Shown here: piece by piece, positions 1 to 64,000 of the stretch
Position numbering within the stretch: position 1 is the first letter of the stretch
Layout: each line of letters starts with the position of its first letter
Source of the DNA: Micromonospora terminaliae
GTDB taxonomy: Bacteria; Actinomycetota; Actinomycetes; Mycobacteriales; Micromonosporaceae
DNA length: 64,000 nt
Reading direction: 5' to 3'
Assembly: GCF_009671205.1 (NCBI RefSeq)
Contig: NZ_CP045309.1
Location: 806,001 to 870,000 of the forward strand
The notes under the pieces: model-generated
The model's input: only the letters and a program-made list of their open reading frames with translations
Databases searched by the model: none
What the model was told of the DNA's origin: nothing
Position numbers and translations under genes: made by a program

Positions 1-690
<690 letters not shown>

Positions 691-814
691 CAGGACCTGT
701 CCTCCATGCGGCGAAACGACCAGGTCCTCAAGGCCCTACCCGGGGCCGGAGGGGGCAAACCGGATCACTCGGACGCGTGGAAGGCTCACCCGCGACCGGC
801 GACCGTCACCCGGG

Positions 815-1480
815 TCAGGGCTGCCGGGGCACGGCCACGGCCGTGACCACGAGCCCGTCGGCGACCACCCACCGGCCGTGCAGCGTGGCCAGCGGAGGGC
901 CGCCGTCCGCGCGGGTGGCGTCGACCAGCACCCGGGCCGTGAAGCTGCCGGCGGCCGGGTCGACGGACAACTCGGCATCCTCGAAGCCGAGCCAGCGGCC
1001 GGTCAGCGGATACCACGCCTTGTAGACCGACTCCTTGGCGCTGAACAGCAGCCGGTCCCAGTGCACGGCCGGATGGGCCCCGCGCAGCCGCGCCAGCGAC
1101 GCCGGCTCGCCGGCCGTGGTGACCACCCCGGCCACGCCGTCGGGCAGCGGCTCGTGCGGCTCGGCGTCGATGCCGAGCCCGGCCAGCGTGTCGTCCCGGG
1201 CGACCGCCGCGGCCCGGTAGCCGGCGCAGTGGGTGATGCTGCCCACCACCCCCGCCGGCCAGCGCGGTTCCCGCTTCGGGCCGGGGCGGATCGGCGCCGG
1301 GGCGTACCCGAGGCGGGCCAGGGCCTCCCGGGCGCAGCGGCGGGCCGTGACGAACTCGCGGCGGCGGGCCTCCACGGCCCGGGCCAGCAGGTCCTCCTCG
1401 CCGGGCCAGGGGGCCTCGCCCGGGATGTCGGAGAACGCCTCGACGGCGACGGCCCCCGGCGGGAGCAGGGCCTCGATCAC
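815..1480 (-). CDS. 4'-phosphopantetheinyl transferase (EntD/Sfp type)
   Basis: Transfers the phosphopantetheine arm of CoA to a serine of carrier proteins of NRPS, PKS or siderophore pathways. The 221-aa product has the family signatures: GIDAEP with the metal-binding Asp105/Glu107, and FSAKESVYKAWY with Lys149/Glu150. SITHC around residue 81 matches the usual upstream motif. Length is normal for the EntD-like class. The start is GTG at 1480, inside a 4-bp GTGA overlap with the stop of the metallophosphoesterase gene, so the two are translationally coupled. Which carrier protein it serves is not visible: no NRPS or PKS gene lies in the window. Confidence 0.93.
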   Translation of the reverse strand: MIEALLPPGAVAVEAFSDIPGEAPWPGEEDLLARAVEARRREFVTARRCAREALARLGYAPAPIRPGPKREPRWPAGVVGSITHCAGYRAAAVARDDTLAGLGIDAEPHEPLPDGVAGVVTTAGEPASLARLRGAHPAVHWDRLLFSAKESVYKAWYPLTGRWLGFEDAELSVDPAAGSFTARVLVDATRADGGPPLATLHGRWVVADGLVVTAVAVPRQP

Positions 1481-2310
1481 CCGGCACCGCCGAGGATGCG
1501 CCGCATCGGCCGCGGCTCGCCGCCCCGCCGCCCCCACTCGCGCGGGTAGCCCAGCGACACCTCCTCGAAGCGCACCCCGTCGTGGTGGGTGGTGCGGGGG
1601 ATGTGCAGGTGCCCGTAGACCGCCACGGCGGCGCGGTGCCGCAGGTGCCAGTCGGCCGTGCGGTCGGTGCCGCACCACTGGGCGAACTCCGGATACCAGA
1701 GCACGTCGGTGGGCTCGCGGACCAGCGGCCAGTGGTTGACCAGCACGGTCGGCAGCGCCGGATCGACCGCGGCCAGCCGGCGCTCGGTCCCGGCAATCCG
1801 CTCCCAGCACCAGGACTCCCGGTCCGGGTACGGGTCGGGGTGCAGCAGCACCTCGTCGGTGCACACCACCCCGGCCGCGTACGCCGCGCGCAGCGACTCC
1901 TCCTTCGAGGTGGTGCCGGGTGCCCGGAACGAGTAGTCGTAGAGCAGGAACAGCGGCGCCACGGTGACCGGCCCGCCCGCGCCGCGCCACACCGGGTAGT
2001 CGTCCTCCGGGGTGAGCACGCCCAGCTCGCGGCACATGCCGACCAGCGCGTCGTAGCGGGCCCGGCCGCGCAGGGTCACCGGGTCGGCCGGGTGGGTCCA
2101 CAGCTCGTGGTTGCCGGGCACCCACACCACCTGGGCGAACCGGTCGCGGAGCTGGCGCAACGTCCGCTCGACGTCCGCGAACACCTCGCCGACGTCGCCG
2201 GCCACGAGCAGCCAGTCGTCCGGCGACTCGGGCCGCAGGCCGTCCACGACCGTGCGGTTCTCGGCGTACGACACATGGAGGTCACTCACCGCGTACAGCG
2301 CACCGGTCAC
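1477..2310 (-). CDS. Calcineurin-like metallophosphoesterase
   Basis: Predicted cytosolic dinuclear-metal phosphoesterase of 277 aa. The metal-binding blocks occur in the canonical order: D10-x-H12 (SDLHVS), G38-D39 (AGDVGE), GNHE at 66-69, NH at 192-193 and GHLH at 233-236. No signal peptide or membrane segment is seen. The chosen start is the GTG at 2310, which gives MTGALYAVSDLH and puts the first metal motif close to the N terminus as usual. The 3' end overlaps the phosphopantetheinyl transferase start by 4 bp, so the two genes form an operon. The substrate is unknown; the pairing suggests, as inference only, a role around CoA or carrier-protein metabolism. Confidence 0.9.
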   Translation of the reverse strand: MTGALYAVSDLHVSYAENRTVVDGLRPESPDDWLLVAGDVGEVFADVERTLRQLRDRFAQVVWVPGNHELWTHPADPVTLRGRARYDALVGMCRELGVLTPEDDYPVWRGAGGPVTVAPLFLLYDYSFRAPGTTSKEESLRAAYAAGVVCTDEVLLHPDPYPDRESWCWERIAGTERRLAAVDPALPTVLVNHWPLVREPTDVLWYPEFAQWCGTDRTADWHLRHRAAVAVYGHLHIPRTTHHDGVRFEEVSLGYPREWGRRGGEPRPMRRILGGAG

Positions 2311-2466
2311 CCCGCCGATCTTGCCAGCGCCGGTGGCGGACCGGTAGGCGCGGACTTGAGCGCTGTCGGGGGTCCGACGCAGAATGGCGGGCATCGGTGT
2401 CGCGACCCCGGCGGCGGCAGGGCCGCACGGGCTGAAACGTCGACTCTTCACGGAAGGGGCGACGGC

Positions 2467-3240
2467 ATGCACCCGATGCTGCGTCGGCTCGACGACCTCG
2501 CCACCCATCTCGCCACGCGGCCGGACACCGTGGCGCTGCTCGGCCTCGGCTCGGCCGGCGCCGACCACGACCGGCTCGACGACCACTCCGACCTGGACTT
2601 CTTCCTCGTCGTCGCCGACGGCGCGGTGGGCCGTTACGTCGACTCGACCGACTGGCTGGCGGCGCCCTGCCCGGTGGCGTACAGCTTCGCCAACGAGCGC
2701 AACGGCCGCAAGGCGCGCTACGCCGACGGGATCTTCGTGGAGTACGCGGTCTTCACCGTGGCCGAGCTGGCCCGGTTGCCGTTCACCGGCGCCCGGGTGG
2801 TCTGGCAGCGCCCCGACGCCCCGGCCGGGCTGGCCGGCAGCGGCGCGCCGGCGCGTCCCGCCACGCCGTACGACACCGTCGAGTTCCACCTCAACGAGGC
2901 GCTCACCAACCTCTACGTCGGCCTGCACCGCGAGCTGCGCGGGGAACGGCTCACCGCGGCCCGGTTCATCCAGTCGTACGCGGTGGACCGGGTGCTCGCC
3001 CTGCTGCGGCTCGCCGAGCCCTCGGCGGCGCACCGGCGGGACCCGTTCGACCCGAGCCGCCGGGTCGAGCAGGCGTACCCGCCGGAGGTGCTGCCGCTGG
3101 CCGCCATGGTCCCCGGGTACCGGCACAACCGGGCGGCCGCCCGGGCCACGCTCGACTGGTTGGCGGCCCGGTTCCCGGTCGACCCGGCCATCGGCGAGCC
3201 GGTCCGGGCGCTGCTCGCGGAGGCGGGGCGGGTCAGCTGA
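2467..3240 (+). CDS. Nucleotidyltransferase-domain protein
   Basis: 257-aa protein with a pol-beta-type nucleotidyltransferase signature near its N terminus: a GSAGADHDRLDDHSDLDF block (residues 28-45) that provides the Gly-Ser and the two metal-binding aspartates. The C-terminal half is helical, as in kanamycin-type or LinB-like nucleotidyltransferases, but I recognise no specific resistance family and no substrate can be assigned. The start is the ATG at 2467 with a purine-rich GGAAGGGG upstream. The gene is divergent from the metallophosphoesterase operon across a 156-bp gap. Its last 8 bp overlap the convergent proline iminopeptidase gene. Confidence 0.8.
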   Translation: MHPMLRRLDDLATHLATRPDTVALLGLGSAGADHDRLDDHSDLDFFLVVADGAVGRYVDSTDWLAAPCPVAYSFANERNGRKARYADGIFVEYAVFTVAELARLPFTGARVVWQRPDAPAGLAGSGAPARPATPYDTVEFHLNEALTNLYVGLHRELRGERLTAARFIQSYAVDRVLALLRLAEPSAAHRRDPFDPSRRVEQAYPPEVLPLAAMVPGYRHNRAAARATLDWLAARFPVDPAIGEPVRALLAEAGRVS

Positions 3241-4189
3241 GCAGGCCGGCGAACCGGTCGGTGGCGCGGAGCAACTCCCGGGCGATGCCCGGCTCGGCGG
3301 CCGAGTGGCCGGCGTCGGGCACGATCCGCAGCTCGGCCTCCGGCCAGCGCCGGGCCAGGTCGTACGCGGACACCGGCGGGCAGCACAGGTCGTAGCGGCC
3401 GTTGATGATCACGGCGGGCAGGTGGCGGATCCGGTCCACACCGTCGAGCAGTTGCGTCTCGCCGAGGAAGCCGCCGTGCACGGCGTAGTGCGAGAGGATC
3501 CGGGCGATCGGCAGCGCCTGCTCCTCGGCGGTGAAGTGGGCGAGCACCCCCGGGTCGGGGCGCAGCGAGGAGTTGACCGCCTCCCAGCGCCCCCAGGCGA
3601 CCGCACACGCCCGGGCCTGCGCCTCGTCCGGCCCGTGCAGCCGCCGGTGGTAGGCCGCCAGCACGTCGTCGCGTTCGGCGGCGGGGATCGGGGCGACGAA
3701 CCGTTCCCACTCGTCGGGCTGGAGGTGGCGCAGGCCGCCCTGGTAGAACCAGTCCCGCTCGCTGCGCCGCAGCAGCAGCACGCCGCGCAGGACGAGTCCG
3801 GTGACCCGCTCCGGGTGGGTCTGGGCGTACGCCAGGCCGAGGGTGACTCCCCACGACCCGCCGAACACCAGCCAGCGGTCGATCCCGAGCCGCTCGCGGA
3901 TCGTCTCCAGGTCGGCCACCAGGTGCCCGGTGGTGTTGCCCCGCAGCTCGCCGAACGGGGTGCTGCGCCCCGCGCCGCGCTGGTCGAACAGCACGGCGCG
4001 GTAGCGCAGCGGGTCGAAGAACCGGCGCGCCGCGGGCACCAGCCCACCGCCCGGCCCGCCGTGCAGGAAGACCACGGGTACGCCGTCCGGACGGCCCACC
4101 TCCTCCACGTGGAGTTCGTGGCCGTCGCCCACGGCTATCCGGTGGGTGGCGTACGGCTCGACGGGCGGGTACAGGCGTGGCTCGGTCAT
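3233..4189 (-). CDS. pip: Proline iminopeptidase (alpha/beta hydrolase, S33)
   Basis: Releases N-terminal proline from peptides. The 318-aa protein has the family's usual length. It carries the oxyanion motif HGGPGGG (43-49) and the nucleophile elbow GGSWGVT with Ser112, and the charge-relay residues appear as Asp267 (NGRYDLCCPP) and His295 (DAGHSA). DQRGAGRS at 69-76 is also diagnostic of prolyl iminopeptidases. There is no signal peptide, so it is cytoplasmic. The ATG at 4189 gives the expected N terminus MTEPRLYPPVEPY. The gene stands alone and converges on the nucleotidyltransferase gene with an 8-bp overlap. Confidence 0.95.
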   Translation of the reverse strand: MTEPRLYPPVEPYATHRIAVGDGHELHVEEVGRPDGVPVVFLHGGPGGGLVPAARRFFDPLRYRAVLFDQRGAGRSTPFGELRGNTTGHLVADLETIRERLGIDRWLVFGGSWGVTLGLAYAQTHPERVTGLVLRGVLLLRRSERDWFYQGGLRHLQPDEWERFVAPIPAAERDDVLAAYHRRLHGPDEAQARACAVAWGRWEAVNSSLRPDPGVLAHFTAEEQALPIARILSHYAVHGGFLGETQLLDGVDRIRHLPAVIINGRYDLCCPPVSAYDLARRWPEAELRIVPDAGHSAAEPGIARELLRATDRFAGLLS

Positions 4190-4232
4190 GCCGGACCATC
4201 CTGCCCGCTGCGGGCCGGTCGTGCGGGGACGG

Positions 4233-4607
4233 TCAGCAGGCGACGCTGCTGCCGAGGTTGTCGAGGAGGGCGTCGGCGACCCAGCCGGACACCCCGGTCG
4301 TGGTGTCCCGCAGGTAGGTCCACGTGTAGGTGGTGTGCCCGTTCGCGCTGACCCGGTCGCCGTTGCTGTAGCAGTGGAAGTCGACGCTGTGGCTGAGCTG
4401 GCCGTAGCCGAGGGATCCGCACGTCGTGTGCGGGCCGGTGCGGATGTTGACGTTGCTGGCGTTGAAGAGCGTGCCGAGCTTCGTGTCGATGTTGGAGTGC
4501 GCGTGGCTGCAGGACGCGCTGGCCGGAGCGGCGGCGGTCACCACCGCGACACCGGTGCAGCCGACCGTGACCGTGACCGCCGCCGCGATCGAGGAGAACT
4601 TCCGCAT
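4233..4607 (-). CDS. Small secreted SH3-like domain protein
   Basis: 124-aa exported protein. The N terminus has a basic start (MRKF), a hydrophobic core and an A-S-A type cleavage region near residue 32, followed by a Cys-containing domain of about 90 residues with VNIRTGP and SGWVADALL. These are typical of bacterial SH3 (SH3_3) domains that bind cell-wall peptides. The ATG at 4607 is preferred because GGGGG lies 9 nt upstream. A TTG at 4616 in the same frame would sit directly against that ribosome site. Upstream, 4640-4672 is markedly AT-rich for this genome and probably holds the promoter. Function is otherwise unknown; a role in wall binding is inference. Confidence 0.8.
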   Translation of the reverse strand: MRKFSSIAAAVTVTVGCTGVAVVTAAAPASASCSHAHSNIDTKLGTLFNASNVNIRTGPHTTCGSLGYGQLSHSVDFHCYSNGDRVSANGHTTYTWTYLRDTTTGVSGWVADALLDNLGSSVAC

Positions 4608-4702
4608 GTCGATCAACCCCCGAACGTGAGAACCCCCACACGTAAAGTGATCAGATATTTACATCTTTCACCGTCCCGGGCAAGGGTCCGCACGCGCCGA
4701 CC

Positions 4703-5572
4703 TCAGCGGGCCAGCAGCGCGCGCAGCTCCTTCACCACCTCGGCCGGGGCCTCCTCGGCCATGAAGTGCCCGTACGACACCGGCACGTGCCGCAGGTCCG
4801 GCGCCCAGGCCCGCCAGCGCGCCGCCGCGTCGAAGCCCAGCGCGGCGCCCCAGTTCTGCTGGAGCACGGTCACCGGCATGCGCAGCACCCGGCCCGCCGC
4901 CCGGTCCGCCTCGTCGTGCGCGAGGTCGATGCCGGCCGACGCGCGGTAGTCCGCGACGATCGAGGGGACGGCCGCCCGGCAGGCCCGCAGGTACGCGGCC
5001 CGCACGTCGGCGGGGATCGCGTCCGGGTCGCCGGCCCAGAGGTCGAGGAAGTGCCCGAAGAACTCGTCCGGGGCGGCGCCGATCAGCCGCTCGGGCAGCC
5101 CCGGCGGCTGCGCCATCAGGTAGAGGTGGAAGCCGACCGCGGCCGTCACGCCGTGCATGACCTCCCAGGTGTCGAGGGTGGGCAGCACGTCCAGCGACGC
5201 CAGGTGGGTGATCGTCTCCGGGTGGTCCAGGCCGGCGCGGATCGCGACCAGGGCGCCCCGGTCGTGCCCGGCCAGGGCGAACCGGTCGTGCCCCAGCGCC
5301 CGGGCCAGCGCCACCACGTCGGCCGCCATGGTCCGCTTGGCGTACGCGGTGCCGTCGGTGTCCGCCGGCTTGTCGCTGTCGCCGTAGCCGCGCAGGTCGG
5401 GGCAGATGACCGTGTGGTCGGCCGCCAGGTCGGCGGCGACGTGCCGCCACATGAGGTGGGTCTGCGGGAAGCCGTGCAGCAGCACGATCGGGCTGCCGGT
5501 GCCGCCCACCGCGGCGTGCAGCGCCACGCCGTCGGCGACGGTGACGCGGCGCGACTCGAATCCGTTGATCAT
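4703..5572 (-). CDS. Alpha/beta hydrolase of the epoxide hydrolase/haloacetate dehalogenase group
   Basis: 289-aa alpha/beta hydrolase with HGFPQTHLMW (33-42), DLRGYGDSDKP (59-69) and the acid-nucleophile elbow AGHDRG with Asp104. The catalytic His is likely in SYGHFMAEE near the C terminus. The layout matches fluoroacetate/haloacetate dehalogenases and epoxide hydrolases. In characterised fluoroacetate dehalogenases the elbow reads GHDRGxR and the second Arg binds the carboxylate. Here that position is Leu108, so haloacid activity should not be assumed. The start ATG at 5572 follows AAAGGA by 6 nt. It is divergent from the SARP regulator gene with 132 bp between them, so regulation by that neighbour is possible but unproven. 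Confidence 0.85.
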   Translation of the reverse strand: MINGFESRRVTVADGVALHAAVGGTGSPIVLLHGFPQTHLMWRHVAADLAADHTVICPDLRGYGDSDKPADTDGTAYAKRTMAADVVALARALGHDRFALAGHDRGALVAIRAGLDHPETITHLASLDVLPTLDTWEVMHGVTAAVGFHLYLMAQPPGLPERLIGAAPDEFFGHFLDLWAGDPDAIPADVRAAYLRACRAAVPSIVADYRASAGIDLAHDEADRAAGRVLRMPVTVLQQNWGAALGFDAAARWRAWAPDLRHVPVSYGHFMAEEAPAEVVKELRALLAR

Positions 5573-5704
5573 GAGGTGTCCTTTCGGGGTGTGCTCCGGT
5601 TCGCGTCGAGCCTCCCCGGTGCCGGTCAGTGGCCGATCAGCAGCGGATGAGTGCCCTGGCCGGGCCGCCGGTGCGCGGGCACCCGGCTGCCTAGAGTGGG
5701 CGGG

Positions 5705-8700
5705 GTGACCGACCCGCCGCGCGTACCCCCTGTGACCTTCGGGGTGCTCGGGCCGCTCGTGGCGGCCGGCCCGCGGGGCCCGGTGGCGCTGAAGGGCGCC
5801 CGGCAGCGGGCCGTGCTGGCCCGCCTGCTGGTCGCCCGGGGCCGGGTGGTGCCGGTCGACCGGCTCGTCGGCGACCTGTGGGCGGAGCCGCCGGAGGGCG
5901 CGGTCGGCGCCGTGCGCACCTTCGTCGCCGACCTGCGCCGGGCCCTGGAGCCCGACCGGCCGCCGCGCCAGCCGGCCCGGCTGCTGGTCACCGCCCCGCC
6001 CGGGTACGCGCTGGCGGCCGCCACCGGCGCGGTCGACGCGGGCCGGTTCGAGGCGGCCGTCGGTGCGGCCGGGGAGTCGCTGGCCGTCGGGGGTGCCGCC
6101 GCGGCCCTGACGGCCCTGGACGACGCGCTCGCCCTCTGGCGCGGCCCGGCCTACGCGGAGTTCCCCGCCGAGCCCTGGGCGCGGGCGGAGATCGACCGGC
6201 TGGACGAGCTGCGGCTGCTCGCCGTCGAGCGGCGCGCCGAGGCGCTGCTGGCCCTGGGCCGGGCCGCCGAGGCCGCCGGCGACCTGCGCGCCCAGGCCGC
6301 CGCCCAGCCGCTGCGGGAGGAGACCTGGCGGTTGCTCGCGGTCGCCCTCTACCGGGCGGGCCGGCAGGGCGACGCGCTCGCCGCGCTCCGGGAGGCCCGC
6401 GCCGTACTGGTGCGGGAACTGGGGGTGGACCCCGGGCCCCGGCTGCGCCGGCTGGAGGCCGACATCCTCGCCCAGGCCCCGCACCTCGACCCGGCCCCGG
6501 TCGGGCCCGCTCCGGCCCCGCCCGCTCCGGCCGCGACGCCGGCCTCGGTCGTCCCGCCCGCTGCGGGCGCGACGCCGGCCGCGGGAGCGGGGGAGGAGCG
6601 GCGTCCGTTCGTGGGACGCGCGGCCGAGCTGGCGAGCCTCACGGGGCTGGCCGACCGGGTGGCCCGGCGCGGCCGGCCCGCCCTCGCCCTGGTCTCCGGG
6701 GACGCCGGCGCGGGCAAGACGGCGTTCGTCGAGGCGCTGGCCGACCGGCTCGCCGCCGCCGGCTGGACCCGTGCCTTCGGGCGGGTCCCGGAGTACGAGG
6801 GCGCACCGGCCGCCTGGCCGTGGACGCAGCTCGCCGCCGCCCTGCCCGAGCCGGCCGAGGCGCCGGCGACCACGCCGGGCGACGGGGAGCCCGCCGTGGC
6901 CCGCTACCGGCTGCACCGGACGGCGGGCGCCCGGGTGGGCGCGGCGGCGCGGCGCGGGCCCGTCCTGCTCGTCCTCGACGATCTGCACCGGGCGGACGAG
7001 GACACCCTCGACCTGCTGACCGCGTTGTTCACCGGGCCGGAGCCGGTGACCGGACCGGTGCTGGCGGTCGGCACGTACCGGGCCACCGGGATCACCCCGG
7101 CGCTCACCGGGGCCCTGGCCCGGCTGGCGCGCCTCGAACCGGTCCGGGTCTACCTGGGCGGTCTCGCCGAGGCGGAGACCGGCGACCTGGTCCGCACGGT
7201 GGCCGGGGCGACGGACCCCGACACGGTGCGGGCGCTGCACCGGCGCAGCGGCGGCAACCCGTTCTTCGTCCGGGAACTGGCCCGGCTGCTCGCCGCCGAG
7301 GGGGCCACCGCGCTGGAGCGCGTACCGGCCGGGGTGCGGGACGTCATCCGGCACCGCCTGGCGCAGCTGCCCGAACCGGCCCGGGCGGTGCTGCGGCAGG
7401 CCGCGGTGCTCGGCCGGGACCTCGACCCGGACGTGCTGGCCGCGCTGGTCGGGGAGGAGGCCATGCTGGACGCCGTGGACCGGGCCGCGCAGGCCGGGTT
7501 CCTCACCCCCGACGGCATCCGGTTCGCCCACATCCTCGTCCGCGACACCCTCTACACCGACCTGTCGGCGCCGCGCCGGGCCCGCTGGCACGCCGCCGTC
7601 GGCGCCGTGCTCGAACGGCTGCGGCCGGACGACGTCACGGCCCTCGCGCACCACTTCGGACAGGCTCCCGGTCCGGCCGCCGCAGCCCGGGCCGCCCGGT
7701 ACGCCGCGGCCGGAGCCGAACGGGCCGAGCGGCGCTGCCACCCGCACGAGGCCGTCCGGCTCTGGCAGCAGGCCGTCACCGCCCACGACCGGGCCGGCGG
7801 CGACGACGTACGCGGCCGGCTGGCCGCCGTCATCGGGTGGGGCCGCGCCCTCGCCGTCACGGGCCACCTCGACCGGACCCGCCGGCTGCGGGCCGAGGCC
7901 GTCGCCACCGTGGAACGGCTCGCCGACCCGGAACTCACGGCCGACGTGCTGGCCGCCTTCGACGTGCCGGCCGTCTGGCCCCGCAACGACGACGAGGAGC
8001 TGTCCCGGCGGATCGTGGCCGCCGCCGAGGCCGCCCTCGCCGCGCTCCCGGCCGATCAGGCGGCCCGGCGCGCCCGGCTCCTCTGCACCCTCGCCCTGGA
8101 GTTGCGCGGCGACACCGGCGACCGGGGCCGGCGGGCGGCCGCCGAGGCCGAGGAGATCGCCCGCGGCCTCGGCGACCCGGCCCTGCTGGCCTTCGCGCTC
8201 AACGCCCGCTTCATGCACGCCGTCGACCGGGCCGGCCGGGCGCCGGAACGCGCCCGCATCGGCGCCGAACTGGTCGACCTGGCCGTCCGGCACGGCCTGG
8301 TCACCTTCGAGGTGCTGGGGCACCTCATCCTGCTCCAGGCGCACTGCGCCCGCGCCGACGTGACCGCCGCCGACGCCCACGCGGCCGCCGACGCCCACGC
8401 GGCCGCCGCCGACCGGCTCGCCGCCCGCTACGAACTGCCCCTCGTCGGCGTCTTCACCGCCTGGTACGCCGCCCTCCGGCTGGCCGTCGCCGGGCGCCGC
8501 GCCGAGGCCGAGGCAGCGTACCGGGCGGCGGCCGTCCGGCTCGACGCCGGGCAGATGCCGGGCATGGCCGCCGGGCTGCTGCCGTTCGCCCTGCTCTGCC
8601 TGCGGCTGTCCACGGGGGACGACCTCGGCCCGGCGCTGGCCGACGCCGCCCACACCGGCCCGTACGCGCCGTGGGTCCGGCCGCTGGCCCTGCTCGCCGC

Positions 8701-8953
8701 GGGCCGCCGGGACGAGGCTGCCGCCGCGCTGCGCGCCCTGCCGGAGTCGCCGCACGACCTGCTGCGCGAGGCGCGGCTCTGCGTCGCCGCCCGGGCCGCC
8801 CTCGACCTCGACGACCGCGCCACCATGGCCCGGCTGCACGCCGCCCTGCGTCCCGCCGCCGGCGAACTGGCCGGCGCCGGCAGCGGCGTGCTCACGGCCG
8901 GCCCGGTGGCCCGCCACCTCGCCGACCTCGCCGCCGCCCTCGCGCGCGACTGA
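5705..8953 (+). CDS. SARP/AfsR-type transcriptional regulator with ATPase and TPR regions
   Basis: 1082-aa regulator. In order it has an OmpR-like winged helix (about residues 10-90), a bacterial transcriptional activator domain (about 95-250), a Pro/Ala linker (about 260-295), an AAA/STAND ATPase with a Walker A SGDAGAGKT near 330-338 and LLVLDDLHRADED as Walker B, and a helical TPR-like C-terminal half. No C-terminal LuxR helix-turn-helix is seen, so DNA contact should come from the N-terminal domain, as in AfsR. The GTG at 5705 was chosen because it starts just before the winged helix. Residues near 8366-8401 contain an 18-bp direct duplication that gives repeated ADAHAA. Divergent from an alpha/beta hydrolase gene; targets unknown. 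Confidence 0.88.
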   Translation: MTDPPRVPPVTFGVLGPLVAAGPRGPVALKGARQRAVLARLLVARGRVVPVDRLVGDLWAEPPEGAVGAVRTFVADLRRALEPDRPPRQPARLLVTAPPGYALAAATGAVDAGRFEAAVGAAGESLAVGGAAAALTALDDALALWRGPAYAEFPAEPWARAEIDRLDELRLLAVERRAEALLALGRAAEAAGDLRAQAAAQPLREETWRLLAVALYRAGRQGDALAALREARAVLVRELGVDPGPRLRRLEADILAQAPHLDPAPVGPAPAPPAPAATPASVVPPAAGATPAAGAGEERRPFVGRAAELASLTGLADRVARRGRPALALVSGDAGAGKTAFVEALADRLAAAGWTRAFGRVPEYEGAPAAWPWTQLAAALPEPAEAPATTPGDGEPAVARYRLHRTAGARVGAAARRGPVLLVLDDLHRADEDTLDLLTALFTGPEPVTGPVLAVGTYRATGITPALTGALARLARLEPVRVYLGGLAEAETGDLVRTVAGATDPDTVRALHRRSGGNPFFVRELARLLAAEGATALERVPAGVRDVIRHRLAQLPEPARAVLRQAAVLGRDLDPDVLAALVGEEAMLDAVDRAAQAGFLTPDGIRFAHILVRDTLYTDLSAPRRARWHAAVGAVLERLRPDDVTALAHHFGQAPGPAAAARAARYAAAGAERAERRCHPHEAVRLWQQAVTAHDRAGGDDVRGRLAAVIGWGRALAVTGHLDRTRRLRAEAVATVERLADPELTADVLAAFDVPAVWPRNDDEELSRRIVAAAEAALAALPADQAARRARLLCTLALELRGDTGDRGRRAAAEAEEIARGLGDPALLAFALNARFMHAVDRAGRAPERARIGAELVDLAVRHGLVTFEVLGHLILLQAHCARADVTAADAHAAADAHAAAADRLAARYELPLVGVFTAWYAALRLAVAGRRAEAEAAYRAAAVRLDAGQMPGMAAGLLPFALLCLRLSTGDDLGPALADAAHTGPYAPWVRPLALLAAGRRDEAAAALRALPESPHDLLREARLCVAARAALDLDDRATMARLHAALRPAAGELAGAGSGVLTAGPVARHLADLAAALARD

Positions 8954-8998
8954 CCCCCGCCGGCCCTCCGATGTGGGGGACCGGGCGGTGGGGACGGG

Positions 8999-10525
8999 TC
9001 AGGCGTTGGCGGGGACACCGCCGTCGGGGCCGGGGGCCGGCTCGGAGGTGGCCTCCGCCTCGGGGGCGAGCCGCGGCGCCGGGGTGCGCACCGCGAACGC
9101 GTCGAAGCTCGGCCGCTCCAGCGAGGCCCGCTCCAGGAACGGCTCGGCGCTGGGCCGCTCGCCGTCGGCCCGCTCGCCGGGATCGGGATCGGCGGCCGCG
9201 TCGGTCACGGCGGCCGGCACGGCCACCGCGGCCGGGGCGGGCACCACCACGGGGGTGGGCTCCGCCGGTGTTCCGGCGGGCCGCGGCGCCACCATCGGGT
9301 ACTCGGCCGTCTCCACACCGCCGGCGGCCGCCGCCATCACCGCCGCCGCGGCCAGGTCGGCGACCCGCTTGGCCTCCCGCTGCACCCGGGCCCGGGTCTC
9401 CTTCGCGTGCTGCTCGGCGAGGTCGGCCGCGCGCCGCGCGTCCGCCAGCCGCTTGGTCTCCGCCGTCAGGTCCCGGCGTACGGCGACCAGCTGCTCCTCC
9501 AGCGCGGCGCCCTGCTCCTCGACCGCGGCGATGTCCCGGCGGGTCCGCTCCAGCTCCTGGCCGGCCGTCTCCAGCTCGGCCTTGAGCTGCGTCAGCGCCT
9601 CCTGCCGCTGCTGGACCTCCTGCTGCACCGTGGTGAGCTGCTCCTGGTGCGCCGCGGTCTCCTCGTCGGCCCGCTCGCGCACCTCGGTGGCGTACTGCTG
9701 CGCCTCGGCGACCAGGGCGGCGATGTCGCGCTCCGCGGCGGCGGCCCGGTCGGCCAGCTCCTGCTCGGCCGCGGCCCGCTGCTCGTCCAGCTCCCGGGCC
9801 ATGGTGGCCTGCCACTGGGCCAGCTCCTGCTGGGCCTTGCTCCGGTTGGCCTGTACCTCCTGCTGGATCTGGGTGCGCGCCGCCTTCACCAGCGCCTCGG
9901 ACGCGGAGCGGGCCTGCTCGACCTGCTGGGCGCTCTGCTCGGCGATCCGCTTCGCCTCCTGCTGGGCCCGGTCGTGGGCGGCCTGCCCCTCGACGCGCAG
10001 CTTCTCCGTCAGCTCGCGGATCGCGGTGAGCTCCGCCTGCGCGGCGGTGTGCCGCTCCTCGTCCACCTTCTCCTGCTCGGCCCGGCGCGTGGACAGCTCC
10101 TCGGCCAGCTCGCGCCGCTCCCGGTCCGCCTCGTCGCGCGCGGCGGCCAGCACCTTCTCCGCCTGCGCCTGGAGCTCGGCGGCGCGCTTCGTGGCCGCCT
10201 CGGTGATCTGCCCGGCCTGCTTCTCCGCCAGGTCGAGGATCTGGTCGACCATGGGGCCGAGGTCGCGGAAGGACGCCCGGTCCACCTGCGTCGGGCGCTG
10301 CCGCAGCTCGGCGGCCTCCGTCTGCGCTCGCTGCGCCTGCGCGGTCAGCTCCCGGACCTGGGCGTACGCGCGGTCGCGCTCGGCCGTCACGGCGGTCAGC
10401 TCACCGTCCACCTGCTCGACGTACCGGTCCACCTGGCGTTTGTCGTAGCCGCGCAGCGCCGGGTCGAACCTCGGCCGCGCGGACACGTCGTCGTGGGGTG
10501 CGAACGGTTCCTCGCCGTTGGACAT
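8999..10525 (-). CDS. DivIVA-like long coiled-coil protein
   Basis: 508-aa cytoplasmic protein. The N terminus (FDPALRGYDKRQVDRYV, about residues 19-35) resembles the membrane-binding DivIVA start. It is followed by a nearly uninterrupted Ala/Glu/Gln/Arg coiled coil from about 36 to 395, then a disordered Pro/Ala-rich tail. This resembles actinobacterial filament or polarity proteins (DivIVA, Scy, FilP family), which scaffold tip growth or cell-wall assembly; that role is inferred. ATG 10525 has GGAGG 7 nt upstream. The tail gives no motif I recognise. The gene lies downstream of the MEDS pair on the same strand but 156 bp away, so it probably has its own promoter. Confidence 0.83.
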   Translation of the reverse strand: MSNGEEPFAPHDDVSARPRFDPALRGYDKRQVDRYVEQVDGELTAVTAERDRAYAQVRELTAQAQRAQTEAAELRQRPTQVDRASFRDLGPMVDQILDLAEKQAGQITEAATKRAAELQAQAEKVLAAARDEADRERRELAEELSTRRAEQEKVDEERHTAAQAELTAIRELTEKLRVEGQAAHDRAQQEAKRIAEQSAQQVEQARSASEALVKAARTQIQQEVQANRSKAQQELAQWQATMARELDEQRAAAEQELADRAAAAERDIAALVAEAQQYATEVRERADEETAAHQEQLTTVQQEVQQRQEALTQLKAELETAGQELERTRRDIAAVEEQGAALEEQLVAVRRDLTAETKRLADARRAADLAEQHAKETRARVQREAKRVADLAAAAVMAAAAGGVETAEYPMVAPRPAGTPAEPTPVVVPAPAAVAVPAAVTDAAADPDPGERADGERPSAEPFLERASLERPSFDAFAVRTPAPRLAPEAEATSEPAPGPDGGVPANA

Positions 10526-10681
10526 GCGCCATCCTCCGTCGGTTCGCCAGCGCCAGGCCGGCGGATGACCGCCCCGCAGGGCATGATGAGGCGCAACGGT
10601 ACCGCCGCCGGCGCGCGGGTTCCGCCCCGCCCCGCCCGCGATCGTGAACTCGGGTCCACCTGGGCCGCCGGGCGGTCCGAC

Positions 10682-11644
10682 TCACACCGGGAAGTACGGG
10701 TTTCCGGCGGTCAGCCGGATGGTGAAGCCGTCGGTGTCCCGGTGCAGCGCCACGTGGTTGCACGACTGGTGGCTGATCCACAGGCCCAGGCCGCCGGCGG
10801 CGCCGTTGCCCGCGGGCAGCAGCCCGGCGTACGGGTCGGCCGGGCCGGGACCCCGGTCCTGCACGGTCACCACCATCCGGTCCGGCGCGCTCCACAGCCG
10901 CATCCGCACCGGCGGCACGCCGTGGCGCAGCGCGTTGCTCACCACCTCGCTGACCGAGACGACCAGGTCGTCGAGGTGGTCGGCCGGGAGCTGGCCGCGG
11001 TGTGCGGCACGGACCGCGTCGCGCGCCTCGGCCGGGGCCGGGTCGACCAGCTCGACCGCCGGCCCCGTGCGCTGCAGCGGGTCGGGCAGCATGGGGCGTG
11101 GCTCGGCCAGATAGGCCGCCGGCTCGGTGTAGGCGTCGGTCGGCTTGTGGCTGCCGTCCGGCAACGCCACCCGTGGATGGGTCCGCACCACGTCCGCCAG
11201 CACCCGGGACGGGCTGTCCCGGACGTCGTACGCGCACATGCTCCAGAGCGGGAAGTCGTCGTAGGCGTGGTTGATGGCCGACTCGTAACGGGCCCACCAG
11301 TCCCAGGTGGCGCCCAGCGCGGCCGGCGGCAGCTCGCCGACGATCCGGATCTGCCGGGCGCCCTCGGCCACGTACGAGCCGAGCAGCTTCCGGTAGGCGC
11401 GGATCGCGGCGGTCGGGCGGGCGTAGAGGTCGGCACCGGGCAGGAAGGTGACGCCGGCGCCGGCGGGCAGGGCGCGGCGGACCAGATCGGCGTTGCGCTC
11501 GCCGAGGCCGACCACGGTCGGCTCCCCGGCCTCGACGCCGCCGAGCAGGAACGGCAGGACCACGGCCAGGAGGTGCTCGTCGGAGTCGTAGAGGATGGCC
11601 TCGTGGTAGTAGCCCACGTGGCCGGCGGCGGCTCCCGTCCTCAT
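10682..11644 (-). CDS. MEDS sensory domain-HATPase (anti-sigma kinase-like) protein
   Basis: 320-aa protein combining an N-terminal MEDS (DcmR-type sensory) domain, about residues 10-160, with a C-terminal GHKL ATPase of RsbW/anti-sigma type. The ATPase has the N box SEVVSNALRHG (Glu233, Asn237), a G1 box QDRGPG (262-267) and a G2 box GGLGL (284-288). Such ATPases bind or phosphorylate partners in partner-switching stress circuits. The ATG at 11644 overlaps the stop of the upstream MEDS-STAS gene as ATGA, so the two proteins are co-produced. No transmembrane segment is present, so sensing is cytoplasmic. The ligand of the MEDS domain is unknown; family proposals include hydrocarbon-type ligands. 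Confidence 0.86.
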   Translation of the reverse strand: MRTGAAAGHVGYYHEAILYDSDEHLLAVVLPFLLGGVEAGEPTVVGLGERNADLVRRALPAGAGVTFLPGADLYARPTAAIRAYRKLLGSYVAEGARQIRIVGELPPAALGATWDWWARYESAINHAYDDFPLWSMCAYDVRDSPSRVLADVVRTHPRVALPDGSHKPTDAYTEPAAYLAEPRPMLPDPLQRTGPAVELVDPAPAEARDAVRAAHRGQLPADHLDDLVVSVSEVVSNALRHGVPPVRMRLWSAPDRMVVTVQDRGPGPADPYAGLLPAGNGAAGGLGLWISHQSCNHVALHRDTDGFTIRLTAGNPYFPV

Positions 11645-12468
11645 CGGACCACCTCCACCCGCACCTCGGTCAGGTCGAGCAGCTCGACCAGCCGCGCCGC
11701 GGCGGAGTGCGAGGTGCGCAGTACGGCGGTGGCGTCGTGCCGCCGGGCGTGGTCGCGCAGGTGCAGCAGGCAGCGGTGGTCGACGAAGCGCAGTCCGGCC
11801 GCCTCGAACACGAGCCGGCCGCCGACCGGGCGCGGGTCGGCCCGGTCCAGCGCGGCGGCGAAGAGCCGGTGGTTGGACGGGTCCAGCTCGCCGCCGAGCT
11901 CGACCACCGCGTCCCCGCCACCGGCGTGCAGCCGGAACAGCACGTCGGCGTTGGTCTCGGGGTGCATGCAGGCCAGCTCGGCGATCGCGGCGTCGCCGAG
12001 CTCCCGCCGGTCGTAGGCGCAGACCGCCGACATCGGGTGCCGGCGCATCCAGTGGTCGATGAGGTGCTCGTACCGGGCGAACGCCGCCCGCTGGGCGGGA
12101 GAGCGAACCAGGGCGGTGGCCTCGGCCACCACCCGCAGGCCGGTGTAGCCGGCGGCCAGCGCGTCGCGGGTGGCCGCCGCGTAGGCCCGGACCTGCTTCT
12201 CCGGGTCGACGATCTCGTCGTGGCGGTAGGCCCGCTCCACGGGGACCAGCCGGAGCGCGCGCCGGCTCAGTGCGGTGTCGCGACCGGGGAGGCGCGCCAG
12301 CCGGCCGGCCAGCACGTCGGGGTCACCGGGACCGACCAGCCAGACCTGCTCGCCGGCCGCGAGGCCCGCGGCCAGGTGGGCGACCGCCCGGGCGTCCAGC
12401 GCCGCCGGGTCGTCGTAGGCCACGCAGAGGTGACCGTACGTCGTCGACGACGCGCTTCCGCTGGTCAC
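11641..12468 (-). CDS. MEDS sensory domain-STAS (anti-sigma factor antagonist-like) protein
   Basis: 275-aa protein with a MEDS domain (about residues 10-170) followed by a STAS domain (about 176-272). In classical anti-anti-sigma factors the STAS phosphorylation site reads D-S/T-S-G. Here the same place reads RFVDHRCL with Asp230-His231, so the phosphorylatable Ser/Thr is missing. It starts at GTG 12468 with GGAG 8 nt upstream and is the first gene of a two-gene operon with MEDS-HATPase (4-bp overlap). The co-occurrence of the same sensor domain on STAS and on HATPase modules implies a matched partner-switching pair. No sigma factor gene is adjacent. Confidence 0.86.
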   Translation of the reverse strand: MTSGSASSTTYGHLCVAYDDPAALDARAVAHLAAGLAAGEQVWLVGPGDPDVLAGRLARLPGRDTALSRRALRLVPVERAYRHDEIVDPEKQVRAYAAATRDALAAGYTGLRVVAEATALVRSPAQRAAFARYEHLIDHWMRRHPMSAVCAYDRRELGDAAIAELACMHPETNADVLFRLHAGGGDAVVELGGELDPSNHRLFAAALDRADPRPVGGRLVFEAAGLRFVDHRCLLHLRDHARRHDATAVLRTSHSAAARLVELLDLTEVRVEVVR

Positions 12469-12677
12469 TCGGCCCGCTCCACGCGGCCAGTCTAGGTCCA
12501 CTCCGGCACGGCCACCTCCCGGCCACCGTGTGGTTCGCGTACGGCACCCTCGGCCAGCCGGTCGCGGGTGACGATCGGACCGTGCCCGAGGACCCGGCAC
12601 CGGTTCCGGTGGGCGGCGACGACCCGCGCCACCCGCGTCGTGATGGTCCGGATGGCGCGGTACCACGCCCGACCGGC

Positions 12678-13148
12678 ATGCTGTACCGCGTGCCGATCAC
12701 CGTCCGTGAGCTGACCGGGGCGGACTGGCCGCGGCTGTGGCCGATGCTGCGCGACATGGGCGTCGGCGACGGGCCCGCCGAGATCCACCGCGAGCGGTTC
12801 CTGCTGCTGCTCGCCGATCCCCGCTGGGCGCTGCTCGGCGCGGTCGGCGACGACGGGCTGGGCGGGTACGCCGCCGCCCAGGACCACGGGCCGCACCTGC
12901 GCTCCGGCGACGCGCACCGCACGGTGCGCCTGCACGACCTGTACGTACGCCCGGACCGGCGCGGGCGCGGCGCCGGCCGTGCGCTGCTGGCCGCCGTGTC
13001 GGAGTGGGCGGCCGGGCGGGCCCGTCACCTGGAGTGGCAGGCCCACCGGGAGCGGGCGGCGCCCTTCTACGAGCGGCTCGGCCACCGCGGCGATCCCTGC
13101 CCGCAGCCCGACTACCCGACCTTCCTGGTCGACCTCGGGCCGCGCTGA
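12678..13148 (+). CDS. GNAT family N-acetyltransferase
   Basis: 156-aa acetyltransferase. The acetyl-CoA pyrophosphate-binding loop is evident as RPDRRGRGAGRALL (about residues 95-108), preceded by a beta strand LHDLYV, and the C-terminal APFYERLGHR element is typical of GNAT proteins. The acceptor is unknown. The ATG at 12678 is used. No Shine-Dalgarno sequence is visible, and a GTG four codons downstream (12690) is an alternative. It is divergent from the MEDS operon with 209 bp between starts and is followed after 24 bp by the convergent 2H phosphoesterase gene. A short hairpin (13154-13169) lies between the stops. Confidence 0.83.
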   Translation: MLYRVPITVRELTGADWPRLWPMLRDMGVGDGPAEIHRERFLLLLADPRWALLGAVGDDGLGGYAAAQDHGPHLRSGDAHRTVRLHDLYVRPDRRGRGAGRALLAAVSEWAAGRARHLEWQAHRERAAPFYERLGHRGDPCPQPDYPTFLVDLGPR

Positions 13149-13172
13149 CCCCGCCGCGCCCGTGCGCGGGAG

Positions 13173-13688
13173 TCAGGCGAGCGGGTGGGAGATCCCGCGG
13201 GCGTGGTCGGTGACGGCGGCGCCGACCACGGTGGCGGTGAGCGGCAGCACCTCGAGGCAGCGGCGCACCGCCGCGGCCAGCAGGGTGTTCGGCACCCGCA
13301 TGGACAGCGTGCAGTGGGGCACCCAGCGGCCCGGCTGGTAGTGCTCCACGAGGCCGATGCCGGCCCGGGCCAGCCGCTCGTGCACCGCGCCGTGGTGGGC
13401 CAGGAGCTCCGGGGTGGGTGCCGGACCGAGCCAGAGCACCCGCCCCACGAACTGCCCGGCGTGCTGGAACTCCAGCCGCAGCGGGGCGGCCACCACCATC
13501 CCGGCCAGCGCCTCGGCGACCCGGTGCGGGTCGAGACGCGGCGCGACCGCCAGCGACACGTGCGGCCGGTGCCGCTGCTCCAGCAGCGACTTCATGCTCT
13601 GCACGCCCTCGGCCTCCAACGCGTCCCAGAGCACCCGGATCCGCCGGGTGGCGTCGGTGTCGAGATACAGCTCCAGCGCCGCGACCAC
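13173..13688 (-). CDS. 2H phosphoesterase (2'-5' RNA ligase/LigT-like)
   Basis: 171-aa protein with the two H-x-S/T motifs that define the 2H phosphoesterase superfamily: His43-Val-Ser45 in RPHVSLAV and His125-Cys-Thr127 in WVPHCTLSM. Family members act on 2',3'-cyclic or 2'-5' phosphodiester bonds in RNA or nucleotides. The length fits bacterial LigT/CPDase-like proteins and no extra domain is present. The start GTG at 13688 has an AGG-containing purine stretch about 8 nt upstream. It is divergent from the DinB gene at 13775 (86-bp gap), with no clear functional partner nearby. Confidence 0.88.
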   Translation of the reverse strand: MVAALELYLDTDATRRIRVLWDALEAEGVQSMKSLLEQRHRPHVSLAVAPRLDPHRVAEALAGMVVAAPLRLEFQHAGQFVGRVLWLGPAPTPELLAHHGAVHERLARAGIGLVEHYQPGRWVPHCTLSMRVPNTLLAAAVRRCLEVLPLTATVVGAAVTDHARGISHPLA

Positions 13689-13774
13689 GCGATCACCCTA
13701 AGGGGGTGAGGTTTGCCGCCCGGCCTGGGCGGTACTGCCTCCGGTGGCACCGACGGCGGAGGAGCGTGGGACCC

Positions 13775-14284
13775 GTGGACGCGAACGACCTGCTGACCGA
13801 TGCGTTCGGCCGGCTGCCCGACCTGGTGGCGGGAGCGATCGAGGGACTGAGCCCGGAGCAGCTGCGGCAGGCCCCGGCCGCCGGGGCGAACCCGGTGGGC
13901 TGGCTGGTCTGGCACCTCACCCGGATCCAGGATCACCAGGTCAGCGACGTCATGGGGGAGGAGCAGCTCTGGGCCGGCGGCGACTGGGCGGGCCGGTTCG
14001 GGCTGGCCGCCGACCCGGACGACACCGGATACGCGCACAGCCCCGAGCAGGTCGCCCGGGTGCGGCCGGAGGACGGCCGGGTGCTGCTCGACTACCACCG
14101 GGCGGTGGTCGACCGGACCCTGGCGTACCTGCGCGGGCTGCGTCCGGCCGACCTGGACCGGGTGGTGGACGAGAACTGGGATCCGCCGATCACCCTCGGG
14201 GTGCGGCTGGTGAGCACGCTGGACGACGACCTCCAGCACGTCGGTCAGGCCGCCTACGTGCGCGGGCTCATCCAGCGGGGCTGA
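13775..14284 (+). CDS. DinB family (DUF664-like) protein
   Basis: 169-aa four-helix-bundle protein of the DinB superfamily. Metal-ligand candidates are His in WHLTRIQDH (about residues 49-56) and a C-terminal His in DLQHVGQAAYVRG. Actinobacterial members include mycothiol-dependent enzymes and metal-dependent thiol transferases; the particular reaction here is unknown. I chose GTG 13775, with GGAG about 10 nt upstream; an in-frame GTG at 13766 is too close to that site. The 3' end overlaps the convergent GH88/105-like gene by 17 bp. A second DinB protein is encoded at 19616-20122. Confidence 0.85.
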   Translation: MDANDLLTDAFGRLPDLVAGAIEGLSPEQLRQAPAAGANPVGWLVWHLTRIQDHQVSDVMGEEQLWAGGDWAGRFGLAADPDDTGYAHSPEQVARVRPEDGRVLLDYHRAVVDRTLAYLRGLRPADLDRVVDENWDPPITLGVRLVSTLDDDLQHVGQAAYVRGLIQRG

Positions 14285-15242
14285 CGGCCGCCCGGGCGCG
14301 GCGCAGCGCGGCGTGCCCGAGCAGGTGGAACGCCTGCGCCTCCGGGGAGGTGCCGGGCCCCGTGAAGTCCGGCGCCCCGCTGACCCCGGTCACCCGTCCG
14401 AGGCGGTCCACCCGCCGGGCCGCGGCCGCCAGCAGGTCGGCGCCGGTGCCCAGCCACGACGCCGGCAGCCACCCGTCGGCCACCCCGGTGAGCGCCGCGT
14501 ACCCGAGAAGCTGGGCGGTGTTCGCCTCCCGGAACGAGCGGGGGTCGTCGAGCACGTCGGGGAAGAGCCCGTCGTCGGCCCGGTACGCCAGGCAGGCGTC
14601 CAGCACGGTGCGGGCGTGCGCGGCCAGCTCGGCGCGGGGCCCGGCCGGCCAGTCCGGCGCCAGGCGCAGCGCCCGGGCGATGCCGGCCACCACCCAGCCG
14701 TTGCCGGTGCCCCAGGGGCGCGGCTGGTCCAGCTCACCCCGGTCGGAGTCCCAGCGGGCCGCGTAGAGGCCGGTGCGCGGGTCGAACAACCGGCGGCGGT
14801 GCCCCTCGACCTGCGCGGCGGCCAGGTCGGTCCGGCCGGCCAGCGCCAGCAGCGGCACCACCATGTACACCGTGTCCGCCCACACCTGGCGGCTGTCGAG
14901 GAGGTGGAACAGGGTGCCGTCGGCGGCCCGGGGCGCCCGGGCGACCAGCCAGTCGAGCTGCGCGTCCAGGGCGGCGGCGTAGCGCGGGTCCCCGTCGGTC
15001 GCTGCCGCGTGGCGGACCGCCTCGCCGCAGGCCGCCCCGTTGACGGCGCCGGCCTCGCCGGACACGTCGCCGAGCCGCCCGTCCGGATGCTGCCGGGTCA
15101 CCGCCGCGTCGGCGACCAGCAGGGCCAGCTCGCCGAGCCCGAGGTCGAGCAGGGCGTGCCCGGTCACCCCCTGCTCCCACGACTGGCGCTGCATGGCCAG
15201 CAGCGCGGCGAGCACCCGGTCGGTCGTGGCGTCCCCGGTCAT
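14268..15242 (-). CDS. Glycoside hydrolase family 88/105-like protein
   Basis: 324-aa (alpha/alpha)6-barrel protein resembling unsaturated glucuronyl/rhamnogalacturonyl hydrolases (YteR/RhiN). The diagnostic stretch RQVWADTVYMVVPLL contains Asp123, at the place of the family's catalytic acid, and PWGTGNGWVVAGIARAL (about residues 188-204) is a further family hallmark. There is no signal peptide, so it would act on imported oligosaccharides. The start is ATG 15242, which lies 7 nt from GGAGG; the in-frame ATG at 15248 is only 1 nt from it. It is divergent from the SCP2/debranching pair, and the shared upstream region has a palindrome (15302-15320) that may coordinate sugar-dependent expression (inference). 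Confidence 0.85.
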   Translation of the reverse strand: MTGDATTDRVLAALLAMQRQSWEQGVTGHALLDLGLGELALLVADAAVTRQHPDGRLGDVSGEAGAVNGAACGEAVRHAAATDGDPRYAAALDAQLDWLVARAPRAADGTLFHLLDSRQVWADTVYMVVPLLALAGRTDLAAAQVEGHRRRLFDPRTGLYAARWDSDRGELDQPRPWGTGNGWVVAGIARALRLAPDWPAGPRAELAAHARTVLDACLAYRADDGLFPDVLDDPRSFREANTAQLLGYAALTGVADGWLPASWLGTGADLLAAAARRVDRLGRVTGVSGAPDFTGPGTSPEAQAFHLLGHAALRRARAAVSPAG

Positions 15243-15301
15243 CCCCATTCCTCCGCAGTACCCGACTTCCGCCCGGCGCACCAGCCCGAAGCACCAGCCG
15301 G

Positions 15302-15332
15302 CTCACCCGCAGCGGGTGAGTTGGACTCACCC
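15302..15332. promoter_or_regulatory. Palindrome plus third half-site, candidate operator
   Basis: Perfect palindrome with 9-bp arms around a single central base (CTCACCCGC, A, GCGGGTGAG) at 15302-15320. A further CTCACCC half-site follows at 15326-15332. It lies between the divergent GH88/105-like gene (start 15242) and the SCP2/debranching pair (start 15402), 60 and 82 bp from the starts. Placement and symmetry fit a dimeric repressor site; the regulator is not encoded next door. Confidence 0.55.
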
Positions 15333-15401
15333 GAGCGGCGGGGACCCTGCGGGGGCGGGCGGAGCCGCCCGGCGACCGGACCGGGAGCGACGGGAGGGAC
15401 C

Positions 15402-15773
15402 ATGAGCGCGGCGGAGTACCTGACCCGGCGGATGGCCGGCCGGCACCCCGACCTGCCGGAGAACACCGGCGGCACGATCCGGCTGGACCTGGGGGACGGG
15501 GCGCGGACCGAGCACTGGTACCTGACGATCGCGCACCAGGAGGTGCGGGTGGACCGCATCTCGGAGGACGCCGACCTGGTGGTCCGCGCCGACCGGGAGG
15601 TGTTCGACCGGATCGCCGCCGGCCGGCTGAACGCGGCCGCGGCGTTGCTGCGCAACGACCTCACCGCGCAGGGCGACCTGCGGCTGCTGCTGTCGCTGCG
15701 GCGGCTCTTCCCGGGCCCGGCCGACGCCCGGCACCCCCGCGAGCTGGGCTGCGCCGGAGTGGCGACGCGATGA
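15402..15773 (+). CDS. SCP2 sterol-binding-domain protein
   Basis: 123-aa protein made up almost entirely of an SCP2-like fold: the TIRLDLGDGARTEHWYL strand pair, then DADLVVRADREVFDRIAAGRLNAA, typical of SCP2 domains that bind lipids or serve as auxiliary domains. No membrane segment or signal peptide. The ATG at 15402 follows GGGAGGGACC. Its stop overlaps the ATG of the debranching-like gene (ATGA at 15770), so the two are translationally coupled and probably act together. What an SCP2 protein contributes to a sugar hydrolase is not known to me. Confidence 0.82.
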   Translation: MSAAEYLTRRMAGRHPDLPENTGGTIRLDLGDGARTEHWYLTIAHQEVRVDRISEDADLVVRADREVFDRIAAGRLNAAAALLRNDLTAQGDLRLLLSLRRLFPGPADARHPRELGCAGVATR

Positions 15774-17854
15774 AGGAGCTGGTGGGCGTCCTCGCCGGCA
15801 ACGTTTTCGCGCTGAGCGACGCGCACGGCGACATGGAGGTCGAGCCGTTCGCGCCGATCGGCCTGTTCTCCTTCGACACCCGCTTCCTGTCCCGCTGGGT
15901 GCTCACCCTCGACGGGGAGCGGCTGAACGCCCTGTCCCGGGACGAGCTGGAATACTTCGAGACCCGCTTCGTGCTGGTCCCCGGCGCCGCCAGCCACTAC
16001 GTCGACGCCGACGTCTCGGTGCTCCGGCACCGGTCCATCGACGAGAGCTTCAACGAGCGGCTCACCGTGCTCAACCACTCCGCCGAGCCCGCCGAGTTCA
16101 CCCTGCGGATGGAGATCGGCAGCGACTTCGCCGACACCTCCGAGATCCTCCGGCCCGGGCCGCGCCGGCCGGTGGTCGTCGCCGACACGGCGCACCGGCA
16201 GCTGCGGATCTGCCACGAACGGGACCGGTTCACCCGGGAGACCATCGTCTCCAGCACCGCCCCGGTGGAGGTCGACCAGCGGGGCATGACGTTCCGGATC
16301 CGGGTCGCCCCGAACGGGACCTGGCACACCGACCTGAACGTCGGCATGATCATCCACGGCGCCGGAGGGCGCGACCTGCGGTCCAGCCTCGAGTCCCACC
16401 GCCGCCTCGTCCACCACGACATGCGCGAGGACCTGGCCCGCTGGTTCGACCACGCGCCGCAGCTCAGCGCCGAGCGGGAGGCGCTGACCGCGGCGTACCG
16501 GCAGGCGCTGACCGACCTGGCCTCGCTGCGGTACACGCCGCTGTCGTACATCGATCGGGTGCCGGTGGGCGGGATGCCCTGGGCCATGGCGCTGTACGGC
16601 CGGGACGCCCTCATCACCTGCCTGGAGACGCTGCCGTTCACCCCCGAGCTGACGCCGGCGACGCTGCGGCTGCTGGCCCTGCTCCAGGGCGGGCGGCTCG
16701 ACGACTTCCACGACGAGGAGCCCGGGAAGATCCTCTCCGAGCTGCGGTACGGCGAGTCGGCCGCCTTCGGTGAGCAGCCCACCGCGTTCTACTACGGCGC
16801 GGCCGACACCACGCCGCTGTTCGTGATCCTGCTCGACGAGTACGAGCGCTGGTCCGGCGACGCCGACCTGGTCCGGCAACTGCGGCACCCGGCCCGGATG
16901 GCGCTGGACTGGATCGACGAGTACGGCGACCTGTGCGGCGACGGCTACCTGCGTTACCAGCCCCGCAACACGGGCAACGGGGTGGCCAACCAGACCTGGC
17001 GCAACTCGCCGGAGGCCATCGTCGACCGGCACGCCGTCGCGCCGCCGTTCCCCCGGGCGACCTGCGAGTTGCAGGGGTACGCGTACGACGCCAAGGTCCG
17101 CGGTGCCCGGCTGGCCCGGGAGTTCTGGGGCGATCCCGGCTACGCCGACCGGTTGGAGGCCGAGGCCGCGGGCCTGCGCGAGCGGTTCAACCGGGACTTC
17201 TGGCTGCCGCACCGGGGCTACTACGCGCTGGCGCTCACCCCCGACGGGGAGCCGGTGGACGCGCTGACCTCCCACCTCGGGCACCTGCTGTGGAGCGGCA
17301 TCGTCGAGCCGGCGCGGGCCGACGCGCTGGCCGCGCACCTGTGCGGCCCCGAACTCTTCTCCGGCTGGGGGGTACGCACCTACGCCACCGGGCAGCGGCC
17401 GTACAACCCGGTCGGCGCCCACCTGGGCGCCGTCTGGCCGTCGGACAACGCGCTCATCGCGGCGGGCCTGCGCCGCTACGGGTACGACGCCGAGGCGGCC
17501 CAGGTCGCGGCCGGCATGTTCGCCGTGGTGGAGACCCTCGGGGGCTCGGTGCCGGAGGTGATCGCCGGCTACCCGCGCGACCTCACCAAGTATCCGGTCC
17601 AGCTGCCGGTGGCGGGCCGGCCCCAGTCGTGGGCGTCCGGAGGGCTGCTCATGCTGCTCGCCACCATGCTCGGGTTGCGCCCGTGCGGGGAGAACCTGCT
17701 GGTGAACCCGTACGTCCCGGACGGCTACGGCCGGATCGAGCTGCTCGACGTGCCGGGGCGCTGGGGGCGGGCCGACGCCTACGGCCGCGACCGCACCACC
17801 GGCCCGCGGGTCCGGATCGGCGGCACCGGCGGTGCGCGGCCTGGCGACGGGTGA
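15770..17854 (+). CDS. Amylo-alpha-1,6-glucosidase/glucan debranching-like protein
   Basis: 694-aa two-part protein. The N-terminal half (about 1-220) is a beta-rich 'glycogen debranching N-terminal' (GDE_N_bis-like) domain beginning FALSDAHGDM. The C-terminal half (about 235-660) is an (alpha/alpha)6 glycosidase-like barrel with MPWAMALYGRDALITCLE, GYAYDA and VGAHLGAVWPSDNALIAAGL. Related proteins are annotated as amylo-alpha-1,6-glucosidases; the actual substrate (glycogen, trehalose-type or other glucans) is not determined here. It is coupled to the SCP2 gene by ATGA. The last codons and stop lie in the first copy of a 65-bp tandem duplication. Confidence 0.87.
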   Translation: MKELVGVLAGNVFALSDAHGDMEVEPFAPIGLFSFDTRFLSRWVLTLDGERLNALSRDELEYFETRFVLVPGAASHYVDADVSVLRHRSIDESFNERLTVLNHSAEPAEFTLRMEIGSDFADTSEILRPGPRRPVVVADTAHRQLRICHERDRFTRETIVSSTAPVEVDQRGMTFRIRVAPNGTWHTDLNVGMIIHGAGGRDLRSSLESHRRLVHHDMREDLARWFDHAPQLSAEREALTAAYRQALTDLASLRYTPLSYIDRVPVGGMPWAMALYGRDALITCLETLPFTPELTPATLRLLALLQGGRLDDFHDEEPGKILSELRYGESAAFGEQPTAFYYGAADTTPLFVILLDEYERWSGDADLVRQLRHPARMALDWIDEYGDLCGDGYLRYQPRNTGNGVANQTWRNSPEAIVDRHAVAPPFPRATCELQGYAYDAKVRGARLAREFWGDPGYADRLEAEAAGLRERFNRDFWLPHRGYYALALTPDGEPVDALTSHLGHLLWSGIVEPARADALAAHLCGPELFSGWGVRTYATGQRPYNPVGAHLGAVWPSDNALIAAGLRRYGYDAEAAQVAAGMFAVVETLGGSVPEVIAGYPRDLTKYPVQLPVAGRPQSWASGGLLMLLATMLGLRPCGENLLVNPYVPDGYGRIELLDVPGRWGRADAYGRDRTTGPRVRIGGTGGARPGDG

Positions 17855-17967
17855 CCGGCGTCCGTCCGGTCAGCGGGGCCCGGCCGCGCTCTCCTGCGGC
17901 GCGGCCTGGCGACGGGTGACCGGCGTCCGTCCGGTCAGCGGGGCCCGGCCGCGCTCTCCTGCGGCGC
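17834..17967. repeat. Tandem direct duplication, 65-bp unit, about 2.06 copies
   Basis: Positions 17834-17902 are repeated identically at 17899-17967 (offset 65). Copy 1 contains the end and stop of the debranching-like gene (17852-17854). Copy 2 contains the end and stop of the convergent membrane-protein gene (17935-17937). The would-be stop of that second gene is duplicated at 17870-17872, which implies that the two stops were only 15 bp apart before the duplication. No mismatch is seen inside the repeat, so it is recent or maintained. Confidence 0.97.
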
Positions 17968-18627
17968 CGCGGCCGGGGCCGGCTCCGCCGGCACGCCACG
18001 GGCGCGCCGGCCCAGTGCCCGGTCGACACCGACGAACAGGAGCCCGAGCAGCCAGAAGGCGACGGCGAAGAAGAGCGCGCTGAACCCCACGCCGCCGTAG
18101 CCGAGCTGCTGCACGTCGAGGAACGGGTACGGGTAGCGGTGCACGACGAGCCCCCGCACCAGGGCGAAACCGAGGTACGCGACCGGAAACGCCAGCCACC
18201 ACGCCGCGTACCGGGGCCGCAGCCGGCCGCGCCGGTCGAACAGCGCCCAGTCGGCGATGGCCAGCAGCGGCACCACGGTGTGCAGGAACTGGTTGCCCCA
18301 CCACTCGACCGGGTCCCGCTGCGGCTGGACCATCGCGAACGGGCTGGCCGGGTTGGCCAGCACCAGGTGGTAGACCGTGCCGGTGATGGTGATGTAGAGG
18401 GTCACGGCGCCCTTGAGCGCGCTCGGCGGCTCGGGACGGCCCTGCCAGGCCCGCCAGGCGGCGTATCCGGCGAAGACGCCGACGGCCACGTTGCTCTGGA
18501 TGGTGAAGTACGGCAGCAGGCCGGTCACCGTGGCCGGGCCGAGCGCGGTGAGCACGATGCCGGCCACCACGCCGAGCACGACGGCCAGGCGGAAGGGGAT
18601 CGCCAGTCGGCGACGCCGTGGGGTCAC
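17935..18627 (-). CDS. Pr6Pr-like multi-pass membrane protein
   Basis: 230-aa membrane protein with six likely transmembrane helices (roughly residues 12-35, 40-60, 72-90, 112-128, 143-160 and 182-205). It shows Pr6Pr-family features: YFTIQSNVAVG in helix 2, the GTVYHLVL region, and WGNQFLHTVVPLLAIADW. The biochemical function of the family is unknown. The tail is Ala/Pro-rich and ends within the second copy of the 65-bp duplication. The GTG at 18627 is taken as start although no Shine-Dalgarno is evident. It stands alone and converges on the debranching-like gene. Confidence 0.84.
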   Translation of the reverse strand: MTPRRRRLAIPFRLAVVLGVVAGIVLTALGPATVTGLLPYFTIQSNVAVGVFAGYAAWRAWQGRPEPPSALKGAVTLYITITGTVYHLVLANPASPFAMVQPQRDPVEWWGNQFLHTVVPLLAIADWALFDRRGRLRPRYAAWWLAFPVAYLGFALVRGLVVHRYPYPFLDVQQLGYGGVGFSALFFAVAFWLLGLLFVGVDRALGRRARGVPAEPAPAAAPQESAAGPR

Positions 18628-18711
18628 CGGGGCACGCTACCAACCGTCCGCTGCCGATCATCCTGCCGAGCGGCCGGCGGCACCGCCTCCGGCCGCCGCG
18701 GCCCGTCGCCG

Positions 18712-19521
18712 TCAGCGCGCGGAGGGGCGGGCCGGAGTGGTCTTCTGCATCGGGCGGTTGCCCGGCTCGGTGGTCGTCGCGAAACCGGTCATCGGGCTGG
18801 TCGGCGGGGGACCGGTGACCCGGGCGGTGGGCTTCGGGCTGGTTCCCTGTGTCGGATGTTCGCTCGGCCGCGGCGCGGTGGGGTCGGGGCCGGATCCGGT
18901 CGGCTTGCCCTTTCCGTCGAGCAGCGCGTCGCAGTAGGCGGCGACCTGCTCCCGGCCGCCGGCGGCCGCGACCAGGGCGGCGAAGGGAGGCGATTCCAGG
19001 GCGTGGCCCCGGTCCGCGTTCTTCTTGCCCCGGTAGGCGGTGCAGAGCCCCGCCAGCCCGGACGGGGAACTCGGAAGCCCCGCCGGGCCGGCGCTCGGGG
19101 TGCCGGGACGGTTCCGGCCGGCGGTCGGCGTGGCCGACCCGTCGGTGCCGGCACCGGGAGACGGCGTGAGCGTGGCGCCGCCACCACCGTTCAGCGGGCC
19201 GGGCAGGTTGCCCGTGACGGCGGCCAGGGCCACCCCGCCGGTGGCGGTGGCGAGCAGGGCGCCCAGGGCCAGCTTGGCGCCGAGCAGCCCGGCGCGGAAA
19301 CGCGGCCGGGGCGGAAGCACGGCCACCGGGACCGGATCACCGGCCCGCGCCTGACGGAACGCCTGCAGGGCGGCGCCCTCGCCGGTGAGTTCCTGCGGAT
19401 GGGGATCGGCGCGGACGGCGGCGAGGAACCGGACGAGCGCCTGCGGACCGTCCTGCGCGTCGGTGACGGGACCGACGAGCAGGCGCTCGACGGTCTCCTG
19501 GTCCATGCGGTGTCCGGTCAT
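18712..19521 (-). CDS. Single-pass membrane protein, anti-sigma-like layout, function unknown
   Basis: 269-aa protein with a cytoplasmic N-terminal region (1-85), one transmembrane helix around residues 90-112 (LGALLATATGGVALAAV) and a long Pro/Thr/Ser/Gly-rich extracytoplasmic region with a compact Cys-containing stretch (LAGLCTAYRG to VAAYCDALL). The layout resembles membrane anti-sigma factors, but I see no zinc-binding HxxxCxxC motif and no sigma factor gene alongside, so the function stays open. The ATG at 19521 follows AGGGA by 6 nt and is preferred to the longer open frame. The downstream neighbour is the Pr6Pr gene, 84 bp away. Confidence 0.72.
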   Translation of the reverse strand: MTGHRMDQETVERLLVGPVTDAQDGPQALVRFLAAVRADPHPQELTGEGAALQAFRQARAGDPVPVAVLPPRPRFRAGLLGAKLALGALLATATGGVALAAVTGNLPGPLNGGGGATLTPSPGAGTDGSATPTAGRNRPGTPSAGPAGLPSSPSGLAGLCTAYRGKKNADRGHALESPPFAALVAAAGGREQVAAYCDALLDGKGKPTGSGPDPTAPRPSEHPTQGTSPKPTARVTGPPPTSPMTGFATTTEPGNRPMQKTTPARPSAR

Positions 19522-19615
19522 CTCGTGTCCCTCAGCGCCGCCACCGCTCGTGGCGTCACACCGGAACCCGCCCAACGGCCCCGTTCGGAACGTGAGGTCG
19601 GTCACCGCGGCCCGG

Positions 19616-20122
19616 TCAGCCCATGGTCTTCGCCCCGTCGATCGACTCCCGGATGATGTCGGCGTGCCCGGCGTGCTGCGCCGTCTCGGCGATGAGATGC
19701 AACAGCACGCGGCGCACCGTCCAGCTCGCGCCCGGCTCGAACCAGGGCGCGCTCGGCAGCGGATGCGCGGCGTCGAGGGCGAGTGTCGCGACCAGGGCGT
19801 CCGTCTCGGCGGCCACCCGGTCGAACTCGGCGAGCAGCCCGGCCAGCGTCTCGCCGGGGAGCATCCGGAACTGGCCGGCCCAGTCGACCGGCTCGCTCTG
19901 CATGGCCTCGGCGCCGCCCTCGGCGAACCGCAGCCACCGGTGCTCGGTGGAGGCCACGTGCTTGATCAGGCCGCCGAGGCAGAGCTCGCTGGCCGTGCTG
20001 CGCCGGGCGGCCTGTTCGTCGTCGAGCCCCGCCACGGTCTGCCGGAGGAAGCCGCGGTGCCGCTGGAGAGTGGCGAGCAGGTCGGCCCGCTCGCCGGTGA
20101 GGACCTGGTCGGAGACGCTCAT
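19616..20122 (-). CDS. DinB family (DUF664) protein
   Basis: 168-aa DinB-fold protein. Likely metal ligands are His in GLIKHVASTEHRW (about residues 48-60) and the C-terminal HAGHADIIRE pair, the classical DinB three-histidine arrangement. DUF664 members of actinobacteria are thought to be thiol-dependent transferases or isomerases using mycothiol; the reaction here is not known. The start is ATG 20122 (MSVSDQVLTGERADLL) with GGCGGGCGG upstream. It is divergent from the DUF72 gene (120-bp gap). It is only distantly similar to the other DinB protein at 13775. Confidence 0.87.
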   Translation of the reverse strand: MSVSDQVLTGERADLLATLQRHRGFLRQTVAGLDDEQAARRSTASELCLGGLIKHVASTEHRWLRFAEGGAEAMQSEPVDWAGQFRMLPGETLAGLLAEFDRVAAETDALVATLALDAAHPLPSAPWFEPGASWTVRRVLLHLIAETAQHAGHADIIRESIDGAKTMG

Positions 20123-20206
20123 GCCGCCCGCCTTTCGCTTGAGGACCGGGAACACCGTACGACCCGTCACCGACACTTTTCCGGCTCCGCGCCGAACCAC
20201 CCCGAG

Positions 20207-20235
20207 TTGCCGTTTCGTCCGGATCGCGGTGCACT
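20207..20235 (+). promoter_or_regulatory. Candidate leaderless promoter for the DUF72 gene
   Basis: TTGCCG (20207-20212) and TGCACT (20230-20235) are separated by 17 bp. The ATG at 20243 lies 7 nt after the -10-like element, and no ribosome site precedes it. That spacing would start the mRNA at or near the start codon. Confidence 0.45.
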
Positions 20236-20242
20236 GAATTAC

Positions 20243-21133
20243 ATGGGTGTCATCAAGGTGGGCACGTCCTCCTGGGCCGACCAGATGCTGGTCCGCTCGG
20301 GCTGGTATCCCCGTTCGGTCAACACCCCGGCCGGCCGGCTCGGCTGGTACGCGGAGCGGTTCGGTCTGGTCGAGGTGGACACCTCCTACTACGCGATCCC
20401 GGCGCCGGAGACCGCCGCGGGCTGGGCAGCCGCCACACCGCCGGGCTTCACCTTCGACGTCAAGGCGTTCCGCCTCTTCACCGGCCACCACACCCCGGTC
20501 GACGCGCTGCCCCGGGACCTGCGTCCGGCCGGCGGCCCGAGCCGGATCCGCTGGCGCGACCTGTCCGCCGGGGCGTACGACGCGCTCTGGGACCGGTTCC
20601 ACGCGGCGCTGGCGCCGCTCGCGGCGGCCGACCGGCTCGGCGCCGTGCTGCTGCAGTTCCCGCCGTGGCTCGCCCGCGGTGACGCGGCCCGGCAGCGGAT
20701 CCTGTCCGCGGCACGGCGGTGCCGGCCCTGGCCGGTCACCGTCGAGCTGCGGCACTCCTCCTGGTTCGCCGAGGACGCCGTGGTGGAGACCGTGACCTTC
20801 CTGCGGGAGCACGGGCTCGGGTACGTCTGTGTGGACATGCCGCAGGGACACGAATCCTCCGTGCCGCCGATCCTCGTCGCCACCGCCGACCTGGCCGTGG
20901 TCCGGTTCCACGGGCACAGCACCGCCTGGGACAGCGGCGACAAGCAGGAGAAGTTCCGGTACGCCTACGGCGACGAGGAGCTGCGGCGCTGGTCCGTGCT
21001 GCTGCGCGAACTCGCCGACCAGTGCGCCGAGCTGCACGTGCTGCTGAACAACTGCTGCGGCGACCAGGCCCAGCGGGACGCCGCCCGGCTCGCCGCGCTG
21101 CTCGGCGTCGCGCCCGCCACCACACCCGCCTGA
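20243..21133 (+). CDS. DUF72 (YecE-like) domain protein
   Basis: 296-aa TIM-barrel-like DUF72 protein. It has the family landmarks KVGTSSWADQ at the start, FGLVEVDTSYYAIP, FTFDVKAFRLFTGHHTP, VELRHSSW and VVRFHGHSTAWDSG. The biochemical function of DUF72 is unsettled; homologues are cytosolic. ATG 20243 has no Shine-Dalgarno sequence, consistent with a leaderless transcript. The family's VGTSSW motif begins at residue 6, which supports this start. It stands between the divergent DinB gene and a 67-aa small gene on the same strand (60 bp downstream). Confidence 0.9.
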   Translation: MGVIKVGTSSWADQMLVRSGWYPRSVNTPAGRLGWYAERFGLVEVDTSYYAIPAPETAAGWAAATPPGFTFDVKAFRLFTGHHTPVDALPRDLRPAGGPSRIRWRDLSAGAYDALWDRFHAALAPLAAADRLGAVLLQFPPWLARGDAARQRILSAARRCRPWPVTVELRHSSWFAEDAVVETVTFLREHGLGYVCVDMPQGHESSVPPILVATADLAVVRFHGHSTAWDSGDKQEKFRYAYGDEELRRWSVLLRELADQCAELHVLLNNCCGDQAQRDAARLAALLGVAPATTPA

Positions 21134-21193
21134 GGTTTCCGGGGGCACCTCCCGGGTACCGGCGGTGCCGAGGACCGACAGCGAGGGGGACGC

Positions 21194-21397
21194 GTGGACG
21201 AGCGGCGGGACGAGCCCGGCGGCCTGACCCGGGACGACCGGGATCCCCGGGTGACCCGGGAGGCCGAGGAGGCGCACGGCGGCAGCATGGCCCCGGGCCT
21301 GGTGGACGACACCGGGCACCCGGTGGCCGAACCGCCCGTGCCGGAGAACGAGCCGTCGGCGTTGGGCCGGCCCGGGGAGGACGGCACCGGTTCCTGA
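21194..21397 (+). CDS. Small hydrophilic protein, 67 aa, function unknown
   Basis: Short, highly charged protein rich in Asp, Glu, Arg, Gly and Pro with no hydrophobic segment, probably disordered. A good GAGGGGGA ribosome site lies just before the GTG start (21194), and a strong terminator hairpin follows 18 bp after the stop; both support a real gene. I recognise no domain. It is in the same orientation as the DUF72 gene 60 bp upstream and could be co-transcribed with it. Confidence 0.6.
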   Translation: MDERRDEPGGLTRDDRDPRVTREAEEAHGGSMAPGLVDDTGHPVAEPPVPENEPSALGRPGEDGTGS

Positions 21398-21414
21398 CCG
21401 GACGAGCGACGCGG

Positions 21415-21447
21415 CGACGCCCGGGGCGTGCAGCGCCCCGGGCGTCG
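21415..21447. terminator. Bidirectional terminator hairpin
   Basis: A 14-bp perfect stem (CGACGCCCGGGGCG paired with its complement) with a 5-nt loop sits between the convergent 67-aa gene and the 212-aa membrane protein gene. There is no T-run, as is common in actinobacteria. Confidence 0.8.
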
Positions 21448-21458
21448 TCGTGCGTGGG

Positions 21459-22097
21459 TCACCGGCCGGCCATGGCCATCGGTCGCTTGGTCCCGGCCAT
21501 CCCGGCCATCCCGGCGACCTTGCCGATGCTCTTCGGCGCCATCGCAATCCCGCCGGCCCGGTTGAGCAGGCCCCGGAACACCTGTCCCGGCTTCTGCTGC
21601 TCACCCATGTAGGCCGACACCACCACCAGGGCGCCGGTCATCGCCGGGATCGCCCACTGGAGCAGTTTCATCTGCCGTTGCGAGGACGCGACGTTCGCGG
21701 GCGTCTGGTAGCTCGGCTCGGTGGCCCCCTGCACGGGCGGCCCGCCCGCCTTCTGCAGGCGCATGCCCAGCAGCCGGCTGTAGCCGGTCACCGCCAGCGC
21801 GCCGACGGTCAGTGCGGTCTTCAGCGTGCTCATCCTCCCCACCCCGCGCTGGGCGGCCATCCGTGGGCTCTCCGTGATCAGCTCGCCGACGGCGCCGGCG
21901 AGGTGCGCGCCGATCGCCGCCGCGTTGACCGGGGTCCACCGGGCCCAGCCGGCCGAGGCGATCGGCAGCCGTTGAGTCGAGTCGTCGATCTTTGCCGCCG
22001 CGCCGTTGACGCCCAGCGCGCCCATCAGTGAGCCGCCGAACCAGGCCGCCAGGCCGAGGTCGTGCATCGAGCGCAACGCGGTGTGCCGTTCGGACAT
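21459..22097 (-). CDS. Conserved-looking membrane protein, function unknown
   Basis: 212-aa protein with hydrophobic stretches near residues 12-35 (LGLAAWFGGSLMGALGVNGAA), 58-75, 92-108 (TALTVGALAVTGY) and 146-165 (WAIPAMTGALVVVSAYMG), and a Met/Ala/Gly-rich basic tail. It looks like a small integral membrane protein; I recognise no family. The ATG at 22097 has GGAAGGGG about 6 nt upstream. It stands alone, bounded by a terminator downstream and a 118-bp gap to the hydrolase gene upstream. Confidence 0.72.
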   Translation of the reverse strand: MSERHTALRSMHDLGLAAWFGGSLMGALGVNGAAAKIDDSTQRLPIASAGWARWTPVNAAAIGAHLAGAVGELITESPRMAAQRGVGRMSTLKTALTVGALAVTGYSRLLGMRLQKAGGPPVQGATEPSYQTPANVASSQRQMKLLQWAIPAMTGALVVVSAYMGEQQKPGQVFRGLLNRAGGIAMAPKSIGKVAGMAGMAGTKRPMAMAGR

Positions 22098-22215
22098 CTG
22101 ATCCCCTTCCGCCGTGTTCGGGCGGTGCGGCTTACCCACGTTCCGCGAACCTACGCACCCCGGTTCCGGCCGGGCCGTCCGGTCGGACGGCTCAGGGGGC
22201 CGGCAGCGCTGCGGC

Positions 22216-23073
22216 TCAGCGGGCCGGCAGCGCGGCGGCGAACGCGGCGATCCGGGCGGCCAGCGGGGCGGCGGCGCGCACCCAGGTGAAGTGGTCCAGC
22301 GGGGCGCCCGCCTCGGCGACGGTGTAGCGGTGCCGGCTCACCTCGGCGGCGGTGAGCTTGCCGCAGAGGTGGTCCATCGTCTCGTGCGGCGTGTACTGGT
22401 CGTCGTCGACGCTGACCGCGAGCACCGGGGTGCGGACCCGCCGGACGGCCGCCTCGACGTCGACCCCGTCGAGCACCGGGAAGCGCCCGGTCCGCGCCGT
22501 GTACGCCCAGTCCCGGATCACCCCGCGCGCCTGCCGGCCGCCGAAGCCCCAGCCCGGCCAGACGCCGAGCAGCCGGGCCACCGCCGCGATGCCCTGGGTG
22601 TACGGCAGCACCCCCCAGCCGCGCCGCCCCGGATACCCGCGCCACCACGGGATGCCCACCGCGACGAGCGCCAGCCCGTCCACCCGGTCCGCGTCGTGCA
22701 GTGCCTGGTGCAGCACCGCGACCTGCCCGCCGAGCGAGTGCCCGAGCAGCAGCCGGGTCCGGCCGTCCAGCCGGGGCTTGAGCGCGTCGAGCACCGCGCC
22801 GACGTCGGTGGCCAGCTCGGCGTACCCGTACCGGCAGGTGCGGGAGGGTGCCGGCGTGCTCTCGCCGGTGCCGCGCAGGTCGGCCACGACGACGGCCAGG
22901 CCGGCCTCGCGCAGCGCCGTGGCGAACGGCCGGTAGTAGCGGGCGCGGACACCCATGGCGGGCCAGATCACCACCACGGGGGCGCCGGGCGGCCCGTCCG
23001 GTTCCGGGTAGCTCTGGACGCCGATGCGCGCCCCGTCGACGTCCACGAACTCCTGCGTGTACTCCCCGCTCAC
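22216..23073 (-). CDS. Alpha/beta hydrolase
   Basis: 285-aa serine hydrolase. The nucleophile elbow is GHSLGGQ (about residues 110-116); VVVADLRGTGES (about 61-72) and a late DHFTW with the probable catalytic His complete the pattern, and the acid may be in SVDDDQYTP. Cytoplasmic, with no signal peptide. It is the last gene on this strand after the heptose/glycosyltransferase operon, 22 bp downstream of the GT9 stop, with a GTG start and no clear ribosome site. It may be co-transcribed, but a role in the glycan pathway is only inferred. Confidence 0.84.
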   Translation of the reverse strand: MSGEYTQEFVDVDGARIGVQSYPEPDGPPGAPVVVIWPAMGVRARYYRPFATALREAGLAVVVADLRGTGESTPAPSRTCRYGYAELATDVGAVLDALKPRLDGRTRLLLGHSLGGQVAVLHQALHDADRVDGLALVAVGIPWWRGYPGRRGWGVLPYTQGIAAVARLLGVWPGWGFGGRQARGVIRDWAYTARTGRFPVLDGVDVEAAVRRVRTPVLAVSVDDDQYTPHETMDHLCGKLTAAEVSRHRYTVAEAGAPLDHFTWVRAAAPLAARIAAFAAALPAR

Positions 23074-23095
23074 CGGCTCAGCCTACGGCGGCAGG

Positions 23096-24079
23096 CTACC
23101 GGCGGGTAGCAACGGGGGCGCCCGCCTGTGCCGGGACCCGCTGCCCGGCGACCGACCTGGCGGCCGTGGTCACCCGGTCGACCGCCGCCAGCACGGCCGG
23201 TACGTCCAGCTCGGCCAGCGCGGGATGCACGGCCGGTCCGTCCCCGGCCCGGCGCGGCCCGGCCCAGAGCGCCTCGTGCCACGGCCGGTCCGGCGGCGGC
23301 CCCCACTCCGCGGGCGGCACCGGCCCGAAGAGCAGCACCGACGGGGTGGCGTAGGCGGTGGCCAGGTGACCGATGCCGGTGTCTCCGCAGAGCACCAGTC
23401 GGGCGTGGGCGACCAGCGCGGCCAGCTCGCCGACGTCGGTAGCGCCGGCCAGCACGGCGTCGGCCGCCAACCCGGCCCGGCGGGCCACCCCGGCGGCGAG
23501 GTCCCGCTCACCGGGGCTGCCGGTGACCACCACCCGGTGGCCCCGTCCGGCCAGCTCCCGGGCCACCGCCGCGAACCGCTCCGGCGGCCAGCGCCGCCGC
23601 GCCGCCTTGGCGCCCGGGTGCACGATCGTCACGCCGGTCGGCAGCCCGGCGGACCCGGGCCGGCGCAGCGCCAGGTCGGTGCGGTCGGCCGGGATGCCGT
23701 ACCAGCCGAGCATCCGGCACCACCGGTTCACCTCGTGCTCCCCGGCCCGCCACGGCGGACCCTCGTGCCACCCGGCCCTGGCGTTGGCGAAGGCGAGCAG
23801 CCGCCCCGGCCGGACCTCCGCGAGCATCCGGTGCGACTGCGGGCCCCGGCCGTGCAGGTTCACGGCCACCGCGGGCGGCGGGCCGGACCAGCCGAGGCGG
23901 CCCAGCCCGTCCGCGAAGACCTGCCGGTCCACGCCCCCGACCAGGTCGACCAGCGGGGCCAGCCAGCGCGGCGCGACCAGCGCCAGCTCGCGACCGGGGT
24001 ACGCGGCGCGCAGCGCGCGCAGCGCCGGCACCCCGGTCGCGAGGTCGCCGACGCCGAGCGCGCGGAGCACGAGGATCAC
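23096..24079 (-). CDS. Glycosyltransferase family 9 (heptosyltransferase-like)
   Basis: 327-aa GT-B protein of the ADP-heptose:LPS heptosyltransferase family. The N-terminal domain starts VILVLRALGVGDLATGVPAL, and the C-terminal donor-binding domain has VTIVHPGAKAARRRWP, VVVTGSPGERDLA and CGDTGIGHLATAYATPSVLLFGP, the GT9 hallmark. It should transfer a heptose from an ADP-heptose donor to an unknown acceptor on the cytoplasmic side. The GTG at 24079 overlaps the SDR stop (GTGA), so it is part of the operon with hldE, gmhA and the GmhB-GT9 fusion. It is the second GT9 domain in the cluster. Confidence 0.9.
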   Translation of the reverse strand: MILVLRALGVGDLATGVPALRALRAAYPGRELALVAPRWLAPLVDLVGGVDRQVFADGLGRLGWSGPPPAVAVNLHGRGPQSHRMLAEVRPGRLLAFANARAGWHEGPPWRAGEHEVNRWCRMLGWYGIPADRTDLALRRPGSAGLPTGVTIVHPGAKAARRRWPPERFAAVARELAGRGHRVVVTGSPGERDLAAGVARRAGLAADAVLAGATDVGELAALVAHARLVLCGDTGIGHLATAYATPSVLLFGPVPPAEWGPPPDRPWHEALWAGPRRAGDGPAVHPALAELDVPAVLAAVDRVTTAARSVAGQRVPAQAGAPVATRR

Positions 24080-24771
24080 GGGTACGACGACTCCTGCTCG
24101 GCGCAGACCACGAGCTCGCGCACGGCGCAGCCGGGCGGCTGGGAGAGCGCGAACAGGACCGCCTCGGCGGTGTCGGCCGGGTCGTTGAGGATGGCGTCCG
24201 GGCCGGGCTTGTACCGCTCGTCCCGGTCGTCGAAGAACGCCGTCCGCATCCCACCCGGGATCAGCAGCGTGACGCCGACCGTCCCGGCCAGTTCGGCGGC
24301 GAGCGCCCGGGTGAACCCGACCACCCCGAACTTCGCCGCGCAGTACGCGGTCGCGTCGCTGACCGCCTTGACGCCCAGCGTGGACGCCACGGTCACCACC
24401 GTGCCGTGCGCCCGCTCCAGGTGCGGCAGGGCGGCCCGGATCACCGCGGCGGTGCCGAGCAGGTTGATCGTCACGATCCGGTCCCAGGTCGCGCCGTCGA
24501 CGTCGGCCAGCCGGCCGGGGACGTCCATGCCGGCGGCGGTCACCACGCCGTCGAGGCCACCGGCCTGCTCGGCGAGCTGCCGGGTGGCCGCCTCGGCGGC
24601 CCGTGTGTCGGCCAGGTCGCACTCGACCCACGGCACCCCGTCGGCCGGCGCCTGCCGGTCCAGCACGTACGGCCGCCCACCCGCCTTGGCCACCGCGGTC
24701 ACCACCGCCGCGCCGAGGCCGCTCGACCCGCCGGTCACGAGGACCGCCCGCCCGTTCAAATCCCTGCTCAT
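24076..24771 (-). CDS. Short-chain dehydrogenase/reductase in heptose cluster
   Basis: 231-aa classical SDR with the NAD(P)-binding TGGSSGLG (about residues 13-20), a VTAAG in place of NNAG, catalytic Ser in VASTLG and YCAAK (Tyr-x-x-x-Lys). The size is that of a classical reductase, not an extended SDR such as HldD epimerase. It lies between hldE and the GT9 gene, overlapping the latter by GTGA, so it probably acts on the sugar or acceptor made by this operon (inference). The ATG at 24771 has GGAG about 8 nt upstream and follows hldE after a 76-bp gap. Confidence 0.88.
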   Translation of the reverse strand: MSRDLNGRAVLVTGGSSGLGAAVVTAVAKAGGRPYVLDRQAPADGVPWVECDLADTRAAEAATRQLAEQAGGLDGVVTAAGMDVPGRLADVDGATWDRIVTINLLGTAAVIRAALPHLERAHGTVVTVASTLGVKAVSDATAYCAAKFGVVGFTRALAAELAGTVGVTLLIPGGMRTAFFDDRDERYKPGPDAILNDPADTAEAVLFALSQPPGCAVRELVVCAEQESSYP

Positions 24772-24847
24772 GCCGGCACTCCGCTTCGCTCCGTGCCGCC
24801 CTGAGGCACCAGTGCACTGCGTTGACGATCCGCTCGCTGACGCTCGC

Positions 24848-26260
24848 TCATACCGCTCCCTTGACGAGGTGGAGACCGCGCTGGCGCGCGGCCGAGATGG
24901 TGCCCGTGGTCGACCGCCCGGCCAGGAAGGGCACGGTGACGACCCGCCCGCCCCAGCGGCGTACCAGCTCCGCCTCGGGCAGCTCGGGGGCGCCCTCGCC
25001 GGCGTAGTCGCCGCCCTTGACCCAGACCTCTGGGCGGAGCCGGGCGAGCACCTGGTGCGGGGTGGGCTCGTCGAAGACCACCACCGCGTCGACGCAGTCC
25101 AGGGCGGCCAGCAGCCGCACCCGGTCCGCCTCCGGGTTGACCGGGCGCTCGGGCCCCTTGAGGCCCCGGACGCTGCGGTCGGAGTTGAGGCAGACCACCA
25201 GGCAGTCGCCGAGGCGGCGGGCCGCCTGGAGGGTGGCCAGGTGACCGGCGTGCAGGATGTCGAAGCAGCCGCCGGTGGCCACCACGGTGCCGCCGTCGGC
25301 GCGTACCGTCGCGACCAGTTCCTCGGCGGTGCGCGCGGCCGCCACCGGCCGCGGCTGCTCCGGCACCCGGTGCAGGCCGGCCGCCCCACCGGCGGCCACG
25401 TACGCGGACGCGGCCTCGACCGCCGCCTGCACCGCCTCGGCGACCGACGCGCCGGCGGCCAGCGCCAGCGCGGCGGTGGCGGCGAACCGGTCCCCGGCGC
25501 CGCAGGTGTCCTCGACGTGCTCCAGGGTGGACGGCGGCGACACGACCAGCGGGGCGCTGCCGGAGTGGCAGAGCACCGCGCCGTCCGCCCCCGTGGTCAC
25601 GGCGACCGCGCCGGCCCGCCACCGGCGGCGCAGCTCCTGCCCGGCGCGGGTGGCGGTGGAGAGCGCCGACCCGGCCCCCGCGTCGCCGGTGAGCTGGCGC
25701 AGTTCGGCCAGGTTGGGCGTGGCCAGCCGGACCCCGGGCACCGCGGCGGGGCCACGCGGGTGCGGGTCCCAGACCACCGGGGCGGTGGCGTCGGCCAGTG
25801 CCGCCCGCAGCGCCGGCTGCCGGAGCAGCCCGCGACCGTAGTCGCTCACCAGGATCGCCCGGGCCCGGGCCAGCAGCTCCAGCACCGCCTCCGGCGGCTC
25901 GCCCGGTGGCTGGGGGTCGCCGCCCCGGTCCAGCCGGAGCAGGGTCTGCCCGCCCGCGCGGAGCCGGATCTTCTCGGCCGTGGCTCCGGGCAGCGGGATC
26001 GGGTAGATGTCGACGCCCGCCCCGGTGAGCAGGTCCGTGAGCCGGGCCGCGCCGGCGTCGTCGGCCAGCCCGGTCACCAGCGCCACCTCGGTCCCCTGCG
26101 CGGCCGCGAGCAGCGCGGCCAGGCCGGCCCCGCCCGGCCGGTCGGCGGCGGACCGTTCGTCGAGCACCGGCACCGGCGCGTCCGGGGCGACCCGGCCGAC
26201 CACGCCGGTGACGTCCCGGTCCAGCAGCGCGTCGCCGACCACGACGAGCGGGCGGGTCAC
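24848..26260 (-). CDS. hldE: Bifunctional heptose-7-phosphate kinase/heptose-1-phosphate adenylyltransferase
   Basis: 470-aa two-domain enzyme. Residues 1 to about 310 form a PfkB/ribokinase domain with DTCGAGD at 251-257 (anion hole and catalytic Asp). Residues about 325-470 form a cytidylyltransferase-like domain with GCFDILHAGH (331-340, HxGH) and KGGDY. The family phosphorylates D-glycero-D-manno-heptose 7-phosphate at O1 and, after GmhB removes the 7-phosphate, adenylylates the product to ADP-heptose. The length matches E. coli HldE (about 477). GTG 26260 overlaps the gmhA stop as GTGA. With gmhA and the GmhB domain nearby, the pathway to ADP-D-glycero-D-manno-heptose is complete in this operon. 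Confidence 0.94.
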   Translation of the reverse strand: MTRPLVVVGDALLDRDVTGVVGRVAPDAPVPVLDERSAADRPGGAGLAALLAAAQGTEVALVTGLADDAGAARLTDLLTGAGVDIYPIPLPGATAEKIRLRAGGQTLLRLDRGGDPQPPGEPPEAVLELLARARAILVSDYGRGLLRQPALRAALADATAPVVWDPHPRGPAAVPGVRLATPNLAELRQLTGDAGAGSALSTATRAGQELRRRWRAGAVAVTTGADGAVLCHSGSAPLVVSPPSTLEHVEDTCGAGDRFAATAALALAAGASVAEAVQAAVEAASAYVAAGGAAGLHRVPEQPRPVAAARTAEELVATVRADGGTVVATGGCFDILHAGHLATLQAARRLGDCLVVCLNSDRSVRGLKGPERPVNPEADRVRLLAALDCVDAVVVFDEPTPHQVLARLRPEVWVKGGDYAGEGAPELPEAELVRRWGGRVVTVPFLAGRSTTGTISAARQRGLHLVKGAV

Positions 26261-27000
26261 GACCGTACCCACCCGGTGCCGGTCGACCCGTGCCCGTTGG
26301 TCGAGTGTCCGTTGGTCGAGTGTCCGTTGGCGCCGTCCCGGCCCTTGCCGGCGGCGACGGGTGGCGGCGCCCAGCGGGCGAAGGTGCCGGCCCGGGGCGC
26401 GGGGACGGACGCGGTCGGCAGCTGCCGGATCAGTGGCAGCGCCTGGTCGACGTACTCGCAGAGCAGGTGCGTGGAAACCAGGTGCAGCTCCTGCACCACC
26501 TGGCTGTCGGGGGACGGCACGGCGAGCACCTCGTGGCACCGGTCGGCGAGCGGGTTGGGGGCGGGGCCGGTGAAGGCCCAGCAGCGCAGGCCGGTGTCGT
26601 GGCCGGCCTGGGCGGCGGTGAGGAGGTTGGTGCTGGTGCCGCTGGTGGACATGAGCAGGAGGATGTCGTCGGGTCGGCCGTGGGCGCGGACCTGGCGGGC
26701 GAAGACCTCGTCGTAGCCGTAGTCGTTGCCGATGGCGGTGAGGGCGGAGGTTTCGGCGTGCAGGGCGATGGCGGACAGGGGTTCGCGGTCGTCGCGGAGT
26801 TTGCCGACGAGTTCGGCGGTGAGGTGCTGGGCTTCGGCGGCGCTGCCGCCGTTGCCGGCGACCAGCAGCCGCCCACCCCGGGCCAGCGTCCACGCCAGCT
26901 CGGTGCCCCAGCCCGCGAGCCGTTCGGCCTCCCGGCGGTAGGGCAGCAGCGCCGCGGCCAGCCCCGAGAGGTGGGCGTCGAGGGTGTCGTGGTGGGTCAT
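26257..27000 (-). CDS. gmhA: Sedoheptulose-7-phosphate isomerase (SIS domain) with C-terminal extension
   Basis: 247 aa. The SIS core (about 1-195) has AGNGGSAAEAQHLTAELVGK with His59 and Glu63, STSGTSTN (118-125) and ELHLVSTHLLCEYVD with His178, which correspond to the catalytic and zinc-binding residues of GmhA. It converts sedoheptulose 7-phosphate to D-glycero-D-manno-heptose 7-phosphate, the first step to ADP-heptose. An extra tail of about 50 residues (196-247) is low-complexity and includes NGHSTNGHSTNGHG, encoded by a 15-bp DNA repeat. The middle third of the gene (about 26560-26870) uses GAA, AAA and CTC codons where the flanks use GAG, AAG and CTG. ATG 27000 overlaps the preceding GT4 stop (TGATG). 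Confidence 0.93.
   Translation of the reverse strand: MTHHDTLDAHLSGLAAALLPYRREAERLAGWGTELAWTLARGGRLLVAGNGGSAAEAQHLTAELVGKLRDDREPLSAIALHAETSALTAIGNDYGYDEVFARQVRAHGRPDDILLLMSTSGTSTNLLTAAQAGHDTGLRCWAFTGPAPNPLADRCHEVLAVPSPDSQVVQELHLVSTHLLCEYVDQALPLIRQLPTASVPAPRAGTFARWAPPPVAAGKGRDGANGHSTNGHSTNGHGSTGTGWVRS
26291..26330. repeat. 15-bp in-frame tandem repeat in gmhA tail
   Basis: Two full units and two thirds of a third (26291-26305, 26306-26320, 26321-26330; unit TGTCCGTTGGTCGAG with one change in the first). It encodes repeated NGHST. Gain or loss of a unit would keep the frame. Confidence 0.92.
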
Positions 27001-28217
27001 CAGGCCACCGCCGGCGCGGGCCGGGACACCGTGGCCAGCGCCGAGTAGACCGCGCCGAGCTGTTCGGCGCAGCGCTTCCAGGAGTACCGGCTGCGGATCC
27101 GGTCCAACGCCGCCGTGGCGTACGTGAAGCGGCGGACCTTGTCGGCGAGCAGCCGGCGCAGGGCGGTGCCGAGCGCGCGGGGATCGCGCGGCGGCACCAG
27201 GTCGCCGGTGAGCCCGTCGACGACGGTGTCCGCGATGCCGCCGACGTTGGTGCCGATCACCGGCACGCCACAGGCCATCCCTTCGAGGGGGGTGAGCCCG
27301 AACGGCTCGTACCAGGGGGCGGCCACCAGAACGTCCGCCGACCGGTACCAGGCGCCCATCTCCTCGCGCGGCACCGCGCCGACCAGCTTCACCCGGTCGG
27401 CCACGCCGCACGCGTCGGCCAGCGCGGACAGCCGCCGGGCGAACGCGTCGGCGGGGAGGAGGTCGGCCGGCGGGCCGCCGACCACCACGCACTCGGCGTC
27501 CGGCACCGCGGGCAGCGCCCGGACCACCTCCAGGAAGCCCTTGCGCTCGACCATCCGGCCGACCGTGAGGATGCGGGGGCGGGCCGGGTCACGCGGGGCG
27601 ACCGGGCCGTCGGGCCGGAACACCGACTGGTTGACGCCGGACGGGACCAGCGCCATCCGGGACCGGGGCACGCCCATCCGGACCAGCTCGGCGACCTCGT
27701 CCTCGCACTGCACGATGACCCGGTCCACGGCCCGGCCGAGCGTCCGCTCGTAGCCGACCCGCCCTGGTGGACTGGTGTCCTTCGCGCCCTGGTGCCGGCG
27801 CTTGACCGTGCCCAGCGCGTGGTACGTGAGCACCGTCGGCACCCCGGTCCGCCGGCCCGCGTGCACGGTGGCCAGCCCGCTCATCCAGAAGTGCGCGTGC
27901 GCCACGTCCGGGGTCCAGCCGCCGCGCCGCCAGGTGTCTGCCAGCCAGCTGCCGAACTCACCCATGTACGGGAGCAGTTCGTCCTTCGGCACCCGTCGCG
28001 CCGGACCGGCCGGCACGTGGCACACCTGGTAGCCGTCCGCCGTGGACACCGCGTCGGGCAGGGCGGTGGAGTCGCGGCGGGTGTAGACGCGGACGTCGTG
28101 CCCCTCGCCGACCAGCGCGGCCGCGAGTTCCGCCACGTGGGTGTTCTGGCCGCCGGCATCCTCCTCGCCGAGGACGGCGAGCGGGCTGGCGTGCTCCGAA
28201 ATCATCGCGATGCGCAT
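27000..28217 (-). CDS. Glycosyltransferase family 4
   Basis: 405-aa GT-B enzyme. The N terminus MRIAMISEHASPLAVLGEEDAGGQ resembles sucrose-phosphate-synthase/MshA-like GT4 proteins with a GGQ glycine loop. The donor-binding part has ILTVGRMVERKGF and the E-x7-E motif in EPFGLTPLEGMACGVPVIGT. The donor sugar is unknown. No membrane helix. ATG 28217 is preceded by GGAGGAGGAG. Its start overlaps the upstream glycosyltransferase gene by 16 bp and its stop overlaps gmhA (TGATG), so it is fully embedded in the heptose operon. Confidence 0.91.
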   Translation of the reverse strand: MRIAMISEHASPLAVLGEEDAGGQNTHVAELAAALVGEGHDVRVYTRRDSTALPDAVSTADGYQVCHVPAGPARRVPKDELLPYMGEFGSWLADTWRRGGWTPDVAHAHFWMSGLATVHAGRRTGVPTVLTYHALGTVKRRHQGAKDTSPPGRVGYERTLGRAVDRVIVQCEDEVAELVRMGVPRSRMALVPSGVNQSVFRPDGPVAPRDPARPRILTVGRMVERKGFLEVVRALPAVPDAECVVVGGPPADLLPADAFARRLSALADACGVADRVKLVGAVPREEMGAWYRSADVLVAAPWYEPFGLTPLEGMACGVPVIGTNVGGIADTVVDGLTGDLVPPRDPRALGTALRRLLADKVRRFTYATAALDRIRSRYSWKRCAEQLGAVYSALATVSRPAPAVA

Positions 28218-29176
28218 GTCTCCTCCTCCATGATCCGGTCCCAGTCGGCGAGGAACCGGTCGAGCCCGAAGCGTTCCTTCGTCACCTCGCGCGCCCGCGC
28301 ACCCAGCCGGTACGCGGCGTCGCGGTCCTCGGCGAGCCACCGGGCCGCCTCGACGAGCGTGTCCACCCGGGTGGCGAGCACACCGGCGTCGGGCGGCACG
28401 GCGTCCACGGCCTCGGTGGTGGCCAGCGCGACCACCGGCATGCCGATGGTCATGGCCTCGATGAGGCTCAGCCCGAGCGAGGTCCACCGGCACAGGTGCA
28501 GGTACGCCCGCCGCCGCGCCACCTCGGTGTGCATCCGGTCCTGCGGCACGTCGTCGTGGACCGCCAGCCGGTCCGCCGGCAGGCCGAGCCGGTCGGGCAG
28601 CCCGGCAACCCCCATGCCGAAGACGTCCAGCGGGGCGGCGGCGGCGAAGCGTGGCATGAGGTCGGTGCCGGTGACCCGCCAGCGGCGGACCGGCTCGTTG
28701 GTGACCACCGCGAGGCGGTCCAGCTCGCCGGTCCACTCCACCCTGGGCGGCACGATGCCGTGCTCGACGACCGCGGTGCGGGTGTCGCCGTTGTCCCAGA
28801 ACAGCTCGTTGAAGTGGGTGACGTGGGTGAGCAGCAGGTCGTCGCGGTCGGCCATGGGGTGGCGGGTGTCCGGCACGTCGCCCTTCGGGGTGTTGTGCTC
28901 GACGTAGACGGCCGGCACGTCCCGGCCGGGCCGGCGACCCAGCCACCGTTCGGCCAGGTCCAGCTCCTCGGGCCGTTGCAGGATCACGAGGTCGACCTCG
29001 GTCCGCCCCAGCTCCTCCGGGGTCACCTCGACGGCGTTGTCCGGCCAGGTGTAGGTCCGCGCCCGGCCCAGCCCGTACGGGCCGCGGTCGGGCGTGACCG
29101 GCACCAGGTACCGGTGTCTCCCGTGCACGAACGACGTCGTCCAGGAGCCGTGCACGTGCCACACAAGAACGTTCAT
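28202..29176 (-). CDS. Glycosyltransferase (GT-B fold)
   Basis: 324-aa protein starting MNVLVWHVHGSWTTSFVHG, with YVEHNTPKGDVPDT in the acceptor domain and a C-terminal LHLCRWTSLGLSLIEAMTIGMPVVALATTE that carries the GT4-type E-x7-E-like donor-binding element. It is shorter than usual GT4 proteins because the second Rossmann domain is compact. The start is ATG 29176 with GAGGAGAG upstream; an open frame extends further but is repetitive Pro/Ala. It overlaps the next GT4 gene by 16 bp within the same operon. Substrates are unknown. Confidence 0.86.
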   Translation of the reverse strand: MNVLVWHVHGSWTTSFVHGRHRYLVPVTPDRGPYGLGRARTYTWPDNAVEVTPEELGRTEVDLVILQRPEELDLAERWLGRRPGRDVPAVYVEHNTPKGDVPDTRHPMADRDDLLLTHVTHFNELFWDNGDTRTAVVEHGIVPPRVEWTGELDRLAVVTNEPVRRWRVTGTDLMPRFAAAAPLDVFGMGVAGLPDRLGLPADRLAVHDDVPQDRMHTEVARRRAYLHLCRWTSLGLSLIEAMTIGMPVVALATTEAVDAVPPDAGVLATRVDTLVEAARWLAEDRDAAYRLGARAREVTKERFGLDRFLADWDRIMEEETCASR

Positions 29177-29229
29177 CTCTCTCCTCGTCGGCGACGGTGC
29201 GGGGGCGGGGGCGGGGGCGGGCGGTGGGG

Positions 29230-30798
29230 TCAACCGGGGGCGAGCCGGCGGACGGCCGCGACCACCGCGGCCGGGTCGACGCCGCCCAGGCAGGGGTGCC
29301 CGGCGACCGGGCAGACGGCCGCCCGGGTGTCCCGGCAGGCCGCCGAGACGTCACCGAGCCGGACCGTGGGCACCCGGTAGGGCCCCCACTGCCCGAACGG
29401 GACGGTCGGGGCGAAGAGGCTGACCACCGGGGTGCCGGCGGCGGCCGCCAGGTGCGCGGGTCCGGTGTTGCCGACGACCAGGCAGCGGGCCCCGGCGACG
29501 ATCCGGGCGAGTCCGGCCAGGTCGGTCGCCCCGCCCAGGTCGGTGCCGCCGGCGGCGGCCACCCGGGCGGTCAGCTCCCGCTCGCCGGGGCCGCCGGTGA
29601 CCAGCACCCGGTGACCGTCCGCCGCGAGGGCCGCCACGATCTCGGCGCAGCGCGCGGGCGGGCAGGCCCGGGCCGGCACCGAGGAGCCGGGGTGCACCAC
29701 CACGTAGCCGGCGGCGGGCAGGTCCACGGCCGGCGCGGGCAGGTCGGCGCGGAGGCGCAGTACCGGCTCGTCACCGGCGGGCAGGGCGAAACCGGCCGCG
29801 GCGGCCAGGGACACCGCCCGCTCCGGCTCGGGCACCCCGACCGGCACCCGGTGCCGGACGTCGAGCAGGGAGCCGGGGTAGTCGTCACTGATGGCGCTGA
29901 TCCGGGGCACACCCGCCATCCGCAGCAGCAGCGCCAGGGGGAGCGGCGACTGGTGGAACGAGGTGAACACGACCGCCTCGTCGGCGCCCACGTCGGTGAG
30001 CCGGGCGGTGAGCCGGCGCATGTCGTCGGGGTCGACCGGCTCGGGGGAACCGTCGATCCAGGGCAGCGGCCACTCGATGATCTCGTCGACGCCGGGCAGC
30101 AGCTCCGCCGCGGCCCGGCCGCGTGGCCCGCAGAGCAGCACCACCCGTTCCGCCCCGGCCGCCACCGCGCGGATCCCGGGGCCGGTGACCAGCACGTCGC
30201 CGGCCGAGTCGCTGCGTACCACCAGCACCGTGCCGGCCCGTCCGGCCCGCGCCACCACCGGTCGCACCGCCCGGTCCCGGCGCAGGATCTCGGCCACCGC
30301 GCCGGGCAGGTCCCAGGCGACGGCCGGCGCCTCGGCGACCTCCTCGGGCCGGGTGACCGGGGTGGGCACCAGGATTCCGGTGGCCCCGGCGGCGAGCGCG
30401 GCGGCCATGTCGCGGCCGATGTCGCCGACCAGCACGCAGCGCCGGGGCACGGTGCCGAGCGCCCGGGCCGCCTCGTGCACCAGCCCCGGGGCCGGCTTGC
30501 GGCAGGCGCAGCCGTCGGTGTCGTCGTGCGGGCAGATCGCCCAGTGGTCGAAGGGGCCGAGCAGCTCCCCGATGCGGGCGTGCACCGCGTGCATCTGCCG
30601 CTCGGTGAAGTATCCGCGGGCCAGCCCGGACTGGTTGGTCACCACGGCCAGCCGGAGCCCGGCCGCGCGCAGCCGGTCCAGCGCCTCCCGGGCGCCGGGC
30701 AGCGGCCGGACCTTCTCCGGGTCGCCGTTGTAGGGCACGTCCTCGACCAGGGTGCCGTCGCGGTCGAGCAGCACCGCGTCGTACAGGGGGGTCAGCAC
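29230..30798 (-). CDS. Fusion of heptose-1,7-bisphosphate phosphatase (GmhB) and GT9 glycosyltransferase
   Basis: 522-aa fusion. Residues 1 to about 178 are a HAD-IIIA phosphatase of GmhB type: DRDGT (12-16), VTNQSG (53-58), the zinc loop with Cys89, His91, Cys97 and Cys99, then CRKP and GDIGRD. Residues about 187-522 are a GT9 heptosyltransferase-like domain starting TVLVVRSDSAGDVLVTGPGI, with VVHPGSSVPAR and GNTGPAHLAAAAGTPVVSLFAP. One polypeptide thus removes the 7-phosphate of heptose bisphosphate and transfers a sugar, presumably heptose, to an acceptor. GTG 30798 overlaps the upstream GT2 stop by 7 bp. I see no frameshift that might have artificially joined two genes. Confidence 0.9.
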   Translation of the reverse strand: MLTPLYDAVLLDRDGTLVEDVPYNGDPEKVRPLPGAREALDRLRAAGLRLAVVTNQSGLARGYFTERQMHAVHARIGELLGPFDHWAICPHDDTDGCACRKPAPGLVHEAARALGTVPRRCVLVGDIGRDMAAALAAGATGILVPTPVTRPEEVAEAPAVAWDLPGAVAEILRRDRAVRPVVARAGRAGTVLVVRSDSAGDVLVTGPGIRAVAAGAERVVLLCGPRGRAAAELLPGVDEIIEWPLPWIDGSPEPVDPDDMRRLTARLTDVGADEAVVFTSFHQSPLPLALLLRMAGVPRISAISDDYPGSLLDVRHRVPVGVPEPERAVSLAAAAGFALPAGDEPVLRLRADLPAPAVDLPAAGYVVVHPGSSVPARACPPARCAEIVAALAADGHRVLVTGGPGERELTARVAAAGGTDLGGATDLAGLARIVAGARCLVVGNTGPAHLAAAAGTPVVSLFAPTVPFGQWGPYRVPTVRLGDVSAACRDTRAAVCPVAGHPCLGGVDPAAVVAAVRRLAPG

Positions 30799-31817
30799 CG
30801 CTCCGCCCCCGTGACCACGGATCCGGCCGCGACGGCGCGGGCGCGCCACCAGCCGCGTACCCAGTGGGCGACCGCGAGCGGCGGGATGAGCGCGCTGGTC
30901 GCCAGCATGGTGGCGACCTCGTCGGGGGTGCGCGGGCCGGGCGCGACGCGCGCCCGGGTGAACTCGGCCGTGCCGGCCGCCCAGCCGAGCGCGGCGAGGC
31001 CGCCGGTCACGGCGGCCGCGCGCCGGGCGCGGGCGGAGCGCAGGGGCGCGGCCCGCAGCACCCCGGCGGCCAGCGCCACCGCGCCGGCCGCGGCGACCGT
31101 CACGTGCCGGGGCCGCCGCCCCGGCGGCAGGTCGAGGTCGGCACGCCAGCCCGGCCCGTAGAGCCGGCGCAGCAGCGCGTCGTCGGCGTTGCCGCGCTGG
31201 GTGCGCAGGCTGACCCAGCGGCTCTCCGGGCGGACCGGGTGGGTCACCCGGCGCCGGCCGCGGGCCAGCTTCCAGCCGGCGCGGCGGACCCGGTAGGCCA
31301 GCTCGGCGTCCTCCCGGTAGGCGCGCGGGAAGCGCTCGTCGAACCCGCCGACCGCGGCCAGGGCCGTCCGGCGGTAGGCCATGTCCGCCGTGATCCAGCG
31401 CCCATCGGCCAGGCCGGCGGTGCCGCGTTCCCAGTCGGTGGGGCGGCGGCGCGCGGGCAGCGGCACGTCCACCACGCCCTGCACGCCGCCCACCCCGCCG
31501 GCGGTCGCGAGGTCGGCGCGCAGCGAGCGGGCCCAGTCCGGCGCCGGCACCACGTCGTCGTCGAGGAAGACCACCCACTCGCCGCGGGCGGCCCGCCAGC
31601 CCAGGTTGCGGGCGGCCGCCGGCCCCGCGCCGCGCCCGGTCAGCACCTTCGTGTACGCCGTGAGCGCCCCCGGCACCGCCAGCTCACCGGTGTCGTCACG
31701 CCGGTCGTCGACCAGCAGCAACTCGGCCTCGGACAGCTCGTCGAGCTGGCCGGCGAGGGCGTCCAGCAGGGTGGCCAGGCTCGGCCGCCCCAGTGTGGGC
31801 ACCACGACGCTGATCAC
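30792..31817 (-). CDS. Glycosyltransferase family 2 with C-terminal membrane segments
   Basis: 341-aa GT-A enzyme. It has ISVVVPTLGRPSLATLLDAL at the start, a VVFLDDDVVPAPDW metal-binding DxD-type motif (about residues 85-98) and a later acceptor/base region FPRAYREDAELAYRVRRAGW. The C-terminal 100 residues include two or three hydrophobic segments (about 235-252, 262-278 and 295-315) that could anchor it to the membrane. Donor and acceptor are unknown. GTG 31817 overlaps the carbamoyltransferase stop (GTGA), and the 3' end overlaps the GmhB-GT9 gene. It is the second gene of the operon. Confidence 0.9.
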   Translation of the reverse strand: MISVVVPTLGRPSLATLLDALAGQLDELSEAELLLVDDRRDDTGELAVPGALTAYTKVLTGRGAGPAAARNLGWRAARGEWVVFLDDDVVPAPDWARSLRADLATAGGVGGVQGVVDVPLPARRRPTDWERGTAGLADGRWITADMAYRRTALAAVGGFDERFPRAYREDAELAYRVRRAGWKLARGRRRVTHPVRPESRWVSLRTQRGNADDALLRRLYGPGWRADLDLPPGRRPRHVTVAAAGAVALAAGVLRAAPLRSARARRAAAVTGGLAALGWAAGTAEFTRARVAPGPRTPDEVATMLATSALIPPLAVAHWVRGWWRARAVAAGSVVTGAERC

Positions 31818-33466
31818 CGGTCGCCGCCCAGGGCGCGGCGGTGCACCGCGAACGGGCCGAGGGCGAGCAGGTCCACCGGGGCGGAGCCGAACAGCTCCAT
31901 GGCCTCGCGCGGGGTGTCCACCATGGGTCGCCCGGCGGTGTTCAGCGAGGTGTTCACCACCACCGGTAGCCCGGTGCGCCGCTCGAACTCGGCCAGCAGT
32001 TCGGCCACCAGCGGCTCGGTCTCCGGGTGCACGGTCTGCACCCGGGCGGTCCCGTCGACGTGGGTGACCGCCGGGATCCGGTCCCGCCACTCCGGCTTCA
32101 CGTGGTGCACGAAGAGCATGTACGGGCTGGGGTAGACCCCGTCGAACAGCTCCGCGAAGCGTTCCGCGCGGACCATCGGGGCGATGGGCCGGAACTGCTC
32201 GCGACCCTTGACGTCGTTCATCCGGCGGGTGGTGTCCGGGTCGCCGGGGTGGGCCAGCAGCGACCGGTGGCCGAGCGCCCGGGGGCCGTACTCGCTGCGC
32301 CCCTGGTACCAGGCGACGATGCCGTTGTCGGCGAGCACCCGGGCGGCCTCGGCGGCGATCGACGCCGGCCGCGTGTACGGCAGCGCGGCCCGCCGCAGCT
32401 CCGCCTCCAGCTCGTCGTCCGACCAGCCGCGGCCCAGGTCCGCGCCGGCCATCGGGGTGGACCGGTCGCCCAGCTCGCCGGCCACGTGCAGCGCCGCGCC
32501 GAGCGCCGTGCCCGCGTCGCCCGCCGCGGGCTGCACCCAGACGTTCCGGTACGGCCCCTCGGCCGCGATCCGCGCGTTGGCCACGCAGTTCAGCGCCACC
32601 CCGCCGGCCATCGCGAGGGTGCTGGCGCCGCCGGAGGCGTCGTGGAGCCAGCGGGACAGCTCGAGGATGACCTCCTCGAGCCGCGCCTGGACGCTGGACG
32701 CGAGGTCGGCGTGCTCCTCGGTCAGCTCGCCACCGGCGGCGACCGCCTTGGCGAGGCCGGCCCAGTCGATCCGTTCGACCTGGAAGCCGCCGTCGTCGGT
32801 GACCCGCACCAGGTCGCGGAGCAGGCCCAGGTGCTTCGGCTGCCCGTAGGAGGCCAGCGCCATCACCTTGTACTCGTCGCTGGAGTGCAGGAAGCCCAGG
32901 TGCCGGGTGAGGTCCTCGTAGAGCAGGCCGAGCGAGTGGGGGAGCTGCTGGGAGTGCAGCGACGTGAGCCGGCCGTCCCGGTAGACGCCGGCCAGGTGGC
33001 TGGCCACCTCGCCGCGGCCGTCGAGCACCAGCACGGCGGTGTCGTCGCCGGCCGGCGGGGCCGCCAGTCCGGCGGAGGCCGCGTGTGCGAAGTGGTGCGG
33101 CACGAACCGCACCTTGTCCGGGTCGAGCCCGGGCAGCGCGGCCGCGAGGAACTGCGGCGCCCGCCGGGCGTAGTCGACCCGCAGCCAGTCCCACGGGTCG
33201 CTGAGGCCCAGCTCGGCCGCGTCGCGGCAGAGCCCGGGGTCGAAGGAGTAGGCCACGGCGTCGAGGCTGTCCACGTCGATCCCCGCGCTGCTCAGGCACC
33301 ATGCGGCGGACAGCTCGGGCAGCTCCCAGGCGGCGAAGGGGACCGGTCGTTTGCCGTGCTTGCGTCGGCTGAACCGCTCCTCTTCGGCGGCGGCCACCAC
33401 CCGGCCGTCGACCACCAGGGCAGCCGCGGGGTCGTGGAAGATCGCGTTTATTCCCAGGACGCGCAT
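31814..33466 (-). CDS. NodU/CmcH-type O-carbamoyltransferase
   Basis: 550-aa carbamoyltransferase. The Kae1/YrdC-like N-terminal domain begins MRVLGINAIFHDPAAALVVDG and has VPHHFAHAASAGL (metal-binding His pair), DEYKVMALASYG and MAGGVALNCVANARI. The C-terminal domain has GRSEYGPRALGHRSLLAHP and REQFRPIAP. The family carbamoylates hydroxyls of sugars in Nod factors, antibiotics and glycans using carbamoyl phosphate. It is the first gene of the leftward heptose/glycosyltransferase operon, so a carbamoylated heptose-containing glycan is the simplest inference. ATG 33466 has AGGGA 6 nt upstream. A 21-bp palindrome lies 44-64 bp upstream. Confidence 0.93.
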   Translation of the reverse strand: MRVLGINAIFHDPAAALVVDGRVVAAAEEERFSRRKHGKRPVPFAAWELPELSAAWCLSSAGIDVDSLDAVAYSFDPGLCRDAAELGLSDPWDWLRVDYARRAPQFLAAALPGLDPDKVRFVPHHFAHAASAGLAAPPAGDDTAVLVLDGRGEVASHLAGVYRDGRLTSLHSQQLPHSLGLLYEDLTRHLGFLHSSDEYKVMALASYGQPKHLGLLRDLVRVTDDGGFQVERIDWAGLAKAVAAGGELTEEHADLASSVQARLEEVILELSRWLHDASGGASTLAMAGGVALNCVANARIAAEGPYRNVWVQPAAGDAGTALGAALHVAGELGDRSTPMAGADLGRGWSDDELEAELRRAALPYTRPASIAAEAARVLADNGIVAWYQGRSEYGPRALGHRSLLAHPGDPDTTRRMNDVKGREQFRPIAPMVRAERFAELFDGVYPSPYMLFVHHVKPEWRDRIPAVTHVDGTARVQTVHPETEPLVAELLAEFERRTGLPVVVNTSLNTAGRPMVDTPREAMELFGSAPVDLLALGPFAVHRRALGGDR

Positions 33467-33509
33467 GAGTGGTCCCTACCCTGGCGACCACCTCCTAACC
33501 GCTAGATCA

Positions 33510-33530
33510 TCGACTTCTCCGAGAAGTCGA
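33510..33530. promoter_or_regulatory. Perfect 21-bp palindrome upstream of the carbamoyltransferase/heptose operon
   Basis: Arms TCGACTTCTC and GAGAAGTCGA are separated by one base. It lies 44-64 bp before the ATG at 33466, where a -35 region or operator would sit. A TCTAG-containing -10-like stretch follows on the minus strand. No regulator gene is adjacent. Confidence 0.6.
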
Positions 33531-34097
33531 ATCTCCGCTGTGGACCGTCGAAATCGGGACCAAAGCCCCTGGTCGGCGCGGCCGGAAGCGGCGAAGCTGG
33601 GCAAAGCGGCTCATGCTCGCCCGCCTGCGGCCCCGCCGGTGTCCCCGGGTGCCGCTCGGCGGAGCCGTGCGCTTGCTACTCGGAGTGGCTACCGCCGCCG
33701 ATCGAAGCGGTCACGAAGCGTGGCGGACGTGGCGGGCGCCGCCTCCGCGGCCGCCGCGAGCCACTTACGATCTGAGCAGCGCAAACGCACGTCGCGACTC
33801 TCCGACCGCACCAACCCCTCCGCCGCCTTTGCTCTGCAGCCACATACGCAGCAGCAACCCTGGGTGATCGCTGCGTATGTGGCTGCAGAGCAAAGCGAGT
33901 CCACCACCGGGTGCCGGAGTGCGGCAGCTCTCACTGAGCGTGACGCCATCGAGGTGCGGTCGGGCGGTGCGTGGTGCGAGCCCACGGGAAGGGGTGCGGC
34001 TCGGGCCGGGGTCCGCCGGCATGTCGGGCAAGAGGCCCGCCGGGATGGCGCCGGGCCGGCGCACGGGCGCTGCCCGGCACCGGCCCCCGGTCGCGCC
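33531..34097. other. Gene-free stretch with low-complexity GC-rich DNA and a long inverted repeat
   Basis: Between the palindrome of the carbamoyltransferase operon and the stop of hmp I find no convincing gene on either strand. Open frames here are Pro/Arg/Ala-rich and have no ribosome sites. The only structured element is the inverted repeat at 33827-33895. The part from 33896 to 34097 precedes the 3' end of hmp and shows no clear terminator. Confidence 0.6.
33827..33895. repeat. Long perfect inverted repeat (26-bp arms, 17-nt loop)
   Basis: Arms 33827-33852 and 33870-33895 are exactly complementary and enclose a 17-nt loop. The arms begin CTTTGCTCTGCAGCCACATA and are about 56% G+C, clearly lower than the surroundings. 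There is no U-run on either side and the arms are too long for an ordinary terminator. It resembles a REP-like or MITE-like palindromic element, but no second copy occurs in this window. Confidence 0.9.
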
Positions 34098-35306
34098 TCA
34101 GCGCAGCATGCCCGGACCGAACACCTCGTAGGCGATCCGCTCGGCCGGTACGCCCCGGCACAGCAGGCCGCCGCGGACCAGGGCCATGAACGGCACCGGC
34201 CCGCACAGGTGCACGTACGCGCCGGGCGAGAGCGGGACCAGCGCCGGGTCGACGAGCCCCTCGGCGATCTCGGCCTTGACGCCGGGCAGTTCACCGCCGG
34301 CGGCGTCCTCGTACCAGAGGCGCACGGACAGGTTCGGCAGCCGCTCCTGGAGCGCGGGCAGTTCGTGACGCAGCGCGTGCGCGGCACCGGTGCGGTCGGC
34401 GTGCACCAGCGTCACCGGCCGCTCGGGGTCGGTGGCCGCCAGGTGCGCCAGCGCCGACATGGCCGGGGTCAACCCGATGCCGGCGCTGACCAGCAGCAGC
34501 GGCTCCTCGCCGCCGACCGCGCTGACCTCGCCGAACGGCGGGCTGAGCCGGAGCGTGTCGCCGGCGGCCACCCGCTCGTGCAGGAAGCCGGAGACCATGC
34601 CGTCGGGCGCGCCGGCGGTGCCGCGTACCCGCTTCACGGTGATCCGCCAGTGCTCGGCGCCGGGCCGGCCGGAGAGGCTGTACTGCCGGATCTGCTGGCC
34701 GCGACCGCCGCCCAGGTCGACGGCGACGGAGGTGTACTGGCCGGCGGTGAAGCCGGGCACCGGACCGCCGTCGGCGGGGACCAGCGTGAACGACACGACG
34801 TCCGCGGTCTCCACGGTCTTCTCCGTGACCCGCCACCCGCGCCACACCGGGCCGTTCTCCGGCACCCCGGCCTCGGTGTAGAGGCGCGCCTCCCGGGCGA
34901 TCAGCTCGCAGGCCAGCAGCCAGTACACCTCGTCCCAGGCCGCCGCGACCTCCGGGGTGACCGCCTCGCCGAGCACCTCGGCCACCGCGGCCATCAGGTG
35001 CCGCCCCACGACGGTGTACTGGGTGGCGGTGATCCCCAGGGAGACGTGCTTGTGCGCGATGCGGTCCAGGATCGGCCCCCACGGCGCCGCGCTGCCCCCG
35101 GTCAGGTGCGCGGCGTACGCGACCACCGCACCGGCCAGCGCCGCCTTCTGCGTACCGGTGGCCTGGTTGCTGCGGTTGAAGATGTTCAGCAGCTCCGGGT
35201 GGGCGGCGAACATCCGCTCGTAGAACCGGCCGGTGATCGCCTCGCCGTTGGCCTGCACGGCGGGCAGGGTCGCGGTCACCACGGCTGCGGAGGATTCCGA
35301 GAGCAC
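34098..35306 (-). CDS. hmp: Flavohemoglobin / nitric oxide dioxygenase
   Basis: 402-aa NO dioxygenase that oxidises NO to nitrate with O2 and NAD(P)H. The globin domain (1 to about 138) has the B10 Tyr29, E7 Gln53 and proximal His85 in IAHKHVSLG, at the same numbers as E. coli Hmp. The ferredoxin-reductase part has the FAD motif RQYSLSG (about 209-215) and the NAD motif SAGIGLTP, and ends YEVFGPG as usual. The GTG at 35306 has AAGGAG 5 nt upstream. It is divergent from nsrR, whose product normally represses hmp until NO destroys its Fe-S cluster; a candidate operator lies 40-62 bp upstream. Confidence 0.96.
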   Translation of the reverse strand: MLSESSAAVVTATLPAVQANGEAITGRFYERMFAAHPELLNIFNRSNQATGTQKAALAGAVVAYAAHLTGGSAAPWGPILDRIAHKHVSLGITATQYTVVGRHLMAAVAEVLGEAVTPEVAAAWDEVYWLLACELIAREARLYTEAGVPENGPVWRGWRVTEKTVETADVVSFTLVPADGGPVPGFTAGQYTSVAVDLGGGRGQQIRQYSLSGRPGAEHWRITVKRVRGTAGAPDGMVSGFLHERVAAGDTLRLSPPFGEVSAVGGEEPLLLVSAGIGLTPAMSALAHLAATDPERPVTLVHADRTGAAHALRHELPALQERLPNLSVRLWYEDAAGGELPGVKAEIAEGLVDPALVPLSPGAYVHLCGPVPFMALVRGGLLCRGVPAERIAYEVFGPGMLR

Positions 35307-35345
35307 GATTACTCCTTCGGACGTCGAACGGGTCGACCACCACGA

Positions 35346-35368
35346 AACCGGAGTTCAGGATTCCTTTT
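35346..35368. promoter_or_regulatory. Candidate NsrR operator (11-1-11 inverted repeat)
   Basis: AACCGGAGTTC, A, GGATTCCTTTT: 8 of 11 positions are complementary between the arms. It lies between the divergent hmp and nsrR starts. The 11-1-11 layout is that described for NsrR sites. The half-sites were not compared with an experimentally determined consensus. Confidence 0.5.
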
Positions 35369-35467
35369 CAGGGTCGAAGGTCCCGGGACCGGCGTGGCCT
35401 CGATCACCACCCCGGACGGGACGGCCGGCCCGTGTCACGGCGAGCATGCGCTGGTTAGGGTCGAGGC

Positions 35468-35905
35468 GTGAAGCTCAACCGGTCGACCGACATGGCCCTG
35501 CGGATCGCCATGCTGACCGCCGCGTCCCCGGCTCGGACCACCGTGGACGAACTCGCCACCCAGCTCGCGCTGCCGCGCAGCCACGTGGCCAAGGTGGTGC
35601 AGCGGTTGCAGCGGCTCGGCGTACTGGTGACCATCCGGGGCCGCTCCGGCGGGGTGGCCTTCGCCGAGCACGCCGGTGAGCTGACGGTCGGCCAGGTGGT
35701 GCGGGCCTTCGAGGGCGACGGCGAGGTGGTCAACTGCGAGCAGCCGGCCTGCCCGCTGGTCGCCGGCTGCCGGCTGCGTGGCGAGCTGCGCCGCGCCCAG
35801 GCCGCGTTCCTCGCCGTGCTCGACGGGGTACGCCTCGGCGAGCTGGTCGACGGCGCGGCGGGTCCGCTGCTGCTCACCCTCGGCGCCCCGCCCGCGGCCC
35901 GCTGA
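35468..35905 (+). CDS. nsrR: Rrf2-family nitric-oxide-sensing repressor
   Basis: 145-aa Rrf2 protein. It has an N-terminal winged helix (about 1-75; [14 protein letters not shown] is the recognition region) and three cysteines, Cys90, Cys95 and Cys101, in [14 protein letters not shown], the Fe-S cluster ligands typical of NsrR. In other actinobacteria NsrR binds DNA with its cluster and releases it on reaction with NO, which derepresses hmp. The divergent hmp gene supports this identity over IscR. GTG 35468 has no clear ribosome site. The stop overlaps the methyltransferase ATG (TGATG), so the two are translationally coupled. Confidence 0.92.
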
Positions 35906-36537
35906 TGGCCATCTCGCATCCGATCTTCGCCCGGGTCTTCGCCCGGGCCAGCGTTGCCATGGACCGGGCCGGCGCGGCGGCGCACCGGCGCCGGCTGGTC
36001 GCCGGGCTGCGCGGCCGGGTGGTGGAGGTGGGCGCCGGCAACGGGCGGAACCTCGCGCACTATCCACCGGGCGTGACCGGGGTGCTGGCTGTGGAGCCCG
36101 AGCCGCGGCTGCGCGCCCTCGTCCGAGCCGCCGCGCGCGACGCGCCGGTGCCGGTGACCGTGGCCGCCGGCCTCGCCGAGGCGCTGCCCGTCGCCGATGC
36201 GAGCGCCGACGCCGTGGTGCTGTCGCTGGTGCTCTGCTCGGTGCCGGACCAGGCCGTCGCCCTGGCCGAGGCGCGCCGGGTGCTCCGCCCGGGTGGGCAG
36301 CTCCGCTTCTACGAGCACGTCGTGGCGGAGACCCCCGGGCTGCGCCGGGCCCAGCGCCTGGCGGACGCCACGCTCTGGCCGCTGTGCTGCGCCGGCTGCC
36401 ACACCGCCCGGGACACCGTGGGGGCGATCCGGGCCGCCGGCTTCACCGTGGTCGAGCTGGACCGGTTCCGCTTCCCGCCGACGGGAATGTCCGGACCCGC
36501 GTCCCCGCACGTGCTCGGCGCGGCCGTCCGCGACTGA
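35905..36537 (+). CDS. Class I SAM methyltransferase, METTL7/TMT1-like
   Basis: 210-aa SAM-dependent methyltransferase. Motif I is [18 protein letters not shown] (about 39-56). The later signatures [30 protein letters not shown] and [14 protein letters not shown] closely follow the pattern of METTL7 (TMT1) proteins, which methylate thiols. It has no obvious membrane anchor, unlike the animal proteins. It is coupled to nsrR by a TGATG overlap, so its expression should follow the NO regulator; this suggests a role in handling thiols or nitrosated thiols (inference). A terminator hairpin follows the stop. The substrate is unproven and quinone or lipid methylation remains possible. Confidence 0.85.
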
Positions 36538-36539
36538 CC

Positions 36540-36576
36540 ACCGCGAGGCGCCCCGGGAGAGGGGACGCCTCGCGGT
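36540..36576. terminator. Bidirectional terminator hairpin
   Basis: An 11-bp stem (ACCGCGAGGCG with its complement), extended by an inner CCCC/GGGG pairing, lies between the convergent methyltransferase and SGNH hydrolase genes. Confidence 0.82.
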
Positions 36577-36585
36577 CGTGGTGGG

Positions 36586-37842
36586 TCAGCTCACCGTGAC
36601 GGCGCCGTCCGGGGCACGGACGCAGGAGACCGTCCGGGCGCCCGTCGCGGCGGCGCCGGTCAGGCACCGGCCGAGCACCCGGTGGCCGGCGGCGCTCGGG
36701 TGCCAGGACTCCTGGCAGGTCTGGAAGTAGGTGCCGCAGGCGTTCGCGATCCGCTGGATGTCGAGCTTGTCGTAGCCGGAGAGGCTGGTCACGAAGACGC
36801 CGGTCGGGCCGTCCATGAGCCGGATGGGGGTGGCCAGGGCGTTACCCGGGCTGCCCGCCGACTCGCAGAGGCGGGCGCCGTCGAAGGCGCGCTGCACGTT
36901 GAGGTAGACCAGGTCGTCCTGCGGGAACTCGGCGGCCAGGGTGGTCCGGACCGAGTTGACCAGGGTGCCGAGGCCCTGCGAGAAGCGCTGGCCCGGGCCG
37001 AGGCTGCCCCGGTGGATCGGGCAGCCGGCCGCGTACCGCTCGGCGCCGAGCGCGCGGAACTTGTCCCGGGTGTCGTCCCGGTCGTCCTCGGTCCAGTAGC
37101 CCGCGGCCAGTTCGGCGGGGAGCGGGTTGGTGTAGTCCTGGAACACCACCCGGTGCTGGCCGTCGGCGTCGACCTGGTCGAGGGTGGTCAGCAGCTGGCG
37201 GACCGCCGCCGTGGTCTCCGCGGTCGCGGCGCTGACCTGGGCGGCGGTGGCCAGGTCGGCGTCCGTGCAGGGCTCCTGCTCGACCGGCCCGCCGAGGTAC
37301 GCCCAGAACTCCCACCAGCCGGTCCAGGCGTCGGCGATGAACCGGTTCGCGCACTTCTCGGCAACGCTGCCGAAGGTGAACGAGCTGTTGTTCGAGCCGA
37401 GGCCGACCAGCACGAGGTCGATGTCGTGGGTCCGCGCCACCGCGCGGAGCTGGTCGAGCTGGGCGGCGACCTGCCGGCCCTTCGCCCGGCTCGCCGAGGC
37501 GGCCGCGATGTCGTAGGGCTGCCCGCCCGAGCAGGCCAGGTTGAACCGGGCGGCGATGCCCGGCAGGTCCGCCTGGAACAGCGAGGCGTTGGGCGAGCGG
37601 TGGCAGAAGTACGCGTTGCTGTTCGGCGCCGACCAGCCCGGGAAGCCCTGGGCCACCCCGTTGACGTCGACCACCGGCGCGTACGCCCCCGCGCCCTCGC
37701 CACTGATGAAGCTGTCGCCCAGCGCCACGGCGGCGGTGGGCAGGGCGGCCGCGGCCGGCCTCGCGGGTGCCACGGCGGCCGGCAGCGCCACCGAGGCGAC
37801 GGCCAGCGCCGCCGCGAGCGCGGCACGTCGGAACAGGGACAT
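36586..37842 (-). CDS. Secreted SGNH/GDSL hydrolase
   Basis: 418-aa exported esterase/lipase-like protein. The signal peptide is MSLFRRAALAAALAVASVAL with an Ala-rich cleavage region near residues 30-36. The SGNH blocks are GDSFISGEGAG with nucleophile Ser44, a Gly in CSGGQPYD, Asn in VGLGSNNSSF, and SWHPSAAGH with His381. Several cysteines suggest disulfides outside the cell. It resembles actinomycete secreted lipases of this superfamily; the substrate is unknown. ATG 37842 has GAGGGGG upstream. The region just upstream (37861-37890) is AT-rich and probably the promoter. It converges on the methyltransferase gene across a terminator. Confidence 0.9.
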   Translation of the reverse strand: MSLFRRAALAAALAVASVALPAAVAPARPAAAALPTAAVALGDSFISGEGAGAYAPVVDVNGVAQGFPGWSAPNSNAYFCHRSPNASLFQADLPGIAARFNLACSGGQPYDIAAASASRAKGRQVAAQLDQLRAVARTHDIDLVLVGLGSNNSSFTFGSVAEKCANRFIADAWTGWWEFWAYLGGPVEQEPCTDADLATAAQVSAATAETTAAVRQLLTTLDQVDADGQHRVVFQDYTNPLPAELAAGYWTEDDRDDTRDKFRALGAERYAAGCPIHRGSLGPGQRFSQGLGTLVNSVRTTLAAEFPQDDLVYLNVQRAFDGARLCESAGSPGNALATPIRLMDGPTGVFVTSLSGYDKLDIQRIANACGTYFQTCQESWHPSAAGHRVLGRCLTGAAATGARTVSCVRAPDGAVTVS

Positions 37843-38166
37843 GGCCGGACCCCCTCACACATCGAAATGTGAAAGATTCTTCAAGGAGGCGATCAGATCA
37901 CGCCCGTGTGACGTCCGTCAATGGACGAAGATCCGGGCGGCCGATCGCCGCCGGGGTTCGGGAAGACACCGGCCGGGCATGTCGTTGTCGTGCACGGACG
38001 CCTCCTCGCCTCCGGGCGTGCGGCACGTGACGCCGCACCGCACCGGGTGCCACGGCTCTGTCGGAGTGCCGGGCTAGGCTCGCTCCGGCGCGCCGCGCCA
38101 GGCGATCGACAGGGGGGATCGCACGGTGAACGGCACCACACCGCCGAGACCTGGGAGTACGACCAG
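37843..38166. other. Divergent promoter region between SGNH hydrolase and parE
   Basis: No gene is supported in these 324 bp. The left end (37861-37890, containing GTGAAAGATTCTTCAAGG) is AT-rich and likely drives the leftward SGNH hydrolase gene. A TAGGCT at 38075-38080 is a possible -10 box for parE. GGGAG at 38153-38157 is the ribosome site for the TTG start of parE, 9 nt away. Confidence 0.55.
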
Positions 38167-40224
38167 TTGACCGCACAGCCTGAGACCCTGTACGGGGCCG
38201 ACGACCTGACGCACCTGGAGGGCCTCGACGCCGTCCGGAAACGCCCCGGCATGTACATCGGCTCCACCGACAGCCGTGGCGTGGGTCACCTCGTGAACGA
38301 GATCCTCGACAACTCCACCGACGAGGGTGTCGCGGGTCACGCCCGGAAGGTCGACGTGATCCTGCACGCCGACGGCTCGGTGCAGGTCGACGACGACGGC
38401 CGCGGCATCCCGACCGACGTGCACGCCAAGTCCGGCATCTCGGGCGTCGAGCTGGTGCTGACACGGCTGCACGCGGGCGGCAAGTTCGGCGGGTCCGGCT
38501 ACAAGACCTCCGGCGGCCTGCACGGCGTGGGCGCCTCGGCGGTGAACGCGCTCTCCCGGCGGTTCGACGTCACCGTCCGCCGCGGCGGCAAGATCCACTC
38601 GATGTCGTTCCGGCACGGCGTCCCCGGCATCTTCGACGGCGCCGGCCCGGACGCGCCGTTCACGCCCGGCCCCGGTCTCCAGATCGTCGGCGCCATGAAG
38701 CGCGGCCAGCGCACCGGCACCTCCATCCGCTGGTGGCACGACCCGCGCTACTTCGAGACCGGCGCGGCGCTCGACCACGAGGCGGTCCGGCTCAAGCTGC
38801 GCAACACCGCCTTCCTGGTGCCCGGCGTGGCCTACCGGCTGCGCGACGAGACCGGCGAGAAGGCCGTCGAGGAGAGCTTCCACTTCCCGAACGGCCTCAC
38901 CGACATGGTGGAATACCTCGCGCCGGCCGGCGACCGCCCGGTCTCGGGCACCCTGCTGGTGACCGGCGAGGGCACCTACCGGGAGAACGCCGCCGACGCC
39001 AACGGCGTCATGCAGTCCAACGTGCAGCGGCGGGCCGAGATCGAGGTGGCGCTCCGCTGGGGCACCGGCTACGAGCGCACCGTCGAGTGCTTCACCAACA
39101 CCATCCGCAACGCCCACGGCGGCACCCACCGCAAGGGCTTCGAGCGGGCCCTGGCGCGCACCCTGGCCGAGGCCGCCCGCAACACCCGTGGCCTGCTCAA
39201 GCCCAAGGAGGACGCGCCCACCCTGGACGACGTCCTGGAGGGCATGACGGCCGTGGTGCACGTGCGGATCCCGGAGCCGCAGTTCACCTCGCAGACCAAG
39301 GACGAGCTCTCCACGGCGGGCATCACCAAGGTGCTCCAGGGTCTGGTCGAGGCGCACCTCAAGGCCTGGCTGGAGGACCGGAAGACCAAGGCCGAGGCCC
39401 GTACGGTGCTCCAGAAGATCGTCGACGCGGCCCGGGTCCGGCTGACCCAGAAGCAGCAGAAGGACGCCGCCCGCCGCAAGACCGCCCTGGAGGGCGCGTC
39501 GATGCCGGCCAAGCTGGTCGACTGCCGGGCCACCGGGGTGGACCGCAGCGAGCTGTTCATCGTGGAGGGCGACAGCGCCCTCGGCACCAGCCGGATGGCC
39601 CGCTCGTCGGAATACCAGGCCCTGCTGCCGATCCGCGGCAAGATCCTCAACGTGCAGAAGGCGAACCTCCAGCAGGTGCTCGACAACGCCGAGTGCGCGG
39701 CGATCGTGCAGGTGCTCGGCGCCGGTTCGGGGCGCACCTTCGACCTCTCCGCGCTGCGCTACGGCCGGGTGCTCATCATGGCCGACGCCGACGTGGACGG
39801 CGCGCACATCCGCACCCTGCTCATCACACTCTTCGCCCGCTACATGCGGCCGCTGATCGAGGCGGGCCGGCTCTACGCGGCCATGCCGCCCCTGCACAAG
39901 ATCACCACGAAGGGGCGCAACCCGCAGACCGTCTACACCTACACCCAGGCGGAGATGGAGGCGACGGTCCGCAAGCTGGAGAAGGCCGGCAAGCAGATCG
40001 TCACGCCCATCCCGCGGTTCAAGGGTCTCGGCGAGATGGACGCCGACGAGCTGTGGGAGACCACCATGAACCCGGCCACCCGGGCGGTCCGCCGCATCAC
40101 CCTCGACGACGTCGAGGCCGCCGAGCGGATCCTGGAGCTGCTCATGGGGGAGAAGGTCGAACCCCGCCGCAACTGGCTCATCGACTCGGCCGACCTGGTC
40201 GACCGCGACGCCATCGACGCCTGA
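38167..40224 (+). CDS. parE: DNA topoisomerase IV subunit B (ParE-type)
   Basis: 685-aa ATPase subunit of a type IIA topoisomerase. The GHKL ATP site has EILDNSTDE (Glu45, Asn49), DDDGRGIP (75-82) and GGLHGVGAS (117-125). The TOPRIM domain has EGDSALGTS near 467, PIRGKILNVQKA and DADVDGAHI near 540. EGDSALG instead of EGDSAGG, and the GAGSGRTFDLSALRYG stretch, match actinobacterial ParE rather than GyrB. The TTG at 38167, 9 nt after GGGAG, gives the family N terminus MTAQPETLYGADDLTHLEGL. parC follows after 32 bp in the same operon. The enzyme decatenates chromosomes at division. Confidence 0.94.
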   Translation: MTAQPETLYGADDLTHLEGLDAVRKRPGMYIGSTDSRGVGHLVNEILDNSTDEGVAGHARKVDVILHADGSVQVDDDGRGIPTDVHAKSGISGVELVLTRLHAGGKFGGSGYKTSGGLHGVGASAVNALSRRFDVTVRRGGKIHSMSFRHGVPGIFDGAGPDAPFTPGPGLQIVGAMKRGQRTGTSIRWWHDPRYFETGAALDHEAVRLKLRNTAFLVPGVAYRLRDETGEKAVEESFHFPNGLTDMVEYLAPAGDRPVSGTLLVTGEGTYRENAADANGVMQSNVQRRAEIEVALRWGTGYERTVECFTNTIRNAHGGTHRKGFERALARTLAEAARNTRGLLKPKEDAPTLDDVLEGMTAVVHVRIPEPQFTSQTKDELSTAGITKVLQGLVEAHLKAWLEDRKTKAEARTVLQKIVDAARVRLTQKQQKDAARRKTALEGASMPAKLVDCRATGVDRSELFIVEGDSALGTSRMARSSEYQALLPIRGKILNVQKANLQQVLDNAECAAIVQVLGAGSGRTFDLSALRYGRVLIMADADVDGAHIRTLLITLFARYMRPLIEAGRLYAAMPPLHKITTKGRNPQTVYTYTQAEMEATVRKLEKAGKQIVTPIPRFKGLGEMDADELWETTMNPATRAVRRITLDDVEAAERILELLMGEKVEPRRNWLIDSADLVDRDAIDA

Positions 40225-40256
40225 CCACCGGGTTCATTCGGAAGGAAAGCTGAACC

Positions 40257-42746
40257 ATGGCACGCCGTAAGGACGACCGCGCGAAGGCGGACCTCTCCGC
40301 CTTCGACCAGGCCGGCGCCCGGGTCTTCGACAACCCGCTGGTCAACGAGGTCTCGGACTCCTACCTGGAGTACGCGTTCTCGGTCATCCACTCCCGCGCC
40401 CTGCCCGACGCCCGGGACGGGCTCAAGCCGGTGCACCGGCGCATCCTCTGGTCGATGCACGAGCAGGGCCACCGCCCCGACCGGGGGCACGTGAAGTCGG
40501 CCCGGATCGTCGGCGACGTCATGGGTAAGTACCACCCGCACGGCGACGCGGCGATCTACGACGCGATGGTCCGGCTCGCGCAGGACTTCTCGCTCAACGT
40601 GCCGCTCATCGACGGGCACGGCAACTTCGGCTCGCCCGACGACGGCCCGGCCGCCGCCCGTTACACCGAGGCCCGCATGTCCCGCGAGGCCATGCTGCTC
40701 GTCGGCGAGCTGGGCGAGGACACCGTCGACGTCGAGCCCAACTACGACGGTTCGCTGACCCAGCCCACCGTGCTGCCGGCGGCCTTCCCCAACCTGCTGG
40801 TCAACGGCGCGTCCGGGATCGCGGTCGGCATGGCCACCAACATGATCCCGCACAACCTGGCCGAGGTGGTCCACGCGGCCCGCTGGCTGATCAACCACCC
40901 GGACGCCACCCTCGACAAGCTCATGGAGTTCGTCCCCGGCCCCGACCTGCCCACCGGCGGGCTGCTGCTCGGCCTCGACGAGGTGCGCCGGGCCTACGAG
41001 ACCGGGCGTGGTGTGGTGCGGATGCGGGCCCGGGTGCAGACCGGCCCGCTGGAGGGCAGCCGCGGCCGGCAGGCCATCACGGTCACCGAGCTGCCCTACG
41101 GGGTGGGCGCCGAGAAGGTCATCGCCGCCATCACCAACGAGGTCAACAAGACCAAGCGGCTGACCGGCATCGCCGACGTCAAGGACCTCACCGACCGGGA
41201 GAACGGCACCCGGCTGGTCATCGAGTGCAAGGTCGGGGTCAACCCGCAGGCGCTGCTGGCCGACCTCTACCGGCTCACCCCGCTGGAGCAGTCCTTCGGC
41301 GTCAACAACCTGGTCCTGGTCGACGGCCAGCCGCAGACCCTCGGCCTCAAGGAGCTGCTGGAGGTCTTCCTCGACCACCGCTACGAGGTGGTCACCCGAC
41401 GCAGCGCGTACCGCAAGCGCAAGCGCGAGGAGCGGCTGCACCTGGTCGACGGCCTGCTGATCGCCCTGCTCGACATCGACAAGGTGGTCAAGCTGATCCG
41501 GGCCAGCGAGGACGCCCAGGCCGCCAGGGACGGCCTCATGCAGCGGTTCAAGCTGTCGGAGATCCAGGCCACCTACATCCTGGACACCCCGCTGCGCCGC
41601 CTCACGAAGTACGACCGGCTGGAGCTGGAGGCCGAGCAGGAGAAGCTGCGCGGCGAGATCGCCGAGCTGTCGAAGATCCTCGACGACCCGAAGGTGCTGC
41701 GGAAGCTGGTCTCCGACGAGCTGGCCGCCGTGGTGAAGCAGTCCGGCGCCGACCGGCGCACCACCCTCGTCGACGGCGATCTCAAGGAGGTGCTGGCGGC
41801 CTCGGTGCCGGCGGGCCCGCTGGAGGTCGCCGACGACCCCTGCCAGGTGATCCTCTCCGCCACCGGGCTGGTCGCCCGCACCGCCGCCGAGTCCGAGGAG
41901 GCCGCCGAGGCGCGCCGGCGCAGCGGCCGGGTCAAGCACGACGCGGTCCGTGCCGTGGTGCACTCCACGGCCCGCGGCCGGGTGCTCCTGGTGACCAGCG
42001 CCGGGCGGGCTTTCAAGATCGACGTGTTGCCCCTGCCGGTGCTGCCCGAGCAGTCCGGCACGGTGTCCCTGCGCGGCGGGATGTCCGCCGCCGAGCTGGT
42101 GCCGCTGGAGCAGGGCGAGACGGTGGTCGGGCTGGCTCCGCTCGGCCCGCCCGCCGAGGGCTCGCCCGGCCTGGCGCTCGGCACCCGGCAGGGCGTGGTG
42201 AAGGTCTGCGCCCCCGACTGGCCGGTCCGCTCGGACGAGTTCGAGGTGATCTCGCTGCGCGACGGTGACGAGGTGGTCGGGGCGACCTGGCTCACCGACG
42301 GGGCGGAGACCCTGGCGTTCGTGTCCTCCGAGGCGTCGCTGCTGCGCTTCGCGGCGTCCGCCGTGCGGCCACAGGGCAGCAAGGGCGGCGGCATGGCCGG
42401 CATCAACCTGCCGGCCGGGGCGCGGGTGGTCTTCTTCGGCGCGATCCGCACCGACGACACGGGCCACGGCGAGCCCATGGTGGTCACCTCGACGGGCGCC
42501 ACGGTCAAGGTGACGCCGTTCAAGGCGTACCCGGCGAAGGGCCGGGCGACCGGCGGCGTGCGCGCCCAGCGGTTCCTCAAGGGCGAGCTGGACCTGGCCG
42601 TGGCCTGGATCGGCCCGCGCCCGGTCGGCGCCACCGCCACCGGCGACCCGGTCGAGCTGCCGCCGGCCGATCCCCGCCGTGACGGCTCCGGCTTCGCCGT
42701 GATGCTCGGCCCGACGGTGATCGGTCACCAGATCGACCGCGACTGA
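40257..42746 (+). CDS. parC: DNA topoisomerase IV subunit A (ParC-type)
   Basis: 829-aa DNA cleavage subunit. The catalytic tyrosine is Tyr136 in AAARYTEARMS. The quinolone-determining region reads HPHGDAAIYD (93-102), with Ala98 where E. coli GyrA has Ser83, while the acidic Asp102 is kept. The C-terminal part (from about 510) is the beta-pinwheel DNA-wrapping domain; I do not see the GyrA-box heptapeptide QRRGGKG typical of true gyrase, and RPQGSKGGGM stands in the region, which supports ParC. ATG 40257 follows GGAAGGAAAG. It is in an operon with parE, and a strong terminator follows at 42758-42794. Confidence 0.92.
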   Translation: MARRKDDRAKADLSAFDQAGARVFDNPLVNEVSDSYLEYAFSVIHSRALPDARDGLKPVHRRILWSMHEQGHRPDRGHVKSARIVGDVMGKYHPHGDAAIYDAMVRLAQDFSLNVPLIDGHGNFGSPDDGPAAARYTEARMSREAMLLVGELGEDTVDVEPNYDGSLTQPTVLPAAFPNLLVNGASGIAVGMATNMIPHNLAEVVHAARWLINHPDATLDKLMEFVPGPDLPTGGLLLGLDEVRRAYETGRGVVRMRARVQTGPLEGSRGRQAITVTELPYGVGAEKVIAAITNEVNKTKRLTGIADVKDLTDRENGTRLVIECKVGVNPQALLADLYRLTPLEQSFGVNNLVLVDGQPQTLGLKELLEVFLDHRYEVVTRRSAYRKRKREERLHLVDGLLIALLDIDKVVKLIRASEDAQAARDGLMQRFKLSEIQATYILDTPLRRLTKYDRLELEAEQEKLRGEIAELSKILDDPKVLRKLVSDELAAVVKQSGADRRTTLVDGDLKEVLAASVPAGPLEVADDPCQVILSATGLVARTAAESEEAAEARRRSGRVKHDAVRAVVHSTARGRVLLVTSAGRAFKIDVLPLPVLPEQSGTVSLRGGMSAAELVPLEQGETVVGLAPLGPPAEGSPGLALGTRQGVVKVCAPDWPVRSDEFEVISLRDGDEVVGATWLTDGAETLAFVSSEASLLRFAASAVRPQGSKGGGMAGINLPAGARVVFFGAIRTDDTGHGEPMVVTSTGATVKVTPFKAYPAKGRATGGVRAQRFLKGELDLAVAWIGPRPVGATATGDPVELPPADPRRDGSGFAVMLGPTVIGHQIDRD

Positions 42747-42757
42747 CCGTCACGCGT

Positions 42758-42794
42758 GGAAGGGGCCCTGCGGCTGTGCCGCGGGGCCCCTTCC
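42758..42794. terminator. Bidirectional terminator after parC
   Basis: A 17-bp stem with one G-T wobble (GGAAGGGGCCCTGCGGC with its partner) and a TGT loop lies between the parC stop (42746) and the NCS2 permease stop (42807). Confidence 0.88.
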
Positions 42795-42806
42795 CGTATC
42801 CCGGGT

Positions 42807-44144
42807 TCAGAGTTCGGGCTCGGGGCCCCGGCGGGAGGCCGGGGTCGTGCCGCGGAGGCGGGCGATGAGGCGCATGCCGTGGTAGATGACCAGGGCGGCG
42901 GCGGTGCCCAGGGCGATGCCGTTGAAGGAGAGGTCCCCGGCGGTCAGGGTGTAGTTGGCGGCGCCGACGATCACGGCGACCGCGGCGGTCATGAGGTTGA
43001 CCGGGTCGTGGAAGTCCACCCGGCCCTCGATCCAGATGCGGGCGCCCAGCACGGCGATGAGGCCGTACAGGGCCGTGGTGGCGCCGCCCAGCACCCCGGC
43101 CGGCACGGTGAGGATCAGCGCGCCGAACTTCGGGCACAGCCCGAGGAGCACCGCCGCGAACCCGGCCACCCAGTACGCGGCCGTCGAGTAGACCCGGGTC
43201 GCCGCCATCACGCCGATGTTCTCCGCGTACGTGGTGGTGCCCGAGCCGCCTCCCGAGCCCGCCAGCACGGTGGCCAGGCCGTCGCCGAGGAACGCGCGGC
43301 CCATGTCCCGGTCCAGGTTCCGGCCGGTCATCGCGGCGACCGCCTTGACGTGCCCGGCGTTCTCCGCGATGAGCACCAGGATCACCGGGATGACCAGCAC
43401 CACGGCCCGGAGGCCGAAGCTCGGCGCGTGGAACTGCGGCAGGCCCACCCAGGCGGCCTCCTTCAGCGTGGTGACCGCCGCCGGGTCGAGCTTGCCGAGC
43501 AGCGCGGCCAGCACCCAGCCGACGACGACGCCGAGCAGGATCGACAGCCGGGCCAGGAAGCCGCGGAAGAGCACCGTGGTGACCAGGATCGCGACCAGGG
43601 TGATCACCGCGATGAGCGGCTGCGACTTGAACCCGGTGCCGCTGCCGCCGCCGTCCCAGGCGACCGGAGCCAGGTTGAGCCCGATCAGCGCCACGATGGC
43701 GCCGGTCACCACCGGCGGCATGAGGGCGTCGATCCAGCGCGCCCCGGCCAGCTGCACCACCACGCCGACGAGCGCCAGGGCGGCGCCGGCCACCACGATG
43801 CCGCCGAGCGCCGCGCCGATGCCGCCGCCGGTCTTGGCGGCCAGGACCGGGGCGATGAAGGCGAAGGACGACCCCAGGTACGACGGCAGCCGGTTGCCGG
43901 TGATCAGCAGGAACAGCAGCGTGCCCAGCCCGGAGAAGAAGAGCGTGGTGGCCGGGGGGAAACCGGTGATCAGCGGCACCGTGAAGGTGGCGCCGAACAT
44001 GGCGACGACGTGCTGCACGCCAACGCCGACCGTTCGCGGCCAGGAGAGCCGCTCGTCGGGGTGGACCACGTCGCCCGGAGTGACGGAGCGCCCGTTGCCG
44101 TGCAGGCGCCACGGGGACCAGCGGGAGGTGGGGGACTGGGTCAT
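42807..44144 (-). CDS. NCS2 family uracil/xanthine permease
   Basis: 445-aa integral membrane transporter with about 12-14 hydrophobic segments. Family features include GVQHVVAMFGATFTVPLIT near residues 42-60, PVVTGAIVALIGLNLA, and the substrate-site signature GSGTTTYAENIGVMAATRVYS (split over about 298-318). The last is typical of the UraA/RutG/PyrP uracil branch, so uracil is the likeliest substrate, with protons as co-transported ion. ATG 44144 has GAAGGG upstream. It stands alone; the next gene on the strand upstream is more than 700 bp away. No riboswitch was recognised in the leader. Confidence 0.9.
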   Translation of the reverse strand: MTQSPTSRWSPWRLHGNGRSVTPGDVVHPDERLSWPRTVGVGVQHVVAMFGATFTVPLITGFPPATTLFFSGLGTLLFLLITGNRLPSYLGSSFAFIAPVLAAKTGGGIGAALGGIVVAGAALALVGVVVQLAGARWIDALMPPVVTGAIVALIGLNLAPVAWDGGGSGTGFKSQPLIAVITLVAILVTTVLFRGFLARLSILLGVVVGWVLAALLGKLDPAAVTTLKEAAWVGLPQFHAPSFGLRAVVLVIPVILVLIAENAGHVKAVAAMTGRNLDRDMGRAFLGDGLATVLAGSGGGSGTTTYAENIGVMAATRVYSTAAYWVAGFAAVLLGLCPKFGALILTVPAGVLGGATTALYGLIAVLGARIWIEGRVDFHDPVNLMTAAVAVIVGAANYTLTAGDLSFNGIALGTAAALVIYHGMRLIARLRGTTPASRRGPEPEL

Positions 44145-44239
44145 GCTGCGCCCTTCGCGTCGTCAGGTGACGGGGGCGTGATCGACCCTGAGAGTTGTTT
44201 CTAGCACGGCGCCGGCCCGGGCCTGGGGCCGGACCGGGG

Positions 44240-44878
44240 TCAGGCCACCCCGGCGGGACGGAACTGGACGCTGACCCGGGGGCCGACCGGCCGGGCGGTC
44301 TTCGGGATCGCGTGCTCCCAGGTGCGCTGGCAGGACCCGCCCATCACCACCAGGTCGCCGTGCCCGAGGGGGAAGCGCAGGCTGGTCCCGCCACCGCCCC
44401 GGGGGCGCAGCAGCAGCGGCCGGGGCGAGCCGAACGACACGATGGCCACCAGGGTGTCGGTGTGCGCGGAGCGGCCCAGCGTGTCACCGTGCCAGGCCAC
44501 GCTGTCCCGGCCGTCCCGGTAGAGGCACATCCCGGCCGTGACGAAAGGCTCGCCCAGTTCGTCCGCGTAGTGCCGGGTGAGCGTGTCGCGCGCCGAGGTG
44601 AGCACCGGGTGGGGCAGCGGCCGGCCGGCGGCGTACCAGCACAGCAGGCGGGGGACGTCGACCTCGGCGTCGTACATGGTGCGGCGCTCGGCCCGCCACG
44701 GCACCTCGTGCAGCAGCGTGTCGAGCACCGCGTCGGACCCCGCCACCCAGCCGGGCAGGTGGTCGACCCAGGCGCCCCGGCTCAGCTCGTGCCGGCGCAG
44801 CCGGCCGGCGAGCGGGCCCAGGGTGGGGCCCTGCGCGGCGAAGTCGAGCATCGAGGGCTGGTACGCGACGTCGGACAC
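44240..44878 (-). CDS. AlkB-family 2-oxoglutarate/Fe(II) dioxygenase
   Basis: 212-aa oxidative demethylase-like protein. The iron ligands are His130-x-Asp132 (AWHGDTLGRSAHTDT) and His189 (RTWEHAI), and the 2-oxoglutarate/substrate arginines are Arg201-x5-Arg207 in RVSVQFR, exactly the AlkB pattern. Family members repair alkylated bases in DNA or RNA. No signal peptide. The GTG at 44878 is used; the ribosome site is weak. It is divergent from the acyltransferase gene across 84 bp and tail-to-head with the NCS2 permease gene upstream region. No ada or other alkylation-repair gene is nearby. Confidence 0.9.
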   Translation of the reverse strand: MSDVAYQPSMLDFAAQGPTLGPLAGRLRRHELSRGAWVDHLPGWVAGSDAVLDTLLHEVPWRAERRTMYDAEVDVPRLLCWYAAGRPLPHPVLTSARDTLTRHYADELGEPFVTAGMCLYRDGRDSVAWHGDTLGRSAHTDTLVAIVSFGSPRPLLLRPRGGGGTSLRFPLGHGDLVVMGGSCQRTWEHAIPKTARPVGPRVSVQFRPAGVA

Positions 44879-44962
44879 GCCGCCGATCGTACCCCCGGAT
44901 CGAACAGGCGTACGAGGAGACGCGGCGGGCGGCCCGGCGTACCACCCGGTAGGGTGCCCCGG

Positions 44963-46144
44963 GTGACAAGCGCCCCGGCCACCCGCGCCACCCGGCTGCC
45001 GTCGCTGACCGGGCTGCGCTGGATCGCCGCCCTGCTGGTCTTCGGCTTCCACGTCGGCACCATGGGGATCGTCGCCGAGCCCGACCTCCGGGCCGTGGTG
45101 AGCAAGGTCTTCAGCCTCGGCCTCTCGGGGGTGGAGTTCTTCTTCATCCTCAGTGGATTCGTGCTGGTCTGGTCGTACCGCGACGGCGAGCCGCGCCGCA
45201 CCTTCCTGCGCCGCCGGCTCGCCAAGATCTACCCGAACCACCTGGTGACCTTCGTGGCGGCGCTGGCCGTCGCGTACTGGTTCGCCGACCCGGTCGCGCC
45301 GTGGGCCGCGCTCGGCAACCTGTTCCTGGTGCAGGCCTGGATCCCGCTCGACGGCTACTTCTACAGCGTCAACAACGTGAGCTGGTCGCTCTCCTGCGAG
45401 CTGGCCTTCTACCTGTGCCTGCCGCTGGTGCTCCCGTGGCTGCGCCGGGCCCGCACCGGGACGCTCCGGGCCGTGGTGGTCGCCGTGCCGCTGCTCATCC
45501 TGGCGCTGTGGCCCGGCCAGCTCCTGGTGCCCGAGGAGAGCCGCTGGTGGGTCACCCAGATCTTCCCGGTCACCCGCTCCTTCGAGTTCTGGATGGGCGT
45601 GGCCGCCGCGGAACTGCTGCGCCGGAACCGCTGGCGCGGACCGAACCTGACCGTGGCCAGCGTGCTGTTCGTCGCCACCTGGGCGGTCGCGGCGCTGTGG
45701 ATCCGCGCCGAGTTCTGGGCGGCCCTGCTCGCGGCGGCGTACCTCCTGGTCATCACGGCGGCGGCGGACGCCGACGTGCGGGGCCGGCGCACGCCGTGGC
45801 GGTCCCGTCCGATGGTCTGGCTCGGTGAGGTCTCCTTCGCCTTCTACCTGGTGCACGTGCTGGTCATGATGACCGTGCTGCGGCTCACCGGCGACTGGGG
45901 CACCGGCCTGCGCGGGTGGTGGGGGCCGCTCGCCGTGCTCGGCTTCCTGCTGCTCAACCTCCTGCTCGCCGCGGCGCTGCACCGCTGGGTGGAGATGCCG
46001 ATGATGCGCCGCCTCGGCCCGTCGCGCCGGGCCCGTCCGGCGCGGGCGGCCGCCGCGCCGGCGCCCTCCGTTCCCGCCCCACGCGCGGCCCCGGACACCG
46101 CCACCAGGCCCGTCGAGTACGCCGGGCGGCGCGACCCGGCGTGA
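44963..46144 (+). CDS. Membrane acyltransferase family 3 (OafA/YrhL-like)
   Basis: 393-aa multi-pass membrane O-acyltransferase with about 10 transmembrane helices. The N-terminal LTGLRWIAALLVFGFHVG holds the conserved Arg and His of the family, and FFFILSGFVLVWSYRDG and SWSLSCELAFYLCLPL are further hallmarks. It should move acyl groups across the membrane to sugars of a surface polymer or lipid; the acceptor is unknown. The C-terminal tail (from about 352) is disordered and Ala/Pro-rich. GTG 44963 lacks a strong ribosome site. It is divergent from the AlkB homologue. Confidence 0.9.
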   Translation: MTSAPATRATRLPSLTGLRWIAALLVFGFHVGTMGIVAEPDLRAVVSKVFSLGLSGVEFFFILSGFVLVWSYRDGEPRRTFLRRRLAKIYPNHLVTFVAALAVAYWFADPVAPWAALGNLFLVQAWIPLDGYFYSVNNVSWSLSCELAFYLCLPLVLPWLRRARTGTLRAVVVAVPLLILALWPGQLLVPEESRWWVTQIFPVTRSFEFWMGVAAAELLRRNRWRGPNLTVASVLFVATWAVAALWIRAEFWAALLAAAYLLVITAAADADVRGRRTPWRSRPMVWLGEVSFAFYLVHVLVMMTVLRLTGDWGTGLRGWWGPLAVLGFLLLNLLLAAALHRWVEMPMMRRLGPSRRARPARAAAAPAPSVPAPRAAPDTATRPVEYAGRRDPA

Positions 46145-46272
46145 GCCGGGCAGGTCCCACCCGGCGTCGCCGCAGCCGGCACCCGTCCACCCTGGCCGGT
46201 GCCGCGCCTGCGGGCCGGTGCGACACGCGCGGCGGCGGTGCGGTGTGGCGGGATCGACGGTAGTTTGTACCC

Positions 46273-46746
46273 GTGCTGCCGATCGCGCTCACCTGTCCGC
46301 TGTGGTGGGTGGCGCGCTGGACCGCCCGGACGCTGGCCACCCTGGCCGTGCTCGTCGCCTGCTCGTTCGGCACGGCGACGCTGCCGCTGGGCGGGGCGGC
46401 GACCGCACCGACGGCCCCCACCGTGGTGGCCTCCGCCGAGGGTCCGGCCCTCCGGGCCGCCACCGGGCCGCATCTCCAGGCTGGAGCCGACGGGACAGCC
46501 GCCGACTCGGTGCGCGGGCCGGCCTCCCGGGGCGGGGCCGTTCACGCCGCCGCCCCTGGCCTCCGCGGCGACGCCGTCGACGGGCCGGCCCGGCCGGCCG
46601 GTGAACCCGGACCGCTGGCGGCGCTCGCGCCCGTCACCCGCACGGCGGACCGCCCCGTGGCCGTGCCCCGCCCGGCGGACCGGCCGCTCGTCCCGGCGGG
46701 GCTCGTCCCGGCCACGGTCGGCTCCCGGGCACCGCCCGCCCGCTGA
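46273..46746 (+). CDS. Ala/Pro-rich protein with N-terminal membrane segment, function unknown
   Basis: 157-aa protein. A hydrophobic segment around residues 14-33 (WTARTLATLAVLVACSFGTA) could be a signal peptide or anchor; the rest is low-complexity Ala/Pro/Gly/Arg with no recognisable domain. A TAGTTT -10-like box ends 6 nt before the GTG at 46273, and there is no ribosome site, the pattern of a leaderless transcript. Base composition fits coding DNA. No family recognised. It lies between the acyltransferase gene and a coiled-coil membrane protein gene. Confidence 0.5.
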   Translation: MLPIALTCPLWWVARWTARTLATLAVLVACSFGTATLPLGGAATAPTAPTVVASAEGPALRAATGPHLQAGADGTAADSVRGPASRGGAVHAAAPGLRGDAVDGPARPAGEPGPLAALAPVTRTADRPVAVPRPADRPLVPAGLVPATVGSRAPPAR

Positions 46747-46891
46747 CCCGTCGCGGGCCCCGCGCCCGAGCACGCACCGAACCTCACCCCCGCACCCGCC
46801 CGTGCGCGGCCCGGCGGCACGCGTCGCCGCCGCTTCGGCGCCGGTCGTGCGGACACCTCTCCACCACGATCTCCCCCGTGAGGTGCCGACC

Positions 46892-47659
46892 ATGTCGCAG
46901 ACCGTTCTCTACCGTTTCCTGACCGAGGTTCCCGAGGCCGCCGCGATCTGGTCGGCCCTGCTCGTGCTCGCCCTCGGCGTGCTCGCCGCACTCGTCGCCC
47001 GCCCCGAGCGGGACACGGCGCCCGAGCCGCCGTCCGACCCGGCCGCCGAGGAGGCCGCCCGCCTGGCCGACCTGCGCCGGTACGCCGACGAGGTGGCGGT
47101 GGCCGCCGCCGGCGCCCGGCAGACCGCCCGGCGGCGCCGTGAGCAGTGGGCCGCCGCCCAGGACGAGGCCGACCGGGCCTGGCGGGCGTTCGACGAGGCC
47201 GAGGCCGCCGCCCGCCGGTTCGCCAACGCCGGCGCGCTGCCCGCGCCGCAGACCCCGCGCACGCCGGCCGAGTACGCGGCCCGGGAGCGGTGGCTGCACC
47301 ACGCCGCCATGACGGCGCACTGGCGGGGCGACCTGAGCGCCCGGCAGCTCGCCGACGTGCTGGCCCACCGCAACGGGTGGGACCCGCGCCGGCACCCGGC
47401 CGAGCAGGAGATCGTCCTGGCCCGGGCGGTACGCGAGGCCCGCCGGGCCGGTTGGGCGGCGGCCGCCGAGCGGGAGCGGCGGGCGTGGCGGGACGCCGAA
47501 CTGGCCGCCGAGGCGGCCCGCACCCTGGCCGCGGAGGCGTACGCGGCCACCGGCGCCCTCCGTCCGGCTCCGGCGAACGGCGTCACGCCGGCGACAACCC
47601 CGGTCGCGGCGCCCGCCGCCGTCGCGGGCGCCCGCTGGCGTCCGGCCCGCGCCGGCTGA
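46892..47659 (+). CDS. Single-pass membrane protein with helical Ala/Arg/Glu-rich domain, function unknown
   Basis: 255-aa protein. A transmembrane helix near residues 17-36 (AAAIWSALLVLALGVLAALVA) is followed by a long helical, probably coiled-coil region (about 50-115 and 175-225) rich in Ala, Arg and Glu, and a Pro/Ala tail. The middle contains a tryptophan-rich stretch (WLHHAAMTAHWRGDLSARQL). I recognise no family. ATG 46892 has GAGG 8 nt upstream. It stands upstream of the c-di-AMP riboswitch region on the same strand, with a gap of about 250 bp before the next promoter. Confidence 0.7.
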   Translation: MSQTVLYRFLTEVPEAAAIWSALLVLALGVLAALVARPERDTAPEPPSDPAAEEAARLADLRRYADEVAVAAAGARQTARRRREQWAAAQDEADRAWRAFDEAEAAARRFANAGALPAPQTPRTPAEYAARERWLHHAAMTAHWRGDLSARQLADVLAHRNGWDPRRHPAEQEIVLARAVREARRAGWAAAAERERRAWRDAELAAEAARTLAAEAYAATGALRPAPANGVTPATTPVAAPAAVAGARWRPARAG

Positions 47660-47745
47660 CCCTCGGATCGGCCCGGTGCGGCGGCGAATTCGGCCGAATC
47701 GTTATCCGAAAACCGTGAGCCCGGTCACCCGGCCCGGGGAAACGG

Positions 47746-47892
47746 TCATCCGGGGGCAGGCGGTGCGTCCGTGCACCGCAATTCCGGGATGCTCGCCACC
47801 GGATGTCCGCTTTTCGCCGCACGGTGCCGCCGGAACTGCTCGTCCCATTGAGTGAAGTCAGTGACGGACTGTTCCGAAATCTGTAGTCGCAT
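47746..47892 (-). CDS. Possible small ORF, 48 aa
   Basis: An ATG-initiated frame that starts MRLQISEQSV and is rather protein-like in composition (TDFTQWDEQFRRHRAAKSGH), in a stretch (47680-47900) of lower G+C than the surroundings. No ribosome site is visible and the start lies just upstream of the riboswitch promoter on the other strand. It may be a real small gene, a decayed gene end, or chance. Confidence 0.3.
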   Translation of the reverse strand: MRLQISEQSVTDFTQWDEQFRRHRAAKSGHPVASIPELRCTDAPPAPG

Positions 47893-47917
47893 CGGAGGTT
47901 TACGCAGGTGGGAGTGC

Positions 47918-47946
47918 TTGGCAGGCGAGGTACCCACCGGTAGTGT
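47918..47946 (+). promoter_or_regulatory. Sigma-70-type promoter for the riboswitch/C39 peptidase transcript
   Basis: TTGGCA (47918-47923) and TAGTGT (47941-47946) are separated by exactly 17 bp, close to the principal actinobacterial sigma factor consensus. Transcription would begin near 47953, about 36 nt before the riboswitch aptamer, and give a leader of nearly 390 nt. Confidence 0.7.
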
Positions 47947-47988
47947 CGGCGCGTCCGGAGCGGTTTCCGATCGCAAGAGGCGACGCCG

Positions 47989-48113
47989 CGCCGACCCGCC
48001 TAATCGTGCTTTCACGAACCGGGGAACCACAGCAACACCGGGGTGAATCCGCGGGCCACGGCCCGCGGTAGGGCGAACTTCCCGCCCGAATCCGTCAGCT
48101 AACCCGGTCGGCG
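47989..48113 (+). ncRNA. c-di-AMP riboswitch (ydaO/yuaA type)
   Basis: The conserved core strings of this class are present in order: TAATC (48001-48005), GAACCGGGGAACCA (from 48016), GGGGTGAATCC (from 48040), a GTAGGGC stretch, CCCGAATCCGTCAGCTAACC (from 48084) and a closing P1 stem. P1 pairs CGCCGACC (47989-47996) with GGTCGGCG (48106-48113). In actinobacteria this aptamer usually represses cell-wall hydrolase genes when c-di-AMP is high; here it precedes a secreted C39-like peptidase. A GC-rich hairpin at 48230-48247 may be the expression platform. Confidence 0.95.
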
Positions 48114-48137
48114 GTTCTGGAAGGAGTGCCATTCCTC

Positions 48138-48200
48138 GTGCTCAGCACCCCCCGTTCGTCCCCCCGCCTCCACGGCATCCTGGTGCCGGCGCTCGCCTGA
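48138..48200 (+). CDS. Leader ORF of 20 aa between riboswitch and C39 peptidase gene
   Basis: GTG at 48138 begins a 20-codon frame (MLSTPRSSPRLHGILVPALA). AAGGAG lies about 11 nt upstream and directly follows the riboswitch. It ends in TGA at 48198-48200, ahead of the hairpin at 48230-48247. It could be a translated leader peptide that links translation to the riboswitch decision, or a chance frame. Confidence 0.4.
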   Translation: MLSTPRSSPRLHGILVPALA

Positions 48201-48229
48201 CGGCGACCGGACCCGGCAACCGCCCCGAC

Positions 48230-48247
48230 CGCCCGGCTCCCCGGGCG
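48230..48247 (+). terminator. Candidate riboswitch expression-platform hairpin
   Basis: 7-bp perfect stem CGCCCGG/CCGGGCG with a 4-nt loop, followed by CTCCCTTTCC. It lies between the leader ORF and the C39 peptidase start. Weak as an intrinsic terminator, but well placed to act with the upstream aptamer. Confidence 0.4.
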
Positions 48248-48340
48248 CTCCCTTTCCGCGGCGACCCGCCCCGCCAGCGCGTGTGAGTTCCTCCGCGCGT
48301 GGGGCCGGTGTGTGCCGCGCACGCCCCCGTGGAGGAACCC

Positions 48341-49177
48341 GTGAAGCACCACCTGAAGCGTCAGCTGCGCCGTCTCGTGACCGAGCGCCCGTACCAGATC
48401 ATCGCCGGCTCCGCCGCGGCGCTCGTGCTGGCCGGCGGCACCAGCGCGGCCCTCGCCGCCACCGACAACGCCGACACCCCGGCCCGCCAGGAGAACACCG
48501 CCGCCGTCGCCGAGCTCGGCTCGCGCCTCGGTGAGGTCGCCAGCCGCGGCGAGGCCCGGGCCGCCGTCCCGTCGCCGTCCGTCTCGCCGAGCGCGTCGCC
48601 GTCGGCCGTGAAGGCCGCGGCCAAGGCCACCGCCGACCCGGACACCACCCCGAAGGCGAAGCCGAAGCCGCCGTCGACGAAGGTGCTCGACTACACCTAC
48701 GAGGCGCAGACCGCCTACTGGAACTGCGGCCCGGCCGCGGTGCGCAACGCCCTCAGCGCGAGCGGCGTGGAGACCACCCAGGACGCCATGATCGCCCCGC
48801 TGAACGCCGGCGAGAACGGCACCAACTCCGCCGAGGACACCACCCGGGGCCTGAACCAGATGGTCAAGGGCAACCCGTACCGGACCCACATGTTCGGCGG
48901 CTCGGCGAGCCCGGCGGAGATGGACCAGCTCCAGGCGGACGTGGTCAAGGCGATCACCGACGGGCGGGGCGTGGTGGTCAACATCGCCGGCGACGCCACC
49001 GACACCGACGGCGGCTGGCACTCGTTCCCGGGCGGCCACTACATCGCGGTGATCGGCTACAAGAACGACGGCCGCACCGTCCGGATCGCCGACTCGGCGA
49101 ACCCGGCGCTGCCCGAGTACTGGATCAGCACCATCGACCTGGCGAACTGGGCCGCCACCCGCGGCTACTCCGCCTGA
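48341..49177 (+). CDS. Secreted C39-like cysteine peptidase
   Basis: 278-aa exported protein. A signal region (residues about 18-41, ending in LAAT) follows a basic N terminus. A Ser/Pro/Lys-rich linker (about 75-113) leads to a papain-like Peptidase_C39_2 domain (about 115-275). The catalytic triad is readable as Cys129 (YWNCGPAAV), His233 (GGHYIAVIGY) and Asp251 (RIADSAN). GTG 48341 has GGAGG 5 nt upstream. It is the gene controlled by the c-di-AMP riboswitch, which implies a cell-wall or osmotic-homeostasis role, in line with other genes under this riboswitch. A strong terminator follows the stop. Confidence 0.9.
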   Translation: MKHHLKRQLRRLVTERPYQIIAGSAAALVLAGGTSAALAATDNADTPARQENTAAVAELGSRLGEVASRGEARAAVPSPSVSPSASPSAVKAAAKATADPDTTPKAKPKPPSTKVLDYTYEAQTAYWNCGPAAVRNALSASGVETTQDAMIAPLNAGENGTNSAEDTTRGLNQMVKGNPYRTHMFGGSASPAEMDQLQADVVKAITDGRGVVVNIAGDATDTDGGWHSFPGGHYIAVIGYKNDGRTVRIADSANPALPEYWISTIDLANWAATRGYSA

Positions 49178-49191
49178 TCGCAGCTTTCCCC

Positions 49192-49227
49192 CGTCGGGCA
49201 CCGGCTCCCTGGAGCCGGTGCCCGACG
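49192..49227 (+). terminator. Terminator hairpin after C39 peptidase gene
   Basis: A 17-bp perfect inverted repeat (CGTCGGGCACCGGCTCC and its complement) with almost no spacer starts 15 bp after the stop codon. Confidence 0.85.
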
Positions 49228-49282
49228 TCGTCGTGCCCGCTGCTCTCGCGCGTGGTGTCCGTCCGGTGGCACACTGCGGCCT

Positions 49283-50035
49283 ATGGGCGACGAAACGGGT
49301 ACCCGCCATCTGCTGCTCCTGCACGGCATGGGCGCCACCGGCGAGGTGTGGCTGCCCTGGGCGCCGCTGCTGGAGCACTCCTGGGCGGGGCGCTGGCTCG
49401 CCCCCGACCTGGCCGGTCACGGCTGGTCACCCCCGCTGCCCGGGTACTCCTTCGACGGCCTGGCCCGGCGGCTGGTCGAGGGGCTCGGCCCGGTGGCCGA
49501 GCGGCTCGGTCCCCGCGACCGGCTCGTGCTGCTCGGCCACTCGCTCGGCGGGGTGGTGGCGCTGGCACTGGCCGCGCGGTCGCGGCGCCTGCCCGTCGAC
49601 GCGGTGGTCGGGCTCGGCATCAAGGCCGTGTGGTCTCCGGCCGACCTGGCGAAGGCCCGCGAGCTGGCCGACCGCCCGGTCACCTGGTTCGCCACCCGGG
49701 ACGAGGCCGCCCGCCGCTACCTGCGGGTCTCCGGGCTGGCCGGGCTCTTCGCCCCCGACCATCCGGTGGTGGAGGCGGGGCTGCGCCGCGAGGACGGCCG
49801 CTGGCGGCTGGCCATGGATCCGGCAGCCTTCGCGGTGGGGGAGCCGCGGCTGCCCGCGTTGCTCGCCGCGGTCGACGTCCCGGTGCTGCTGGCGCGTGGG
49901 GAGCTGGATCCGATGGTGACCGACGCGCAGCTCAAGGAGCTGGGCGTCCCGGTCGCCACCCTGCCCGGCCTGGGCCACAACGCGCACGTCGAGGACCCGG
50001 CGGCGGTGCTCGCCCTCCTCGACGACCACCTCTGA
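49283..50035 (+). CDS. Alpha/beta hydrolase
   Basis: 250-aa serine hydrolase with LLLLHGMGATGEVW at the start, the nucleophile elbow GHSLGGV (about residues 85-91), a probable acid in RGELDPMV and the catalytic His in GLGHNAHVED. Cytosolic; substrate unknown. ATG 49283 lacks a ribosome site and follows a CACACT -10-like element by 7 nt, so the mRNA may be leaderless. It converges on the TagF-like gene with only 10 bp between stops; both stop codons are part of a 6-bp hairpin (TGACCG, GCGA, CGGTCA at 50033-50048). Confidence 0.88.
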   Translation: MGDETGTRHLLLLHGMGATGEVWLPWAPLLEHSWAGRWLAPDLAGHGWSPPLPGYSFDGLARRLVEGLGPVAERLGPRDRLVLLGHSLGGVVALALAARSRRLPVDAVVGLGIKAVWSPADLAKARELADRPVTWFATRDEAARRYLRVSGLAGLFAPDHPVVEAGLRREDGRWRLAMDPAAFAVGEPRLPALLAAVDVPVLLARGELDPMVTDAQLKELGVPVATLPGLGHNAHVEDPAAVLALLDDHL

Positions 50036-50045
50036 CCGGCGACGG

Positions 50046-51743
50046 TCAGGCGGCGGGAGAGGGGAGCGGCGCACCGGCTCGCGGGGCAGGCACCGTCCGG
50101 CCCGGCGCGAGCTCCCGCCGGGCGGCGTCGAGGAACACCTCGGCGTACGACTCGGCGGGGAAGTCGCCGAGGTAGCGGGACCGGGTGACCCAGCGGGCCG
50201 CCGCCTTCGGGTCGGTGTCCAGCAGCTCGGTCAGCACCTCGTCCACGTTGGACATGTCCCGGCGCAGCACGTAGCCGGAGCCGGCGAGGGGGAACCGCTC
50301 GACGAAGTGCACACCGTCGACGCCCATGTCGGTGACCGCGTACGGCTTGCCCGAGTAGAGCCAGTCGGAGATCACCCCGGACACGTCCGAGACCAGCGCG
50401 TCGGCGCGGTTGACGCACTCGGTGAGGGTCAGCTCGCGGCCGGCGGCGGCACCCCACAGGTGCGGCCGGCCGGTCCGGGCCCGGTCGGCGGAGAGCAGCT
50501 CGGTGAGGCGGGCGAGCTGCCGCGCCGAGGCCGGGTTCTGCGCGGTGTACGGGTGCGCGCGCAGGATCACCGTCGCGCCCCGGTCGAGCAGCCGGCGGAT
50601 CATCGTCTCGGCCACCGGCAGGGAGCAGTAGTCGGCGTCGGCGTGGTGACCGGTCCACGTGGGGGTGTAGAGCACGGTCGGGTGGGCGAGGCCGGTGACC
50701 GGCTCCCGGCGTACCTCGATGGCCTCGACCTGGGGGCGGCCGACCACGACGAACTTCTCGGCGGGGATCTCCACGCCGGCCCGGGCGTACCGCTCGATCG
50801 CGGCCGGACCGGCCACGAAGATCCGGTCGAAGATCGCCGAGACCGGGTTGACGCTGGGCGCCTTGTCGCTGTCGCCGTGGTGCAGCTGCACGTGGGTGAG
50901 CTGCGAGAAGCGGATGCAGTGGCTGTTCTTCGCCCCGTGGTTGACGTAGAAGGCCGCCCGCAGGCTCGGCACCAGCGCCTCGTCCATCGTCTTCAGCGTG
51001 GGGCAGAAGACCACCGGGGCGCTGGTCGCGGCGGCCACGGTGGGCAGGAACTCGGGCTCGCGCAGCAGCACCATGAACGGCCGGCCGATCCGCTCCAGGT
51101 AGGGCAGCCACATGGTGACCTGGTACTCGGAGCCGGGCGGGGCGGAGAAGTAGAGCACGAACTCGGGCTGGTGCCGGCGCAGGGCCCGGCCCACCGGGCC
51201 GCCGCCGGGCGACGGCCGGAACCGGCGCCGCGCGAGGTCGAGGGCGACCGCGCCGCAGCCCGCCCCGACCAGCAGGGCGGCGGCCAGGGCCACCCAGGCG
51301 GGCAGGGCCAGGCCGGCGGCGAGCGCCGCCAGGGCGAGCAGCACCGGCAGCGCGTCGCCGAGCCGGGCGGCGACCAGCGGCGTCCAGGACCGGACCGGGA
51401 GGTTGGCCGCGCGGATCTCCAGGGCGCCGGCGTCGCGCAGCGGCCCGACCAGCAGCACGAGGCCGAGCAGGACGAGCGCGGTGGCCACCAGCGCCGGGTC
51501 GAAGCCGGCGTCGAGCCGGCGGGCGTAACCGACCAGGATGCCGGCGGCGACCAGCACCGTTTCGGCGACGCCGTCGGCGCTCGGCCGGACCCGGCGCTCC
51601 CAGGCGGCGGCGGCGAGGGCGGTGACCGCGATCGCCAGCCCCCAGCCGGTCGCTCCGGTGAGCGCCACGACGAGGAAGGCCAGCACCGCCAGCCCGGTGG
51701 TCAGCACCCGGGCGAGCAGCTTCCGGACCAGGTCACCACGCAT
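50046..51743 (-). CDS. CDP-glycerol/ribitol phosphotransferase (TagF/TarL-like) with N-terminal membrane region
   Basis: 565 aa. Residues 1 to about 170 contain four to six hydrophobic segments. The rest (about 190-540) is a CDP-glycerol glycerophosphotransferase domain with FYVNHGAKNSH, HVQLHHGDSDKAPSVNP, VLYTPTWTGHH, LRAHPYTAQNP and DALVSDVSGVISDWLYSGKPY. The family polymerises glycerol- or ribitol-phosphate from CDP-linked donors into wall teichoic acid. Ordinary TagF is peripheral, so the built-in membrane region is distinctive. It lies 22 bp after the IspD-SDR gene that probably makes its CDP-ribitol donor. ATG 51743. A capsule-type polymer is an alternative. Confidence 0.87.
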   Translation of the reverse strand: MRGDLVRKLLARVLTTGLAVLAFLVVALTGATGWGLAIAVTALAAAAWERRVRPSADGVAETVLVAAGILVGYARRLDAGFDPALVATALVLLGLVLLVGPLRDAGALEIRAANLPVRSWTPLVAARLGDALPVLLALAALAAGLALPAWVALAAALLVGAGCGAVALDLARRRFRPSPGGGPVGRALRRHQPEFVLYFSAPPGSEYQVTMWLPYLERIGRPFMVLLREPEFLPTVAAATSAPVVFCPTLKTMDEALVPSLRAAFYVNHGAKNSHCIRFSQLTHVQLHHGDSDKAPSVNPVSAIFDRIFVAGPAAIERYARAGVEIPAEKFVVVGRPQVEAIEVRREPVTGLAHPTVLYTPTWTGHHADADYCSLPVAETMIRRLLDRGATVILRAHPYTAQNPASARQLARLTELLSADRARTGRPHLWGAAAGRELTLTECVNRADALVSDVSGVISDWLYSGKPYAVTDMGVDGVHFVERFPLAGSGYVLRRDMSNVDEVLTELLDTDPKAAARWVTRSRYLGDFPAESYAEVFLDAARRELAPGRTVPAPRAGAPLPSPAA

Positions 51744-51765
51744 CTGGCTCGTCCCGTCTCGCGGC

Positions 51766-53277
51766 TCAGGCGTCGATGCCGGCGGGCAGTTGCTCGGACG
51801 GATCCGCGCCGGGCTGGGCGGGCACGGCGGCGACCGGCTCGCCGGGTGCCCGGCGGACGTCGATCACCTGGCCGGTCAGCTCGGAGATCAGCACGTCCAG
51901 GGAGGCCTGGGCGACCGCCTCGGCGGAGAGCAGGGTGTGCTCCGGCTCCTCGCCGAACGCCTTGGTGCGCATCGGGGTGGCGGTGCGCTCCGGGTTGACG
52001 CAGTTGACCCGTACGCCGAACTCGGCCCACTCGTCGGCGAGCGCCTGGGTCAGGTTGACCAGCGCGGCCTTGGTGGCCGAGTAGAGCGCGTAGCGCGCCC
52101 GGCCCCGGGTGTAGGAGCTCGAGGTGTAGAGCAGCAGCTGGCCCTTCGTCTGCTGGAGGTAGGGCAGCGACTGCCGGGCGATGGTGACCGGGCCGACGAA
52201 GTTGACGTGCAGGAGGCGGTCCATCGTCTCCTCGTCCATCTCGGCCAGGGCGCCCTTCTCCAGGATCCCGGCCGTGACCACCACGTGGTCGATGCGGCCG
52301 GTCGCCTCGAAGGCGGTCTTCAGCGCGGCGGCCACGTCCTCGGCCCGCTCGACGTGCGTGCCGGTGGTGGAGCGGCTGAACGGGAAGACCTGGGCGCCGT
52401 AGCGGCGGGCCAGCTCGGTGAGGTCGTGGCCGATGCCGTAGCTGCCGCCGAAGACGACGATGGTGCGGCCGGTCAGCTCCTCGGTGTAGCTGCGGTGGTC
52501 GCTGAGCTTGGGCGCCTGGGCCGCGGCGAGCTGGAAGAGCTTGTCCGCCAGGTGTACGTCGACCGGGTGGGTGACCTTGATGTTCTCGTCCGAGCCGTCG
52601 ATCACCTTGATCGGCGTGCCGGGCAGGTAGCGCAGCACCACGCCGCAGTCGTCGGTGGCCGCGAAGTCCGGGTCGCCCTCGGCCCGCCGGTACGCCTCGC
52701 GGATGGTGCCGGAGCGGAACGCCTGCGGGGTCTGGCCGCGGCGCAGGCTGGCGCGGACGGGGATGTCGGTGATGCAGTCGTCCCGGTCGACCTGGATGAT
52801 CGTGTCGGCGGACGGGATGGCCACGTCCACGGCCGCGTAGGTCCAGAGCGCGTTCACGCACTCGCGCACGATGCGGGCGCTGACCAGGGGGCGCACGGCG
52901 TCGTGGAAGAGGATGTTGACGTCGCCGTCGCCGACGGCGTCCAGCGCGATCCGGGTGGTGTCGTTGCGGGTGTCACCACCCTCGATCACCTTGCTGACCT
53001 TGCGGAAGCCCGCGTTGGCGACGATCCGCTCGGCGTCGGGCACGTGGCCGGCGGCCATCAGCACGATGATCTCGTCGATCTCCGGCGCGGCCTCGAACAC
53101 CGCCAGGGTGTGCTCGATGATCGGCTTGCCGGCGATCTTGAGCAGCTGCTTCGGGATGCCCAGCCCGAGACGCGTCCCGGTCCCCCCGGCGAGGATCACG
53201 GCCACCGTCCGCGAGGGCCGCCAGGGTGCCGGGCTCCCCGGCGCGGCGTCCGGTGCGGGGGTGCGGTCCTGCGTCAT
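51766..53277 (-). CDS. Bifunctional cytidylyltransferase-SDR (CDP-ribitol synthase-like)
   Basis: 503-aa fusion. Residues about 24-255 are an IspD/TarI-type cytidylyltransferase (VILAGGTGTRLGLGIPKQLL at the start, FHDAVRPLVS, TPQAFR). Residues about 285-485 are an SDR with FGGSYGIGHDL and YALYSATKAAL (Tyr-x3-Lys). This domain order is that of Haemophilus Acs1/Bcs1, which reduces ribulose 5-phosphate and makes CDP-ribitol; by analogy it performs both the TarJ and TarI steps. The neighbour is a TagF/TarL-like polymerase, which supports teichoic-acid function over isoprenoid synthesis. ATG 53277 has GAGG upstream. It is separated from the ABC exporter genes by a terminator. Confidence 0.88.
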   Translation of the reverse strand: MTQDRTPAPDAAPGSPAPWRPSRTVAVILAGGTGTRLGLGIPKQLLKIAGKPIIEHTLAVFEAAPEIDEIIVLMAAGHVPDAERIVANAGFRKVSKVIEGGDTRNDTTRIALDAVGDGDVNILFHDAVRPLVSARIVRECVNALWTYAAVDVAIPSADTIIQVDRDDCITDIPVRASLRRGQTPQAFRSGTIREAYRRAEGDPDFAATDDCGVVLRYLPGTPIKVIDGSDENIKVTHPVDVHLADKLFQLAAAQAPKLSDHRSYTEELTGRTIVVFGGSYGIGHDLTELARRYGAQVFPFSRSTTGTHVERAEDVAAALKTAFEATGRIDHVVVTAGILEKGALAEMDEETMDRLLHVNFVGPVTIARQSLPYLQQTKGQLLLYTSSSYTRGRARYALYSATKAALVNLTQALADEWAEFGVRVNCVNPERTATPMRTKAFGEEPEHTLLSAEAVAQASLDVLISELTGQVIDVRRAPGEPVAAVPAQPGADPSEQLPAGIDA

Positions 53278-53374
53278 TGCCGTTCCTCACTTCTGCGGTG
53301 GATGGGGGGTTCGCGCGTCGGTGACCGGGTGGTGAACGTTGGTCGTGGCCGAGGTGAACCTTAACGCGGACGAC

Positions 53375-53415
53375 GGAGCGCACCGACCGGGGCGAGCCCC
53401 GCACCGGTGCGCTCC
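53375..53415 (-). terminator. Terminator after the ABC exporter genes
   Basis: An 11-bp stem (GGAGCGCACCG and its complement) with an inner GGGGC/GCCCC stem lies just after the ATPase stop (53422). It separates the exporter operon from the downstream IspD-SDR gene, which therefore needs its own promoter in 53278-53374. Confidence 0.75.
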
Positions 53416-53421
53416 GGGCCG

Positions 53422-54222
53422 CTACTTCTGGTTCTCGTAGGCGTCGCAGACCTCCTGGGTGGGCCCGTCCATCCGAAGGACGCCGCTCTCCAGCCAGATG
53501 GTCCGCTCGCAGGTGTCCCGGATCGAGCCGATCGAGTGGCTGACCAGGAAGACGGTGCCGGCGCTGTCGCGCAGCTCCCGCACCCGCTGCTCGCTGCGGG
53601 CCCGGAACTTGCGGTCGCCGGTCGCCAGCGCCTCGTCGATGAGCAGCACGTCGTGCTTCTTCGCCGAGGAGATGGCGAAGCGCAGCCGGGCGCCCATGCC
53701 GGAGGAGTACGTCCGCATCGGCAGCGAGGCGAAGTCCCCCCGCTCGTTGATCCCGGAGAACTCGATGATCTCCGGCGCGACCCGCTTGACCTCCTCCGGC
53801 TGCATGCCCATGGCCAGGCAGCCGAGCACCACGTTGCGCTCGCCGGAGAGGTCGTTGAGCAGGGCCGCGTTCACGCCCAGCAGGGACGGCTGGCCCTGGG
53901 TGTAGACCGCGCCCCGGGCCGGCGGGAGCAGGCCGGCGATGGCCCGCAGCAGGGTCGACTTGCCGGAGCCGTTGCTCCCGATCAGGCCGATGGCCTCACC
54001 CTCGTACGCGGTGAAGCTCACCCCCTTGACCGCGTGCACCTCGCGGATGTTCGGGGCGCTGGTCCGGGACACGATGCGCTTGAGGGCGGAGACCGGGCTG
54101 TTGGCCCCGGTGGCGCCCTTGTGGATCTTGTAAATCACGTGCACGTCGTCCACCACCACGGTGGGGATGCGCCCCGAGTCCACCACGCCGGCACTGCCCG
54201 CCGGCTGCGTGAGGTCAGCCAC
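53422..54222 (-). CDS. ABC transporter ATPase, polysaccharide/teichoic acid export (TagH/Wzt-like)
   Basis: 266-aa ATPase with Walker A GSNGSGKST (82-90), signature YSSGMGARL (172-180), Walker B VLLIDEALA (192-200) and the switch His in LVSHS. The RTSAPNIREVHAVKGVSF stretch before Walker A and the SSGM-type signature are typical of TagH/Wzt exporters of surface polymers. No C-terminal carbohydrate-binding domain is present. GTG 54222 overlaps the permease stop by 8 bp and has GAGGAG upstream, so the two form the exporter. The likely cargo is the polymer made by the adjacent TagF-like and CDP-ribitol genes. Confidence 0.92.
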   Translation of the reverse strand: MADLTQPAGSAGVVDSGRIPTVVVDDVHVIYKIHKGATGANSPVSALKRIVSRTSAPNIREVHAVKGVSFTAYEGEAIGLIGSNGSGKSTLLRAIAGLLPPARGAVYTQGQPSLLGVNAALLNDLSGERNVVLGCLAMGMQPEEVKRVAPEIIEFSGINERGDFASLPMRTYSSGMGARLRFAISSAKKHDVLLIDEALATGDRKFRARSEQRVRELRDSAGTVFLVSHSIGSIRDTCERTIWLESGVLRMDGPTQEVCDAYENQK

Positions 54223-55117
54223 GGCCGTACTCCTCTTCTCCGCGCCAGAAGTAGACGAACCCGCCGATGCCCATCACGATCGCCCAGGCCACGCCGAGCA
54301 GCCAGAGCCGCGCCGGGGGGCTGACCAGCTGCGCCTGGTGGGAGTCGAGCAGCGCGTACCGGGCCAGCTCGATGAAGACCAGCGGCGGGTTGGCCTCCAG
54401 CAGGGTGGCGGCCCAGTGCGGCAGGTGCTGCCGGAACAGCGCCACCGGGTAGAGCACGCCGGAGGCGTACAGCCAGGTCCGCATGATGAACGGCATGACC
54501 TGCTTCAGGTCCGTGATCTTCGCGCCGAGCCGGGCCGTCACCATGCTGAGCCCCAGATTGAAGATCGTCTGGAGCAGCAGCATGGGCACGATGAGCAGCC
54601 AGCGCAGGGTGATCGGCTCACCGGTCAGCAGGACGATGGCGGCCAGCACGACCATGGACATGAGCAGCTGCTGGAGCTGGACCAGCGTGACGGTGACCGG
54701 CAGGGCGGCGCGGGGGAACTGCAGGGCCCGGATCAGGCCCAGGTTGCTGGTGATCGCGCTGGTGCCGTTCGAGACCGCGGTCTGGGTGAACATGAAGACG
54801 AACACGCCCGTGCACAGGTAGGCGATGAAGTTCGACATGTTCTTGTTCTGCGAGACGATCACGCCGAAGATCAGGTAGTAGACCGCCGCGTTGGTGAGCG
54901 GGGTCAGCACCTGCCAGAGCTGGCCGAGCTGGGTGTTGCTGAACGACGAGGCGACCTTCGCCCGCGAGTACGCGGTCATGAAGTGCCGGTACGCCCACAG
55001 CCGGCGGGCGTACTCGACCAGGTGCGGGCGTTCCCCGGCGACCCGCAGCCCGTACCGATGGGCTAGCTGGGCCCGGGTGAGCCCGGATTCGGGGTCGGCC
55101 ACCGCGGTGTTGGCCAT
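54215..55117 (-). CDS. ABC transporter permease, polysaccharide/teichoic acid export (TagG/Wzm-like)
   Basis: 300-aa ABC-2-type permease with about six transmembrane helices (near residues 70-90, 102-122, 150-170, 176-198, 214-228 and 268-288). The cytoplasmic N terminus has SRAKVASSFSNTQLGQLWQVLTP, split here around the amphipathic connecting helix typical of TagG/Wzm proteins, and FIMRTWLYASGVLYPV is also characteristic. It forms the transmembrane channel with the ATPase encoded just downstream (8-bp overlap). The start is at 55117. It is divergent from the TetR regulator gene, whose operator-like site could affect both promoters. Confidence 0.92.
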   Translation of the reverse strand: MANTAVADPESGLTRAQLAHRYGLRVAGERPHLVEYARRLWAYRHFMTAYSRAKVASSFSNTQLGQLWQVLTPLTNAAVYYLIFGVIVSQNKNMSNFIAYLCTGVFVFMFTQTAVSNGTSAITSNLGLIRALQFPRAALPVTVTLVQLQQLLMSMVVLAAIVLLTGEPITLRWLLIVPMLLLQTIFNLGLSMVTARLGAKITDLKQVMPFIMRTWLYASGVLYPVALFRQHLPHWAATLLEANPPLVFIELARYALLDSHQAQLVSPPARLWLLGVAWAIVMGIGGFVYFWRGEEEYGRG

Positions 55118-55252
55118 GGTCAGGCGCTCCGATCTTTTGTGCCGATGGGGAGCAGGGAGATGTTGTCGCGGCGTGGAAATCTAGCGCGGCCGGGCGGGGA
55201 GGGTGCCTCGCTGCTGCCGGAAAGGTAGTCCAAAACACGTCGGGACGCAACC

Positions 55253-55273
55253 GTAGCGTCGTTGCGCTACATT
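55253..55273. promoter_or_regulatory. Inverted repeat overlapping the -10 box of the tetR-like gene
   Basis: GTAGCG and CGCTAC flank a 6-bp spacer (55253-55270). The TACATT -10-like box (55268-55273) overlaps the right arm, and the GTG start lies 7 nt further on. This fits autorepression by the TetR protein, possibly also control of the divergent exporter (start 55117). Confidence 0.5.
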
Positions 55274-55280
55274 GTCCCAC

Positions 55281-55913
55281 GTGACGACCGAGAAGAGGCG
55301 TGCTCCGGCCGGCGCGGCCGTGCTGCGCGGGGAGATCACCAGTGCCATCCGCGCCGCCGTGATGCAGGAGTTGGCCGAGGTCGGCTACGGCCGCCTCTCC
55401 ATCGAGGCGGTGGCGCGCCGGGCGGGGGTCAGCAAGACCGCCATCTATCGCCGCTGGCGCTCGAAGCTCGATCTCGTGCTGGACATGGTCTCCGCGGCGG
55501 CGGGCCGCAACCTGCCGCTGCTGGACACCGGGAGCCTCCTGGGCGACCTGGAGATCCTGCTCCACGTGATGGCCCGTGCGCTGCGTCACCGCCTGGCCTC
55601 GCAGATCATCCCGGACCTGCTGGCCGAGGCGGCCCGCAACCCGCAGATCGCGGAGAAGCTCCAGGCCGCCCTGGACGACTACCAGCAGGCCGTCGGCCGG
55701 ATCCTGATCGGCCGGGCGGTCGAGCGGGGGGAACTCTCCCCGGACACCGACCGGCGCGCCGCCGTGGACCTGATCGTCGGTCCGGTCTACTGGCGGCTGG
55801 CCATCGCGCGGGCGCCGCTGGACCTCGACGAGGTGCCCCGGCTGGCCGCCGCGATCGTCGCGGCCCTGCGGGTAGCATGCTTGGGGCCTGTCCGCGGCGA
55901 GGTGGAAGTCTGA
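55281..55913 (+). CDS. TetR family transcriptional regulator
   Basis: 210-aa TetR-type regulator. The N-terminal helix-turn-helix (about residues 22-65) contains LSIEAVARRAG and VSKTAIYRRWRSK, and the helical C terminus (about 75-200) is the ligand-binding part, resembling the TetR_C group with FADL-like helices. I use GTG 55281, because a TACATT -10 box lies 7 nt upstream and no ribosome site is visible (leaderless); a TTG at 55272 is inside that box. It lies between the divergent ABC exporter operon and the downstream sugar genes, either of which it may regulate. Confidence 0.88.
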   Translation: MTTEKRRAPAGAAVLRGEITSAIRAAVMQELAEVGYGRLSIEAVARRAGVSKTAIYRRWRSKLDLVLDMVSAAAGRNLPLLDTGSLLGDLEILLHVMARALRHRLASQIIPDLLAEAARNPQIAEKLQAALDDYQQAVGRILIGRAVERGELSPDTDRRAAVDLIVGPVYWRLAIARAPLDLDEVPRLAAAIVAALRVACLGPVRGEVEV

Positions 55914-55966
55914 CCCCCGGGTTCCTGCCCGTGGTTCGCCAGTCGATCATGAACATCAGGTCACAT

Positions 55967-55991
55967 CTGATCGGACAATGGGTGCGATCAG
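55967..55991. promoter_or_regulatory. 7-bp inverted repeat upstream of the aminotransferase gene
   Basis: CTGATCG and CGATCAG are separated by 11 bp and lie about 76 bp before the start at 56067. A TACCAT at 56012-56017 could be the -10 box. Possible operator for the sugar-aminotransferase operon. Confidence 0.4.
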
Positions 55992-56066
55992 GCTGTTAAC
56001 GGCACGAACCGCTACCATTCCCCCACAACGTCCCCCAACGAGATTCTGTCGACAGGAGGAAGCCCC

Positions 56067-57176
56067 ATGGTCGGGCCGCATCCAGAGTTCATTCCCCCAG
56101 CACGACCGATCATCGGTGAGGCCGAGATCGAGGCGGCTGTCCGGGTGCTGCGGAGCGGCCGGGTCGTGCAGGGCCCCGAGGTCGCGGCGTTCGAGGAGGA
56201 GTTCGGCGACCTGGTCGCCGGTCGGCACTGCGTCGCCGTCAACTCCGGCACGTCCGCGCTCCAGCTCACCCTGATGGCGCTCGGCTTCGGCCCGGGTGAC
56301 GAGGTCATCGTGCCCTCGTTCTCCTTCGCGGCCAGCGCCAACGCCGTCCGGCTGGTCGGCGCCGAGCCGGTCTTCGTGGACATCGAGCCCGGCAGCTTCT
56401 GCGTCGACCCGCAGGCGGTCGCCGCCGCGGTCACCCCGCGTACCGTCGCCATCATGCCGGTGCACCTCTACGGTCACCCGGCCGCCATGGACCAGATCAT
56501 GGCCATCGCCGAGCGGCACAACCTCGCCGTGGTGGAGGACGCCGCCCAGGCGCACGGGGCGACCCTGCACGGCACCCCGGTCGGCGCGTTCGGCACCGCC
56601 GGCTGCTTCAGCTTCTACCCCACGAAGAACATGCACGCCCTGGAGGGCGGCATGGTCACCACCGCCGACGCCGAGCTGGCCCGTACGCTGCGGCTACTGC
56701 GCAACCAGGGCATGGAGCAGCGGTACGCCAACGAGATCGTCGGCGCCAACATGCGGATGACGGATGTGGCCGCCGCGATCGGCCGGGTGCAGCTCACCCA
56801 GCTCGCCGAGTGGACCGAGCAGCGCCGCGCCAACGCCAAGTTCCTCGACTCGAAGATCACCGGCATGGTGACCCCGCCGGTGGCCGACGCCGCCAAGCAC
56901 GTCTACCACCAGTACACGGTGCGGGTGCAGGGCAACCGCGACGCCGCCATGGCCCGCCTCACCGAGCTGGGCATCGGCAACGCGGTCTACTACCCGACCC
57001 CGATCCACCGGCTCAAGCCCTACCTGAACTCCGACGGCAAGCCCGGCCCGTGGGACCTGCCGGAGACCGAGCGTGCGGCCGCCGAGGTGGTCTCGCTGCC
57101 GGTGCACCCGTCGCTGAGCCCGGCCGACCTGGAGCGGATCGCCGAGGGCGCGAACCTGGCCGGGGGTGCCCGGTGA
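56067..57176 (+). CDS. DegT/DnrJ/EryC1/StrS sugar aminotransferase
   Basis: 369-aa PLP enzyme that aminates a nucleotide-linked keto-sugar. PLP ligands are visible: NSGTSAL (59-65), FSFAASANAV, Asp158 in VVEDAAQAHGA, and the Schiff-base Lys187 in FSFYPTKNMHALEGG. FIPPARPIIGEAEIEAA at the start is typical of this family. ATG 56067 has AGGAGG about 7 nt upstream. The stop overlaps the next gene (GTGA), a Gfo/Idh oxidoreductase, so the two steps are coupled, as in pathways to amino or diamino sugars for surface polysaccharides. The exact sugar is unknown. Confidence 0.93.
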   Translation: MVGPHPEFIPPARPIIGEAEIEAAVRVLRSGRVVQGPEVAAFEEEFGDLVAGRHCVAVNSGTSALQLTLMALGFGPGDEVIVPSFSFAASANAVRLVGAEPVFVDIEPGSFCVDPQAVAAAVTPRTVAIMPVHLYGHPAAMDQIMAIAERHNLAVVEDAAQAHGATLHGTPVGAFGTAGCFSFYPTKNMHALEGGMVTTADAELARTLRLLRNQGMEQRYANEIVGANMRMTDVAAAIGRVQLTQLAEWTEQRRANAKFLDSKITGMVTPPVADAAKHVYHQYTVRVQGNRDAAMARLTELGIGNAVYYPTPIHRLKPYLNSDGKPGPWDLPETERAAAEVVSLPVHPSLSPADLERIAEGANLAGGAR

Positions 57177-58204
57177 GCGCCCGCAAGCTGCGCGCCGGCC
57201 TGATCGGCCTGGGCGCCATGGGACGCAACCACGCCCGGGTGCTGTCCAACCTGGACGGCGTGGAGCTGGTCGGCGTGGTCGACCCGGCCGGCGACGTGAC
57301 CGGCACGCTCCGCGCCCCGGTCGTTCCCGAGCTGTCCGACCTGCTGGCCATGGGCATCGACTACGCGGTGGTCGCCTGCCCGACCGCCCTGCACGAGCGG
57401 ATCGGCCTGGAACTGGCCGCCAACGGGGTCTGCGCGCTCATCGAGAAGCCGCTCGCCCAGTCCGTCGCGGCCGCCACCACGCTGGTGGAGGCGTTCGAGA
57501 GCGCCGGCCTGGTCGCCGGCGTCGGGCACATCGAGCGCTACAACCCGGCGCTGCAGAGCCTGCGTACCCGGCTGGAGGCCGGCGAGCTGGGTGAGGTCTT
57601 CCAGGTCGTCACCCGGCGCCAGGGCCCGTTCCCGCACCGGATCGCCGACGTCGGCGTGGTGATGGACCTGGCGACCCACGACATCGACCTGACCGCCTGG
57701 GTGACCGGCCGCGAATACACCTCCGTGTCGGCCCGGACGGTCTCCCGCAGCGGCCGGCTGCACGAGGACATGGTCGCCGTCGTCGGCCAGCTCTCCGACG
57801 GCACGATGGTCAACCACCTGGTCAACTGGCTGAGCCCGCTCAAGGAGCGGTCCACCGTGGTCACCGGCGACAAGGGCTGCTTCGTCGCCGACACGCTCAC
57901 CGCCGACCTGACCTTCTACGCCAACGCCGCCATCGACACCGAGTGGGAGGCGCTGCGCGCGTTCCGCGGCGTGGCCGAGGGCGACATGGTGCGCTTCGCC
58001 ATCCCGAAGCGCGAGCCGCTGCTGGTGGAGCACGAGCGCTTCCGCGACGCCGTCGAGGGCAAGCAGAGCGACATCGTGACCCTGCGGCAGGGCCTGCGCA
58101 CCGTGCAGGTGGCCGCGGGCCTGCTCGAGTCCGCCGCCGACGGCAAGACCATCACGGTCAGCCCGGCCGACACCGCTCGCGCGGCCGAGAACGCCGTGGC
58201 CTGA
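57173..58204 (+). CDS. Gfo/Idh/MocA family sugar oxidoreductase
   Basis: 343-aa NAD(P)-dependent oxidoreductase. The Rossmann motif is AGLIGLGAMGRNHARVL (about 9-25), followed by EKPLAQS (about 91-97) and the C-terminal catalytic region HIERYNPA and DLATHDIDLTAWV. Members oxidise or reduce nucleotide sugars at C3, often just before a DegT aminotransferase acts, which matches the partner here. GTG 57173 overlaps the aminotransferase stop (GTGA). The pair is like WbpB-WbpE/WlbA-type modules; the substrate (such as a UDP-linked uronic acid) is inference. A bidirectional terminator follows. Confidence 0.92.
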   Translation: MSARKLRAGLIGLGAMGRNHARVLSNLDGVELVGVVDPAGDVTGTLRAPVVPELSDLLAMGIDYAVVACPTALHERIGLELAANGVCALIEKPLAQSVAAATTLVEAFESAGLVAGVGHIERYNPALQSLRTRLEAGELGEVFQVVTRRQGPFPHRIADVGVVMDLATHDIDLTAWVTGREYTSVSARTVSRSGRLHEDMVAVVGQLSDGTMVNHLVNWLSPLKERSTVVTGDKGCFVADTLTADLTFYANAAIDTEWEALRAFRGVAEGDMVRFAIPKREPLLVEHERFRDAVEGKQSDIVTLRQGLRTVQVAAGLLESAADGKTITVSPADTARAAENAVA

Positions 58205-58212
58205 CCCGCTCC

Positions 58213-58242
58213 GCCGGGCCGGATCGTCCGATCCGGCCCGGC
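58213..58242. terminator. Bidirectional terminator hairpin
   Basis: A 14-bp perfect stem (GCCGGGCCGGATCG and its complement) with a minimal loop lies between the oxidoreductase stop (58204) and the convergent glycosyltransferase stop (58252). Confidence 0.83.
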
Positions 58243-58251
58243 CGGGCCCGG

Positions 58252-59898
58252 TCAGGCCGGCTCGACGCCCAGCATCGCGTCGAAGTCCGGCGCGTTGACC
58301 GACCAGTCCCAGGTGGCCAGCGCGTGGTCCGACGCCGCCGCGCCGGTGGTCCGCCAGACCTCCTCGTCCGCCGTGGTGGCCCGGATGCGGGCGGCCGCCT
58401 CGGCCGGGGTGGCGACCACCCAGTCGGCCGGGAAGACCGTACGCGCGCCGTGTTCCCGCCCGGCGAAGAAGGGCCAGTCGCGGACCACGGGCACCGCTCC
58501 GCTGGCGGCACCCTCCACCACCGCACAGTGGAAGCTCTCGCGGACGGAGCTGCTCAGGATGACACCGATCTCCGTCAGCACCTTCGGCACGTCGTCGGTG
58601 TGACCGATGCGCCGCACCGCCCCGGCCGGCTCCAGCTCGGCCAGGTCCGCCTCCAGCGCCTCGGCGTAGCGGCGGGCCGCCCTGCTGAGGCCGGTGTCGA
58701 TCCCCTTGCCGACGAGGAACAGGCGGTACCGCTCGTCCTCGGCGCGCAGCCGGCGCAGCACCTCGACCGCCCAGCGCGGGTCCTTGGCGACGGCGCTGGT
58801 CCCCACGAGGCCCAGGGTGAAGCGGGCCGTGGCGTCCTTGGGTTGCCGGAACGGCTGTAGATGCAGCGCGTTGGTGAGCACGTGCGACCGGGGCGCGTTC
58901 GGGCCGGTGAGCCCGAGCGCCACCGTGGCGGCGAAGTCACGGAGGTGCGTGGAGACGAAGACCACGTCGTCCACCCGGCTGAAGTCGATCACGTGCGGCC
59001 ACTGGCCGAACGCCTCGTAGCTGTGCAACCGGATGACGACGCGGGTGTCGCCGGGGTCGACCAGGGTGACCATGGCGGCGGTGCCGACGGCCCAGTCGAC
59101 GAAGACCGTGTCCGCCCAGTCGAGGTGCGGCCGGAGCCAGCGCTCCACCTGCGCGCCGTAGTCCGTGCCGCCGATCAGCGCCTCGGTCACGATCCGGGCG
59201 TTCTGGCGCACCAGCTGCGCGGCCACCGGGTCGTCGGCGAGGTGCAGGTAGCGCAACTCCACACCGGGGTGTCGCGCGTACCGCTCGCGGATCTCGCGCA
59301 GGAAGTGGGCGCTGCCGTTGACCAGCACCAGCAGTCGCAGCGGCCGGTCGGTGGGCGGTGGGGCCGCCGGCACCGCCCGGCCGCGGGGCGTGAGCAGGGC
59401 GCGGCCCACGGCGCTGCGGCGCAGTGCACCGAGGTAGCCGGCGGGGTCGTCGACCAGGGGAGACGTGAGCTGATCGAAGTGCAGCACCCGGTGGGACTGG
59501 GTGCGCAGGGCACGGTGCAGTCGCCGGGCCGCCGTCTTCCCGTCGCCCCGCGCGTACGCCTCGTCGGCCGCGGCCAGCTCGGCCTCGACGGCCTCCATGA
59601 GGTGCGCGGGGGTCCGGCCCTCGGCCAGCTCGTCGGTGGCCTCCTGGATGAGGAGGTCGGCGCGGGCGGCCGGCTCCACCGCGCCGGCCACCGCCACCAG
59701 GGCCGCGCGGGACTCGGCCACCGGCCATCCGGCCCGCCTCATGCCGGTCCGCAGCCGACGGGCCAGCGCCCCCCGGGCCCGGGTGGGCAGCAGCGGCGCG
59801 GACGCCAGCCCGCGGATCAGGCGCGCCGCCGCGCGATGCCGGACCACCCGGGGAGCCGTGACCCGGCGCAGCGCACCGTCCACGAGCCGGTTGCCCAT
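58252..59898 (-). CDS. Glycosyltransferase family 4-like, with long N-terminal region
   Basis: 548 aa. The first 200 residues are helical and basic with no clear domain. The GT-B part starts near LRLLVLVNGSAHFLREI (about 213) and has a donor-binding end TLGLVGTSAVAKDPRW, FLVGKGID and VRESFHCAVVEGAASGAVPVVRDWP, with a E-x7-like acidic pattern of GT4. The start ATG 59898 (MGNRLVDGALRRV) has only a weak ribosome site, and longer open frame upstream is not supported. It is divergent from the GT4 gene at 60038 (139-bp gap). Sugar and acceptor unknown; a surface-polysaccharide role is inferred from the neighbours. Confidence 0.85.
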   Translation of the reverse strand: MGNRLVDGALRRVTAPRVVRHRAAARLIRGLASAPLLPTRARGALARRLRTGMRRAGWPVAESRAALVAVAGAVEPAARADLLIQEATDELAEGRTPAHLMEAVEAELAAADEAYARGDGKTAARRLHRALRTQSHRVLHFDQLTSPLVDDPAGYLGALRRSAVGRALLTPRGRAVPAAPPPTDRPLRLLVLVNGSAHFLREIRERYARHPGVELRYLHLADDPVAAQLVRQNARIVTEALIGGTDYGAQVERWLRPHLDWADTVFVDWAVGTAAMVTLVDPGDTRVVIRLHSYEAFGQWPHVIDFSRVDDVVFVSTHLRDFAATVALGLTGPNAPRSHVLTNALHLQPFRQPKDATARFTLGLVGTSAVAKDPRWAVEVLRRLRAEDERYRLFLVGKGIDTGLSRAARRYAEALEADLAELEPAGAVRRIGHTDDVPKVLTEIGVILSSSVRESFHCAVVEGAASGAVPVVRDWPFFAGREHGARTVFPADWVVATPAEAAARIRATTADEEVWRTTGAAASDHALATWDWSVNAPDFDAMLGVEPA

Positions 59899-60037
59899 CA
59901 GGACAGGTCTTCTCGGAGCATGGAACGGTCTCCCGATGGCTGTGCGGAACCCGCCGACCCGCGCGGGCCGACTGAGCACGATCGACAGCGTGCATGTTAA
60001 CGTGGCGTCGTGTGCACGTACGACGAGGAAGGTTCGG

Positions 60038-61252
60038 GTGCCGACAACTTCTGAGCGGAACGTCGTCGTCATCACACCGTGGTTCCCGACCCGGGAGCTG
60101 CCCTTCCGGGGGTCGTTCGTGCAGGCGATGGTCGATGCCACCGCGCCCGGGTGCGACCAGATGACGGTCTACCACTGCGACGCCTGGGTCGCCGCCCTCG
60201 ACACCGGGGCCGAGAGCAGGGTCCGTGAGGCCCACCACGCGCTCCTCGCCCGATCCCTGCACCGCACGCCGACCGTCGGCGGCGCAGATCTGATCTTCCT
60301 TCCGGTGCCCGTGCCGCGTGGCCTGGGTCACGCCGAGATCGCCGAACGGCACGACGTGGCGCTGCGCGCCGCGCTCGGCGGCCGGCCGATCGACGCGCCC
60401 GTCGTGCACGCCCACGTCGGCCTGCCCAGCGGCTGGGCGGCGATCCGCAACGCCGGGCCCGACACCAGGGTCTTCGTCACCGAGCACGCGAGCTTCCTAG
60501 ACAAGGTGCTCGAAACCCCACGCGGCCGGGAGATGTACGACGAGGTGCTGCACCGGTGCGCCGGTTTCCTCGCCGTCGGCGAGGGGGTGCGACGCCCGCT
60601 GGTCGAGGCGTTCCCGCACCACGCCGAGCGGATCGGTGCGATCTCCAACCCGATCTCCTTCGACCAGCAGCGGCCCGAGCCGATCACCGAGCTCCGGCGC
60701 TGGCTCTTCGTCGGCGCGCTCTCCGAGCTCAAGGGCGTGCCGCTGCTGCTCGAGGCGTTCGCCCGGTGCCGGTCGCAGGATCCCTCCCTGACCCTGACCC
60801 TGGTGGGGGAGGGCGCGCTGCTGGCGAGCCTGACCGCCCGGGCCGCAGAGCTCGGGGTGGCCGACGCGGTCACCTTCACCGGTGCCGTCCCGCCGCAGGA
60901 GGCGCTGCGGCTGATGCGCGAGCACGACCTTCTGGTGCACCCGAGCCGCAAGGAGACCTTCGGCGTGGCGGTGCTCGAAGGGATCGCGGCCGGGCTTCCC
61001 GTCCTGGTCACCCGCTGCGGCGGTCCCGAGCGGACCCTCGCCGGCATCGAGGAAGCGGCCGGCGTGATGATCGACGTGACGGACGACCCGGAGACGATCG
61101 TCGCCGGCTACCAGGAGCTGAAGTCCCGCTTCCCGGCCGGCTTGGACCCGGCGCTCGTCCGTAAGGTGCTGTCCGCCCGCTACGGATACGCCGCGGTCGC
61201 CGACACGCACCACCGCCTGTGGTTCTCCGACGAGGCCGCTCCGTCGGCCTGA
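60038..61252 (+). CDS. Glycosyltransferase family 4
   Basis: 404-aa GT-B enzyme: VVVITPWFPTRELPFRGSFV at the start, VVHAHVGLPSGW, FLDKVLETPRGREMYDEVL, then the donor domain with WLFVGALSELKGVPLLLEAF, LVGEG and HPSRKETFGVAVLEGIAAGLP, which contains the GT4 E-x7-E. The GTG at 60038 has GAGGAAGG upstream. It is the first gene of a rightward glycosyltransferase block: the next gene starts 27 bp after its stop. A TGTTAAC-containing AT-rich stretch (59994-60001) may belong to its promoter. Substrates unknown. Confidence 0.91.
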   Translation: MPTTSERNVVVITPWFPTRELPFRGSFVQAMVDATAPGCDQMTVYHCDAWVAALDTGAESRVREAHHALLARSLHRTPTVGGADLIFLPVPVPRGLGHAEIAERHDVALRAALGGRPIDAPVVHAHVGLPSGWAAIRNAGPDTRVFVTEHASFLDKVLETPRGREMYDEVLHRCAGFLAVGEGVRRPLVEAFPHHAERIGAISNPISFDQQRPEPITELRRWLFVGALSELKGVPLLLEAFARCRSQDPSLTLTLVGEGALLASLTARAAELGVADAVTFTGAVPPQEALRLMREHDLLVHPSRKETFGVAVLEGIAAGLPVLVTRCGGPERTLAGIEEAAGVMIDVTDDPETIVAGYQELKSRFPAGLDPALVRKVLSARYGYAAVADTHHRLWFSDEAAPSA

Positions 61253-61279
61253 CGCCGGAGCCGGAGCTGATGGAGTGAC

Positions 61280-61843
61280 ATGCACGTCCTTTTCCTGTCG
61301 GTCGGCGGTGTCCGCCGGCGCGCGGTAGTCGAGGAGTCCGCCCAGGTCATCGCCGACGGTGGCGCGGCCACCGTGGTGGTCGACCGGATGGCCCCCTGGA
61401 GCCGCGAGACGTTCGCGGACGGTGTCCGGGTCGTCGAGTTGGCCACCCTGCAGCGGCGCATGCCGATGACGCGGATCGAGCAGGCGGTGCTCTACAAGGC
61501 GCCCCGCAAGCTCCTGCGCACCGTCGGACGGGGTCCGCTGCGGGGCTTCTCCCAGCGGGCCGAGCGTGCGTATCAGAAGCGGTTCGCCGACCGGGCCCAC
61601 CGGGCCTTCGTCCGGCTGCGCGGCGACACCCGGGCGAAGGTGATCGCCCGGGTCGGCGCGCAGCCGCGGGTGGATGTGCTTGTCGTCACTGATCCGGTCG
61701 CCATGCCGCACGCCGCGCGCCTGATCGGCGGCGATCACGCCCCGTCGATTCCGAGAGTCTGCTTCAGCTACGACTACGCTGGTCTCACGCCCGAAGGCCA
61801 ACACCGGCCAGATCCGGACTTCGTCCAGGGGGACAATCAATGA
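61280..61843 (+). CDS. Single-domain glycosyltransferase-like protein (half GT-B), paralogue of 63225-63842
   Basis: 187-aa protein with a single Rossmann-like domain similar to the N-terminal half of GT-B glycosyltransferases (MHVLFLSVGGVRRRAVVEES, RVDVLVVTDPVAMPHAARL). The donor-binding C-terminal domain is absent. The pattern (nucleotide-binding-like strand, then a basic helical region with AYQKRFADRAHRAFVRLR, then a D-V-L-V-V-T-D strand) matches the protein at 63225-63842, so the two are paralogues. GGAGTGAC precedes ATG 61280, and the stop overlaps the next GT4 start (ATGA). It may be an accessory subunit of the GT4 enzymes; not a recognised family. Confidence 0.75.
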   Translation: MHVLFLSVGGVRRRAVVEESAQVIADGGAATVVVDRMAPWSRETFADGVRVVELATLQRRMPMTRIEQAVLYKAPRKLLRTVGRGPLRGFSQRAERAYQKRFADRAHRAFVRLRGDTRAKVIARVGAQPRVDVLVVTDPVAMPHAARLIGGDHAPSIPRVCFSYDYAGLTPEGQHRPDPDFVQGDNQ

Positions 61844-63228
61844 ACCGGTCGCGGACGCCGCGCCGACCGCGCATTCTCTACCTCTCGTTCTACTTCCCGC
61901 CGTCGCGTGCCAGCGGCGTCTACCGGGCCCGCGCCACCGCGAACTACCTCGCGGCCAACGGCTGGGAGGTGACCGCCTTCGCGTCGCCGCTGAGCTTCCT
62001 GCACCGGGTGATCGGCTCGGTGGACGAGCAGCTGGCCGAGACGGTCGACCCGTCGATCCGGGTGGAGCGTCCCCCCATCAGTCACTTCGCCTGGGAACGT
62101 GACCTGCGGGAGTACGGGCGGTTCCGGGGCCTCTCGCCGATCCTGGCCCGCAACCTCTACAACTTCGGGTTGAAGAGGTTCTTCCCGGAGCACTACCTGT
62201 CGTGGGCGGTCGCCTCGGTCCGCAAGGCCCTGCGCATGCACGCCCGGCGGCGGTTCGACGTGGTGCTGGCCACGGGCAACCCGTTCGCCTCGTTCGCCGC
62301 CGCGTGGGTGATCCACAAGGCGACCGGCGTGCCGTTCGTCGTCGACTACCGGGACGCGTGGACGCTGAACATGTTCACCGAGGAGCCGGGCTACGAGCCG
62401 GGGCACCCCGCCTGGAAGTGGGAGCGGCGGATCCTGCGCGACGCCGCCGCGTCCGTCTTCGTCAACCAGCCGCTGCGGACCTGGTACGCCGAGCGCTACC
62501 CGGACGCCGCCGACCGGATGATGGTGGTGCCGAACGGCTGGGACCCGGATCTGCTCACCCAGCTCGAGTCGGCGGAGCCGCCGACCACCGCCGACCGCAC
62601 CCGCCCCCTGCGCTTCACCTTCCTGGGCACGATGAACGCCACCCAGCCGGTGGAGCAGCTCGCCGAGGCGTTCCAACTGGCCCGGCGTCATCCCGACCTG
62701 GCCGACGCGGAGCTCAACATCCACGGGCACCTGGGCTACTTCAAGCAGAGCAAGGGCGAGCTGATCGACCGGCTCGGTCTGACCCAGGGCGAGCAGGGTC
62801 ACTCGCTGCCGGACACCGGCATCCACTACCGCGGTCCGGTCTCGAAGACCGAGGTGGGCCGGGTCTACCAGGAGAGCGACGTCCTGGTCTTCCTGGCGGG
62901 CGGCGCCCGCTACGTGACCTCCGGCAAGATCTTCGAGTACATGGCCAGCGGCCATCCCATCGTGTCCGTGCACGCTCCCGGCATCGCCGCGCAGGACGTC
63001 CTGGCCGGCTACCCCCTCTGGTTCAACCCGGAGAGCCTGGACGTGAACGACATCGCCGAGGCGATGATCGCCGCCGGCAAGGCCGCCCGGGACATGTCTC
63101 CCGAGCAGCACGCCGAGGCACGCGCCCATGCCGCGACGTTCACCCGCGAAGCGGTGACCGCGCCGCTGGAGGCCCGGCTGCGCAGCATGGTGAGGCAGAA
63201 GATCGCCGAGGGGAGGATCGGATCGTGA
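61840..63228 (+). CDS. Glycosyltransferase family 4
   Basis: 462-aa GT-B enzyme. The N-terminal domain (ILYLSFYFPPSRASGVYRA) and VVLATGNPFASFAAAW, VDYRDAWT are typical of WbuB-like GT4 enzymes of O-antigen/exopolysaccharide clusters. The donor half has MMVVPNGWDPD, FTFLGTMN, and SGKIFEYMASGHPIVSV in place of a standard E-x7-E. It is flanked by the two half-GT paralogues with ATGA and GTGA overlaps, so three proteins are translated as one coupled set. Substrates unknown. Confidence 0.91.
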   Translation: MNRSRTPRRPRILYLSFYFPPSRASGVYRARATANYLAANGWEVTAFASPLSFLHRVIGSVDEQLAETVDPSIRVERPPISHFAWERDLREYGRFRGLSPILARNLYNFGLKRFFPEHYLSWAVASVRKALRMHARRRFDVVLATGNPFASFAAAWVIHKATGVPFVVDYRDAWTLNMFTEEPGYEPGHPAWKWERRILRDAAASVFVNQPLRTWYAERYPDAADRMMVVPNGWDPDLLTQLESAEPPTTADRTRPLRFTFLGTMNATQPVEQLAEAFQLARRHPDLADAELNIHGHLGYFKQSKGELIDRLGLTQGEQGHSLPDTGIHYRGPVSKTEVGRVYQESDVLVFLAGGARYVTSGKIFEYMASGHPIVSVHAPGIAAQDVLAGYPLWFNPESLDVNDIAEAMIAAGKAARDMSPEQHAEARAHAATFTREAVTAPLEARLRSMVRQKIAEGRIGS

Positions 63229-63842
63229 CGTTCGTCGACCAACACGAGGCGCAGGCCGTGGAGCCGGGTGCGGCCCGGAAGCCGAGGGTCCTGCTGCTGG
63301 CGTTCAACCGGAAGCCGCACGAGCGGGTCGTGGCGCTCGCAGAGCGCCTGCTCGACGAGGGCGCCCGGGTCGACGTCGTGGTGCTGAGCGACAAGAACTG
63401 GGCGGAGCTGGCCGACCGGCCCGACCTGCGTTTCTTCACACTCGACGAGGCGGAGAAGCGGCATCCGGTGATGCGTGCCGAGCGGATCGTCGTGACCAAC
63501 GGGCCCCGGCGGGCGCTCAACGGGCTGAGCCGGCTCTCCGGCGAGGGCGCGGCGTCCCGCCCGATCGAGGGTCTCCGGCGCGGTCAGCAGCGGGTGAGCA
63601 AGGCCTTCCACAAGCGGGTGTTCATGAAGGTCTACCAGAACTTCCGGCCGTTGGTGCTGGCCCGGCTGTTCGACAAGCGGCTGACCGGGATCGACCTCGA
63701 GCACGATCCCGCGGACCTGATCGTGGCCTCGGACGCGCTGTCGATCACGCTCGGCTGGCGACTCGCCCGCCGCTTCCCGCACACGGCCGCCACCACCTCG
63801 CTGGTGCCGCCGCCGCTGGCGGAGATCCTCGCGCGCCCCTGA
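63225..63842 (+). CDS. Single-domain glycosyltransferase-like protein (half GT-B), paralogue of 61280-61843
   Basis: 205-aa protein starting VTFVDQHEAQ, with a Rossmann-like first strand PRVLLLAFNRKPHERVVALA, a basic helical middle (RVSKAFHKRVFMKVYQNFRP) and a second strand pair DLIVASDALSITLGWRLARR. It lacks a donor-binding domain and resembles the 187-aa protein upstream. GTG 63225 overlaps the GT4 stop (GTGA). It ends the rightward glycosyltransferase block; a bidirectional terminator follows. No enzymatic residues can be pointed to, so an accessory or acceptor-binding role is inference. Confidence 0.75.
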   Translation: MTFVDQHEAQAVEPGAARKPRVLLLAFNRKPHERVVALAERLLDEGARVDVVVLSDKNWAELADRPDLRFFTLDEAEKRHPVMRAERIVVTNGPRRALNGLSRLSGEGAASRPIEGLRRGQQRVSKAFHKRVFMKVYQNFRPLVLARLFDKRLTGIDLEHDPADLIVASDALSITLGWRLARRFPHTAATTSLVPPPLAEILARP

Positions 63843-63852
63843 CCGACCTGCC

Positions 63853-63886
63853 GGTCTCCGGGTGGCCGCCCGGCCACCCGGAGACC
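63853..63886. terminator. Bidirectional terminator hairpin
   Basis: A 15-bp perfect stem (GGTCTCCGGGTGGCC and its complement) with a GCCC loop lies between the half-GT stop (63842) and the convergent epimerase stop (63892). Confidence 0.9.
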
Positions 63887-63891
63887 CGTGC

Positions 63892-64000
63892 TCACCGGAC
63901 GTGTTCGGCCAGGACCCGCACGACGTTCTGAGCCGCCCGGCCGTCACCGTACGGGTTGCCCCGTCCCGCCGCCGGCCGGCTGCGGGTGGCCACCTCGGCC
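63892..64000 (-). CDS. wecB: UDP-N-acetylglucosamine 2-epimerase, C-terminal end, runs off right edge
   Basis: Only the last 35 residues and the stop (63892-63894) are in the window. They read EVATRSRPAAGRGNPYGDG, then RAAQNVVRVLAEHVR. The NPYGDGRAAQ motif near the C terminus is characteristic of non-hydrolysing UDP-GlcNAc 2-epimerases (WecB/MnaA), which make UDP-ManNAc for teichoic acid linkage units and capsules. This fits the polysaccharide context, but the identification rests on this short end alone. Confidence 0.78.
   Translation of the reverse strand, partial: AEVATRSRPAAGRGNPYGDGRAAQNVVRVLAEHVR

Follow-up and report, generated by a model that had tools for sequence, protein, structure and literature searches.

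The window, the whole stretch of 64,000 nucleotides of Micromonospora terminaliae DNA analysed here, raises the question of what a Gram-positive bacterium makes with an operon of heptose-pathway, glycosyltransferase, and carbamoyltransferase genes. Profile matches in the window define a leftward block of nine genes on the minus strand, spanning 23096–33466 (Table 1). The answer that we consider rather probable is that the block is an orthologue of the Streptomyces cwg operon and makes a heptose-containing, carbamoylated envelope glycan, probably joined to peptidoglycan by a LytR–CpsA–Psr (LCP) ligase. A preliminary description had listed GmhA, HldE, GmhB, two GT9, a GT2, two further glycosyltransferases, an SDR, and a NodU/CmcH enzyme, with overlaps of 1–16 bp almost throughout; every one of these domains was detected on the minus strand, and six of the eight gene junctions overlap (1, 4, 4, 4, 7, and 16 nt), the other two being gaps of 53 and 76 nt.

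Table 1. Features of the operon block and its upstream region (positions in the window)
Feature	Position	Strand	Evidence and cwg counterpart
NodU/CmcH-family O-carbamoyltransferase, 550 aa	31814..33466	-	PF16861 E 7e-66, PF02543 E 7e-53; cwgB orthologue
GT2 glycosyltransferase, 341 aa	30792..31817	-	PF00535; cwgC orthologue, 54%
GmhB-like HAD phosphatase–GT9 fusion	29230..30798	-	cwgD + cwgE counterpart
GT1x, a GT4-type glycosyltransferase, 324 aa	28202..29176	-	cwgF orthologue, 61%
GT4 glycosyltransferase, 405 aa	27000..28217	-	cwgG orthologue, 54%
GmhA-like SIS protein, sedoheptulose-7-phosphate isomerase, 247 aa	26257..27000	-	PF13580; cwgH orthologue, 59%
HldE, heptose-7-P kinase + heptose-1-P nucleotidyltransferase, 470 aa	24848..26260	-	cwgI orthologue, 54%
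SDR, short-chain dehydrogenase, 231 aa	24076..24771	-	PF00106 E 1e-37
GT9 heptosyltransferase-type enzyme, 327 aa	23096..24079	-	PF01075; cwgJ orthologue, 56%; motif DTGxxH
SigB-type promoter-like sequence	33476..33500	-	GGTTAG-N13-GGGTAG
Conserved upstream box GAGAAGTCGATGATCT, candidate regulator site	33504..33519	-	conservation among loci

The left boundary differs from the one first proposed, 22216, which had included an α/β hydrolase gene (22216–23073). This gene was rejected as an operon member and belongs to the flank, because in two sister species (G018 and G021) it adjoins the flavohaemoglobin gene of the other flank, with 68 and 222 nt between the match ends and the operon absent between them: the empty site. 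In the other two sister genomes (G006 and G012), the two flanking genes are approximately 1.5 kb apart, and in none of the four do NodU, HldE, SDR, or GT9 matches lie between them. Seven loci carry fragmentary window-type operons, two of which were not placeable between both flanks, at contig ends.

Judged by sequence and gene order, the Micromonospora block is orthologous to the cwg operon and collinear, one to one, with cwgB–J (gene names as in PMC5839063). In Streptomyces coelicolor, this operon (sco6179–6190) is a putative operon for a cell wall glycan (Hong et al. 2002, as cited in excerpts of PMC6767563 and PMC5882110); it is induced by vancomycin and other wall antibiotics, depends partly on σE, and was one of only two σE targets known in vivo before the regulon was mapped (excerpts of PMC6767563). 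The link to the window is drawn because the cwg promoter, exactly as published (Table 1 of PMC6767563), sits directly upstream of the orthologous genes in a Streptomyces genome. It was found in one of 392 Streptomyces genomes and, with one mismatch, in three more; a start codon lies at the published 147 bp after the promoter, and the genes that follow encode counterparts of the window proteins, 54–70% identical, in unchanged order and on the same strand. The suggestion in the preliminary description that similar operons may already be catalogued applies to an orthologous, collinear operon described in 2002, and its reading was broadly right for an operon type that is already known. The available portions of the literature on cwg hold no description or published structure of its glycan.

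The two operons differ in five respects. In Streptomyces, cwgD and cwgE are separate genes, whereas GmhB and GT9 are fused in the window; the window adds the SDR, which is found in Micromonosporaceae loci and in some other families and has no match at the corresponding place in the Streptomyces loci; cwg begins with cwgA, an NDP-sugar dehydratase gene absent from the window block; cwg closes with two GT2 genes, also absent from the block, which have no match at 1e-8 in the window or in five other loci of the same genome; and the σE-type promoter of cwg is replaced by a SigB-type lead promoter. An orthologue of cwgA, 59% identical, lies at 5.45 Mb in the same genome. It adjoins an LCP ligase gene in all nine Micromonospora genomes examined and a cwg gene in four of five genomes examined outside the genus. 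A wall-anchored glycan is favoured because of this position beside LCP genes, and σE of S. coelicolor also controls peptidoglycan and LCP functions (excerpts of PMC6767563).

Both points weigh against a membrane glycolipid or protein glycan as the product instead of a peptidoglycan-anchored polymer, an alternative that is conceivable though rather unlikely. It draws on the glycosyltransferases: the best NCBIfam match of the GT4 enzyme is MshA, below the cut-off, and the structure of GT1x features an ordinary GT4-type fold resembling PimA, BshA, and TarM—enzymes with small, lipid, or polymer acceptors—and is uninformative on donor and acceptor. A database search with the GT1x alignment (L057 excluded for a stop codon in its stretch) passed at least 8000 candidates; among the 120 matches listed, the organism is Micromonospora wherever named, which gives no measure of the range outside the phylum. 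A domain search of the block found no flippase, polymerase, or ligase gene, and β-manno-heptose also serves protein heptosylation (excerpts of PMC11573728).

The genome carries a second copy of the operon. Approximately 160 kb away, a core paralogue (L043) contains GmhB–GT9, GT1x, GT4, GmhA, HldE, SDR, and GT9 in this order, 66–87% identical to the window genes; the 20 kb examined there contain neither a carbamoyltransferase nor a GT2 match. The core-type HldE occurs in 37 of 37 Micromonospora genomes (as fragments only in G010, G014, and G023), and the window copy in 9–10 of them. A close carbamoyltransferase is missing from 27 of the 37, seven of which carry only distant ones (37–46% identical), which suggests that in most species the core glycan is presumably made without this enzyme. 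In a single-gene tree, window-type HldE forms one clade (12 sequences, support 100) that joins Actinoplanes-type sequences weakly (86 and 80). In their single-gene trees, the M. mirobrigensis GT1x and GT4 are placed apart from the remaining window-type sequences (for GT4, among those listed), and this placement suggests exchange between the two operon copies. In the trees and motif counts, a locus was excluded for each gene whose match was short or missing.

Conservation extends beyond the genus: seven other Micromonosporaceae genera contribute 15 loci in which all nine genes are collinear, and GmhB/GT9, GT1x, and GT4 keep their order in 25 of 30 loci across a sample of the phylum. The carbamoyltransferase is 70% identical to cwgB over 544 columns (tblastn to L173), and its solved relatives include TobZ, GdmN, and 7xb6. 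TobZ and GdmN are antibiotic-pathway enzymes. This relationship speaks for a secreted heptose-containing natural product, as does the use of sedoheptulose-7-phosphate-derived ADP-heptose for septacidin and hygromycin B in Streptomyces (excerpts of PMC10221265). Those pathways resemble the block in making such a heptose in actinobacteria; however, they serve secreted antibiotics, whereas the block is a conserved glycosyltransferase operon. A secreted product is improbable: the synteny spans Micromonosporaceae, Streptomyces, and other Actinomycetota, the paralogue is genus-wide, the S. coelicolor counterpart belongs to the cell-envelope stress regulon (excerpts of PMC6767563), and no aglycone, transporter, or resistance gene was found by the domain search of the block. 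The preliminary description had left an uncharacterised surface glycan and a secreted metabolite side by side; the surface glycan is the likeliest product, the operon type is known, and the secreted alternative is weakened because the conservation is deep and syntenic.

The sugar is predicted to be a heptose. GmhA (149.6 versus 209.5 bits), HldE (284 versus 521 bits; adenylyltransferase domain 179.8 versus 181.5), and GmhB (121.8 versus 178 bits) all score below their NCBIfam equivalog cut-offs, and their best NCBIfam matches are nevertheless heptose families. The best relatives of GmhA with known structure are phosphoheptose isomerases (e.g., 2xbl, E 1e-39). The fusion protein consists of a GmhB-like heptose-1,7-bisphosphate 7-phosphatase (approximately residues 1–174) and GT9 (approximately 190–519). 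Across 94 orthologous loci, with 81–93 covered per column, GmhA conserves E63 in 93 of 93 and H178 in 91 of 91, and the GmhB domain conserves DxD in 81 of 81 and the zinc-type ligands C-x-H...C-x-C in 82 of 82; the conserved residues of GmhA, HldE, and GmhB are ones that we take to be catalytic. The fused GT9 carries NTGxxH, with N in 88 of 92 loci, and its donor may differ from the usual one because N replaces the D usual in GT9 enzymes. That the kinase–nucleotidyltransferase uses another sugar and forms no heptose is highly improbable, since the sub-cut-off scores and this N-for-D exchange are set against three successive heptose-pathway enzymes with conserved signatures, two accompanying GT9 enzymes, and the isomerase relatives of GmhA.

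Compared with the Gram-negative pathway (GmhA, HldE, GmhB, and HldD, followed by WaaC/WaaF), the first three enzymes and the GT9 transferases are common to both. In contrast, no LPS acceptor is expected here, the nucleotidyltransferase is of the STTR5 kind, and an HldD elsewhere in the genome was rejected, because the best genome-wide TIGR02197 score, 116 bits, falls short of the cut-off of 274.6; this is in line with the earlier statement that the operon lacks HldD. The HldE motif (F/L)XXGRSTT appears as FLAGRSTT (residues 445–452); 83 of 87 orthologues have R at position 5, and the first residue is F in only 5 of 87 and Y in 82. Enzymes with this motif make ADP-, CDP-, and UDP-heptose (excerpts of PMC11573728), and because HldE carries it, the nucleotide may be more than ADP alone. 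What had been called a complete ADP-heptose pathway stands as a full set from sedoheptulose 7-phosphate to NDP-D-glycero-D-manno-heptose without HldD, and the restriction to ADP may not hold.

The operon is probably expressed under a SigB-type stress or development σ factor. The −10 element of the SigB-type sequence ends 9 nt before the ATG of the carbamoyltransferase gene. In all 15 window-type loci (counting L050 but not L071, which is from the same species), the pattern GNNT-N15-GGGTA lies 9–11 nt before the ATG, and it does so in all 15 NodU loci from seven other genera, compared with 2 of 737 ATGs on both strands of the window with N14–16. The strict GGTTAG form is found in 13 of 15 window-type loci; the whole genome has three strict matches, and the backward control has one. 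Upstream, all 15 window-type loci contain AAGTCGATGAYCT, 11 of them as part of the complete box, and Actinoplanes-type loci carry a similar box. A σE promoter at the window operon was rejected, as AAC-N-GTC has no match in the 300 nt upstream of its NodU gene. Elsewhere, 26 other NodU loci yielded three scattered matches to this pattern, and it occurs upstream of GmhB–GT9 in 10 of 44 loci, eight of which are related species that share one site approximately 290 nt upstream. A search of five Streptomyces loci with a similar pattern returned 14 matches, which were scattered and revealed no clear site ahead of the operon.

From this gene content, we infer every chemical step of the cwg-type envelope glycan route, as well as carbamoyl position, export, attachment, and regulation. 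The two GT9 enzymes would add heptose to a cytoplasmic precursor, to which the two GT4-type enzymes and the GT2 would add other sugars. The NodU/CmcH enzyme would carbamoylate the glycan, and heptose is the plausible site by analogy with Pseudomonas LPS, where WapO (PA5005), a putative heptose 7-O-carbamoyltransferase of the LPS core in the available excerpts, offers a precedent and is encoded within a heptosyltransferase gene set, a likeness of gene context. After export, the product would be attached to the envelope; an LCP ligase would probably link it to peptidoglycan, with the SigB-type factor probably driving expression. Points that tell against this route are the sub-cut-off scores of GmhA, HldE, and GmhB, the lack of flippase, polymerase, and ligase genes in the block, the missing σE-type site, the 27 of 37 genomes without a close carbamoyltransferase, and the N-for-D exchange of the fused GT9.

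New here are the genus-wide second copy without carbamoyltransferase and GT2, the restriction of the window copy to 9–10 of 37 genomes, the SigB-like rather than σE-like lead promoter, the presence of the STTR5 motif in HldE, and the cwgA orthologue beside LCP genes. More tentatively, some Micromonospora may run two cwg systems and build two heptose wall glycans—one genus-wide and uncarbamoylated, the other facultative, carbamoylated, presumably LCP-anchored, and under a SigB-type stress or sporulation σ factor—with an STTR5 HldE making ADP-, CDP-, and UDP-heptose. If true, harmless Gram-positive soil bacteria would therefore possess heptose nucleotides that activate ALPK1 and are best known from Gram-negatives. 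The find is not a new kind of system; it is a good lead on the long-standing question of the cwg product, since the heptose pathway, the two GT9 enzymes, the carbamoyltransferase, and the cwgA–LCP link yield a testable structure for the cwg glycan, and what the carbamoyl group does can be approached by comparing sister species that carry one operon copy with those that carry both.

The operon in the window corresponds to cwgB-J of the putative cell wall glycan operon (cwg, sco6179-6190) of Streptomyces coelicolor, which is treated in PMC5882110 and PMC13011467 and tabulated in PMC5839063. To test this identity instead of relying on names, the printed cwg promoter (PMC6767563, Table 1) was searched in 392 Streptomyces genomes; it occurs exactly in one and with one mismatch in three more. 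The locus with the exact promoter (L173), whose host is S. coelicolor itself or a near relative, has its start codon 147 bp after the promoter—the published distance—and begins with an NDP-sugar dehydratase (cwgA), behind which the orthologues of the window genes stand in unchanged order. It is this collinearity behind the exact promoter that equates the window block with cwgB-J. Compared with cwg, cwgA and the closing pair of GT2 genes are missing from the block, and an SDR gene is added.

The own genome, a Micromonospora genome of 6.74 Mb, comprises two contigs; the named relatives nearest to it are Micromonospora species. The genes named in the preliminary description are all borne out by profile searches; read from starts and overlaps, there are nine, with six overlaps and two gaps between them. 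GmhA, HldE, and GmhB match heptose families best yet stay below the NCBI equivalog cut-offs. No HldD-type epimerase reaches its cut-off in the whole genome, and the SDR is of the short classical type (PF00106 best), not of the HldD kind. The flavohaemoglobin and alpha/beta hydrolase genes adjoin in two sister species (G018, G021; 68 and 222 nt between match ends) and are separated by approximately 1.5 kb in G006 and G012; NodU, HldE, SDR, and GT9 gave no match in the stretches fetched from these four genomes. In window-type loci that reach both flanks, the operon sits between them. Because the flanks adjoin without the operon in sisters and enclose it in window-type loci, the operon is a discrete block of approximately 10.4 kb, and the hydrolase gene at 22216, the left limit given in the preliminary description, is a flank. 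The flavohaemoglobin gene is divergent from an Rrf2-family regulator gene, likely as a nitric-oxide response pair.

Coordinates of features, and identity of window genes with the cwg-type Streptomyces locus L173
Feature	Position	Identity with L173
Operon block (-)	23096-33466	
Carbamoyltransferase (NodU)		70%
GT2		54%
GmhB		59%
GT9 (after GmhB)		56%
GT1x (GT4-type)	28202-29176 (-)	61%
GT4		54%
GmhA		59%
HldE		54%
Final GT9		56%
Inverted repeat	33827-33895	
Flavohaemoglobin and Rrf2 genes	34098-35905	
Ribitol-teichoic-acid-like locus	50046-63228	
TagH-like and ABC-2 exporter genes, within that locus	53422-55117	
Motif upstream of core copy, own genome	L043:4215-4235	
Third HldE with GT9 and GT2 genes	L044:4292-11439	

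Micromonospora carries a genus-wide and a facultative form of the cwg-type operon. The second operon of the own genome (L043) lies approximately 160 kb away, is 66-87% identical gene by gene, and shows no carbamoyltransferase or GT2 match within the 20 kb examined. As judged by HldE identity, this core type occurs in 37/37 genus genomes (in G010, G014, and G023 as fragments only); nine of the 37 carry the window type (81% or more). Carbamoyltransferases at least 88% identical occur in ten of the 37, the nine window-type genomes and G010 (fragmented assembly); seven further genomes have distant ones only (37-46%). In Micromonospora mirobrigensis (L050, L071, L096), GT1x and GT4 of both copies group together in trees and HldE does not, a pattern probably reflecting gene conversion between copies. 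A third, more distant HldE-like gene of the own genome, at 6.02 Mb, has relatives across the genus; its adenylyltransferase domain scores 204, above the NCBIfam domain cut-off of 181.5, and no G-x-STT motif was found in the frame examined.

A scan of genome contigs with GT1x, the fourth gene, kept the best 80 of at least 568 relatives. Among these, all nine genes in order occur in six loci of Micromonospora and in 15 from seven other genera: Actinoplanes, Paractinoplanes, Couchioplanes, Nucisporomicrobium, Dactylosporangium, Phytohabitans, and Rugosimonospora. The core type, whose locus holds neither carbamoyltransferase nor GT2, occurs in most other Micromonospora loci and in those of Salinispora, Verrucosispora, and Plantactinospora. 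Four of eight Streptomyces loci keep the nine-gene order minus SDR (L131 without a matched final GT9), L136 is rearranged, and three end at contig ends. Among 396 evenly drawn Actinomycetota genomes, 40 (25/236 genera) carry GT1x at E 1e-20, and 25 of 30 fetched loci (each up to approximately 4 kb; two from Micromonospora) keep the order GmhB/GT9, GT1x, GT4, the exceptions being L156, L158, L166, L167, and L168.

In 15/15 window-type loci, 9-10 nt separate the end of GGTT-N15-GGGTA from the ATG (13 have the strict form GGTTAG...GGGTAG); in 15/15 loci with NodU from the seven genera named above, the distance from the end of GNNT-N15-GGGTA is 10-11 nt. These counts are not independent, since the loci are mutually related; such a sequence precedes 2 of 737 ATG triplets on both window strands. 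By sequence, it fits the promoters of S. coelicolor SigB homologues (PMC8346170) and suggests an mRNA with little or no leader. The window operon yielded no sigma-E-type site. The core copy carries GTTTAC-N13-GGGAAC, in sequence likewise SigB-like, in 14/14 loci examined. A motif close to ATCAGTGCAGGTC, a putative regulator site, lies upstream of the core copy in 13/14 loci and of NodU in 9/15 loci of other genera (Actinoplanes-type), with no match at the window copy. Upstream of the window operon, an inverted repeat with perfectly matching 26-nt arms flanks a 17-nt loop; the arm recurs in the genome (nine matches within three mismatches, both arms counted; backward control, 0).

The cwgA orthologue of the own genome (59% identical) lies at 5.45 Mb, followed by two LytR-CpsA-Psr (LCP) genes, the first of which adjoins it in 8/8 further Micromonospora genomes examined. 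LCP proteins attach glycopolymers to peptidoglycan, and this neighborhood supports, without proving, a wall-anchored product. Outside the genus, the cwgA orthologue neighbors a cwg gene in four of five genomes—the carbamoyltransferase in G688, G050, and G056, GT1x in G053—and neither of these in the short G055 locus. The window also holds a ribitol-teichoic-acid-like locus with a DegT aminotransferase, a Gfo/Idh/MocA oxidoreductase, GT4-type enzymes, and an IspD-SDR fusion of the D-ribitol-5-phosphate cytidylyltransferase subfamily (167.8 bits; cut-off 166). The fusion is present in 11/12 Micromonospora genomes searched; in the four where one contig carries both it and the carbamoyltransferase gene, they lie approximately 18-22 kb apart.

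Solved relatives of the window carbamoyltransferase include TobZ, GdmN, a novobiocin carbamoyltransferase, and 7xb6. We infer that it acts on heptose; carbamoylated heptose has a precedent in the Pseudomonas LPS core with WapO (PMC8005017). The preliminary description, which predicted an uncharacterised heptose-containing, carbamoylated glycan or metabolite, was correct in its main lines, though cwg was already a known operon type. The present analysis narrows the question of which glycan cwg makes: the product, in one form across Micromonospora and a second, facultative one, would be an envelope glycan built on heptose, often carbamoylated and probably tied to the wall.
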